40,096 nucleotides of DNA from Hellea sp. Lineage in GTDB: Bacteria > Pseudomonadota > Alphaproteobacteria > Caulobacterales > Maricaulaceae. Made by a program: the position numbers and the translations under genes. Position 1 is the first letter of the stretch; each line of letters begins with the position of its first letter. The DNA lies in NCBI GenBank assembly GCA_020629135.1, contig JAHDDX010000018.1:1-40096 (forward strand), given 5' to 3'. Positions 1 to 40,096 of this stretch are shown here, piece by piece. A model generated the notes under the pieces. The model was not told the origin of the DNA. It worked only from the letters and a program-made list of their open reading frames with translations, and did not search any database.

Positions 1-340
1 GAAATTCGATACGCGCATGACCAACATTTCCAAATGCGGCAAATTTTTGAAATTCGGTCTGGATGTGAAGAAGCGTCTGCGGGCCATCAAACGACGCGAG
101 CATCTCGGAATATTTATCTTCATAAGCGTCTTTTTCCTGATGGGCATAAAGATCGATATGAGCGTTTTTTAATCCTTCATGGAGGGCTTCAAAATCTGAG
201 CGGATTTGCATTTCAGAAAAATGATTTGGCGGTAGAACTTCCGGCTCAAGAGTTTGAGGTTCGACCGTCGCGGAGCAGGCCGTCATGATTGAGAACCACA
301 CTCCCAAAATTCCAGATTTATATAATTGCGTGCCACACAT
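1..340 (-). CDS. S41-peptidase-like lipoprotein, N-terminal part (runs off window)
   Basis: A minus-strand reading frame is open from ATG at 340 to the window edge, giving 113 residues with no stop. An AAAGGAG ribosome binding site lies just upstream. Residues 1-22 form a short hydrophobic signal ending in MTAC, a near-lipobox with Cys22 as the probable lipidated residue. The following stretch (FEALHEGLKNAHIDLYA, then EMLASFDGPQT and FAAFGNVGHARIEF) resembles the N-terminal helical region of S41-family (C-terminal-processing-like) peptidases found as periplasmic lipoproteins in Proteobacteria. The catalytic domain would lie outside the window, so the family call is a recollection-based inference. 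The gene is divergent from the CadC-type regulator at 471. Confidence 0.6.
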   Translation of the reverse strand, partial: MCGTQLYKSGILGVWFSIMTACSATVEPQTLEPEVLPPNHFSEMQIRSDFEALHEGLKNAHIDLYAHQEKDAYEDKYSEMLASFDGPQTLLHIQTEFQKFAAFGNVGHARIEF

Positions 341-352
341 AATGGGCTCCTT

Positions 353-380
353 TTGACAATAGATTGCCTGCGCAGATAAG
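353..380 (+). promoter_or_regulatory. Candidate sigma-70 promoter of the CadC-like gene
   Basis: TTGACA at 353-358 is followed after 16 bases by GATAAG at 375-380, which matches four of six positions of the -10 consensus. It would start a transcript near 387 and leave a leader of about 85 bases before the ATG at 471. It lies in the 130-base divergent spacer. The minus-strand promoter in this spacer was not recognised. Confidence 0.3.
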
Positions 381-470
381 GCGCATCGAAATGCGCGACC
401 ATGTTCAACTCTTCCTTTTTTTCTGACGAAACCCTGACTATGCTGTCTGAGAGGCATTTTCAGGTTTTTC

Positions 471-1682
471 ATGACAATACGCGCGGCATTTCAAATTGGA
501 GACTGGGTCATATTTCCTGAAAGAAATATGATCGCCTCGGACGGCACTTCTGTATCCCTTGAGCCAAAAGTCATGGCACTTTTAATCGTATTAAGTGACG
601 CAAAGGGTGCTGTCATATCTCGAGCAGACATTGAAGAAGAGATATGGGGGCAAATCATCGTCGGTGAAGATACGGTCGCCCGCCAAATCTCAAAGCTACG
701 AAAAGCGTTCGGCGATACGGCCCAAGATTCAAAATACATCGAAACGATTTCCAAAAAAGGATATCGGCTTATGCAGCCGCCTCGGGCGTTGGAAACCGTT
801 GAAATACAAAACTCTCAACGCAGGGGCTTTGCGCCAATATTAATCAGTTTAGCTGTCATCGCATTAGTGATCACCTTGTTCGTCGCTTGGCCAGACAACA
901 CGAAGAGCGAAAAAGAGTTTTCCGAATTGGCGCGGGCTGACGACCTCTATATGAATTTCAACTATGCTGATAACGAAACTGCCATAAAACTCTATGAACA
1001 AGTTCTGGCAGTGGATAGCGACAATACCCGTGCGCAATCGGGCCTTTCTAATGCGTTGGTTCAACGGGTCATTCGCTGGCCCGATGGTAAATCAAAAAGC
1101 GAAACCGGTACAGATAGCTTACGAAATGCATTGTCACTAAATTTACATCAAACGGAATTTGGCCAAACAACGCTAAAACGCGCCACGGCACTTTCTGAAC
1201 GCGCGGCTCGCCTTTCTCCCAAAAATGCAGATGCACTCAAAGCTCTAGGATTGACCTATGCCGCGCAGGGGCGCCTGGAAGACGCCAAAACCACTTATGA
1301 AAAAGCCATCGAACTCGACAGTATGGCATGGGAGTCTATGGTCAATCTGGGCGAAATTTATCTTATGGAAGAAAATGCGGCCAAATCTTTGGAATATTTT
1401 ACAACGGCCTACAATACCATGGATGAGAGCTACGCCACCGAACCTCAAAAGGTGGGACAGTGGCAATCGCAAATGGGAACGCTTATTGCTCGTCTGCATT
1501 TACAACAAACTGATCTTGGCGAGGCCGAAATCTGGTATCGACGGGTGCTCCGTATCTCACCTTTGGATAAGGAAGCCTCTATTGGATTAGCCGCAATATT
1601 GCGGGTGAATGGCGATAAAGTGCAAGCGGACATGATTTGCAGAGAGTTACAAGAACGTCTGGAAGACGTGACAGAGTGTTGA
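471..1682 (+). CDS. CadC-like membrane-anchored winged-helix regulator with TPR domain
   Basis: This 403-residue protein starts at an ATG preceded by CAGG six bases upstream. Residues 5-102 form an OmpR/PhoB-type winged-helix (Trans_reg_C) domain: the stretch EDTVARQISKLRKAFGD is the recognition helix and the domain ends with the typical ISKKGYRL wing. Residues 120-140 (APILISLAVIALVITLFVAW) form one transmembrane helix. The remainder, about residues 150-400, is periplasmic and built of TPR-like helical pairs (for example ADALKALGLTYAAQGRLEDAKTTYEKAIELD, read across 20-residue blocks). There is no receiver domain, so it is CadC/ToxR-like one-component signalling across the inner membrane. The target is unknown; the divergent lipoprotein gene is the obvious candidate. 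The TPR part could bind a peptide or partner protein. Confidence 0.85.
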   Translation: MTIRAAFQIGDWVIFPERNMIASDGTSVSLEPKVMALLIVLSDAKGAVISRADIEEEIWGQIIVGEDTVARQISKLRKAFGDTAQDSKYIETISKKGYRLMQPPRALETVEIQNSQRRGFAPILISLAVIALVITLFVAWPDNTKSEKEFSELARADDLYMNFNYADNETAIKLYEQVLAVDSDNTRAQSGLSNALVQRVIRWPDGKSKSETGTDSLRNALSLNLHQTEFGQTTLKRATALSERAARLSPKNADALKALGLTYAAQGRLEDAKTTYEKAIELDSMAWESMVNLGEIYLMEENAAKSLEYFTTAYNTMDESYATEPQKVGQWQSQMGTLIARLHLQQTDLGEAEIWYRRVLRISPLDKEASIGLAAILRVNGDKVQADMICRELQERLEDVTEC

Positions 1683-1720
1683 ATTCCAGTCGACTGTTTT
1701 TCGCGGCGTTAGACCATATT

Positions 1721-1739
1721 CTGAACCGATTTTGTTCAG
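1721..1739. terminator. Weak hairpin between convergent genes
   Basis: CTGAAC at 1721-1726 and GTTCAG at 1734-1739 are a perfect 6-bp inverted repeat with a 7-base loop. It sits in the 92-base gap between the converging regulator and DgcA-like genes. There is no clean T-run on either side, so termination is only a possibility. Confidence 0.25.
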
Positions 1740-1774
1740 TCTTCTGAGTTGAGCCAAACAGAGTTTCCAAATCA

Positions 1775-3832
1775 CTATAATTGCCGAACCAGCCGCAGTG
1801 CGTCATAAATCGCGGCGTGGATATTTCGCGCCGAGACGGCATCTCCAATTCGAAATAGTTGAAACTGGCCGTCTGGGTTAAGGCCTAGTGACTGCGGAGC
1901 GCCTTCGATATAGGCCTCGTAATTTACAGCGCCCAGATTTGTTGAACTTGGTTTTAATGCAATATAGAGATCATCCAATGGCACTAACCCCTGATTAACG
2001 ACCACCTGATCAAATGTCTTTTCATTGCGAAGGTCGCTATAATCCGTGCCGATTTGTGCCTTTATTTGATTGCCATCCATCGTTAAAGCCATCAGGCGGC
2101 GTCCGACCGTAAAAGATATATCGCGCTTTTGCAGTTCCCGCATATAAGGCACCAGGTTCATACCCTGCACGTCGCGCGAAAGACTTCGGTCCGGGCTCAT
2201 CATTTCAACCCGTGCCCCGGACTCGGTCACAATTTCGGCAGCTTGAAGCCCTGCATGATCGCCCGTCTCATCATAAATTAGAACCTTGCTCCCAGGCTTG
2301 GTGTCGCCGGAAATCATATCCCAGGCGGTTACGGCCAAGTCCGAACCCTGTTCCAGATAAGATATTTCCGGCATACCGCCCGTTGCGACGATCACAACAT
2401 CGGGATTCAGGCCCAACACATCTTCCGCCTCCATCCAGTGATTAAAGTGAAAACGAACTCCCAGTTTTTCACATTGCTGTAATCGCCAATCGATGATGCC
2501 GATCATATCGCGGCGGCGCTTGGACTGCGTCAACAACCGGATTTGCCCCCCGGCTTCCGGCGCAGCCTCATAAACATTCACTTTATGACCGCGTTCGGCG
2601 GCGACACGGGCGGCTTCGAGTCCGGCCGGGCCTGCCCCGACAACCACTATTTTCTTTTGAGTTCGTGCAGGCTCGATATCAATTGGTTGCTCGATCTCTC
2701 TACCGGTCGACGGATTGTGAATACAAAGGGCCGCGCCGCCCTCATAAATTCGGTCCAGACAATAGGTGGCGCCGACACAGGGCCTGATATCATCTTCCAG
2801 GCCCATAAGTATTTTTTTGACGATATGTGGATCCGCAATATGCGCGCGAGTCATCCCGACCATGTCCAGATGTCCGCTCGCAACGGCATGACGCGCCGTC
2901 GCAATATCGGCAATTTTTGAAGCGTGAAAAACCGGCAACCCGATTTCCGAACGAACCATTCCGGCAAAATCCAGATGAGGCGAAGACCGCATGCCCTGGA
3001 CGGGAATTACGTCGGTCAAAGCTGCATCCGTATGAACCCGTCCACGAATGACATTGATAAAATCGACTTGGCCGCTTTCTTCCAGCCACCTAGCAATTTG
3101 CAAGCCTTCACTTGCATTTAGCCCCCCTGCCTGCGCTTCATCAACAACCATTCTAACACCCAGAATAAAGGCCGCACCCACACGGTCGCGGATCGCCTTG
3201 AGAATTCGAAAAAAGAAGCGCGTGCGATTCTCAAGAGACCCACCATATTCGCCATCCAGCTCATTGGTTAAAGGCGACCAGAATTGATCCATCAAATGCC
3301 CATAGGCCTCGATTTCGATCCCGTCCACACCGCCTTTTTGCATGCGCTCAGACGCGTCTGCAAAGTCGCGGATGATCCGGTCCATATCCCAATCTTCGAT
3401 CAGTTTCTGACCATACATATGCGCCGGTTCGCGTTTTCGCGTCGGTGCGACTGAGGGCAGCCAATCCCCTTTATCCCACCCGGTTCGTCGGCCCAAATGG
3501 GTGAGCTGGATCATCACCGCGCAGTCATGGGCGTGAATTTCATCGCTCATCGCTTTGATCCAAGGCACGATTTCGTCCTTATAGGCCAGCAGATTATTAA
3601 AGGCAGGCGGACTGTCTCTTGAAACCGAAGCCGAACCCGCCGTCATGGTCATGGCGATGCCCGCCTTAGCGCGTTCCACGTGATAGGCCCGATATCTCTC
3701 TTTGGGCAGACCATCTTCCGCATAGGCCGGTTCATGACTGGTAATCATAATCCGGTTTTTCAGAGTCAGATGTTTTAACTGGAAGGGTTGGAATAGCGGG
3801 TCATTCGGCCGCGAAATATCTAGTTCGGCCAC
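1775..3832 (-). CDS. dgcA: DgcA-like dimethylglycine/N-methyl-amine demethylase (OYE-type flavoprotein)
   Basis: The 685-residue protein starts at GTG, one base after the mttB stop. Residues 1-370 form an FMN-binding TIM barrel of the trimethylamine dehydrogenase/old-yellow-enzyme class (ITHLGRR-like MIQLTHLGRR, then QFWSPLTNELDGEYGGSLENR). Residues 390-685 form an NAD/FAD-binding module (VVVGAGPAGLEAARVAAERGH). The C-terminus, FRIGDAVSARNIHAAIYDALR, is very close to what I recall of Pseudomonas DgcA, which is of the same length. DgcA, with DgcB and ETF, oxidatively demethylates dimethylglycine; StcD does this for stachydrine. The iron-sulphur motif here reads C-x5-C-x11-C, lacking one cysteine of the trimethylamine dehydrogenase motif. 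DgcB and ETF genes are not in the window. Co-transcription behind mttB suggests it acts on the demethylated product. Substrate assignment is inference. Confidence 0.75.
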   Translation of the reverse strand: MAELDISRPNDPLFQPFQLKHLTLKNRIMITSHEPAYAEDGLPKERYRAYHVERAKAGIAMTMTAGSASVSRDSPPAFNNLLAYKDEIVPWIKAMSDEIHAHDCAVMIQLTHLGRRTGWDKGDWLPSVAPTRKREPAHMYGQKLIEDWDMDRIIRDFADASERMQKGGVDGIEIEAYGHLMDQFWSPLTNELDGEYGGSLENRTRFFFRILKAIRDRVGAAFILGVRMVVDEAQAGGLNASEGLQIARWLEESGQVDFINVIRGRVHTDAALTDVIPVQGMRSSPHLDFAGMVRSEIGLPVFHASKIADIATARHAVASGHLDMVGMTRAHIADPHIVKKILMGLEDDIRPCVGATYCLDRIYEGGAALCIHNPSTGREIEQPIDIEPARTQKKIVVVGAGPAGLEAARVAAERGHKVNVYEAAPEAGGQIRLLTQSKRRRDMIGIIDWRLQQCEKLGVRFHFNHWMEAEDVLGLNPDVVIVATGGMPEISYLEQGSDLAVTAWDMISGDTKPGSKVLIYDETGDHAGLQAAEIVTESGARVEMMSPDRSLSRDVQGMNLVPYMRELQKRDISFTVGRRLMALTMDGNQIKAQIGTDYSDLRNEKTFDQVVVNQGLVPLDDLYIALKPSSTNLGAVNYEAYIEGAPQSLGLNPDGQFQLFRIGDAVSARNIHAAIYDALRLVRQL

Positions 3833-3833
3833 G

Positions 3834-5363
3834 TCAATACCACCGCTCTTCTATGTCCATTTTGCGGCGGGCCATGAAATCCAGCAATGCCCCGTCCTTA
3901 TCCGCGTCGAGCTCCGGTTTTTGATCTTCATAGTCTTTCAAAAGCTGGTTCCAACGTTCATAGGCCCTGCGGCGTGTATCCTTGGAACCGTCTTCTTCCC
4001 ATTGTTCAAAACTTTCGCTATCGGACATGACGGCGTCATAATAAGCAGTCTCGTAGTTTTTCATCGTATGGTTTGAGCCGAGGAAATGGCCGCCGGGTTC
4101 GACATCATCATAGGCCGTTTTCCCGACACCATTATCGTCCATGGGCAGGCCATCAATCATGACTTGATAGGCTCCCAGACGATCCGCATCGATGATCAGC
4201 TTTTCGTACCCCGCGCACAAGCCGCCTTCGAGCCAGCCTGCTGCATGCACGACAATATTGGCCCCGCCGAGTACCGTTGACATCATTGAGTCCGCACTTT
4301 CTGCGGCCGCTTGGGCATCCGCGATTTTTGAAGCCGTCAATGATCCGCCGCATCTGAGCGGCACGCCAAGACGCCTCGCGAGTTGCCCAATGACGAAATT
4401 GGACATAATCGGCTCCGGCATGCCGAAAGTCGGCGCCCCGGATTTCAAACTCATAGAGGATAAAAAGTTCCCCAAAACAAAGGGCGCACCAGGTTTGACC
4501 AATTGCGTAAATGCCCCGCACATCATGGCTTCGGCAAAGGCCTGCGCAATTGAGGCCGCCGTCGTCACAGGACCCATTGCCCCGCCCAAAATAAACGGGG
4601 CAACGACCATCCCCTGCCCGGCCCCGCAATAAACCCGGATAGCTTCGGTCACGACACGGTCAACCAATAGCGGCGAATTCGTGTTTACATTGCCCATGAT
4701 TACGCAGTGGTCCTGCATATAGTCTTCGCCGTAGAGGATTTTGGCCATATCAACACTATCCTGCGCCCTGGACATTTCGGTGATCGACCCGAAGAAGGGT
4801 TTATCCGAATATTTCATATGCGAATATACAATATCGAGATGGCGATGACTGACCGGAACATCACAAGGCTCACAGGGTACGTGACCGCCGTGATGCAGGC
4901 TCGGGAGCATATAGGTCAATTTGACGAATTTTCGGAGGTCCTCAATCGTGCCGTACCGCCGCCCGCCTTCCAGGTCCCTAACGAAAGGCGGCCCGTAAAC
5001 AGTCGTGCAAACCAGATTGTCCCCACCGATTAGGACGGAGCGCGCAGGATTGCGCGAATGTTGAACAAACTCTGACGGCGCGGTTTTACATAGCTCGCGG
5101 ATCATTCCTTTTGGCGCGCGCACCCGGGTTCCTTTGACATCCGCCCCAGCTTCTTTCCAAATTTCGAGCGCGACTGGATCTTCCCGAAACTCCAAACCGA
5201 CTTCCTGAATAATCCAGTCAGCTTGATCTTCCAGGCGGACCAGGTTTTCTTCGCTTAGAAATTCATAATAAGGAATTTTGCGTTTCACATAGGCAGGCGC
5301 GATTTGATAGCCAGCCGACATAGCTGTTCGGTTTCGGGTTGTTCGTTTGGCACGCCTAACCAT
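3834..5363 (-). CDS. MttB-family corrinoid-dependent amine methyltransferase 1 (non-pyrrolysine)
   Basis: This 509-residue MttB-superfamily protein starts at ATG 5363 behind GGGGAG. Recognisable family stretches include YGPPFVRDLEGGRRYGTIEDL, SDKPFFGSITEMSRA, LSSMSLKSGAPTFGMPE and HAAGWLEGGLCAGYEKLI (20-residue pieces of the TIM barrel). No in-frame amber codon interrupts it, so it belongs to the non-pyrrolysine class that includes MtgB (glycine betaine), MtpB (proline betaine), MtcB (carnitine) and MtyB (gamma-butyrobetaine). It should move an N-methyl group from a quaternary amine to the Co(I) corrinoid protein encoded at 28082-28774. The N-terminus is basic (MVRRAKRTTRNR). It is followed by the DgcA-like gene with a one-base gap and is divergent from the BCCT transporter. 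Glycine betaine is the likeliest substrate, inferred from context only. Confidence 0.85.
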   Translation of the reverse strand: MVRRAKRTTRNRTAMSAGYQIAPAYVKRKIPYYEFLSEENLVRLEDQADWIIQEVGLEFREDPVALEIWKEAGADVKGTRVRAPKGMIRELCKTAPSEFVQHSRNPARSVLIGGDNLVCTTVYGPPFVRDLEGGRRYGTIEDLRKFVKLTYMLPSLHHGGHVPCEPCDVPVSHRHLDIVYSHMKYSDKPFFGSITEMSRAQDSVDMAKILYGEDYMQDHCVIMGNVNTNSPLLVDRVVTEAIRVYCGAGQGMVVAPFILGGAMGPVTTAASIAQAFAEAMMCGAFTQLVKPGAPFVLGNFLSSMSLKSGAPTFGMPEPIMSNFVIGQLARRLGVPLRCGGSLTASKIADAQAAAESADSMMSTVLGGANIVVHAAGWLEGGLCAGYEKLIIDADRLGAYQVMIDGLPMDDNGVGKTAYDDVEPGGHFLGSNHTMKNYETAYYDAVMSDSESFEQWEEDGSKDTRRRAYERWNQLLKDYEDQKPELDADKDGALLDFMARRKMDIEERWY

Positions 5364-5497
5364 AGGCTCCCCTTTTATCGTTATTTTAAATCAAATTGAA
5401 AACCCGGCAATTGTCACGCATCATAATGAGCATAACTAATAGTAACTTAGTATAAATCGGGGTTTTCCAGCGCTTAGTGAGCTATTAAACACAAATC
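5364..5497. promoter_or_regulatory. Divergent promoter region, mttB-1 / BCCT
   Basis: This 134-base AT-rich spacer separates two divergent genes of the same pathway and must contain both their promoters. A GbdR- or GlxA-like regulator such as the one at 32319 would be expected to bind here, but I could not recognise a definite operator or clear -35/-10 pair. Confidence 0.35.
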
Positions 5498-7045
5498 ATG
5501 AATACATCTAAAAACAACTCAAAAATCGTTCATGCCGCCGGCATGGAAATGCAAAAACCGATTTTCTTTCTGAGCCTGATATTGGTTGTTTTGTTTTCTG
5601 GAACAACACTGCTTTTTCCAGATCAGGCCAATACCTCTTTGCACGCCGCTAAAAACTGGAGCTTGCAAAATTTTGATTGGCTGTATGCTGCCACGCCCAT
5701 CCTCATCTTCTTCATCTGTGCAGGATTGGCAATATCACCCCTTGGGAAAACCCGATTAGGAGGCCCGGACGCCAAACCTGAATATAGCGTGACCTCTTGG
5801 ATCGCTATGTTGTTTGCCGCCGGAGTTGGGATCGGCTTCATGTTTTATGGCACGGCAGAACCCCTGGGGTACTTCACCAATTGGTTTGGCACGCCTTTTA
5901 ATTTGGAAGCCGGAAGTGAGGAAGTTCGTCGATTAGCCTTTTCAGTTTCAATTTTTCACTGGGGTCTACTTGCCTGGGCCGTATATGCAATTGTTGGCGT
6001 GTCACTCGCCTTTTTCTCATTTAATCGAAACCTCCCGCTTTCCATACGGTCTATTTTTTATCCTATATTGGGTGACAAAATATGGGGATGGATGGGCGAT
6101 CTGATCGATTTAATCGCAGTCGTCGCCACGATATTTGGCCTCGCCTGCACAATCGGTATCGGCGCCACCCAGGCCACGGGGGGCTTATCCTATCTATTTG
6201 ACCTGACACCTTCGCTTGGTTTGCAGATTACCCTTATTTTCGTGATCACGATTGCGGCGATTATTTCTGTATTGCGGGGCGTTTCCGGCGGTATCAAAAT
6301 CCTTTCCAACATTAATATGATAGCCGCAACGCTTCTATTATTATTTGTTCTGATTTTCGGCCCGACGGGAGATATTATCAAAACGATCATTGGTTCCACG
6401 GCAACGCTTATTCCGGACTCGATAAAATTGGCGAACTGGATTGGTCGGCCAGATCAGCAATTTTTATATGATTGGACGCTGTTTTACTGGGCCTGGTGGA
6501 TTGCCTGGTCCCCATTTGTCGGCATGTTCATCGCCCGCATTTCTAAAGGCCGGACTATCCGACAGTTTATGGTTTGCGCCCTAATCGTCCCATTGATTAT
6601 TGGAGTTATCTGGTTTTCCGCCTTTGGTGAAACGGCAATATCCCAACATGAAAATGCGGTTGGAGACCTTGCAGATGGCATGGGCGATGCGGCGTTGACC
6701 CTGTTCCAGATGTTGGGTGCCATGCCGGCTTCATTATTGACCTCCCTGATTGCGATGATGCTTTTGATAATCTTTATCGTGACGTCGGCAGATTCAGGAG
6801 CGCTTGTTGTAGATCAGCTCACCTCAGGCGGGCGCGCCGGCACGCCAAAACGCCAACGCGTCTTATGGGCTTCCATGTTGGGTTTGACTGCGATCGCCCT
6901 GTTATATGGGGGCGGCAAAGAGGCCTTACAGTCCTTACAGGCCGGAACAATTACCGCCGCCCTTCCCTTTTCAATCATCGTATTGCTGTGCGGCATCAAC
7001 CTGACGATTGCTCTGTGGCGGGATTATAAGAAGGCAAAAACCTAA
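5498..7045 (+). CDS. BCCT-family betaine/carnitine/choline/DMSP transporter
   Basis: The 515-residue inner-membrane protein has about twelve hydrophobic helices. It carries the BCCT glycine-rich motif GVGIGFMFYG near residue 110, in the BetP-like form associated with Na+-coupled uptake rather than the CaiT antiporter form. It also has the tryptophan-rich signature WTLFYWAWWIAWSPFVGMF, whose aromatic box binds trimethylammonium groups, followed by IARISKGRTIR. The C-terminal tail is short (ALWRDYKKAKT), so the long osmosensory C-terminal helix of BetP is absent, which fits a catabolic rather than osmotic role. No strong ribosome binding site precedes ATG 5498. The family imports glycine betaine, carnitine, choline, ectoine or DMSP; the exact substrate cannot be read from sequence. 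It probably feeds the divergent MttB/DgcA genes and the downstream oxygenases. Confidence 0.9.
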   Translation: MNTSKNNSKIVHAAGMEMQKPIFFLSLILVVLFSGTTLLFPDQANTSLHAAKNWSLQNFDWLYAATPILIFFICAGLAISPLGKTRLGGPDAKPEYSVTSWIAMLFAAGVGIGFMFYGTAEPLGYFTNWFGTPFNLEAGSEEVRRLAFSVSIFHWGLLAWAVYAIVGVSLAFFSFNRNLPLSIRSIFYPILGDKIWGWMGDLIDLIAVVATIFGLACTIGIGATQATGGLSYLFDLTPSLGLQITLIFVITIAAIISVLRGVSGGIKILSNINMIAATLLLLFVLIFGPTGDIIKTIIGSTATLIPDSIKLANWIGRPDQQFLYDWTLFYWAWWIAWSPFVGMFIARISKGRTIRQFMVCALIVPLIIGVIWFSAFGETAISQHENAVGDLADGMGDAALTLFQMLGAMPASLLTSLIAMMLLIIFIVTSADSGALVVDQLTSGGRAGTPKRQRVLWASMLGLTAIALLYGGGKEALQSLQAGTITAALPFSIIVLLCGINLTIALWRDYKKAKT

Positions 7046-7089
7046 ACTTCATTTTTCCTGCTGGGCCTTTTCAAAAATACTTATGTGCA

Positions 7090-7109
7090 AAAATTGAGTG
7101 CGCAATTTT
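7090..7109. repeat. Inverted repeat upstream of the oxygenase pair
   Basis: AAAATTG at 7090-7096 and CAATTTT at 7103-7109 form a perfect 7-bp inverted repeat with a 6-base spacer. It lies in the 111-base gap between the BCCT gene and the oxygenase gene. It could be a regulator site or a weak attenuating hairpin after BCCT. Confidence 0.4.
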
Positions 7110-7123
7110 GAAATTCTGTGCGA

Positions 7124-7141
7124 TAAGCGCGCAAACGCTTA
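7124..7141. repeat. Second inverted repeat, next to the oxygenase ribosome binding site
   Basis: TAAGCG at 7124-7129 and CGCTTA at 7136-7141 form a perfect 6-bp inverted repeat with a 6-base spacer, ending just before the AGGAGA ribosome binding site of the gene at 7157. It has the same 6-base spacer as the preceding repeat. An operator or a structure controlling translation is possible. Confidence 0.4.
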
Positions 7142-7156
7142 GCGCAGGAGAGTCGT

Positions 7157-8305
7157 ATGGGCGTAATTTGGAATGACGTCAGAATTGACGAACCGTCAGG
7201 CGGATTGATATTGGGGAATGCCCCCAAAACGCCCATCACTTTACATCCTCTTTGGCTACGAGAACGCGTAATCGAACACGACGCATTTGATCCCATCAGC
7301 CATCAAAGATTATATGAACCGGCGGAACTGGATCCTGAACTGAAAATCCGATCCGCCACAATTGACGGAAGCCTGGGCAAATTAGCGGTCGCCTTTTCAG
7401 ACGGCTATCAGGCCCAGTTTGACCTGGAAGAACTCGCTAGAGAAATCGGGCTTGCAGACAATCCAGAAAACATTCCAATGCCCAAGGCCTGGCGATCAGA
7501 CCTGAGCTTCAAACGCTTTAATTGGAACGACCTCGACGATCCAGCCGAAATGAAAGCCCTGCTAACGGCCTATTTTGAAAATGCATTTTGTATTATGGAC
7601 GAAACGCCTACGGATCGCGACAGTTTGAAGTCTCATGCTCGTCGGTTTGGATTTTTGCGAGATACCAATTTCGGCGAAATTTTTAATGTCGAAACCAAAC
7701 CTTCGGCAACAGATCTGGCTTATACGGATGTCGCTCTCGCCTCTCATACGGACAATCCCTATCGCTGGCCGGTGCCCAGCATTCAATATCTACATTGCCT
7801 GGCCAATGAAGTCAGCGGCGGCCTGTCTACTCTGGTGGACGGCATGGCGGTGGCCGAAGCATTAGCTGAGGAAAACCAAGATTGGGCGGACATATTAGAA
7901 ACAGTTCCCGTGAGATTTCGCTATGACGGCCCGACCGGCATATATGAAGACACGGCCCCATTAATCGCCCGCGATTACCGGGGGTATGTCAATCATATTC
8001 GTTTCAGTCCGCGCCTGGATTTTGTCCCGGCCTTAGATCCCAAAACGCTGACCGTATTTTACGCTGCCCGCCGCCGTATGCACGAACTGGCCAATGACCT
8101 GGCCTTTCAAATCCAGTTTCCGTTTAAGCCCGGCACATTACTGATGATGAATAATTACCGCCTGTTCCATGGTCGCACAGCCTTTAACGGCAAACAGGGT
8201 TACCGACATCTTCAAGGCTGCTATATTGATCATGACGGGCCGCAATGTCTTTATCGGCTATTGGCGACGGGTCATACCGCGACGTCCATTCAGCGCGAAA
8301 GCTAA
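7157..8305 (+). CDS. Fe(II)/2-oxoglutarate oxygenase, gamma-butyrobetaine hydroxylase/TmpA-like
   Basis: The 382-residue protein starts behind a strong AGGAGA site. An N-terminal DUF971-like domain (residues 1-95) is followed by a TauD-type double-stranded beta-helix domain. The iron ligands are visible as His197-x-Asp199 (ASHTDNPYR) and His338 (RLFHGRTAF), with the 2-oxoglutarate-binding arginine in GYRHLQG. The family includes gamma-butyrobetaine hydroxylase, trimethyllysine hydroxylase and TmpA, which hydroxylates 2-(trimethylammonio)ethylphosphonate. The zinc-binding cysteine cluster of the N-terminal domain of animal gamma-butyrobetaine hydroxylase is replaced here (LWLRERVIEHDAFDP). It is 9 bases upstream of an HD-domain oxygenase-like gene, the same pairing as TmpA/TmpB. 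Trimethylammonium hydroxylation is well supported; which substrate is used is not. Confidence 0.8.
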   Translation: MGVIWNDVRIDEPSGGLILGNAPKTPITLHPLWLRERVIEHDAFDPISHQRLYEPAELDPELKIRSATIDGSLGKLAVAFSDGYQAQFDLEELAREIGLADNPENIPMPKAWRSDLSFKRFNWNDLDDPAEMKALLTAYFENAFCIMDETPTDRDSLKSHARRFGFLRDTNFGEIFNVETKPSATDLAYTDVALASHTDNPYRWPVPSIQYLHCLANEVSGGLSTLVDGMAVAEALAEENQDWADILETVPVRFRYDGPTGIYEDTAPLIARDYRGYVNHIRFSPRLDFVPALDPKTLTVFYAARRRMHELANDLAFQIQFPFKPGTLLMMNNYRLFHGRTAFNGKQGYRHLQGCYIDHDGPQCLYRLLATGHTATSIQRES

Positions 8306-8314
8306 GGACTATTC

Positions 8315-8875
8315 ATGAAAACCGTATCCTTCACAAAAATGTCCGATGGTACTGAAGACGACTATGCCTTCCTGGCCAAGCATGAGGCGGAATATGCCAA
8401 AGGTCTACCTAACCGGATTATGTCGGCTCTGGAGGGCCTTCGAAATTCGCTCGCCGGTTATAAAATCGACCGACTGGAACATAGTCTGCAAACTGCGACG
8501 CGCGCCGAACGTGACGGCGCGGATGTTGACTGGATTGTTTCCGCCCTAGTCCACGATATTGGTGATGACCTGGCCCCGTTTAATCACGACAGCCTCGCCG
8601 CCAATATCCTGCGGCCCTATGTACGCGAAGAATGCGCCTGGGTTGTTCAGCATCACGGCATTTTTCAATATAAGTATTACGCCGATAAAATCGGTCTGGA
8701 CCCGGATGCTCGCGATAAATACAAAGATCATCCCAATTACAACGCCGCCGTCCGATTTTGCGAAAAATGGGATCAGACCTCATTTGATCCTGACTATGAA
8801 AGCTTTGATCTCGAACATTTCAGACCAATGGTAGAAGCGGTGTTTACGCGAGAAGCTTGGAGTCGGCAGACCTAA
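8315..8875 (+). CDS. HD-domain protein, PhnZ/TmpB-like di-iron oxygenase candidate
   Basis: This 186-residue cytosolic protein starts behind AAGGA. It has an HD-domain metal site: His56 (RLEHSLQTATRAERDGAD), His80-Asp81 (ALVHDIGDD), His91, His113/His114 (VVQHHGIF) and Asp153 (EKWDQTSFDPDY). The stretch around His56 and HD, with 24 residues between the two histidines, matches my recollection of PhnZ (QLEHSLQ...LLHDLG). PhnZ and TmpB are mixed-valence di-iron oxygenases that cleave the C-P bond of an alpha-hydroxylated phosphonate, made by a partner 2-oxoglutarate oxygenase such as the gene just upstream. The PhnZ gating Tyr/Glu pair is not obviously kept; Tyr49 sits seven residues before His56. 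An ordinary HD phosphohydrolase remains possible. Confidence 0.65.
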   Translation: MKTVSFTKMSDGTEDDYAFLAKHEAEYAKGLPNRIMSALEGLRNSLAGYKIDRLEHSLQTATRAERDGADVDWIVSALVHDIGDDLAPFNHDSLAANILRPYVREECAWVVQHHGIFQYKYYADKIGLDPDARDKYKDHPNYNAAVRFCEKWDQTSFDPDYESFDLEHFRPMVEAVFTREAWSRQT

Positions 8876-8989
8876 GACATAGGACTTCATGAAGCTTGGC
8901 AATCTTAGCCCTTCTATTTCCTCCAAAAACCATGCTACGTAGTGTTCAGGGAAACTCGCGGGGCAGCGAAAACTATAATGGAGGTACCC

Positions 8990-11026
8990 TTGATCCGAAC
9001 ATTTTGGACTCTCGCTTTATTCCTAGTATCCCTATTGTTTTTGTCTGCCTGTCAAAACCCTGATAATGCTCATGCGGATCAGACATTGAGCGACGATCAT
9101 AATTTTGCACAAAAATCAACGCCGGTTATCGATGACAGCTTTGTCGAAAATTTTGTTCTGCTGGATCATATGGGACAAGCGCATGAATTATATTATCATC
9201 ATGATGCCCCCGCTATTGTGATCATGATTCAGGGCAATGGGTGCCCGATCGTTCGAAATATCTGGTCTGATTTTAAATCCGTTCGAGATGAGTTTTCTTC
9301 CAAAGGCGTAAAATTCTATATGCTGAATGCCAATGGTCAGGATGACCGTAGTGAAATTGCTAACGAGGCTTCGGAATACGGAATTGATATACCGATCTTA
9401 AAAGATGACTCCCAACTCATAGCGTCCTCACTTGATATAACCCGAACTGCCGAAGTCCTGGTCATCGATCCGGAAACATGGGAGATCCGGTATAGAGGCC
9501 CCGTAAATGACCGGGTCAGCTATGAGCGACAACGCAAGACCGCCTCGAAGCATTATTTAGAAGATGTATTGACAGCCATCCTGGACGGGACATCGATCGA
9601 AAAACCGGCGCGCGCGACCAAAGGCTGTATCGTCAATTTAAAAGGCAGTTATGACAAAGAGGCTCATGCGAATATCAGCTACTCAGAGACAATTGCACCT
9701 ATTCTTTTAGATAATTGCGTCACCTGTCACCAGGAAGGTGGCATCGGCCCATGGGCCATGACAGATTACGAACAGGTCGAAGGATTTTCATTGATGATCC
9801 GGGAGGTCATTCGAACAAAACGCATGCCGCCTTGGTCTGCTGATCCAGAGATCGGATCCTTTCATGGCGCCCGCGGTCTGACGCTCGAAGAACAACGTGA
9901 TCTGGTGCGCTGGATTGAAGCCGGTGCCCCGCGCGGCGACGGGCCTGACCCTCTGGCCATTCGTAAAAATAACGCGACTGAATGGCCATTAGGCGAGCCG
10001 GACCTTATTGTCGAAGCCCCGGCTTTTGACGTACCCGCGACCGGCGTGGTGGAGTATCAATTCCCGACCGTAACCAATCCACTCGACAAGGACGTTTGGG
10101 TCAAAGCGATAAGTGTCGTACCGGGCGACCGGACCGTGGTGCACCATGCCTTGATCGGATCTTCACCCGAAATAACGCCCCCCGGCGAAGGCAATGACGA
10201 AGACGTATTTGACAATTATCTTGTCGGCTTCGTGCCGGGCTCAGACAGTTATCAATATCCGGAAGATTCCGGCGTTTTGGTCAAAGCGGGCGGCGAGTAT
10301 CGGTTTCAATTTCACTATACGCCGTCTGGCAAAGCGACGTCCGACAAAACCAAAATTGGATTGTATTTTCACGACGAGGCCCCGGCGCATTATCTACGCC
10401 AGCAAGTGGCTGTAAACCCGCGACTGAATATTCCCGCGGGTGCCGAAAGTCATACCGAAAAAGCTTATTTTGAATTTGATGCCCCTGCGGAGATATTTCT
10501 TCTATTTCCGCACGCGCATTACCGTGGCAAATCCAGCAAATTTGATCTGCATTATCCTGACGGACGAATTGAACCTTTATTGTCAGTCCCCCGTTATGAT
10601 TTTAACTGGCAGCACAATTATGCTCTGGCCGAACCTATCACAGTTCCAGCCGGCACGCGCCTGGTGCATGAAACGGTTTACGATAATTCCGATAAGAACT
10701 TCGCCAATCCAGACCCCGAACGCAATGTTACCTGGGGCCTGCAATCCGCCGATGAAATGCTCTATGGCAGTTTTTTCTTTCGTTGGGCCGAAGAAACCAA
10801 GGATAACCCGGTCCATGATCCACTGTCATTCTGGATCCGCCAATATTATGGGTTTGCCGATGTGAATATGGACGGCAAACTAGATGCCTCAGAAATGAGC
10901 GGGCGTCTCAAGGCCGCCTGGGACGAGGGCAAGCTCGCCCAAGTGGATATGGATCAGGACAACGCATTGTCATTTGCGGAGTATTACGGATTTCAAAAAC
11001 ACAGGATGGCGCAACAAAATCAATAA
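8990..11026 (+). CDS. Lipoprotein fusing redoxin, haem-c, PHM-like dicopper oxygenase and EF-hands
   Basis: I place the start at TTG 8990 because a perfect GGAGG lies five bases upstream; in-frame ATGs at 8978 and 8942 are alternatives. The resulting 678-residue protein begins with a lipoprotein signal (LFLSAC, Cys21). Residues 50-200 are a thioredoxin-fold redoxin domain with one cysteine (QGNGCPIV, Cys85). Residues 243-247 are a haem-c motif CVTCH. Residues 340-605 resemble copper type II, ascorbate-dependent monooxygenases, and all six copper ligands can be proposed: His385-His386, His442, His508-x-His510 and Met590 (SADEMLYG). Two EF-hand-like loops follow at 624-635 and 653-664. It should sit in the periplasm on a lipid anchor. 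The substrate is unknown. It converges on the hydrolase gene at 11032. Confidence 0.75.
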   Translation: MIRTFWTLALFLVSLLFLSACQNPDNAHADQTLSDDHNFAQKSTPVIDDSFVENFVLLDHMGQAHELYYHHDAPAIVIMIQGNGCPIVRNIWSDFKSVRDEFSSKGVKFYMLNANGQDDRSEIANEASEYGIDIPILKDDSQLIASSLDITRTAEVLVIDPETWEIRYRGPVNDRVSYERQRKTASKHYLEDVLTAILDGTSIEKPARATKGCIVNLKGSYDKEAHANISYSETIAPILLDNCVTCHQEGGIGPWAMTDYEQVEGFSLMIREVIRTKRMPPWSADPEIGSFHGARGLTLEEQRDLVRWIEAGAPRGDGPDPLAIRKNNATEWPLGEPDLIVEAPAFDVPATGVVEYQFPTVTNPLDKDVWVKAISVVPGDRTVVHHALIGSSPEITPPGEGNDEDVFDNYLVGFVPGSDSYQYPEDSGVLVKAGGEYRFQFHYTPSGKATSDKTKIGLYFHDEAPAHYLRQQVAVNPRLNIPAGAESHTEKAYFEFDAPAEIFLLFPHAHYRGKSSKFDLHYPDGRIEPLLSVPRYDFNWQHNYALAEPITVPAGTRLVHETVYDNSDKNFANPDPERNVTWGLQSADEMLYGSFFFRWAEETKDNPVHDPLSFWIRQYYGFADVNMDGKLDASEMSGRLKAAWDEGKLAQVDMDQDNALSFAEYYGFQKHRMAQQNQ

Positions 11027-11031
11027 GACGC

Positions 11032-11907
11032 CTATGCTGTGGCTTTGTTCAGTTCACGAGCCATTGCGCGCAATGCTTTACGTCCGTCCGGGCTTGGTAA
11101 CAGCCAAAAATCATGGGCGTAGTTTTTATAGGTAAAGTGAGAGACTGTTTGCTGGTTTTCTATCAACGCTGCCTCAAGCGCCTGACTTTCAGCATAAAGC
11201 ATATCTTTGTCCGCCGAGATCATATGGATTGGCGGCAGGTCGGTCAGGCTTCCAAACAATGGGCTGATCCGTGGATCTTCAGCCGACAGGTCACCTCGAA
11301 AACGATCCGTTGCTAAAACAATCCCGTCCGATCTCAAAAGAACCTCTTCCTTGTTTTGTGGATAGTCAGATTCCGCGCGCGTCAAATCATACCAACCATA
11401 GAGCAAATATAATTGGGCAATATCGGCTTTAGCCGATGAACCAAGGTCTTGAGCCAGCGCCAAAGCCATATTGGCCCCAGCGCTATCCCCGCCGACGATG
11501 ATATCTGAATTCGGATATTGGCTCCGTGTTTTTTTGAAATGCGCCAGAACCCATTCCCTCATCTGCAAGGCCGTCACCTCACGCGGCATAGGATAGTCAG
11601 GTACTATCATCGGATAATTAAGTGATTTAGAGAGCGGGCCAAGCGTATCAAAATAGGCCTTGAACATTCCCGCCAGAAATCCCCCGCCATGGCAAAAATA
11701 TAAAAGGGGCTGCCCATCCAGAGGGCGCCCATATGAATACACCGGATAATCTCGAAACAATTCCGTCGAGACATCAAATTTTTGAACATATTTGTCCGTT
11801 GGCGGTCGGCGAAACACAAAATCCTTTTCCAGCGCGATTTTCATCGCATTTGGAATTAACTCAGCCCGGACCACTGCAAGGACGATATTGTGAATCAAAG
11901 ATGGCAA
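11032..11907 (-). CDS. Alpha/beta hydrolase, hormone-sensitive-lipase family
   Basis: This 291-residue protein has the oxyanion-hole motif HGGG (YFCHGGGFLAG) and nucleophile elbow GDSAG (VGGDSAGANMAL), both typical of the HSL/family IV carboxylesterases. The rest of the triad is probably the Asp in SADKDMLY and the His in NYAHDFW. No signal peptide is evident, so it is cytosolic. It begins three bases after the acyl-CoA ligase gene and is presumably co-transcribed, suggesting that it releases an acid which the ligase then activates. The ester substrate is unknown. Confidence 0.85.
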   Translation of the reverse strand: MPSLIHNIVLAVVRAELIPNAMKIALEKDFVFRRPPTDKYVQKFDVSTELFRDYPVYSYGRPLDGQPLLYFCHGGGFLAGMFKAYFDTLGPLSKSLNYPMIVPDYPMPREVTALQMREWVLAHFKKTRSQYPNSDIIVGGDSAGANMALALAQDLGSSAKADIAQLYLLYGWYDLTRAESDYPQNKEEVLLRSDGIVLATDRFRGDLSAEDPRISPLFGSLTDLPPIHMISADKDMLYAESQALEAALIENQQTVSHFTYKNYAHDFWLLPSPDGRKALRAMARELNKATA

Positions 11908-11910
11908 GAC

Positions 11911-13533
11911 TTACCCCTCCCCAACGGCGCGTTCACGCAAAACTTTTTTCTGAATTTTACCCGTTGCCGTCTTGGGAAGTTCTCCAAACACGATCTTCTT
12001 AGGTCGTTTAAAACGAGCCATGTTCTGCGCGCAAAACTCGATCAATTCTTCCTCGGTCACGTCTATGCCCTCGACCGTTTCAACAAAGGCGCAAGGGACC
12101 TCCCCCCATTTATCATGCGGCATTGCGACAACAGCAGCTACGTCCACGGCTGGATGTTTATAAAGCGTGTTCTCGACCTCGACAGAGGAAATATTTTCGC
12201 CCCCAGATATGATAATATCTTTAGCGCGATCCTTAAGCTGAATATACCCGTCAGGATAAATCACCCCCAGATCACCTGACTTGAACCAGCCTTGCTCAAA
12301 CGCTTTTTCGGTTTCAACCGGGTCCTTGAGGTAACCTTTCATGACCACATTGCCCCGAAGCATGATCTCACCCATGCTTTCTCCGTCATGGGGCACGGGT
12401 GCGCCGTCATCACCGATTACTTCGACACCTTCCAGATTTGTGAATATCACCCCTTGTCTGGCGTTAAGCTCGGCTTGTTCGGATATAGGTTTGTCAGACC
12501 AGGCCTCTTGCGGGGCGGCCTGCAACACATGTCCATAGGTCTCGGTCAGTCCATAAACATGCATGATTTCATAATTCATACGCGCCATGGCCTCGAGCAC
12601 GCTCGCCGGCGGCGGCGCTCCGGCGGTCAGAGCCTTTACAGTGTGATCGAATTTGGGCTTAAGCTCATCTGGTGCACTCGCCAACATATTCATTATAATC
12701 GGCGCACCACCAAAATGGGTGATATTATGTTCGCCTGCCAATTCAAAAAATTTCTCAGGTGAAAAGCTTCGCAAGCAAATAATCGTTCCGGCCATAAGCG
12801 TCATGGTCCACGCATGACCCCAGCCATTACAATGGAACATGGGCACCGTATAAAGGTAGCTTGGATGCAGTGGCAATGCCCAGCTGGCCACCGTCCCCAT
12901 AGCCATTAGGTAGGCGCCTCGGTGATGATAAACGACGCCTTTTGGACGTCCTGTTGTGCCGGATGTATAGTTCAAGGCCATGGCCTGCCACTCATCCTCT
13001 ATCAGGGTCTCAGAAAAGCCCGGGTCACCCGCCGCAATAAACGCTTCATAATCCAAATGCGGGCGACCCAATTCCGGCTGCGCGTCGGCAGCGGTGTCAT
13101 CGACGACAATAATTTCCGGCTGCGTCTGACAGATTGCCAGAGCCGCGTCCAGAACCGGTGACAATTCCCGGTCAACGATAAACAGGCGGCTTTCCCCGTG
13201 ATCGATTATATAAGCAATCGTATCCGCATCGAGACGTGTATTGATCGTGTTCAGAACCGCGCCGGCCATAGGCACGCCGAAATGGCATTCAAACATTTCC
13301 GGCGTATTGTGCAACAGCACGCTGACCGTATCGTTCTTACCTATGCCCCGCTGGTTAAGCACAGACGCCAGACGCCGACACCGCTCCCGAACTGCTGTCC
13401 AGCTATAGCGTCGATCTTCATAGATAACCGCATCCCGATTGGGATAAATATCTGCGGTGCGATCCAGAAACGATACTGGTGATAATGGCACGAAATTCGC
13501 GGCATTTTTGCCAAGTTCGTCATAAGCCTGCAT
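11911..13533 (-). CDS. AMP-forming acyl-CoA ligase (FadD-like)
   Basis: The 540-residue adenylate-forming enzyme starts at ATG 13533 behind GGGGA. The ATP-binding loop reads YTSGTTGRPKG, the A5 motif is YGLTETYG, the A7/A8 region reads GWFKSGDLGVIYPDGYIQLKDR (in pieces) followed by DIIISGGENISS, and the catalytic lysine is in TATGKIQKK near the C-terminus. Length and motifs fit medium- or long-chain fatty acid and aromatic acid CoA ligases. It would form acyl-CoA for the beta-oxidation protein encoded at 15857 and perhaps the acyl-CoA dehydrogenases at 34-39 kb. It does not resemble what I recall of the Ruegeria DmdB methylmercaptopropionate ligase. Substrate unknown. Confidence 0.85.
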   Translation of the reverse strand: MQAYDELGKNAANFVPLSPVSFLDRTADIYPNRDAVIYEDRRYSWTAVRERCRRLASVLNQRGIGKNDTVSVLLHNTPEMFECHFGVPMAGAVLNTINTRLDADTIAYIIDHGESRLFIVDRELSPVLDAALAICQTQPEIIVVDDTAADAQPELGRPHLDYEAFIAAGDPGFSETLIEDEWQAMALNYTSGTTGRPKGVVYHHRGAYLMAMGTVASWALPLHPSYLYTVPMFHCNGWGHAWTMTLMAGTIICLRSFSPEKFFELAGEHNITHFGGAPIIMNMLASAPDELKPKFDHTVKALTAGAPPPASVLEAMARMNYEIMHVYGLTETYGHVLQAAPQEAWSDKPISEQAELNARQGVIFTNLEGVEVIGDDGAPVPHDGESMGEIMLRGNVVMKGYLKDPVETEKAFEQGWFKSGDLGVIYPDGYIQLKDRAKDIIISGGENISSVEVENTLYKHPAVDVAAVVAMPHDKWGEVPCAFVETVEGIDVTEEELIEFCAQNMARFKRPKKIVFGELPKTATGKIQKKVLRERAVGEG

Positions 13534-13724
13534 ATTTGATCCCCATTTTTATCCCTCTTTTTGGCAGGCCAGCCCCTTATACGCAATATCGGGATCGGTA
13601 ATTCCACGGTCTAATTTTCACCGACTAAAGCAAAGAGTTAGAATCTCAAGCGAAGTCTAATCTAACGCTAGCGGACAACGAACCCACGTAAAGTTTAATC
13701 AAGCAAAAAGAGTCAATGGCAATA

Positions 13725-14648
13725 TCAAATGCCTTCGCGCTCATAGCGGTAGTTCGGCATCGTTCCGACTTCGAACAATTTGATGTTTTGCGCTATGATC
13801 TCGACCGCCGTATCCGCATTGGTCGCCCCAGACATATGCGGGGTGACATGCACATTGGGGTGGCCCCAAAACGGTGAAGATTTTGGCAAGGGTTCGATCG
13901 CAAACACATCTAAAGCCGCCGCCCCTATTTGTCCCTGATTGAGCGCGCTCAAAAGATCATCTTCATCCACCACGGAACCCCGACTGATATTGATCAATGA
14001 CACGCCTTTTTTCATACGTTCAAAAATGTCTTTGTTCAGAAATTTATGGGTCAACGGTTTTGCGGGCAACATGCAGACGACCACATCCATGTCAGGTAAA
14101 ACGGTTTGCAAGGCCTCCAGGCCCACAACCGAATTGACGCCGTCCAACGATTTTGGCGAACGAGACCATCCAAAGGTCTCAAATCCATTGCGCGATAAGA
14201 CATTTGCGATATGGCCCCCTATCGCCCCTTGGCCAAGCACGCAGACTTTAACCTCATGAGCCAGGGGCGTCGGATAGCGCTGCCAGATGGCTTTCCTTTG
14301 TTGCTGGCGCAGGACCTCAATTTGTCTTTGAAAATGGATGATCCAATAGAGCGTATAGAGCGCCATATCATCGGCCATATTGGGATCGATCAGGCGAAAT
14401 ATGGGCGCCGTCGGTAAGGCCTTGTGCGCGTCCAGGTAATCTGTTCCCGACCCGAGCGAGAACACGGCCTTAAGATTAGGATAAAGCGGCAAATCACCGT
14501 CCGGATGTTTCCAGACTAAGGCATATTCAATATCGGCTTTGTCATAGTCATCGTCAAATTCAACGACCTTGCGCTCCGGCAAATGTTTCGCCAAAGCCGC
14601 ACGATATTTGTCGTGCCAATATCCGTCATTGTTGAGCAGGATTGTCAT
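13725..14648 (-). CDS. D-isomer-specific 2-hydroxyacid dehydrogenase, GhrA-like
   Basis: This 307-residue protein has the NAD(P)-binding motif VLGQGAIGGHIA near residue 140 and the catalytic set Arg (NISRGSVVDE), Glu (FAIEPLP) and His (TPHMSG) in the usual order. The short N-terminal catalytic domain resembles glyoxylate/hydroxypyruvate reductase A. It would reduce a 2-oxoacid such as glyoxylate or hydroxypyruvate with NAD(P)H. Its start overlaps the end of the old-yellow-enzyme gene by 23 bases, so the two are probably translationally linked. A 191-base spacer without a recognisable element separates it from the acyl-CoA ligase downstream. Confidence 0.85.
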   Translation of the reverse strand: MTILLNNDGYWHDKYRAALAKHLPERKVVEFDDDYDKADIEYALVWKHPDGDLPLYPNLKAVFSLGSGTDYLDAHKALPTAPIFRLIDPNMADDMALYTLYWIIHFQRQIEVLRQQQRKAIWQRYPTPLAHEVKVCVLGQGAIGGHIANVLSRNGFETFGWSRSPKSLDGVNSVVGLEALQTVLPDMDVVVCMLPAKPLTHKFLNKDIFERMKKGVSLINISRGSVVDEDDLLSALNQGQIGAAALDVFAIEPLPKSSPFWGHPNVHVTPHMSGATNADTAVEIIAQNIKLFEVGTMPNYRYEREGI

Positions 14649-15855
14649 AGGACTTATCTATAGGAAATTTGTTTAGCCACAATTCAATCCGAAGGTAATC
14701 CCTATCATCATAAGTCTTTGCAGCGTTTTGCAAATTTAAATCGAACCTATTTTCTTCCTCTTTCGCTATGGCCGTCAGAAGCATTGAATACCATGCGGTT
14801 ACGCCGCCCGGAAATGATTCGGTAAATACGGGAAAAATAGGATCTATAGGATTTTGTCCCATCCATATGTTCGGAAGACTTGGTTCCATAGCCATTGCCC
14901 TTGCTAATCCAACGGCATCCACGGAATTCGATGAAACAGCACTACTACATTCCTTAAACGATTTAAATCCACCCGTGGCGACTATTGGGACATTCGTCAC
15001 AGACTTTGCTGTTTTGGCAAAGTTTAGAAAATAAGGTCCATTTGAATTTTTTCCGTCAGAGCTAGATTTGGCTCCTGGAAAATACGTGCCACCACTCACC
15101 TCAATCAAGTCAATCGAAGTATTGTTAAGCAACCGTACTACTTCAAGCGCTTCGTCATTTGTTAACCCACCAACCAATTGATCAGATGAATTGATTTTTA
15201 TTCCAATTGGAAATGAAGAACCAACCTTGCTCCGAATCTCATGAATAATTTTCAAAATTATGGAAAATCGGTTTTCTATCACTCCTCCAAATTCGTCTGT
15301 TCTTTTATTAAACAGGGGTGACAAAAACTGGCTTAATAGAAATCCATGACCCGCATGAATTTGTACCCCGGTAAAACCGGCGCGTTTCGCGATTATAGCT
15401 GCATTTGCATACTTTTTTGGAAGCTGATTGATTTCATTGACGCTCAGGGCTGAACAACTGAGGTCCGCTAGTTTAAGCTCTGATGGACCCTGCGGATTAC
15501 TAACAGGTAGAAAAGAAAGCGCACCTGCATGGCCCAATTGCGGCCAAATATGTGTTCCATTTTGTGATCCGCATTCCGCCAAATTTCGAAGCAAATTCAT
15601 ATTTGCGTCTGGTCCCAACACCAAATTCCCTGGTTTTTCGGGAAAATTCGGATCTATCTGAACTTCGCCAATTATTGATAGAGATGTGCCTCCGTTAGCC
15701 CATCGGCCATAAAGTTTCGCTTGCTCCAAGGTCGCGTCGCCTGATCCATTTCCAAGAGAATCAGACATCGCGGACTTAATAACCCGGTTCTTTAAAACCA
15801 CGCCACACGGTAACTCTAATGGTTGTGCAAGTGAATTCACATTGTCTCCAAGCAT
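14626..15855 (-). CDS. NADH:flavin oxidoreductase, old yellow enzyme family
   Basis: A start at ATG 15855 gives 409 residues beginning MLGDNVNSLAQPL, one base after the preceding stop; ATG 15879 is an alternative. The single FMN-binding TIM barrel shows PCGVVLKNRVIKSAMSD, the HAGHGFLLSQFLSPLFNKRT active-site region and ATGGFKS phosphate-binding loop. There is no C-terminal NAD/FAD domain, so it is a stand-alone ene-reductase type protein of unknown substrate. It is strikingly AT-rich compared with its neighbours: a hand count gives 46 G+C in 120 bases at 15121-15240 against 38 in 60 at 16141-16200. That suggests recent acquisition into an existing operon. Confidence 0.85.
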   Translation of the reverse strand: MLGDNVNSLAQPLELPCGVVLKNRVIKSAMSDSLGNGSGDATLEQAKLYGRWANGGTSLSIIGEVQIDPNFPEKPGNLVLGPDANMNLLRNLAECGSQNGTHIWPQLGHAGALSFLPVSNPQGPSELKLADLSCSALSVNEINQLPKKYANAAIIAKRAGFTGVQIHAGHGFLLSQFLSPLFNKRTDEFGGVIENRFSIILKIIHEIRSKVGSSFPIGIKINSSDQLVGGLTNDEALEVVRLLNNTSIDLIEVSGGTYFPGAKSSSDGKNSNGPYFLNFAKTAKSVTNVPIVATGGFKSFKECSSAVSSNSVDAVGLARAMAMEPSLPNIWMGQNPIDPIFPVFTESFPGGVTAWYSMLLTAIAKEEENRFDLNLQNAAKTYDDRDYLRIELWLNKFPIDKSYDNPAQQ

Positions 15856-15856
15856 T

Positions 15857-18154
15857 CTAATTCCGGATTGACTTCCCATGATCGAGCAGGCCGATAATCC
15901 GGGCCTGGGTGGCTTCGGATTTCGCCAGGGTGAGGAAGGCGCGGCGTTCCGCATCGAGCAGGTCCTGTTCGCTCCATTCGGTACCCGGCGCAATCTCCCC
16001 GCCCGTCAAGATGCGCGCAAACTCGGTCGAAACCACTGCGTCATGTGGATAGAGCTTGCCCTTCGCCACCATATTATTGGCCCAGTTGACCATTTTTTCA
16101 AACAGTGGCTGACCCGCCATTTTGAGTGGCGGTCGATCAAATGCGACCTGCTCGGACCCATCCTTGACCGCCGCCATGGCTTCGGAAAACAGGCGGTCAC
16201 GATTATTGACGTAACGATCATTGGGACGGAGCATGGCCATGTCGCGCGCAAGAATTGGCGAGCTGGCCGTCTTACCGTAGCCGAGCGCCATATAAGCCTC
16301 CCAGGCCGCCTGTTCCATGTCGCATTCCTTGGCGGCGAGCCAGCGATAAAGAGTTTCCTTGCAGCCCCCGCCACCGGGGATCAGGCCGACGCCGGATTCC
16401 ACGAGACCCATATTGGAGTTGGCGTGACAAATGACCTGTTTGGCATGAAGGACAACTTCAAACCCACCGCCGAGCGATAAGCCCACCGGCGCCGCAATCA
16501 CGGGGAAACTTGCCCGCGCCATTTTGAGGCCGGTCTGCTGGAAATGATCCAAAAAGCGATCAAGCCCATCCCAATCTGAGGCTTCGAAATAAGACCGGAC
16601 CTCACGCAGATCGGCGCCGCAAGAGAAATGCTGCGCGTCATTGTGAATAATCAAACCGTCGAGGCTATTCGCGCTGACATGATCCAGGGCCTTGTCCAAT
16701 ATCTGCATGGACTGAGATCCCAGCGCATTGGCTTTGGAATGAAACTCAACCAGGACCACATCTTCAACATTATAGGCACTGGCCGCTTCGTTCTCAAAAA
16801 TCGGGTTCAGGGTCTTTTTGCGATCATTAAAACGCAGCGTCCCGTCTGGACGTTCAATGGCTTTTAAGCCGCCACCGTGAACCAGGGTTGAGAGCTCGCC
16901 GTCCGTACTGTAAAACGACCCACCTGCTGCCTGACGTAAATAATCGGGCACGGCTCTTTGTTCTTTTTCAAGGCGCTCAATCAGATAATCCACGCCAATA
17001 TCGTCGATCAGTTCAAACGGTCCCTTAATCCAGTTATATCCCATCTTCATGGCGTCATCGACGCCCACGGGCGTGTCGCCAACTTCTGGGATCAGTCCGG
17101 CGGCATAGACCAGCACCCGAGACATCACCTGCCAGGCATAATCGCCATAGCGGCTGTCATCCTCGAGAATATGAATAATGCCGTCTTTTTCCGCCTTTGC
17201 GGCGGGTCCATGATGAAAAGCACTGACAGCTTCATAGTCACCAGTCTCGAGATTGATGACCTGTTTGTCACCATCCTTGCTTCGGTAAAATCCCTGACCG
17301 GATTTGCGTCCTTTTTGACCATTGGCGATCATTTCAGTCATCAAAGGAAGCTTTGTCCCAAAGGTATGGAAATCATCCCCGTCTGGTAGAATACTAACCA
17401 GGCTGGCCGCCACGTCCGACATCAAATCAATGCCGATTAGGTCATAAAGCCCGAAGACGCCAGTTTTGGGAATACCCATGGGGCGACCGAAAATACCGTC
17501 CGCCTCGCTCGGCGTAAGCCCCATATCATTGGCCAGGTGCAAGGCCGTTTGGATCGCATAACATCCGACGCGGTTTCCAAGGAAACCCGGCGTATCGGCA
17601 CATGGCACAACCCCTTTTCCAAGCTGCTCATCACAAAAGGCGTGAAGCTCGGCCATAATCGCCGGGTCCGTATCTTCGCCCGCCACGAGTTCCAGCAAAG
17701 GCATCATACGAACCGGGTTAAAGAAATGCGTAATCGCAAAACGTTTGCGAAATTCGATGGGCATGTCTTCGACCAAAAGGCGGATCGGAATGGTCGAAGT
17801 GTTTGAGGTTATGATTGCCTGATCATGACAGACCGAATCCAGTTTTTGATACAGATCCTTTTTGAGGTCCAGGCGCTCCAGAATAGCTTCGGCGATCCAG
17901 TCGCAATCGGCCAGCTTGTCAAAATCATCGCGAATATTGCCGACCGTGATCAGCTTCCCATGTTCAGGGCTGAGCACGCCCGGATTGGCCGGATTGGTGA
18001 CGCGGTCTTTGCCACGCTGAGCGAGCGCATTCACGTCCTCCCCGTCGCTTGGAAGATCGAGCAATAAAACCTCAATTCCGGCATTGGCGACCTGTCCGGC
18101 AATACCCGCGCCCATAGTCCCTGCGCCGATAACGGCCGCTTTTTGAATTCCCAT
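15857..18154 (-). CDS. Bifunctional 3-hydroxyacyl-CoA dehydrogenase / enoyl-CoA hydratase
   Basis: The 765-residue protein starts behind AGGAG. Residues 1-190 are the NAD-binding 3-hydroxyacyl-CoA dehydrogenase domain (AVIGAGTMGAGIAGQVANAG; ITHFFNPVRMMPLLE), followed by two C-terminal HCDH domains to about residue 400. An enoyl-CoA hydratase/crotonase domain follows at about 480-700, with oxyanion-hole segments FSCGADLRE and GLSLGGGFEVVLHA. The order (dehydrogenase first, hydratase second) is that of FadN-type proteins rather than E. coli FadB. It catalyses the second and third steps of beta-oxidation. It lies 9 bases after a hydrolase gene in a minus-strand operon. A thiolase is not present in the window. 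Acyl chain specificity is unknown. Confidence 0.88.
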   Translation of the reverse strand: MGIQKAAVIGAGTMGAGIAGQVANAGIEVLLLDLPSDGEDVNALAQRGKDRVTNPANPGVLSPEHGKLITVGNIRDDFDKLADCDWIAEAILERLDLKKDLYQKLDSVCHDQAIITSNTSTIPIRLLVEDMPIEFRKRFAITHFFNPVRMMPLLELVAGEDTDPAIMAELHAFCDEQLGKGVVPCADTPGFLGNRVGCYAIQTALHLANDMGLTPSEADGIFGRPMGIPKTGVFGLYDLIGIDLMSDVAASLVSILPDGDDFHTFGTKLPLMTEMIANGQKGRKSGQGFYRSKDGDKQVINLETGDYEAVSAFHHGPAAKAEKDGIIHILEDDSRYGDYAWQVMSRVLVYAAGLIPEVGDTPVGVDDAMKMGYNWIKGPFELIDDIGVDYLIERLEKEQRAVPDYLRQAAGGSFYSTDGELSTLVHGGGLKAIERPDGTLRFNDRKKTLNPIFENEAASAYNVEDVVLVEFHSKANALGSQSMQILDKALDHVSANSLDGLIIHNDAQHFSCGADLREVRSYFEASDWDGLDRFLDHFQQTGLKMARASFPVIAAPVGLSLGGGFEVVLHAKQVICHANSNMGLVESGVGLIPGGGGCKETLYRWLAAKECDMEQAAWEAYMALGYGKTASSPILARDMAMLRPNDRYVNNRDRLFSEAMAAVKDGSEQVAFDRPPLKMAGQPLFEKMVNWANNMVAKGKLYPHDAVVSTEFARILTGGEIAPGTEWSEQDLLDAERRAFLTLAKSEATQARIIGLLDHGKSIRN

Positions 18155-18163
18155 GATGATCTC

Positions 18164-18970
18164 CTAAGCGGCAGCTTGATTTTGCACCGACGAAATAAAG
18201 GCCCGCAGCGCGTTTAATGTCTCGCGCGGGGCTTCAATTGGCAACATATGGCCAAAGCCTTTGATAATGGTTGGCGACACGCCCATCGCCTCGGCCAATT
18301 TCAATCCGGCTTTGATCGGGGTCATTTTGTCTTGATCGGCCAGGATACAACATCCCGGAATATTGCCCAAAGCCTGAACGGCGTCGGATCCACCCTGATA
18401 ATCGGCGCAGGCCTGAAGATCGACCGCGAGCGGATTACGGCTCATTATGGCCCGACCAATGGCAATGGGTTGCATGCCGGGCACCGCACTTGCGCCGTTA
18501 TGTGCACCGGGCCCAAACCCCCAATTGACCATCATATGGGCGGCCTTGGCGGCGCTGTCTTTAGCCGTATCAATCAAAGCCTGATTGACCGGAATAGCGG
18601 CGGCGGTTCCGATCGCGGTCAGGGAGAGCACTCGATCGGGATTGTTTTTTGCAAATTCTAATGCCGTCAGGAAACCTTGAGAATGCCCGACGATATGCGC
18701 GGCTTTGACATCCGCAGCATCCAGGAATTCAGATAGCCAGGCGGCGCTTACTTCGATTGAGGCACAGGGTTCCCCGCCGCTTAGACTGTGTCCCGGAAGG
18801 TCGGGTGCCAATACGGAATAGCCGTGATAGGCAAACCAACGCGTTTGCAAGGCCCATCCGCGATGATCCAGTCCACTCCCATGTAAGAAGACAACCGTCG
18901 GCAAATTCGGATCAAATTCTTTTCCGCCTGTGGCCGCAAAGACGTCGGCGCCGTTTACGCTTAATCTCAT
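18164..18970 (-). CDS. Alpha/beta hydrolase (serine nucleophile)
   Basis: This 268-residue protein shows the oxyanion motif FLHGSGLDHRGW, nucleophile elbow GHSQG (IVGHSQGFLTAL), the acid in ADQDKMTP and the His in KGFGHMLP. It is a cytosolic esterase or C-C hydrolase of the general alpha/beta-hydrolase type. Its start overlaps the metY stop in an ATGA arrangement, implying translational coupling, and the beta-oxidation gene follows after 9 bases. Substrate unknown. Confidence 0.85.
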   Translation of the reverse strand: MRLSVNGADVFAATGGKEFDPNLPTVVFLHGSGLDHRGWALQTRWFAYHGYSVLAPDLPGHSLSGGEPCASIEVSAAWLSEFLDAADVKAAHIVGHSQGFLTALEFAKNNPDRVLSLTAIGTAAAIPVNQALIDTAKDSAAKAAHMMVNWGFGPGAHNGASAVPGMQPIAIGRAIMSRNPLAVDLQACADYQGGSDAVQALGNIPGCCILADQDKMTPIKAGLKLAEAMGVSPTIIKGFGHMLPIEAPRETLNALRAFISSVQNQAAA

Positions 18971-20265
18971 GACGTCGCCCTCGCCGCGGCTTTCAGCCCT
19001 TTGGAGAAATCGCCGATAATATCTTTGATGTCTTCCAGACCGACCGAGACCCGGATCAAATCTTCGCTGATCCCGGCAGCTTCAAGGGCGTCTTTATCAA
19101 GGCGCGAATGGGTCGTGGACCCGGGATGGATGACCAGCGTCCGGCTGTCACCGACATTGGCCAGGTGACTGGAAAGCTGCACCGCATTGACAAAAGCCGT
19201 TCCACCGGCCCGACCGCCCGTCACGCCAAAACACAGCATGGAGCCGGCCCCGTTTGGAAACAGGGATTTGGCAACATCTGCGCTCGCATTGCTTTCAAGT
19301 TCGGGGTGATTAACCCAGGTCACAGCGTCTTGCTCTAACAGCCAATCCCGCAGCGCAACCGTGTTTTCGACATGTTTTTGCATACGCAAGTTCAAAGTCT
19401 CGACGCCCTGTAAAATCAGAAACGCGTTTTGCGGCGCCATAGCCGGGCCAAGGTCGCGCATGGCCTCGGAACGTACTTTCATGGCAAAACAATTCGGACC
19501 GAATTCTTCCCAGAACCGCATACCATGATAAGGCGCAAAGGGCTCCGTCATTTCCGGGAAACGGCCATTGCCCCAATCAAAATTACCGCCGTCGATGATC
19601 GCCCCGCCAATTGCTGTCCCATGTCCACCGATCCATTTCGTCACGGAATGCACAACGATGTTTGCACCGTGTTCGATCGGTCGACAAAGTGCGGGTGTTG
19701 AAAATGTTGCGTCGACGACAACCGGGATACCCTTGGCATTGGCGATACGGGCTATTTCCGGCAGGTTGGATACTTCCATCCCCGGATTGGAAATGCTTTC
19801 ACAAAACACCAATTTTGTGTTGGGTTTGATCGCGGCTTCTAACGCTTTTGCATCATTAATCGGTATAAAATCTGTCTGAATATCAAAGCGTGGTAAGGTG
19901 TGCCTCAATAAGGTCGCGGTAGAACCGTAAATTTGAGCGGAAGAGACAATATGATCGCCCGCGGAACACAAGGTCGTAAATGTCGAATACAGCGCCGACA
20001 TACCTGATGCCGTACAAATCGCACCACTGCCGCCTTCGAGAGCCGCCAATCTTTGCTCCAATACCGCTACGGTCGGATTAGAAATTCGCGAGTAGATATG
20101 CCCGCCGCGCTCGACATTAAACAGAGACTGCGCGTCCGACACATCGTCAAAGGCGAAAGACGTTGTTTGATAGATCGGAACGGCGCGCGATCCATAATCT
20201 GATTCCGGGGAATACCCTGTGTGCAAGGCGATGGTAGACGGTTTGTAAAAGGAAGAATTGCTCAT
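18967..20265 (-). CDS. metY: O-acetylhomoserine sulfhydrylase (MetY) family PLP enzyme
   Basis: The 432-residue protein belongs to the Cys/Met metabolism PLP family. The PLP lysine is in HSVTKWIGGHG, the Asp binding the pyridine nitrogen is in VVVDATFSTP, and YSRISNPT and ASGMSALYS are family motifs. The length above 420 residues and the segments typical of MetY favour O-acetylhomoserine sulfhydrylase over MetB or MetC. It would make homocysteine from sulfide, or methionine from methanethiol. No ribosome binding site precedes its ATG; instead a five-codon reading frame with its own site overlaps the start. The downstream hydrolase overlaps by four bases. Link to DMSP or methyl metabolism is conceivable but only inferred. 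Confidence 0.88.
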   Translation of the reverse strand: MSNSSFYKPSTIALHTGYSPESDYGSRAVPIYQTTSFAFDDVSDAQSLFNVERGGHIYSRISNPTVAVLEQRLAALEGGSGAICTASGMSALYSTFTTLCSAGDHIVSSAQIYGSTATLLRHTLPRFDIQTDFIPINDAKALEAAIKPNTKLVFCESISNPGMEVSNLPEIARIANAKGIPVVVDATFSTPALCRPIEHGANIVVHSVTKWIGGHGTAIGGAIIDGGNFDWGNGRFPEMTEPFAPYHGMRFWEEFGPNCFAMKVRSEAMRDLGPAMAPQNAFLILQGVETLNLRMQKHVENTVALRDWLLEQDAVTWVNHPELESNASADVAKSLFPNGAGSMLCFGVTGGRAGGTAFVNAVQLSSHLANVGDSRTLVIHPGSTTHSRLDKDALEAAGISEDLIRVSVGLEDIKDIIGDFSKGLKAAARATS

Positions 20266-20279
20266 GATAATCTATTCAT
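20262..20279 (-). other. Possible leader mini-ORF coupled to metY
   Basis: An ATG at 20279 with an AGG site five bases upstream opens a five-codon frame (MNRLS) whose TGA overlaps the metY ATG as ATGA. The metY start itself has no recognisable ribosome binding site, so re-initiation after this mini-ORF is plausible. Such short frames also occur by chance. Confidence 0.3.
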
Positions 20280-20329
20280 ATTGACCTGCAAAAAGGCGTA
20301 AATTGTAATTGATATTTTGTCGAGGATGC

Positions 20330-21145
20330 CTAGTCGAAAAAATCGAGTATTTGTGCGTGCACTTGCTCAGGCGCTTCCATTTGAACCAAATGTCCGGCTT
20401 CAGAAATGGGGAAAAATTCAGAGTTAGGAATAGCCGCGTGCAATCGCCTTCCGGTCGCAATAGGAATCCACTCGTCCGCCTCACCCCATAAAATGCGAAC
20501 CGGACAGCGAATATCAGAATATTGAACTTCAACCTCATCCGTATACTTTTGATCGGCCTGAGCAATCTGTCGATAAAATGCGGCTTGTCCTGACGATGTT
20601 TCCCAAGGTGTCATTAATCCGGATAAATCGTCTATCTTTGGCTCTTTATGCAGAGCGCCTTTAATGTACGCTTCTAAAATAGCTTTGTGAATATAGGGCG
20701 GCGTTCCTGAAAAGGCGGTTTCATGTTCCCGGACATGGGCAAAAAATGGCGAGCCCCACGGGGCCAGTGCAACGACGTTCATCAAGAGCAATTTTCGATA
20801 ATTGCGGCCGTGAAGTAAATGGGCCCTTAGCGAAATCGCACCACCAAAATCATGAGCGGCCACAAACGGATCCGCCAATTCCCAATGTTCCAACAGCTCT
20901 GAAAAAATCTGTCCTTGTATGTCCAGAGATACTTTTTGACGGTCTCGCATTTCCGAACGGCCATAGCCGATCAAATCATAGTAATGGACGCGAAACCGCT
21001 TCTCCAAAGCAGGAAGGATTTTGGAGAAGCTGAAGGATGACCAAGGGGTCCCATGCACCAGAACCAGGTCTGGTCCATGTCCTTTTATGCCGTACCGAAC
21101 CGCCCCCTGACCCGTTTCAAAAACATGTTCAAGGGCCGGCTCCAT
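20330..21145 (-). CDS. Alpha/beta hydrolase with aspartate nucleophile (epoxide hydrolase/dehalogenase type)
   Basis: Starting at ATG 21145, one base after the mttB-2 stop, this gives 271 residues beginning MEPALEHVFETG. Motifs are VHGTPWSS (oxyanion hole), AHDFGGA at the nucleophile elbow, WGEADEWIP (acid) and SEAGHLVQMEAP (His). The residue at the nucleophile position is Asp rather than Ser, which is the pattern of epoxide hydrolases, haloalkane dehalogenases and haloacetate dehalogenases. Being last in the one-carbon operon, it may act on a degradation product of the methylated substrate, but nothing in the sequence shows which. Confidence 0.8.
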   Translation of the reverse strand: MEPALEHVFETGQGAVRYGIKGHGPDLVLVHGTPWSSFSFSKILPALEKRFRVHYYDLIGYGRSEMRDRQKVSLDIQGQIFSELLEHWELADPFVAAHDFGGAISLRAHLLHGRNYRKLLLMNVVALAPWGSPFFAHVREHETAFSGTPPYIHKAILEAYIKGALHKEPKIDDLSGLMTPWETSSGQAAFYRQIAQADQKYTDEVEVQYSDIRCPVRILWGEADEWIPIATGRRLHAAIPNSEFFPISEAGHLVQMEAPEQVHAQILDFFD

Positions 21146-21146
21146 T

Positions 21147-22679
21147 TTAGCTGATATTACTATCCGGGAAGCTGGACTTTTTATCGTCCATATATTTGAG
21201 CAGGCGCGCATCGATATCAGGATCGAGCTCGGGCAAAGTATATTCCTTCAGCATGGTTTTATACTTTGCCGCGGCGCGATCTTCAGCGGACAGAGACCCG
21301 TCTTCGACCCATTGCTCATAGCTGTTATTGTCCGCGACTTCGGAAATATAGAAGGCTTCTTTGAAGTTCTTTTGGGTGTGTTCACACCCCAGGAAATGCT
21401 GTCCCGGTCCGACATCGGCAAGTGCGTCAAGCGCCTGCCCGTTATCGCTCATATCGACACCTTGGGCGTAGACCGCCATCATACCGGCCTGGTCGGCATC
21501 CATGATAAATTTCTCATATCCCATAGACAAACCGCCTTCCTGCCATCCCGCCGTATGCAGCATAAAGTTCACACCCGCGAGCAAACCATTTTGCAGCGTA
21601 TTGGCCGCTTCATAGGCCGCTTGTGCGTCCGGCAGTTTGGACGCGTTAAATCCTCCGGCTGAGCGGAACGGCACACCCAGACGCCGGGCCAAAGCTGCGC
21701 CCATATTGATCACAAGCGAAGCTTCTGGCGTTCCAAAGGTCGGTGCGCCGGATTGCATGGACATAGACGACACAAAGTTTCCGTAAATCACAGGCGAACC
21801 CGGACGGATTAATTGCGCCAGCGCCATGCCGACCATCCCCTCGGCCAGACTTTGAGCCGCCACAGCGGCGGCCGTCACGGGTGACATGGCCCCGGCAACG
21901 ATGAACGGGCTGGGCATAACCGCCTGATTGTGACGTGAGTAATTCTTCAATGCGCCGAGCATGACACTGTCATAGGTCATAGGTGAGTTGGCATTGATCA
22001 GATTGACCATGACACAGTTCTCTTCGACAAAATCTTCGCCGAAAACAATCTTGGACATTTCAACCGAGTCCAAAGCCCGGCGCGGTGCGGTCACAGAGCC
22101 CATAAAAGCTTTGTCCGAATATTTGATATGGGAATAGACCATATCATAGTGCCTTTTGTTCACAGGCAGATCGACTGGCTCACAAATCGTACCACCGCTG
22201 TGATGCAGATGCGGTGACATATAGGCCAGCTTCACGAAATTTCGGAAATCTTCGATGGTCGCGTAACGGCGGCCTTCGTCTTTGGAATAAACGAACGGTG
22301 AACCATAGGCAGGCACCAGCACCGTGTTCTTACCGCCAATTTCGACATTATTTGCCGGGTTCCGGGCGTGTTGGGTAAACTGTGCCGGGGCCGTTTTTTG
22401 AATAAGCTCGCGCAGCATACCGCGCGGGAATTTAACCCGTTCACCTTCGGCACTCGCACCGGCAGCCACGAAGATATCAATGCTTTCCTGATCTTCTTTG
22501 ATATCGATCCCGATATCTTGCAGGATTGTATCCGCATTATGCTCAAGCTGTGCGAGATCCGTATCATTCAGGACCGAATATTCCGGGATCTTGCGGGTGA
22601 TATAAGGTTTGCGCGGCGCCTCTGTGGCGGCGCGGGCTGCGGCGCGACCGGCGCGCCCTCCTCTTGCTCGTCTGGCCAT
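21147..22679 (-). CDS. MttB-family corrinoid-dependent amine methyltransferase 2 (non-pyrrolysine)
   Basis: The true start is ATG 22679 behind AAAGG; the open frame extends further upstream but through the neighbouring gene. The 510-residue product is a paralogue of the protein at 3834-5363 and matches it along its length (YGSPFVYSKDEGRRYATIEDF, SDKAFMGSVTAPRRA, SSMSMQSGAPTFGTPEASL and HTAGWQEGGLSMGYEKFI as separate pieces). There is no in-frame amber codon, so it is a non-pyrrolysine MttB. The N-terminus is Arg/Gly/Ala-rich (MARRARGGRAGRAAARAA), a tail that precedes the barrel. It sits 13 bases after the activase gene inside the corrinoid operon, so it is probably the dedicated methyl-donor enzyme for the corrinoid protein encoded upstream. 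Its substrate probably differs from that of paralogue 1. Confidence 0.87.
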   Translation of the reverse strand: MARRARGGRAGRAAARAATEAPRKPYITRKIPEYSVLNDTDLAQLEHNADTILQDIGIDIKEDQESIDIFVAAGASAEGERVKFPRGMLRELIQKTAPAQFTQHARNPANNVEIGGKNTVLVPAYGSPFVYSKDEGRRYATIEDFRNFVKLAYMSPHLHHSGGTICEPVDLPVNKRHYDMVYSHIKYSDKAFMGSVTAPRRALDSVEMSKIVFGEDFVEENCVMVNLINANSPMTYDSVMLGALKNYSRHNQAVMPSPFIVAGAMSPVTAAAVAAQSLAEGMVGMALAQLIRPGSPVIYGNFVSSMSMQSGAPTFGTPEASLVINMGAALARRLGVPFRSAGGFNASKLPDAQAAYEAANTLQNGLLAGVNFMLHTAGWQEGGLSMGYEKFIMDADQAGMMAVYAQGVDMSDNGQALDALADVGPGQHFLGCEHTQKNFKEAFYISEVADNNSYEQWVEDGSLSAEDRAAAKYKTMLKEYTLPELDPDIDARLLKYMDDKKSSFPDSNIS

Positions 22680-22692
22680 AATAATACCTTTC

Positions 22693-24636
22693 TTAGCTGC
22701 GTCTTCTGCGACGACGACGTGGCGAGCTTTCCGGATCAGCCTCGGGTGCTGTCGGAAATGCCATGGCGTCGACAAAATATTGTTGAAATTTAGGTTCCAA
22801 TGCGGTCTCGACCTTTTCGATCTCGCGCACGGCTTTGATGATTTTCGGACGTTGGTCCTGATCCAGGAGCGCCATAGCGGCGCCCATACCCGCCGCATTT
22901 CCGACTGAGCGAATAATATCGGCAGCGGCGCGCGGAACAATCCCAATCTCTGATACATATTTCGGATCGAGATGGGTCCCAAATGCACCGGCGAGTAAAA
23001 CCTCGTCAAACTGTTCACAGCCCAAGGCTTCCGACAATAGTTCAGCCCCGGCGAATAAAGCGGCCTTGGCAAGTTGAACCGCGCGAATATCCGTCTGCTT
23101 GATAAATAACGGATTGTCCGGCCGATCAAGCAATAGATATTTTTGGCTTTTACCCTCATTGTCGGGCAACATCCGACCAGAGGTATCGCCTGAGCGATAC
23201 AGACCGCCTTTGTCGATTAATCCCGCATTGGCGAGTTCAACCATCACCTCAAAAATTCCTGATCCGCAAATTCCTGTGATTTTAAATTCCGAAAGATCAT
23301 CCTGGTCCGATAGCCAGTCGTCATGGCCGATAATCTTGATCTTGGATTGCTTGGTTACTGGATCAATGCGCACGCGTTCAATTGCACCGAGGCTTGCCCG
23401 GACCCCGCAACTGATCTCCGCCCCCTCAAGCGCTGGCCCTGTCGGCGATGACGCAGCAGCGACCTTGTCTTCATGGGACAAAACAATTTCGGCATTGGTA
23501 CCAATATCAACCAATAAGACTGATCGTCCGTCCATTTGGTCCATCTGGGTCAGGTATGCCGCCGTGGTATCGGCCCCGACATGTCCCCCGATCAAGGGGA
23601 AGAATGATATCTGGGCTGTTTCAGAAAGCCCGAGATCGAGTCGACCAGCCGGAATATCGATCCAATCTTTGATCGCAAGGGTAAACGGGGCCTGTCCGAG
23701 TTCGACCGGGTTTGCGCCAAGTAGTAAATGATGCATAATCGGATTGCCGACACAAATCACATCAAGCAATTGGTTCGGTCCCAAATCCAATTCAGTTACG
23801 GCTTCGCCGAGCATGGATTTGAGCTGCGCCCGGACGGCATCGGTCAATTTCACCTCGCCGCCTTTATTCATCATGATATATGAGACCCGGCTCATCAAAT
23901 CTTCGCCAAAACGGATTTGCGGGTTCATCGCCGCTTTTTCAAAGACCAGTTGTCCTGTAGCCAGATTGAACACATACATCGCTATCGAAGTCGAGCCTAC
24001 ATCAATGGCGGCACCGTATAAATCAAAGGGCGATGGCGGCCAAACGTCAATAATCGTATCATTATTGCGCACAACCGTGATGACTGTCCGATCATGAGCC
24101 CGCAAAATGTCCTGCAGCTTTATCAACATACGGTGGGTGGTCCGGACATCCAAACCGTGATGAGCTTTAAGTTCCTCGACGAGCGCCTCGCCGTCACTTG
24201 GATTATCCTCCAATGTCGGCACAGGCAATTGCACCATATGCAGCGTAATCGCCGGATTTACCGGCACATTAATTGGCGTGCTCTTCTTTTGGATTGAACT
24301 TTCAGATTGACGTGAATCGCTCGGAACCTCGACCACCAGATCACCCCGAATTTTCGCCCGACAGGCCAGACGTCGCGACGACGACAACTCTTCGTCGTGG
24401 ATGGCTTTCTTCTCGGTTGGTGTCAGCTTGCCAACATTTTCAGCTTTGACGTCTAGATTGAATTTGGCGTGTTTGCCCGTATCGATCTCAACCTGGCAGC
24501 GCTTGCACAGACCTTTGCCGCCACAAATCGACTGAATATCAACGCCGACTTCAAGCGCCACGTCATAGACAGTTTGTCCGTCTTGTGCTTCGGTCCGCAA
24601 TCCGGACGGCGTGAATATGACCGTGTGAGCGCTCAA
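22693..24636 (-). CDS. Reductive activator of corrinoid methyltransferases (RACE, DUF4445/ASKHA)
   Basis: This 647-residue protein has an N-terminal [2Fe-2S] ferredoxin domain with Cys38, Cys44, Cys47 (CGGKGLCKRC) and Cys92 (RRLAC). A linker follows to about residue 205, then a DUF4445/ASKHA ATPase-like domain (AAIDVGSTSIAMYVFNL; LLVDIGTNAEIVL; TGICGSGIFEV; LLAGAFGTHLDP). Proteins of this type use ATP-driven or reductant-driven one-electron transfer to return inactive Co(II) corrinoid to Co(I). The C-terminus ends with seven consecutive arginines (SPRRRRRRRS). Its ATG overlaps the GFA stop by four bases and mttB-2 follows after 13 bases, fixing its role in the same methyl-transfer system. Confidence 0.88.
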   Translation of the reverse strand: MSAHTVIFTPSGLRTEAQDGQTVYDVALEVGVDIQSICGGKGLCKRCQVEIDTGKHAKFNLDVKAENVGKLTPTEKKAIHDEELSSSRRLACRAKIRGDLVVEVPSDSRQSESSIQKKSTPINVPVNPAITLHMVQLPVPTLEDNPSDGEALVEELKAHHGLDVRTTHRMLIKLQDILRAHDRTVITVVRNNDTIIDVWPPSPFDLYGAAIDVGSTSIAMYVFNLATGQLVFEKAAMNPQIRFGEDLMSRVSYIMMNKGGEVKLTDAVRAQLKSMLGEAVTELDLGPNQLLDVICVGNPIMHHLLLGANPVELGQAPFTLAIKDWIDIPAGRLDLGLSETAQISFFPLIGGHVGADTTAAYLTQMDQMDGRSVLLVDIGTNAEIVLSHEDKVAAASSPTGPALEGAEISCGVRASLGAIERVRIDPVTKQSKIKIIGHDDWLSDQDDLSEFKITGICGSGIFEVMVELANAGLIDKGGLYRSGDTSGRMLPDNEGKSQKYLLLDRPDNPLFIKQTDIRAVQLAKAALFAGAELLSEALGCEQFDEVLLAGAFGTHLDPKYVSEIGIVPRAAADIIRSVGNAAGMGAAMALLDQDQRPKIIKAVREIEKVETALEPKFQQYFVDAMAFPTAPEADPESSPRRRRRRRS

Positions 24637-25052
24637 ACGTCCTTACCCTCCTGGCGCGTCCCGCCGGGCGGAAATCCTTCAAATTGTGGTAAGCCATCTG
24701 CAATTTCGAAATAGTCGGCTTTTTCTTCGACAAAGATATGTCCCATGACATCAAGTCCGTCTGTATCGTCCAGGCAGCCGACAAGAACACTGACCGTGTC
24801 ACGAGCCGCCTCATCCCAGAACATATAGCTACCACAGGATTTGCAATGCCCTGAATTTGATTTTTCAGAAATCGGCAGCCAATTCACGGGCCCTGAAATT
24901 TGAAGATTTTCACGTAATACACCTGCCGCCGCTATGTAACGCCCAGTCAATTTCTGGCATTGTTTGCAATGACAGTACCAGATATCAGACAGGCCCATCG
25001 CCTCGAATGACACGGCGCCGCAAAGGCAGGATCCTGTATAGGTTTTGACCAT
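24633..25052 (-). CDS. GFA/CENP-V family zinc protein
   Basis: This 139-residue protein has the Gfa zinc ligands Cys9-x-Cys11 (GSCLCGAVSF), Cys27-x-Cys29-x2-Cys32 (YCHCKQCQ) and Cys70-x2-Cys73 (GHCKSCGSY). Some relatives were described as glutathione-dependent formaldehyde-activating enzymes, but the family is broad and often mis-named. Its start overlaps the preceding stop (TAATG) and its end overlaps the RACE start (ATGA), so it is tightly coupled to corrinoid genes. A role in handling formaldehyde from N-demethylation is possible but unproven. Confidence 0.85.
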   Translation of the reverse strand: MVKTYTGSCLCGAVSFEAMGLSDIWYCHCKQCQKLTGRYIAAAGVLRENLQISGPVNWLPISEKSNSGHCKSCGSYMFWDEAARDTVSVLVGCLDDTDGLDVMGHIFVEEKADYFEIADGLPQFEGFPPGGTRQEGKDV

Positions 25053-25960
25053 TAGCTGGCGCGTCGCCGACGGCGACCACCACGACCGCGACGCCCACCT
25101 TCCTCACCTTCGGCAGGCGGCTGTCGATAATAGCGGATCCAATTGGCGCAGTTCTCATCATTATTGTTGAGAACATCAGCCGCACGAACAGCTGGAACGA
25201 GCCCTTCATGCAATGGATTGACAATTGCGGACGTCATTCCCGCGCAGGCCAGCATGGGCAGGAAGGCATTGTTAATGGCATGCCGGTTCGGCAGACCGAA
25301 GGCGATATTAGAGGCGCCGCAAGTTGTGTTTACACCAAGCTCATTGCGAAGGCGGGCGATCAGTTTGAAGCAATCCGTTCCCGCGCTGCCAACTGCACCA
25401 ATCGGCATAACCAATGGATCAACAACCACATCTTCAGCTTTAATACCGTGGTCGTGGGCGCGCTCAACAATACGTTTGGCCACTTCAAAACGGACATCCG
25501 GATCTTCTGAAATCCCGGTATCATCGTTGGAAATCGCAACGACGGCGCAGTCATATTTGGCAACCAAAGGCAGAACTCGCTCCATGACCTCTTCTTCGGC
25601 GGTCGTAGAATTCACCAGCGGGCGGCCTTTATAAACAGAAAGGCCGGATTCCAGCGCTTCGATGATAGAACTATCGATACATAGCGGCGCATCGGTCAGG
25701 CTTTGAATCAATGGCACGACTTCGGCCATAATCGCAGGCTCATCAGCAAGCGGGACACCGACATTCACGTCAAGAATTTGCGCACCGGCTTCGACTTGCG
25801 CGACCGCCTCTTTTTTGACGCGCCAGTAATTTCCTTCTTTGAGCTCTTTGGAGAACAGCTTTCGTCCGGTGGGATTAATCCGTTCGCCAATCATAGCGAA
25901 TGGCTGGTCAAATCCGATAACCACTTCCTTGGTTGCTGAGGATAAAATAGTACGGGCCAT
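25052..25960 (-). CDS. Methylcorrinoid:tetrahydrofolate methyltransferase (MeTr/MtgA-like)
   Basis: ATG 25960 behind AGGA gives 302 residues; the longer frame to 26065 would overlap MetF. It is a pterin-binding TIM barrel related to AcsE and MtgA: MIGERINPTGR at the start, GAQILDVNVGVPLADE, CIDSSIIEALE, LVNSTTAEEE and CGASNIAFGLPNRHAINNAF. It should transfer the methyl group from the methylated corrinoid protein to tetrahydrofolate. The last 20 residues are an Arg/Gly tail (GGRRGRGGRRRRRAS) not needed for the barrel. It lies between the MetF-like gene (8-base gap) and the GFA gene (one-base overlap). Confidence 0.87.
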   Translation of the reverse strand: MARTILSSATKEVVIGFDQPFAMIGERINPTGRKLFSKELKEGNYWRVKKEAVAQVEAGAQILDVNVGVPLADEPAIMAEVVPLIQSLTDAPLCIDSSIIEALESGLSVYKGRPLVNSTTAEEEVMERVLPLVAKYDCAVVAISNDDTGISEDPDVRFEVAKRIVERAHDHGIKAEDVVVDPLVMPIGAVGSAGTDCFKLIARLRNELGVNTTCGASNIAFGLPNRHAINNAFLPMLACAGMTSAIVNPLHEGLVPAVRAADVLNNNDENCANWIRYYRQPPAEGEEGGRRGRGGRRRRRAS

Positions 25961-25968
25961 AGTTTTTC

Positions 25969-27000
25969 CTAACTGACTGTTCCGATCGTTGTATCTGTTT
26001 TTTCCGGCGCCCAGGGTTTGCGATCCCCGAGGACCCCGGAGCGCTTGACCACATCGCCGACCCACTGTTCCTGGCGGTAAGCCATAACATGAGCGCCGGC
26101 GACGCCGTCGATTTCTTTGAGCTGCTGCATGATTTCTGCGCAGATTTTGCGGCCTTCAAGCTTAGGTTTTTCTGCCTGTTCGAGACGCCGGATAATATCG
26201 TCCGGAATATGAACCCCCGGAACATTGCTGCGCATCCATTTTGCCGTCTTGGCCGAGGGTAAAACCCCTACTCCGATAATGATAAAAGCTTCTTCCGTTA
26301 GGCCAAGATCCCGGGCCCGGCTCATAAAATCTTTGAGCACGGGCATATCGAAACAATATTGGGACTGAATGTACTCTGCCCCGGAGGCGATTTTCTTCGC
26401 CAGTTGATCCGCCCGATTTTCTATCGGTGGCACAAAAGGATTGATCGATGAGCCAATAAACAAGCGAGGTTCAAGATCGAGTTTACGTCCGCTTAGAAAA
26501 GTTTTCTTGTCGCGCATGGTCCGGATGGTCTGCGCCAGTGAAATACTATCCAGATCAAAAACCGGCTTAGCCTCAGGGTGATCTCCGGCCCCGACATCAT
26601 CCCCCGTCAGGCAAAGGACATTACAAACACCAAGCGCTGCCGCCCCTAACGTGTCACCTTGAATGGAAATCCGGTTACGATCTCGGCACGAAATTTGAAG
26701 AATTGGAGAATAACCAAGCCGGGTCAGGATCGCACAAACAGCCAGGCTCGACATATGACAATGCGCCCCTGAACCGTCAGTCGCGTTAATGGCGTCCACA
26801 TAGCCATCAAACATCGCGGCCCGAACAAGCACCTCGTCAGGATCGGCTGAATCCGGCGGGGCAATTTCTGTGGTAACGGCAAAATGTCCTGCCTTGAGGA
26901 CCCGTTCAAACCGGCCATGAGAAACATGGCCTTCTAACCGGGGTAGAGGGTCACCAGGATTGGTCCCGACTTTGCCGACATCAATATCTGTGGATGACAT
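25969..27000 (-). CDS. Methylenetetrahydrofolate reductase, MetF-like
   Basis: The 343-residue protein is a MetF-type FAD TIM barrel (TTEIAPPDSADPDE; NATDGSGAHCHMSS; LCLTGDDVGAG; QSQYCFDMPVLKDFM). In this operon it would run oxidatively, turning methyl-THF made by the MeTr protein into methylene-THF. It is immediately preceded, with a one-base gap, by a MetV-like iron-sulphur protein, the partner in MetFV-type reductases of acetogens and related bacteria. The electron acceptor is probably passed through that subunit and is unknown. Confidence 0.87.
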   Translation of the reverse strand: MSSTDIDVGKVGTNPGDPLPRLEGHVSHGRFERVLKAGHFAVTTEIAPPDSADPDEVLVRAAMFDGYVDAINATDGSGAHCHMSSLAVCAILTRLGYSPILQISCRDRNRISIQGDTLGAAALGVCNVLCLTGDDVGAGDHPEAKPVFDLDSISLAQTIRTMRDKKTFLSGRKLDLEPRLFIGSSINPFVPPIENRADQLAKKIASGAEYIQSQYCFDMPVLKDFMSRARDLGLTEEAFIIIGVGVLPSAKTAKWMRSNVPGVHIPDDIIRRLEQAEKPKLEGRKICAEIMQQLKEIDGVAGAHVMAYRQEQWVGDVVKRSGVLGDRKPWAPEKTDTTIGTVS

Positions 27001-27001
27001 G

Positions 27002-27457
27002 TCAATTGTCCTGTTTCATGTCTTCACGGGCAAGCTTGAGCCAGGTTGACCTGCCCTTATCCCTATGATCAACCGCAAATTCTACCGACTTGATTGCGTC
27101 TCCGTCTTTCATCCGGGACGCTCCGTCCCAGGCCGCAACCCAAACGCATCTCATCTCAGGCTTAACTTCACACATGCCATTGGCGCGCACCCCTCCGCAT
27201 GGACCATTGCGGATTGTCTTAGGGCAGTTCATTGGACAACTCATGCCCGTTTTGGAAAGCGCGCAGTTCCCACACATCTGGCAGTCAAACAACAATCCCT
27301 TTAGCCCGGCCTCGGCGGCCGTGATTGGCGCATCGAGCTTCTTGCCAAAGACGCGAGTTATCCCGCGCAATGTGGCCAGTATGGCCGGGTTGACGAAGTT
27401 ATAAAGCGCTTCGAAAAACCGGGAATGCCGAACCGCAAAAAGGCGCACACTATACAC
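27002..27457 (-). CDS. MetV-like iron-sulphur subunit (MTHFR C-terminal domain)
   Basis: A GTG start at 27457 lies behind GGAGG and overlaps the DUF1638 gene by eight bases, giving 151 residues. Cysteines at 59, 62, 65, 74, 78, 87, 96 and 104 (CQMCGNCALS, SCPMNCPK, GPCGG) match the MTHFR_C/MetV cysteine-rich domain and could hold two [4Fe-4S] clusters. The N-terminal 50 residues are basic and partly hydrophobic. It is expected to form a complex with the MetF-like protein encoded next and to link it to an electron carrier. Confidence 0.8.
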   Translation of the reverse strand: MYSVRLFAVRHSRFFEALYNFVNPAILATLRGITRVFGKKLDAPITAAEAGLKGLLFDCQMCGNCALSKTGMSCPMNCPKTIRNGPCGGVRANGMCEVKPEMRCVWVAAWDGASRMKDGDAIKSVEFAVDHRDKGRSTWLKLAREDMKQDN

Positions 27458-28079
27458 TGCTGGCCTCCAGAACTTTTTGATCGTCTTTGATCAGGGACAC
27501 AGCATTTGCCAACGCCCCGTAACCGACAAATTTATATTCAAATGAAAGCCCCAATTTAAGTGCGGCGGCTTTGGCTTTCGTGATCAGATCCTGATCTTTT
27601 TCCTGGGCAATATAAACGAGCTTTTTGTAATGTTCGAAATAGCTGTCGCGAAGCTCCGGAAAACGATCAAGACCCATGCCTTTGATAATCAGCGTGTCGA
27701 AATGCCGAACCAGATAATCGGTCAAGAAAAACGTGCCGAGTTCCTCTTCCATCATGTCATCAAAGGTTCTGAGACCCGTATAAAAGGCATAGCAATGCGC
27801 GCCCGGTAAGCGCATGGCGTTTGGATAATGCGCCAAAAGCCGGTCCAGGCTCCCGCCCGTTCCGCAATCGCCATAACCGATTAAAATGCGATCATAACGA
27901 TGGGCATTTTCTTCAAGCAGCTTTTTCAATCCCGGAACTATTTTTTCCGGCCGGTTGTGGTATCCAGCCGGCAGACATTGCAATTCTGCATTTTTGTCGA
28001 ACTGACGACACAATAGAATGGTTTCTTTGGCCAATGCCCCACAAGCAATAATCAGCGTATTTGGGCTTTGGGCCGTCAT
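27450..28079 (-). CDS. DUF1638 protein of unknown function
   Basis: This 209-residue cytosolic protein has two glycine/cysteine-containing segments, IIACGALAKETILL at the start and IGYGDCGTGGSLDRLL near residue 95, plus HCYAFYTG. It matches my recollection of DUF1638, a family often found beside MttB and corrinoid genes in Alphaproteobacteria and methanogens. No catalytic mechanism is established. It sits two bases after the corrinoid-protein gene and overlaps the MetV-like gene, so it is coupled to the methyl-transfer pathway. A role in corrinoid handling or in a methyl-transfer side step is a guess. Confidence 0.8.
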   Translation of the reverse strand: MTAQSPNTLIIACGALAKETILLCRQFDKNAELQCLPAGYHNRPEKIVPGLKKLLEENAHRYDRILIGYGDCGTGGSLDRLLAHYPNAMRLPGAHCYAFYTGLRTFDDMMEEELGTFFLTDYLVRHFDTLIIKGMGLDRFPELRDSYFEHYKKLVYIAQEKDQDLITKAKAAALKLGLSFEYKFVGYGALANAVSLIKDDQKVLEASSV

Positions 28080-28081
28080 GT

Positions 28082-28774
28082 TTAGCGGTTCTTCCCAACA
28101 ATCACTTTAGCCAGTTCCGCACTCATCGCGGCGTCACGACCATAAGTATGGGCGTTAATGGCGTCGGCGAATTCCTGATTGAGCGGTGCGCCACCGACCA
28201 TAACCGGCAGTTCTTTTAAAATGCCACGCTTATCAAGCTCTTCGATTACCACGCCCATATAAGGCATGGTCGTTGTCAAAAGCGCTGACATACCGAGAAT
28301 ATCGGGCTCGTGCTTTTCAATTGCTTCGAGATATTCTTCGACCGGCGTGTTTATCCCCAGATCAATAACCTCAAACCCGGCCCCTTCGAGCATCATGCCG
28401 ACCAGGTTTTTACCGATATCGTGAATATCACCCTTTACGGTGCCGATGACATACTTACCGGTGCTTGATTTTGAATCGCTCTGCGCCAGGATTGGACGCA
28501 AAAGCCCCATCCCGCCTTTCATCGCGTTAGCGCTTTGCAGCACTTCCGGGACGAATAGAATACCATCGCGAAAATCTACACCGACAATCCGCATACCCTC
28601 GACCAAAGCGTCATTAAGCACCATATTGGCGTCCCATCCGCGGTCTAGCAGGATCTGAGTTCCTTCGGTGACTTCCTCAATCAGACCATCATAGAGGTCA
28701 TCCTGCATTTGCTGAACAAGTTCATTATCGTCCAGATCTTTGAGGATGATTTCCTCGTCGTCGTGATCACTCAT
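28082..28774 (-). CDS. Corrinoid (B12-binding) methyl-carrier protein, MtgC/MtbC-like
   Basis: The 230-residue protein has a helical B12-binding cap (residues 15-95, ending ILFVPEVLQSANAMKGGM) and a Rossmann-like B12 domain with the signature GDIHDIGKNLVG, where His118 is the expected lower cobalt ligand, then GMSALLTTT and VGGAPLN. It accepts methyl groups from the MttB proteins and donates them to the MeTr protein. The N-terminus is very acidic: 12 Asp/Glu and one Lys in the first 30 residues. It is encoded 24 bases after fhs and two bases before the DUF1638 gene. Only one corrinoid protein is in the window, so both MttB paralogues probably share it. Confidence 0.92.
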   Translation of the reverse strand: MSDHDDEEIILKDLDDNELVQQMQDDLYDGLIEEVTEGTQILLDRGWDANMVLNDALVEGMRIVGVDFRDGILFVPEVLQSANAMKGGMGLLRPILAQSDSKSSTGKYVIGTVKGDIHDIGKNLVGMMLEGAGFEVIDLGINTPVEEYLEAIEKHEPDILGMSALLTTTMPYMGVVIEELDKRGILKELPVMVGGAPLNQEFADAINAHTYGRDAAMSAELAKVIVGKNR

Positions 28775-28798
28775 AATAGGCTCCTGATCCTAAAAGGC

Positions 28799-30499
28799 TT
28801 ATGCCAATCCAACAATTTGTCCGTCTTCATCCAGACCAATATCCAAGGCTGCCGGATGACGTGGCAGACCCGGCATACGCATAATTGTACCGCAAATCGC
28901 GACCACAAATCCAGCGCCCGCATTCAAAGTCGCCTCGCGCACTTCAACCGTATGGCCGGAGGTCGCGCCGAGCTTTTTAGGGTCCGTTGAGAAACTGGAC
29001 TGGGTTTTTGCAATGCAGATCGGCAGATGGCCGAAACCCATCTTTTCAATCTTGCGAAGTTCGGCAGAGGCTGGCCCTGCAAACGTCACCGCATCCGCGC
29101 GGTAGATTTCCGTTGCGACGGCTTCGACTTTCTTCTTAAGCGGAATATCATCGGCATACATCAAAGTGACATCCGGCTTTGGACCGTCCAATACGCCTTT
29201 GACAACACGGGCGAGGTCTTCTGCCCCGGCACCGCCTTCAGCCCAATGGCGTGACACAGCCATTTCGACACCTTCGGCGTCACAAATAGCCTGCACTTCA
29301 GCGACTTCCGCGTCCGTGTCATGGATAAAATGATTGAGCGCAACGACGGGCTGTACGCCGAACTTTTTGAGGTTTTGAATATGGCGCTGAAGATTTACGC
29401 CGCCTTCCTTAACCGCGCCGGCATTGGCTTCGTTCAGATCGCCTTTGGCAACGCCGCCCTGCATTTTCATGGCACGGACTGTACACACCAAAACCACAGC
29501 ATCCGGGCGAAGACCCGACTGACGGCATTTGATATCGAGAAACTTTTCAGCACCAAGATCAGCCCCAAATCCGGCCTCAGTAACAACCACATCGGTCATT
29601 TTCAAAGCGGTCTGAGTGGCGACAACTGAGTTGCAGCCATGTGCTATATTGGCGAATGGTCCGCCGTGAATGAAGGCCAGATTGTGCTCAATCGATTGCA
29701 CCAGATTAGGCTGAAAGGCGTCCTTGAGCAGAACCGTAACCGCCCCGTCCGCTTTAATATCACGAACCGTGACCGGCTTTTTATCATAGGTTTGACCCAG
29801 GATAATGTCGCCAATGCGCTTTTGCAGGTCTTTGAGGTCTGTTGCGAGACAGAAGATCGCCATAATTTCCGAAGCGACCGTAATGTCAAAACCGTCTTCG
29901 CGCACGACACCTTGTGTCGGTCCACCTAACCCAATGACAATGTCACGAAGCGCCCGGTCATTCATGTCAACCACACGTCGCCATGTAATCCGGCGCGGAT
30001 CAATGTTGAGCTCATTACCCCACTGCAGGTGATTGTCCAGCATTGCGCTGATCAATGAATGGGCTGACGTAATCGCGTGGAAATCTCCATTAAAATGCAG
30101 ATTAATATCTTCCATCGGCAAAACCTGGGCGCGACCGCCACCCGCGGCGCCACCCTTCATACCAAAGCAAGGCCCAAGAGATGGCTCTCGCAAACACACT
30201 ATAGAATTTACGCCGATACGATTAAAACCATCGTTTAAGCCAACGCTGGTGGTCGTTTTTCCTTCGCCGGCTGGCGTTGGGGTTACGGCAGTCACCAATA
30301 CGAGCTTCCCATTTGGACGATCCGCCAATGAATCAATATATTCCAAGGACAGCTTAGCTTTGTAGTGACCATATGGCACCAAGGCTTCAGGCGGAATACC
30401 CAACCGCTCTTCGGCCAAAGGCAGAAGCGGTTTCATTTTAGCCGCTCTGGCGATTTCGATATCCGGCGCACCCGGTGCTGGTAAATTTTGTTGGCTCAT
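28799..30499 (-). CDS. fhs: Formate-tetrahydrofolate ligase
   Basis: ATG 30499 behind AGGGGA gives 566 residues; an upstream TTG in the same frame has no ribosome binding site. The nucleotide-binding loop is [16 protein letters not shown], and [19 protein letters not shown] and [13 protein letters not shown] are hallmark fhs segments. It interconverts formate, ATP and tetrahydrofolate with formyl-THF. As first gene of the corrinoid operon it could run backwards, making ATP and formate from methyl groups oxidised through MetF/MetV and a FolD that is not in this window, or supply formyl-THF. Confidence 0.95.
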
Positions 30500-30543
30500 A
30501 AGTTTATCCCCTGAAATCTCACTAGTAAAATTGGACAATTTGG

Positions 30544-30571
30544 ATTATAACAAATACGACAAGTCTTGTAA
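30544..30571 (-). promoter_or_regulatory. Candidate sigma-70 promoter of the corrinoid/fhs operon
   Basis: Read on the minus strand, TTACAA at 30571-30566 is followed after 16 bases by a perfect TATAAT at 30549-30544. Transcription would start near 30537, about 38 bases before the fhs ATG. The 212-base divergent spacer, measured from the fhs ATG to the DddP-like start, also has to hold the promoter for that gene. No cobalamin riboswitch was seen. Confidence 0.5.
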
Positions 30572-30711
30572 CTATTGCGTCAACATGCAGTTTTTGAACA
30601 GTAAAATCGTCCTGACACATATCGACCAATAAGGGGCTAATACGGGACATAAATTTTGCGAATAATTAGACCGGGATTAGGGACAAACCCGATTTTCTCA
30701 GTCAAAGGAAA

Positions 30712-32043
30712 GTGACAGATATCGATACCGGGTTAGTCATGACCATAGACGCAAAAATTTCTCCGCTGCGACGCATTGGCGATACATATGATAGAGTCTA
30801 TCCATCGACCTCATTTATCCCGTCTAAAACTTTAGACAGTTTGCAGGCACTGGGTCTTGATCTTCCAAGGGTCGAAAAGATTAGAACTTACCGAGTGGAA
30901 CGGGTTCTCTCGCAGATGTCAAAAGACGGTGTCGACGCGCTTCTTTTGTTCGACCCCATTAATATTCGTTATGTCACTGACAGTTCAAATATGCAGATTT
31001 GGACATCTCACAATCTGGCTCGTGCCACACTGATCACAGCAAATGGTTATCTGGTATTGTGGGATTTCACCCGGTGTGAACATATGACCGAACACCTCGG
31101 TCGAATTGACGAATTACGGTCCGGCGCTGGATCTTTTTATTTCGAATATGGAGACGCCATCGAAGAGAAGGCGAAATCCTTTCGCAATGACGTGGTGGAG
31201 TTGGTCAAACAACGTGCTTCTGGCCTTCGCTTGGGTATTGATCGGATGGACACAGTTATAGCGCAGGCATTTCTAAGCTCTGAATTGAACATCTCTGATG
31301 CCTGGCCCGTGATTGAACAGGCACGATTGATTAAATCAGCAGAAGAAATAAAGGCTATGCGCTGTGCAATGGCTGCGACCGAACAATCGATTGCACAAAT
31401 GGAACAGGCGATGAAACCCGGCATGTCCGAGGTGGAGTTATGGTCAGTATTGCATGCCGCCAATATTGCACAAGGCGGCGAATGGATCGAAACTCGGATA
31501 TTGTCCTCGGGCCCGAGAACTAATCCCTGGATGAGCGAAGCCAGCGGACGGATCATGCATGAAGGTGATATTATGGCCTTTGACACGGATATGATTGGTC
31601 TGTTTGGGATATGTTGTGACGTGTCTCGGACCTGGCTTGTGGGCGACGCCGACGCTCGTCCAGAACAAAAAGAACTCTACCGCGTTGCTTACGATCACAT
31701 TGAAGAAAATATGGATATGTTAAGGCCAGGCACCGCCTTACGTGACCTCACCTTTAGGGGACATGAATTGCCCGAGATTTATCAAGCGACAAAATATTGT
31801 GTGAAAATGCATGGTGTGGGCCTGTGTGATGAGTTTCCTAGCATTTATTACCCGGATTCCTATATTGAAGGTGCCGTTGATTATGAGCTAATGCCGGGAA
31901 TGACTTTGTGTGTTGAAGCCTATGTTGGCAAACAAGGCAGCCGTGAAGGTGTGAAACTAGAAAATCAGGTTTTGATAAGCGAAACCGGATATGAGAATTT
32001 GACGAACTACCCTTATGATGAGCGATTGATGGGACTGTCATGA
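30712..32043 (+). CDS. dddP: DddP-like M24-fold metalloenzyme (candidate DMSP lyase)
   Basis: The 443-residue protein starts at GTG 30712 (AAAGGA close upstream; ATG 30739 is an alternative). It has a creatinase N-domain and an M24 pita-bread domain. From memory, iron ligands and key residues of Ruegeria DddP are Asp295, Asp297, Asp307, His371, Glu406, Glu421, with catalytic Asp377 and Tyr366. Here Asp291, Asp293, Asp303, His367, Glu402, Glu417, Asp373 and Tyr362 occur, each shifted by exactly four. Segments NIRYVTDSSNMQIW, GGEWIETRILSSGPRTNPW and MHGVGLCDEFP also match. DddP cleaves DMSP to dimethylsulfide and acrylate in the cytosol. Residues such as Trp178 were not matched, so a related M24 enzyme acting on another betaine-like molecule is possible. 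Confidence 0.7.
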   Translation: MTDIDTGLVMTIDAKISPLRRIGDTYDRVYPSTSFIPSKTLDSLQALGLDLPRVEKIRTYRVERVLSQMSKDGVDALLLFDPINIRYVTDSSNMQIWTSHNLARATLITANGYLVLWDFTRCEHMTEHLGRIDELRSGAGSFYFEYGDAIEEKAKSFRNDVVELVKQRASGLRLGIDRMDTVIAQAFLSSELNISDAWPVIEQARLIKSAEEIKAMRCAMAATEQSIAQMEQAMKPGMSEVELWSVLHAANIAQGGEWIETRILSSGPRTNPWMSEASGRIMHEGDIMAFDTDMIGLFGICCDVSRTWLVGDADARPEQKELYRVAYDHIEENMDMLRPGTALRDLTFRGHELPEIYQATKYCVKMHGVGLCDEFPSIYYPDSYIEGAVDYELMPGMTLCVEAYVGKQGSREGVKLENQVLISETGYENLTNYPYDERLMGLS

Positions 32044-32309
32044 AAAGAGAAGATGTAAACCTCGCTGATTTCGAACCGATTGACAGCCCTTGCAAACTGA
32101 TTTGTTCGGTCGACAAAGAAAGTGATCGGTGTTTCGGGTGCGGACGATCACGTGATGAAATTGCCCGTTGGACACTATACACCAAAGAAGAACGTGACGA
32201 CATTCTATCGCAGCTTCCCGAGCGTATGCCACCCTTGGAAGAAAAGCTTGCTGAACGCCGCAAACGCCGCCGTGTCAATCGTCGATCCAAACCCCGGCGC
32301 GAAGCGTAG
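32040..32309 (+). CDS. DUF1289 small cysteine-rich protein
   Basis: This 89-residue protein has four cysteines (Cys18, Cys22, Cys31, Cys34; SPCKLIC and RCFGCGRS) and an RWTLYTKEERDDIL helix, as in the DUF1289 family. The tail is basic (RRKRRRVNRRSKPRREA). Its ATG overlaps the stop of the DddP-like gene (ATGA), so it is translationally coupled, and the GlxA-like regulator follows after 9 bases. It may bind a metal; its function is unknown. Confidence 0.85.
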   Translation: MKREDVNLADFEPIDSPCKLICSVDKESDRCFGCGRSRDEIARWTLYTKEERDDILSQLPERMPPLEEKLAERRKRRRVNRRSKPRREA

Positions 32310-32318
32310 AGTTATTCG

Positions 32319-33284
32319 GTGTTTGGCCGCCAACCAGTTCCAAAATCACAAAATGTCGGGTTTTTGCTGACACCCCAATTCTCATTGATTGCATTCACAT
32401 CCGCAATCGAGCCCTTACGCGCCGCCAATCGCGTGTCCCGGCAAACCCTGTTTACCTGGCAGTTATTTTCCATAGACGGCCAACCGGTACGCGCCAGCAA
32501 TGATGTTGAATTTAATCCAGATGCCAAGTTCGCAGATGAGATCACCTGCGATATCCTCATCGTTTGCGCCGGCATTCGATCTTATGATCACATCAATCCA
32601 AAAACATCAGCTGTGTTGCGCTCTCTCGCTCGAAAAGGCATGCCCTTGGGTTCAGTTTGCACAGGCACTGTGGCCCTCGCAGAAGCAGGTTTGCTAAACG
32701 ATTATCGCTGCACCATTCATTGGGAAAACATTGAAAGTCTGGCGGAACGATATCCGCAACTTAATATCACAGCGACTTTGTTCGAAGCCGACCGCAATCG
32801 TTTTACCTGTTCCGGCGGAATGGCAGCTCTTGATATGATGATCCATTCAATTCGCCTGGATTATGGTCGTGATCTCAGCATGCGCGTCGCAGACCAGATG
32901 CTCTACACATCGATCAGAGAACCCCAGGACCTTCAACGCATGGCGATAGAACAACGTACAGGCATAACGCACCCCAAATTGTTAGGCGCAATCGGATATA
33001 TGGAAGCCTATCTGGAAAGCACCATAACAATGAAAGATCTGGCCAAAAATGTCGGGCTGTCACTGCGTCAGTTGGAGCGTCTATTTCACGATAAACTGGA
33101 GACGACGCCAGCCCGGTTTTACCAGAATATGCGACTGGACCGGGCCCGAGCGCTTCTTCGCCAAACCGCCATGCCAATTTTAGAAATCGCGATTGCAACG
33201 GGATTTAATTCACCCTCTTACTTTACCAAAAGCTATAAATCCAAATTTGGCTACACCCCCAGGCAGGAACGTGAAGACAGCTAA
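32319..33284 (+). CDS. GlxA/GbdR-like AraC-family regulator
   Basis: The 321-residue protein begins at a GTG with a weak ribosome binding site. Residues 10-190 are a class I glutamine-amidotransferase-like (DJ-1/PfpI) sensor domain (FLLTPQFSLIAFTSAIEPLR; GSVCTGTVALAEAGLL). Residues 215-315 are the AraC DNA-binding domain with two helix-turn-helices (TMKDLAKNVGLSLRQLERLF; PILEIAIATGFNSPSYFTKS). This architecture is that of GbdR, CdhR and SouR, activators of glycine betaine, carnitine and sarcosine catabolism. It is a good candidate activator of the quaternary-amine genes here, binding divergent spacers such as 5364-5497 or 30539-30711, but no site could be recognised. It converges on the MFS gene with a three-base gap. 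Confidence 0.88.
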   Translation: MFGRQPVPKSQNVGFLLTPQFSLIAFTSAIEPLRAANRVSRQTLFTWQLFSIDGQPVRASNDVEFNPDAKFADEITCDILIVCAGIRSYDHINPKTSAVLRSLARKGMPLGSVCTGTVALAEAGLLNDYRCTIHWENIESLAERYPQLNITATLFEADRNRFTCSGGMAALDMMIHSIRLDYGRDLSMRVADQMLYTSIREPQDLQRMAIEQRTGITHPKLLGAIGYMEAYLESTITMKDLAKNVGLSLRQLERLFHDKLETTPARFYQNMRLDRARALLRQTAMPILEIAIATGFNSPSYFTKSYKSKFGYTPRQEREDS

Positions 33285-33287
33285 GGC

Positions 33288-34547
33288 TTACAGGTCTTTG
33301 GATTTTACAGTTTTTTTCTTTGACTTGAGAGCGCGGGGATCGATCCTGAGCATCATCGCAAAGGCCCGAGGACGCGGGATCGAAACATAATCGGTGCTGT
33401 CATCTGCGGGTTTTCTTTGGGTTCGCCGATAAGTTCCATATACCGCCAGAAAAATGTGAATGATCGCCGTATAAGCAAACATAGCCGAAGGCTCTATGAC
33501 TGACATTACGATCGGAGCAATAGACGGCCCGACAATAGACCCCAGTCCATAAATTAAAAGCAAGCCTCCACTGATCGCAACAAACTCATGCGGCTCAGCA
33601 TAGTCATTGGCGTGAGCCGCCGACAAACCGTAAACCTGCATGGCGAATGCCCCGAACAGGCCGCCACCTATTAGCAACATTGTCAGACTTTCAGGCCCCA
33701 TTTGCCAGAGGAAAATTCCGGAAAAAGCGGCCCCGATACTCGCCATTACAAGGAGTAGTCTTCGTCCGAATTTATCAGACAGATATCCAACGGGCCATTG
33801 CAATAAAGCGCCTGACGCGATGACGACACTCATAAAGGTTGAAACCATCATGACCGGATGTCCCAATTGCTGAACCATGACCGGCGCGACTCCCCAAAAT
33901 GCGCCATTGGCCATTCCCACCGAAAAACATCCGACAACTGCAAGCGGCACCGTTCTAACGAGTTTTTTGAGATTTAAGGAGGTTTGACTGACCGCTATCG
34001 GCGCCTTGGATGTTGACAAAGAGATAGGGAAAATCGCCAAAGCCACGCAAATTGCAACAACACAGAACAAGACGAAGTCCGCAGGATCAGCCAAAGTCAG
34101 CATAAACTGACCGATTGTAACAGCGGCGAGATCCACCATGCGGTAAACCGATAACACTTGTCCCCGGCTTTCATTCGGAGCCTGTTCATTGATCCAGCTT
34201 TCGATCAACATGTAAAGACCTGCAAAGCTGAACCCGGTTAACATTCTAAGTATAATCCAGGACGGAATACTGACGGCAATGATGTGCATTAGAACGGCGG
34301 CAGCCGTCAGCGATGATAATGCGGCAAACACCCGGACATGCCCGACTCGTTTGACCAGATGCGGCGTTCCGATACAGCCTGATATAAAACCGGCAAAATA
34401 CGCAGAAGTCATCAGGCCAATGGCAAATAGAGGAAAGCCTTCAATTTCAGCTCGAATAGCGACAAGCGTACTAAGAAGGCCGCCTCCGGCCAGAAGAATT
34501 GCGGCTGAAATTATCAACGCACCGACTGATTTAAACACAGCCTGCAT
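33288..34547 (-). CDS. MFS transporter, YcaD-like
   Basis: ATG 34547 behind AGGA is preferred over 34583, whose ribosome binding site is too close. The 419-residue protein has about twelve hydrophobic helices, the MFS loop motif YLSDKFGRR between helices of the second half, RMLTGFSFAGLYMLIESWIN in the first half, and a basic C-terminus (KSKKKTVKSK). It resembles the YcaD group of the major facilitator superfamily. Substrate is unknown. The 105-base gap after the dehydrogenase genes contains an inverted repeat (AAAGGC at 34589-34594, GCCTTT at 34608-34613) without a T-run, so it may or may not be a separate transcription unit. Confidence 0.85.
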   Translation of the reverse strand: MQAVFKSVGALIISAAILLAGGGLLSTLVAIRAEIEGFPLFAIGLMTSAYFAGFISGCIGTPHLVKRVGHVRVFAALSSLTAAAVLMHIIAVSIPSWIILRMLTGFSFAGLYMLIESWINEQAPNESRGQVLSVYRMVDLAAVTIGQFMLTLADPADFVLFCVVAICVALAIFPISLSTSKAPIAVSQTSLNLKKLVRTVPLAVVGCFSVGMANGAFWGVAPVMVQQLGHPVMMVSTFMSVVIASGALLQWPVGYLSDKFGRRLLLVMASIGAAFSGIFLWQMGPESLTMLLIGGGLFGAFAMQVYGLSAAHANDYAEPHEFVAISGGLLLIYGLGSIVGPSIAPIVMSVIEPSAMFAYTAIIHIFLAVYGTYRRTQRKPADDSTDYVSIPRPRAFAMMLRIDPRALKSKKKTVKSKDL

Positions 34548-34652
34548 GGTTAAATCCTGTATCAGCAGACGAACTGCGGCCATGCCTCAAAGGCCATTTC
34601 GCCTTATGCCTTTAACTTTCCCAGGACAAGAAAAATCTAATATAATTATCGT

Positions 34653-35783
34653 TTAAAATAAGAGATCAGCGAGTTTTCTTTTATGATAGGCCGCATCGCC
34701 ATATTGCGATGCATGGAACAAAGCGCATCGGCGATAAAGCTGCGCGTCGCAATCATAGGTAAATCCAAAACCCCCATGAAACTGGATCGCTCTATCCGCG
34801 GCGAAAGAGAGGGCCTGATCCGCGCGCGCCTTGGCCATCCGCGTCGCGACTTCGCCTTCGCCTTGACGATCAAAACAAAACGCCGCCGCATATAAAAGTG
34901 AACGTGCCTTCTCATAACCCACAAAAGCGTCGACGGTTGGATGTTTCAAAGCCTGATAGCTACCGATCAGCTTGCCGAATTGTCGACGGGTTTTTAGATA
35001 TTCAACCGTGTAATCAATGGTCGATTTACAAGCCCCGCAAAGCTCTGCAGACCCCAATAGATTGGCCGCTAAATGGATATGGCCCAGCGTCGCCTTCGTG
35101 GCATTTTCATTCATGAATTGGTCTAATGACACTGAAATACCGTCAAGCGTCAGCTCATAAGACCGTTTGACTTCATCAATAATCCGTTCCCGTCGGACAG
35201 CGTGTTGGCTGATTTGATCACCTCGGAGCGCTACAAGCCGGACCGCATCGTCGAGTTTGACGCTAATGACAACCAGCTCAGCCGAGGTCAAATCCATGAC
35301 AAAGGTTTTTGTTCCGGAAAGAACGTAACCGTTCCCATCTTTCGTCGCCTTCGCATCGATATTATTCAGATCCCAATCACCATTACTCTCAGACAAAGCC
35401 AAGGTCGCTGCTTTGCCCGCGACGATTTGAGGGAGATATGATTTCTTTTGAGCGTCAGTCCCCCCCATGATCAGGGCCTGCGCCGCCAAAGTCGTTGAAA
35501 TAAAAGGCGAGTTTAAAAGATAACGTCCCATTTGTTCGGCGATCGGCACAACTTCAGTCAAGCTTAAGCCGACACCGTCATAATCTTCTGGTATGGCCAC
35601 AGCCAACCAACCTAATTCACCAATCTGTTTCCAGACCTCAGGGTCATAGCCTAAGTCGTCTTCCATCAATGCCCGAACTTTTTCGATCGGCGAGTGATCA
35701 AGACAAAAATTTTCCGCCACATCCAGCAAATCGATTTGGGCTTCGGTGATACCTATTTCCGTTGAAATTTTCATGGTGCTCAC
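34653..35783 (-). CDS. Acyl-CoA dehydrogenase, RQFG-type subunit A
   Basis: The 376-residue protein starts at GTG 35783 overlapping the previous stop; an ATG lies at 35774. It has the N-terminal, middle and C-terminal ACAD domains. The C-terminal half carries the FAD/tetramer motif RRQFGKLIGSYQALKH and QFHGGFGFTYDCD, but it lacks the GGTSEIQ-type motif near the end. It pairs with the complementary gene just upstream at 35780-36979, the pattern of alpha2beta2 acyl-CoA dehydrogenases such as mycobacterial ChsE4-ChsE5. Catalytic base not assigned. Confidence 0.85.
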   Translation of the reverse strand: MSTMKISTEIGITEAQIDLLDVAENFCLDHSPIEKVRALMEDDLGYDPEVWKQIGELGWLAVAIPEDYDGVGLSLTEVVPIAEQMGRYLLNSPFISTTLAAQALIMGGTDAQKKSYLPQIVAGKAATLALSESNGDWDLNNIDAKATKDGNGYVLSGTKTFVMDLTSAELVVISVKLDDAVRLVALRGDQISQHAVRRERIIDEVKRSYELTLDGISVSLDQFMNENATKATLGHIHLAANLLGSAELCGACKSTIDYTVEYLKTRRQFGKLIGSYQALKHPTVDAFVGYEKARSLLYAAAFCFDRQGEGEVATRMAKARADQALSFAADRAIQFHGGFGFTYDCDAQLYRRCALFHASQYGDAAYHKRKLADLLF

Positions 35784-36979
35784 CGTGTCTTTGGCAGGCT
35801 GAGTGCATGCTCGCCAATGATATTACGCTGGATTTGCGATGTTCCACCGCCAATGGTTGCCGAGAATGCGTTCAGATAGGACCTATGCCAATAGCCTTCA
35901 TCAATGGCATTGGGTTCGTCCACATAATAACCGCCTTTTGTCCCCATCAGACTGATCGCAAACTCATTAATGCGCAGTGCAAACTCAGTGTGTGTCAATT
36001 TAGACATTAACGGCAAAGCCTGTGGGCAATCCCGCACTAAGGGGCTTATCCGGGCCCGCTTGCCGTTGAGCGCCATGGCCTGAGCATCGATAACGAAATC
36101 CATCAACTTATCGCGCACAACAGGATCAGCCAAAACAGATTGTCCGTCCCGCTTGGCTTTGGACGCCAATTGAAGAATTTCCAGCGGATCGACTTCGGTC
36201 AAGACGTAGCCGCCCGCCTGGCCGCCTCTGGCACTGCGCTCATACTCCAAAGTCTGCATAGCGATTTTCCAACCTTCGCCTTCACGTCCCATCAAACCGT
36301 CGGCTGGAATACGCGTATCTGTGAAAAAAGTCTGGGTGAAGCCATGTTCACCGGTCAGTTTTTTGATTTTAACAGTCTCGATACCCGGCACGGTCATAGG
36401 CGTTAGAATAAAACTCAGGCCCGCATATTTGCTCGGCGCGTCGAGATCTGTTCGAGCCAGCAGGATCATATATTTGGCATAATGCCCATGGGTGGTCCAG
36501 ATTTTCGACCCGTTTAGGACATATTCGTCGCCGTCGCGGACCGCCCGAAGTTGGGCATTGCCAAGGTCTGAGCCGTTCTCAGGTTCAGAAAAGCCTTGGC
36601 ACCAGATATCTTCGGCCGACAATATGCCTTTGATATATTTCTGCTTATGCGCTTCGGATCCGATATCCAGAATAAGCGGGCCAGTCCAATTTATACCGAT
36701 CGCATTGAGCATGATCGGCCCGCGGTATTTTTTCATGGCCCGAGTGGCAATGTCCTGATGCTTTTGCGTCAGTCCACCACCGCCATATTCTTTGGGCCAG
36801 GCTGCACCGAGATATCCCGCCGAATAAACTTTATTCTGCCATTCTCTGAGAAACTCAAATTGTTGATCTGTGCCGACTTCCATGAAGGTCAGAGGCAACA
36901 TGAAATCCGGTTCGCCCGGTGTGTTTTCCGCAAACCAGGCGTCGGCGTCCCGTTCAAATTCTCTGAGCTCGGCCTCCAT
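35780..36979 (-). CDS. Acyl-CoA dehydrogenase, GGTS-type subunit B
   Basis: The 399-residue ACAD has WCQGFSEPENGSDLGN (substrate/FAD loop), FTDTRIP and a C-terminus with SATIGGGTSQIQRNIIGEH. It lacks the RQFG and QxxGGxG motifs that a homotetrameric ACAD would carry, which are instead present in the protein encoded four bases downstream at 35783. The two are translationally coupled through a GTGA overlap and probably form a heterotetramer. Substrate unknown; sterol-like or branched acyl-CoA substrates are typical for such pairs in actinobacteria. Confidence 0.85.
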   Translation of the reverse strand: MEAELREFERDADAWFAENTPGEPDFMLPLTFMEVGTDQQFEFLREWQNKVYSAGYLGAAWPKEYGGGGLTQKHQDIATRAMKKYRGPIMLNAIGINWTGPLILDIGSEAHKQKYIKGILSAEDIWCQGFSEPENGSDLGNAQLRAVRDGDEYVLNGSKIWTTHGHYAKYMILLARTDLDAPSKYAGLSFILTPMTVPGIETVKIKKLTGEHGFTQTFFTDTRIPADGLMGREGEGWKIAMQTLEYERSARGGQAGGYVLTEVDPLEILQLASKAKRDGQSVLADPVVRDKLMDFVIDAQAMALNGKRARISPLVRDCPQALPLMSKLTHTEFALRINEFAISLMGTKGGYYVDEPNAIDEGYWHRSYLNAFSATIGGGTSQIQRNIIGEHALSLPKTR

Positions 36980-36981
36980 GA

Positions 36982-38121
36982 TTAAAACTTCTTGGACTGG
37001 GCGACTTGTTCCAGATGATAATTGGTGTCGCCGAACATTTCCTGCGCCACCCGAATACGCTTAGCAAAGAGACCAACGTCAAACTCGTCGGTCATACCCA
37101 CGCCACCATGCATTTGAATACCTTCGACGCTTGCCAATCGAGCGACATTGCCGAGCTTGGCTTTCGCCATAGACACATAGGTTCCGGCATCAGGCAGACC
37201 CATATCCAAAGCCGACAAAGCCGCAAGCACCGCAGACCGGCAAACCTCAATTTCGGAATACAGGTGCGAAGCCCGGTGTTGTAGAGCTTGAAACTCTCCA
37301 ATAATCCGGCCAAATTGTTTGCGCTCTTTGATATATTCCACTGTGTTTTCGAAAGCCTGACTACCGGAACCTAACAATTCCGCCGACAGGGCTGCGCGAC
37401 CGGCATTCAGGACCAGATCGAGGATCTCGCCGCCTTTACCCGTTTCGCCGATTAAAGCATCTCCATCAACCTCAACATCATCTAATACGATCCGTGCCGC
37501 GTTGCGGCTATCTGCCATAATCGTGCGTTCGGTCGACACGCCTTTGGACTTGGGATCAACCAGGAACAGGCTCAATCCGTCCGGGTCACCCACTGCGCCA
37601 GAGGTACGCGCAGCGACAATGAACTTATCCGCCACGTGACCATCTACCACCATGGCCTTGGCGCCGTTCAATCGAAACCCATTGCCGGACGGCGTCGCTG
37701 TTGTTGCCGTCTTGGCGGGATTGTGCTTGCCGCCTTCATCGAGGGCCAGCGCCATGATCGTGCTGCCACCTGCAATCTTTGGGAGCCACTCGGCCTGTTG
37801 TTCAGCAGAGCCTCCTTTGCGAATGGCTGTTGCCGCCAGAATAGCCGTCGACAGGAATGGTGACGCAGACAGGTTTTTACCCATTTCTTCAGCGACCAGG
37901 CCCATAGCCCGGTATCCCATGTCGTTGCCGCCATGCTCTTCCGGGATCAGAATGCCAGAGAACCCCATCTCGGCCATATCCTGCCAGAGGCCGCGAGAAA
38001 AGCCGGTCGCGTCTTCTGTGTCGCGGAGTTTGCGTAATTCAGTGACCGGGGCTTTATCCCGGAAAAATCCGGCAGCCGCGTCCTGCAACATAACTTCATC
38101 TTCGGTCAGTAAAAGTTTCAC
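36982..38121 (-). CDS. Acyl-CoA dehydrogenase, RQFG-type subunit A, second pair
   Basis: The 379-residue protein has the FAD/tetramer motif RKQFGRIIGEFQALQH and QMHGGVGMTDEFDVGLF near the C-terminus and no GGTS motif, like the protein at 34653. It follows the partner gene at 38127 by 5 bases and precedes the next pair by two bases. The four dehydrogenase genes therefore form two successive A+B pairs in one operon under the TetR gene. Confidence 0.85.
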   Translation of the reverse strand: MKLLLTEDEVMLQDAAAGFFRDKAPVTELRKLRDTEDATGFSRGLWQDMAEMGFSGILIPEEHGGNDMGYRAMGLVAEEMGKNLSASPFLSTAILAATAIRKGGSAEQQAEWLPKIAGGSTIMALALDEGGKHNPAKTATTATPSGNGFRLNGAKAMVVDGHVADKFIVAARTSGAVGDPDGLSLFLVDPKSKGVSTERTIMADSRNAARIVLDDVEVDGDALIGETGKGGEILDLVLNAGRAALSAELLGSGSQAFENTVEYIKERKQFGRIIGEFQALQHRASHLYSEIEVCRSAVLAALSALDMGLPDAGTYVSMAKAKLGNVARLASVEGIQMHGGVGMTDEFDVGLFAKRIRVAQEMFGDTNYHLEQVAQSKKF

Positions 38122-38126
38122 AGCGC

Positions 38127-39299
38127 CTATCCTCCAGGCAATTCTAGAATACGTTTTGAAATAATATTGAGCATGACCTCGGACGTTCCGCCCTCAATCG
38201 AATTGCCTTTGGTCCGCATCCAGGTCCGCGCCAAATGCCCGTCATTGGATCGCTCCCCTTCCCATTCCAGACCGTCACCGCCTGCGGCGTTGATCAAGAG
38301 CTCAAATTTGCGCTTATTGAGCTCGGTCCCATAATATTTCAGCATGGATGATTTGGCGCCGAGGCTGACACCGGCTTTGGCTTCAGAGAGCATACGCATC
38401 ATGGTCATTTTAAATGCCCAGTCATCGACTTCGGCTTGGGCGATTTCACCGCGCAGGATTGGGTCCGGCAGCTTGCCGTCTTCAAGCCCCATATAATCCA
38501 CCGCCATTTCCGACACGGAGCGGCCAAGTCCGATATCCCCGATCATTTCCCGCTCATGGGTCAGCAAATATTTGGCGATGTTCCAGCCCTGGCCTTCGAC
38601 ACCGACCAGATTTTCTTTCGGCACTTTGACGTCCGTGAAAAAGGTTTCGCAAAATGGCGATTTCCCAGAGATCAGCTTGATCGGCTTGGGCTCCACACCC
38701 GGCGTCGTCATATCAAATAAAAGGAATGAAATGCCTTCATGTTTCGAGCCGGAATTATCGGTCCGCACAAGACAGAAAATCCAGTCCGCCTTATCGGCAT
38801 AGGACGTCCAGACCTTCTGACCATTGACCAGGTAATGATCACCCTTATCTTCGGCCTTGGTTTGCAATGAGGCCAGATCCGACCCCGACCCGGGCTCGGA
38901 ATATCCTTGACACCAGCGAATTTCACCCCGGGCAATGGGCGGCAGATATTCAAGCTTTTGCTCTTCCGAGCCAAATTTCAAGAGCGCCGGGCCGAGCATC
39001 CAGATACCAAATGAGGAGAGCGGAGAACGGGCGCCGATACGTTTCATTTCCTGTTTGAGAATTTGCTCTTCGGCGCGGGTCAATCCGGCACCACCATATT
39101 TCTCGTCCCAGGTCGGCACGGTCCAACCTTTGGCCGACATCCGCTCAAGCCAGATTTTCTGATCGTCACTGGTAAATACCCAGTTTCGACCGCCCCAACA
39201 GCTTTCCTCGTCGGATTTGACGGGTTTACGCATTTCAGGCGGGCAGTTTTCTTCCAGCCACGCCCTCGTTTCGGCTCTGAACTTGTCTAGGTCACTCAT
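38127..39299 (-). CDS. Acyl-CoA dehydrogenase, GGTS-type subunit B, second pair
   Basis: The 390-residue protein carries WCQGYSEPGSGSDLAS, FTDVKVPKENLVG and a C-terminus with SIEGGTSEVMLNIISKRI, and lacks RQFG and QxxGGxG motifs. It is the first metabolic gene after the TetR regulator, 12 bases downstream. With 36982-38121 it should form an FAD-containing heteromeric acyl-CoA dehydrogenase carrying out alpha,beta-dehydrogenation of an unknown acyl-CoA. Confidence 0.85.
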   Translation of the reverse strand: MSDLDKFRAETRAWLEENCPPEMRKPVKSDEESCWGGRNWVFTSDDQKIWLERMSAKGWTVPTWDEKYGGAGLTRAEEQILKQEMKRIGARSPLSSFGIWMLGPALLKFGSEEQKLEYLPPIARGEIRWCQGYSEPGSGSDLASLQTKAEDKGDHYLVNGQKVWTSYADKADWIFCLVRTDNSGSKHEGISFLLFDMTTPGVEPKPIKLISGKSPFCETFFTDVKVPKENLVGVEGQGWNIAKYLLTHEREMIGDIGLGRSVSEMAVDYMGLEDGKLPDPILRGEIAQAEVDDWAFKMTMMRMLSEAKAGVSLGAKSSMLKYYGTELNKRKFELLINAAGGDGLEWEGERSNDGHLARTWMRTKGNSIEGGTSEVMLNIISKRILELPGG

Positions 39300-39311
39300 A
39301 ATTCTGATCCA

Positions 39312-40022
39312 TTATGTTTCATTTTCATCTAACATTTGCTCCATACGGCTGACGGCCTGGTCCAGACGATCGGCAAGTTGATTGCCGACCGCGCCATTGC
39401 GCGCTTGTCCGGATCCAAACAGTATATTCATCAGTCCTTGAACAAAATTCTCAATGTCATTTTGCTGACGTTTTATCATCAATGTGCGAACGCCGTATTC
39501 AAGTGACCCAAAGAAGATATCGCGTAAAATTGTTGGTGAGGTATCTTTGGCGAATTCCCCTTGCTGAATGGCGTCCTTAGCCACGCGAATAAAAACAGTC
39601 GAATACGCCCGGTTCAACGCATAGATATCGCTGCCCTCATAATTATCGATCGTATGACCGAGGGTTGAAACGATCTCCAGAATTCGCCAGTTTCCGATGA
39701 CCTCGCCCATATGATGGCGCGCGAAGAATTCAATACGTTCACGCGGGCTGGACAAGGCATCCACCCCATTTTGTGCGCTTTGGGTCAATCCATCATAGAA
39801 GTCCGCAAGAACCGCCCGGGCCACGTCTTCTTTGTTCTTGAAATAGAGATAGACCGTGCCGTCCGCCACGCCGCTTTGCCGGGCAATATCCGAGATTGTG
39901 GTCTTGCGATATCCTTTGTCATTAAACAGACTGCTGGCCGCTGCGATAATCGCTTCTTCCCGGTGTTCGACCTTTTGTCGTCGGGTCTGCGTTTGCGATA
40001 TTTGCGCCGCGGAATTGGACAT
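39312..40022 (-). CDS. TetR-family transcriptional regulator
   Basis: The 236-residue protein has the TetR helix-turn-helix at about residues 20-70 (TTISDIARQSGVADGTVYLYF, KNKEDVARAVL) and an all-helical C-terminal ligand domain. It is the first gene of the acyl-CoA dehydrogenase operon, so autoregulation and control of all four dehydrogenases is the simplest model. FadR-like TetR proteins of fatty-acid metabolism respond to acyl-CoA; the inducer here is probably the CoA ester processed by the operon. Two inverted repeats lie in the 74 bases upstream. Confidence 0.9.
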   Translation of the reverse strand: MSNSAAQISQTQTRRQKVEHREEAIIAAASSLFNDKGYRKTTISDIARQSGVADGTVYLYFKNKEDVARAVLADFYDGLTQSAQNGVDALSSPRERIEFFARHHMGEVIGNWRILEIVSTLGHTIDNYEGSDIYALNRAYSTVFIRVAKDAIQQGEFAKDTSPTILRDIFFGSLEYGVRTLMIKRQQNDIENFVQGLMNILFGSGQARNGAVGNQLADRLDQAVSRMEQMLDENET

Positions 40023-40048
40023 GGTTTGCGAGACAACCTCAGTTCTTG

Positions 40049-40067
40049 ACTTTCACAAAATGAAAGT
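40049..40067. promoter_or_regulatory. Candidate TetR operator
   Basis: ACTTTCA at 40049-40055 and TGAAAGT at 40061-40067 form a perfect 7-bp inverted repeat with a five-base spacer (19 bases in all), centred 36 bases upstream of the tetR ATG. Size and position fit an autoregulatory TetR operator. Confidence 0.55.
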
Positions 40068-40079
40068 TATTCATCATTT

Positions 40080-40094
40080 ATGAGGAATACTCAT
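40080..40094. promoter_or_regulatory. Second inverted repeat upstream of tetR
   Basis: ATGAG at 40080-40084 and CTCAT at 40090-40094 are a perfect 5-bp inverted repeat, also with a five-base spacer. It does not share the sequence of the first repeat, so it may be a half-related site or chance. Confidence 0.25.
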
Positions 40095-40096
40095 TA

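What the first reader, a model, noticed from the sequence alone, without database searches (positions are those of the whole stretch)
21147..28774. Arg-rich tails on all corrinoid-protein partners, acidic tail on the corrinoid protein
Seen: the MttB-2 N-terminus (MARRARGGRAGRAAARAA), the MeTr C-terminus (GGRRGRGGRRRRRAS) and the RACE C-terminus (SPRRRRRRRS) are all strongly arginine-rich, and MttB-1 also starts basic (MVRRAKRTTRNR). The corrinoid protein has 12 Asp/Glu in its first 30 residues. The other operon proteins that need not dock on it (Fhs, MetF, DUF1638, GFA) lack such tails. Inference: the three enzymes that must alternately bind one B12 carrier use disordered basic tails to hold it electrostatically, forming a loose methyl-transfer complex or condensate. 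I know of no description of this.
Basis: partly seen in the sequence, partly recalled or inferred. Interest (0 to 1): 0.8.

Follow-up and report, generated by a model that had tools for sequence, protein, structure and literature searches.

The report
Arginine tails mark B12-carrier partner enzymes
In many Proteobacteria, four unrelated enzyme families that must take turns at one small vitamin-B12 carrier protein mostly end in a short floppy arginine-rich tail, while the relatives checked that do not use that carrier mostly lack it, so the tails are probably docking tags for the carrier.

Summary
The operon encodes the recently named MtgBCD glycine-betaine demethylase / split methionine synthase. 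Criterion: at least 4 Arg in some 10-residue window of the tail. RACE met it in 62 of 63 homologues and MtgD in 35 of 35; MttB N-termini in 62 of 68, with at least 3 in all 68.

Own-genome background is 30 of 796. Homologues from mostly anaerobic loci lack tails (RACE 0 of 7, MeTr 0 of 8), as does diverged RACE in other Proteobacteria (0 of 10). One MttB with its own second carrier lacks the tail. Tails are Arg, not Lys (753 versus 23), regardless of GC.

The acidic side is weaker: MtgC has an acidic extension ahead of its cap helix (35 of 35), but other carriers can be nearly as acidic over the first 30 residues.

Best reading: a shared MtgC-docking tag. Binding is untested; condensates have no direct evidence. 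My searches listed no description.

The parts
22614..22679 (-). Arg-rich N-terminal tail of MttB-2 (residues 1-22), predicted disordered
   Evidence: Sequence; pLDDT below 50 for residues 1-22; Arg-rich in 62 of 68 homologues at >=4 R/10 and all 68 at >=3
21147..22679 (-). MttB-2, MttB/MtgB-family corrinoid methyltransferase
   Evidence: PF06253, 718 bits
22696..22725 (-). Arg-rich C-terminal tail of RACE (SPRRRRRRRS)
   Evidence: Sequence; 62 of 63 homologues
22693..24636 (-). RACE, RamA/RACo-like reductive activator of the corrinoid protein
   Evidence: PF14574, PF17651, PF17650, PF00111
24633..25052 (-). GFA-family protein in the operon, no tail by eye
   Evidence: PF04828
25055..25099 (-). 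Arg-rich C-terminal tail of MtgD (GGRRGRGGRRRRRAS)
   Evidence: Sequence; 35 of 35 homologues
25052..25963 (-). MtgD, methyltetrahydrofolate:corrinoid methyltransferase (MeTr)
   Evidence: PF00809
25969..27000 (-). MetF-like methylenetetrahydrofolate reductase, no tail by eye
   Evidence: PF02219
27002..27457 (-). MetF C-terminal-domain-like protein, no tail by eye
   Evidence: PF12225 / DUF5981
27450..28079 (-). DUF1638 protein (B12 reactivation accessory in P. inhibens, PMC5764234 passages), no tail by eye
   Evidence: PF07796
28685..28774 (-). Acidic N-terminus of MtgC (12 Asp/Glu in 30 residues)
   Evidence: Sequence; acid excess 6-11 up to the DLYDG-type motif in 35 of 35 homologues; first 10 residues low confidence, then helical
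28082..28774 (-). MtgC, corrinoid (B12) carrier protein
   Evidence: PF02310 and PF02607
28799..30538 (-). Fhs, formate-tetrahydrofolate ligase, no tail by eye
   Evidence: PF01268
5328..5363 (-). Basic N-terminal tail of MttB-1 (MVRRAKRTTRNR)
   Evidence: Sequence
3834..5363 (-). MttB-1, second MttB-family methyltransferase, away from the operon
   Evidence: PF06253, 708 bits

Best explanation
The Arg-rich tails are a shared docking tag for the corrinoid carrier MtgC. MtgC must visit four kinds of enzyme in turn: MttB-family demethylases (up to seven or more in one genome), MtgD (methyl to or from tetrahydrofolate), MtgE (methyl to homocysteine) and RACE (re-reduction of cob(II)alamin). Each carries a short tail rich in Arg and Gly, N-terminal on MttB and C-terminal on the others. 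The tail is inferred to contact MtgC, most likely the acidic extension ahead of its cap domain. This would raise local concentration and let one partner displace another quickly, while the catalytic contact is made by the folded domains. It would do non-covalently what linkers do in the one-chain methionine synthase MetH. Shown: the tails, their family distribution, their near-limitation to MtgC partners among what was examined, Arg over Lys, and predicted disorder for MttB-2. Inferred: binding to MtgC, the site on MtgC, and the exchange mechanism.
For: Tails on four non-homologous families, all in the MtgBCDE plus RACE set. In 24 of 25 genomes where all four families were sampled, all four reach 4 R/10 in their best copy. 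MtgE 25 of 26 versus 0 of 16 stand-alone PF02574 proteins of MetH/split-MetH or MmuM-like type, Fisher p 1e-10, not corrected for relatedness. Within-genome control G079: an MttB beside a second corrinoid protein (L357) has no tail, while MttB L010 and L390 of that genome have tails. Diverged RACE of ten Proteobacteria: 0 of 10 with a tail; the five of those tested by search (G364, G196, G226, G281, G324) have no close MtgC (best match 42% identity) and no MttB. G263 outside the class has tails on MttB, MtgD and RACE and an acidic MtgC; Azoarcus (Betaproteobacteria) has them on MtgD and RACE. Homologues from the mostly anaerobic loci: RACE 0 of 7, MeTr 0 of 8, MttB 1 of 87 (probable wrong start; 87 of 99 taken, at 150 bits or more). 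Last-15 R:K is 378:11 (RACE), 218:1 (MtgD), 157:11 (MtgE), against mean R/(R+K) of 0.58-0.67 in the cores, with no correlation with locus GC from 0.32 to 0.73. Arg codon use in RACE and MtgD tails is broadly that of the rest of the gene, so selection is on protein. Genetics: mtgC and mtgD mutants of R. pomeroyi fail in both methionine synthesis and glycine-betaine growth (PMC12478193, section 6 read).
Against: No binding data. Two tail losses with MtgC kept: G084 RACE and G061 MtgE. G079 has another MttB near a non-MtgC corrinoid protein with a basic N-terminus (PRRSRRER, start uncertain). The carrier of the untailed G079 MttB has 11 acidic residues in its first 30, and 20 of 79 carriers from the mostly anaerobic loci have 10 or 11, so acidity alone does not go with tails; only the extension ahead of the cap does. 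The solved M. barkeri MttB-MttC complex docks through folded surfaces and the cofactor (PMC9842639, passages). A haloarchaeal RACE (L436) and the chloromethane proteins CmuA/CmuB (L435) have no tails. The tailed cases found are all Proteobacteria and much of the pattern is inherited, so independent origins are few. MtgC's acidic segment is partly folded.
Confidence: 0.62

Rival explanations
1. The tails bind another polyanion (RNA, ribosomes, DNA, polyphosphate or anionic membrane), and thereby place all MtgC-pathway enzymes at one site in the cell; MtgC follows for other reasons.
For: Arg/Gly composition and Arg over Lys are typical of nucleic-acid-binding tails (general knowledge). MtgC's acidic segment is partly folded and acidity of carriers is not unique to MtgC.
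Against: Restriction to MtgC partners, with stand-alone relatives of other types lacking tails, and joint presence with the acidic MtgC extension, are not predicted. The other operon proteins scored mostly lack tails.
Confidence: 0.15
2. The tails and MtgC drive condensation into droplets or a large assembly in which methyl groups are channelled.
For: Oppositely charged partners, several tailed partners per carrier; M. barkeri MttB and MtmB form hexamers (PMC9842639 passages), so a tailed MttB could present several tails.
Against: No direct evidence. Tails are short and the flexible acidic part of MtgC is about 10 residues, little valence for phase separation.
Confidence: 0.12
3. The tails are an inherited compositional feature with a role inside each enzyme (solubility, subunit assembly, stability), not a docking tag.
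For: Most tailed genes come from Alphaproteobacteria; in M. barkeri MttB the N-terminal residues help hold the hexamer together (PMC9842639, passages).
Against: Four unrelated folds, tailed at different ends, would need the same solution, and homologues outside MtgC systems mostly do without it.
Confidence: 0.11

Closest known systems
MtgBCDE, aerobic glycine-betaine demethylase / split methionine synthase of marine Proteobacteria (PMC12478193; P. inhibens genes in PMC5764234 passages)
   Same: Same gene set: MttB/MtgB, MtgC, MtgD, MetF2, RamA-like activator, DUF1638; MtgE elsewhere in the genome.
   Different: The main text has no occurrence of 'arginine', 'disordered' or 'tail' (term searches); the docking tag would be an added layer.
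MetH, one-chain cobalamin-dependent methionine synthase
   Same: One corrinoid domain serves homocysteine, folate and reactivation partners (domain layout from PMC5764234 passages).
   Different: MetH links partners covalently; here tails would link them reversibly. The 7 stand-alone MetH or split-MetH type homocysteine proteins scored lack the tail.
Anaerobic MttB-MttC and MtaB-MtaC complexes (PMC9842639, passages)
   Same: Same folds and reaction logic; in MtaB-MtaC an extra N-terminal domain of the carrier sits in a groove of the enzyme, a precedent for carrier N-terminal docking.
   Different: Docking is by folded surfaces; homologues in the mostly anaerobic loci lack Arg tails.
Prothymosin-alpha / histone H1 polyelectrolyte complex (PMC7661507, abstract)
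   Same: Oppositely charged disordered segments allow tight binding with fast exchange by competitive substitution, what a shared carrier needs.
   Different: Much more highly charged chains (net charges -44 and +53, PMC11592313, search listing); eukaryotic chromatin proteins, not a metabolic carrier.

Membership tests
MtgBCD(E) aerobic corrinoid methyltransferase system | MttB-family enzyme, MtgC corrinoid protein and MtgD encoded together with a RamA-like activator | tested here: met
   Pfam hits in one gene run, 21147-30538
MtgBCD(E) aerobic corrinoid methyltransferase system | MtgE, stand-alone homocysteine methyltransferase, in the genome | tested here: met
   G000:C55:2139-3137, PF02574, Bmt-type by best match, Arg tail
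MtgBCD(E) aerobic corrinoid methyltransferase system | Demethylates glycine betaine and makes methionine | not testable with these tools
   Genetics in R. pomeroyi (PMC12478193)
MttB superfamily (PF06253) | Pfam match over cut-off along nearly the whole length | tested here: met
   718 and 708 bits, cut-off 25
RACE / RamA-like corrinoid activators | Fer2 plus RACo linker, middle and C-terminal domains | tested here: met
Arg-tail docking-tag system (proposed) | Tail limited to MtgC partners | tested here: met
   Largely met: MtgE 25/26 vs other stand-alone PF02574 0/16; alpha-type RACE 62/63 vs diverged RACE 0/10; one ambiguous MttB in G079 against it. MtgC presence was not searched in 25 of the 26 added RACE genomes
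Arg-tail docking-tag system (proposed) | Acidic N-terminus unique to the carrier of tailed enzymes | tested here: inconclusive
   Extension ahead of the cap acidic in 35/35 MtgC vs 1/79 other carriers at excess >=6; but total acidity of the first 30 residues overlaps
Arg-tail docking-tag system (proposed) | Tail binds MtgC | not testable with these tools
   needs purified proteins
RGG/RG-box RNA-binding proteins | Binds RNA through Arg-Gly repeats | not testable with these tools
   Composition resembles it; repeats short and irregular by eye

The most novel reading that the evidence does not exclude
In these Proteobacteria MtgC is a dynamic hub with a molecular password: an enzyme bearing a short Arg-Gly-rich tail is its client. 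Tails on four unrelated folds arose by convergence and are kept as arginine specifically, so that one B12 carrier can hop between several demethylases, folate, homocysteine and the repair enzyme by competitive displacement of tails. New clients could be found from tails alone: a plain scan of a third of the own genome returned MtgE among 4 of 796 proteins.
Probability: 0.42. Interest if true: 0.85.

Novelty: new variant of a known kind. Interest (0 to 1): 0.75.

Why it matters
It gives a testable answer to how separate enzymes of a B12-dependent pathway of aerobic bacteria, widely expressed in the ocean (PMC12478193, passages), share one carrier without being fused. If true it is an uncommon natural case of one disordered tag on unrelated metabolic enzymes, it would let clients be predicted from sequence, and it offers a simple portable tag for building multi-enzyme methyl-transfer systems.

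Tried and rejected
Chance or GC drift: rejected. Tail Arg counts do not correlate with locus GC and Lys does not replace Arg in AT-rich loci; own-genome background is low.

DNA-level explanation, since the RACE 3' end and the MttB-2 5' end lie side by side: unlikely. Tails persist where these genes are apart and MtgE is mostly elsewhere, and Arg codon use is ordinary.

'Tails are a general adaptation to oxygen': weakened by CmuA/CmuB and a haloarchaeal system and by URO-D-type systems in Proteobacteria outside the class, all without tails; that these hosts are aerobic was not tested here.

'Every operon protein has a tail': rejected. MetF and DUF5981 N-termini come from uncertain starts and were not used.

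An early statement of mine, that the second G079 carrier and the anaerobic carriers lack an acidic N-terminus, was wrong as put: one search shows overlap in total acidity. The nearest-ATG scoring of MtgC starts picked internal ATGs and was not used.

Conservation of the tail as a fixed motif was not tested formally; by eye the order of residues varies and the composition is kept.

Limits. The threshold of 4 Arg per 10 was set after seeing the data. Start codons of most MttB genes were guessed (nearest ATG). The simple gene caller miscalls some genes, mostly in GC-rich genomes. The 22-residue MtgC window may include untranslated upstream codons where the start is close, and is compared with first-22 or shorter windows of other proteins. 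Kinship was not corrected for. MtgE type was assigned by best match among five references. Rows not used: RACE fragments G077 and G007; 11 of the 47 new RACE places; MtgD fragments G071 and G077; MtgC fragment G178; 82 of the 150 MttB places listed (a capped list); 42 of the 94 PF02574 places listed. One of the 35 MtgD rows (G185 second copy, L179) looks frameshifted, and one of the 62 MttB rows at 4 or more (L355) is not a tail on inspection. Two extra MttB of G079 (L356, L357) are outside the 68.
Full report
What is in the window. Searches place a minus-strand gene run at 30538-21147: Fhs, MtgC (corrinoid protein), DUF1638, a MetF C-terminal-like protein, MetF, MtgD (methyltetrahydrofolate:corrinoid methyltransferase), a GFA protein, RACE (RamA/RACo-like activator) and MttB-2. 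A second MttB lies at 3834-5363. The set matches the MtgBCD system described in Ruegeria pomeroyi and other marine bacteria (PMC12478193; passages and section 6 read) and the split methionine synthase of Phaeobacter inhibens (PMC5764234; passages). The genome is a 2.76 Mb assembly in 105 contigs, about 85% complete, in which two MttB genes were found.

AlphaFold, given alignments with homologues, puts MttB-2 residues 1-22 below pLDDT 50. In MtgC only the first ten residues are of low confidence and the rest of the acidic segment enters the first helices of the cap domain, so 'acidic tail' is partly a folded acidic segment.

Homologues. In a sample of 190 genomes of the class, 40 have MttB; of these 38 have a RACE match, 38 match the MtgD query and 39 the MtgC query, some of the last two only through MetH-type proteins and two RACE matches being fragments. 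Tails were read and scored. At 4 or more Arg in some 10-residue window: RACE 62 of 63 (37 of 39 places plus 26), MtgD 35 of 35, MttB N-termini 62 of 68 (all 68 at 3 or more; 68 of 150 listed places). MtgC has 7-11 acidic and on average 0.26 basic residues in the 22 residues up to the DLYDG-type motif in 35 of 35; the excess of acidic over basic is 6 or more in all 35 and 8 or more in 26, against 8 or more in 1 of 796 own-genome proteins over their first 22.

The test that goes beyond the finding. The literature names a fourth MtgC partner, MtgE, a stand-alone homocysteine methyltransferase. If the tail is for MtgC, MtgE should have one. One search searched PF02574 in the 40 genomes; 52 of 94 listed places were read. 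By best match, 26 are of the Sinorhizobium Bmt/MtgE type and 25 of these have the tail. Of the other 26, 16 are stand-alone proteins whose own C-terminus could be scored (MetH or split-MetH type 7, MmuM-like 9) and none has it (Fisher p 1e-10). In the own genome, MtgE sits on contig 55 and ends in PRRTRRRRA; a plain scan of 796 proteins for Arg-rich ends returned it as one of four at 6 or more per 10. The other three were not identified; two begin with signal-peptide-like sequence by eye.

Controls. In G079 an MttB next to a second corrinoid protein (L357, 5824-8057) has no tail, while MttB L010 and L390 of that genome have tails. In G087 the MttB beside its own corrinoid protein (L355) shows no clear tail, its start being uncertain. 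Another G079 MttB (L356) near a non-MtgC corrinoid protein does have a basic N-terminus, which speaks against a strict rule. In the phylum sample 53 of 398 genomes have RACE. The 26 further high-scoring RACE read from it all reach the threshold; MtgC was searched in only one of those genomes (G263). Ten with diverged RACE (nine outside the class, and G364 inside it) have none. Five of those ten were searched and have no close MtgC (best matches at most 42% identity, mostly in MetH-sized frames) and no MttB; in two (L340, L348) Pfam shows a URO-D-type methyltransferase beside RACE, with another corrinoid protein near by. G263, outside the class, has MtgC, MttB, MtgD and RACE with the features. 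Among named records, Sinorhizobium meliloti (MttB, MtgD, RACE, MtgE) and Paracoccus aminovorans (MttB, MtgD, RACE) score 4-6, and Azoarcus sp. KH32C (Betaproteobacteria) has tails on MtgD (6) and RACE (5), with no MttB annotated in the stretch read. Loci found with the D. hafniense MtgB (80 loci, mostly of anaerobes by name) hold RACE 0 of 7, MeTr 0 of 8 and MttB 1 of 87 with tails.

The carrier side is less clean. In the mostly anaerobic loci 54 of 79 corrinoid proteins begin 8-12 residues before the homologous motif, against 25 in the window's MtgC (14 of 79 have 22 or more, starts uncertain). Their acid excess ahead of the motif is 6 or more in 1 of 79. But over the first 30 residues 20 of 79 have 10 or 11 acidic residues, and the carrier of the untailed G079 MttB has 11. 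So acidity as such does not follow the tails; the acidic extension ahead of the cap does.

Composition. In the last 15 residues Arg outnumbers Lys 378:11 (RACE, n 63), 218:1 (MtgD, n 35) and 157:11 (MtgE, n 26), while Arg averages 58-67% of Arg+Lys in the cores. Counts do not vary with locus GC from 0.32 to 0.73. Selection is therefore for arginine and not only for charge.

Mechanism. The common factor of the four families is contact with MtgC, so the most economical reading is that the tail docks MtgC, probably on its conserved acidic extension. The complex of M. barkeri shows that the catalytic contact can form through folded surfaces (PMC9842639, passages), so the tail would act on encounter and exchange. 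Polyelectrolyte complexes can combine tight binding with fast competitive exchange (PMC7661507, abstract), which suits a carrier with several clients. Not shown: binding, site, kinetics, condensates. Two tail losses (G084 RACE, G061 MtgE) suggest the tail is helpful rather than indispensable.

Novelty. The system is known. Searches of the open library listed no paper on its tails (listings and starts of abstracts seen), and the main text of PMC12478193 has no occurrence of 'arginine', 'disordered' or 'tail'. Subscription journals and supplements were not searched.

Noticed in passing
L353:12909-13211 (S. meliloti), L352:10180-10515 (Azoarcus), L438:11756-14038 (Terrarubrum): A roughly 100-residue 'virulence factor' protein (PF13769 by Pfam in S. 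meliloti; annotated so in Azoarcus) lies in the MtgC gene cluster, and in Terrarubrum the domain is fused to the N-terminus of RACE, so it is probably a B12-reactivation accessory with a misleading name. Not seen in the window's operon.
   Followed up: partly
L353:6052-6756, L354:9060-9767: A roughly 235-residue protein, annotated ferredoxin in S. meliloti and without a Pfam match there, lies next to MttB in S. meliloti and P. aminovorans; possible electron donor for RACE.
   Followed up: no
window 1775-8305: MttB-1 lies between an NADH:flavin-oxidoreductase-like gene (1775-3832) and a betaine-type transporter and a dioxygenase-like gene (5498-8305; names by eye): perhaps a second methylated-amine locus feeding the same MtgC.
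   Followed up: no
G185:C88:46439-47230 (L179): A second MtgD copy beside the intact one whose end is out of frame with the family, apparently a decaying duplicate.
   Followed up: no
G364:C59 (L349:6270-10611): An alphaproteobacterial RACE with a small corrinoid protein about 2 kb upstream and no MttB or close MtgC found in the genome; client unknown.
   Followed up: partly
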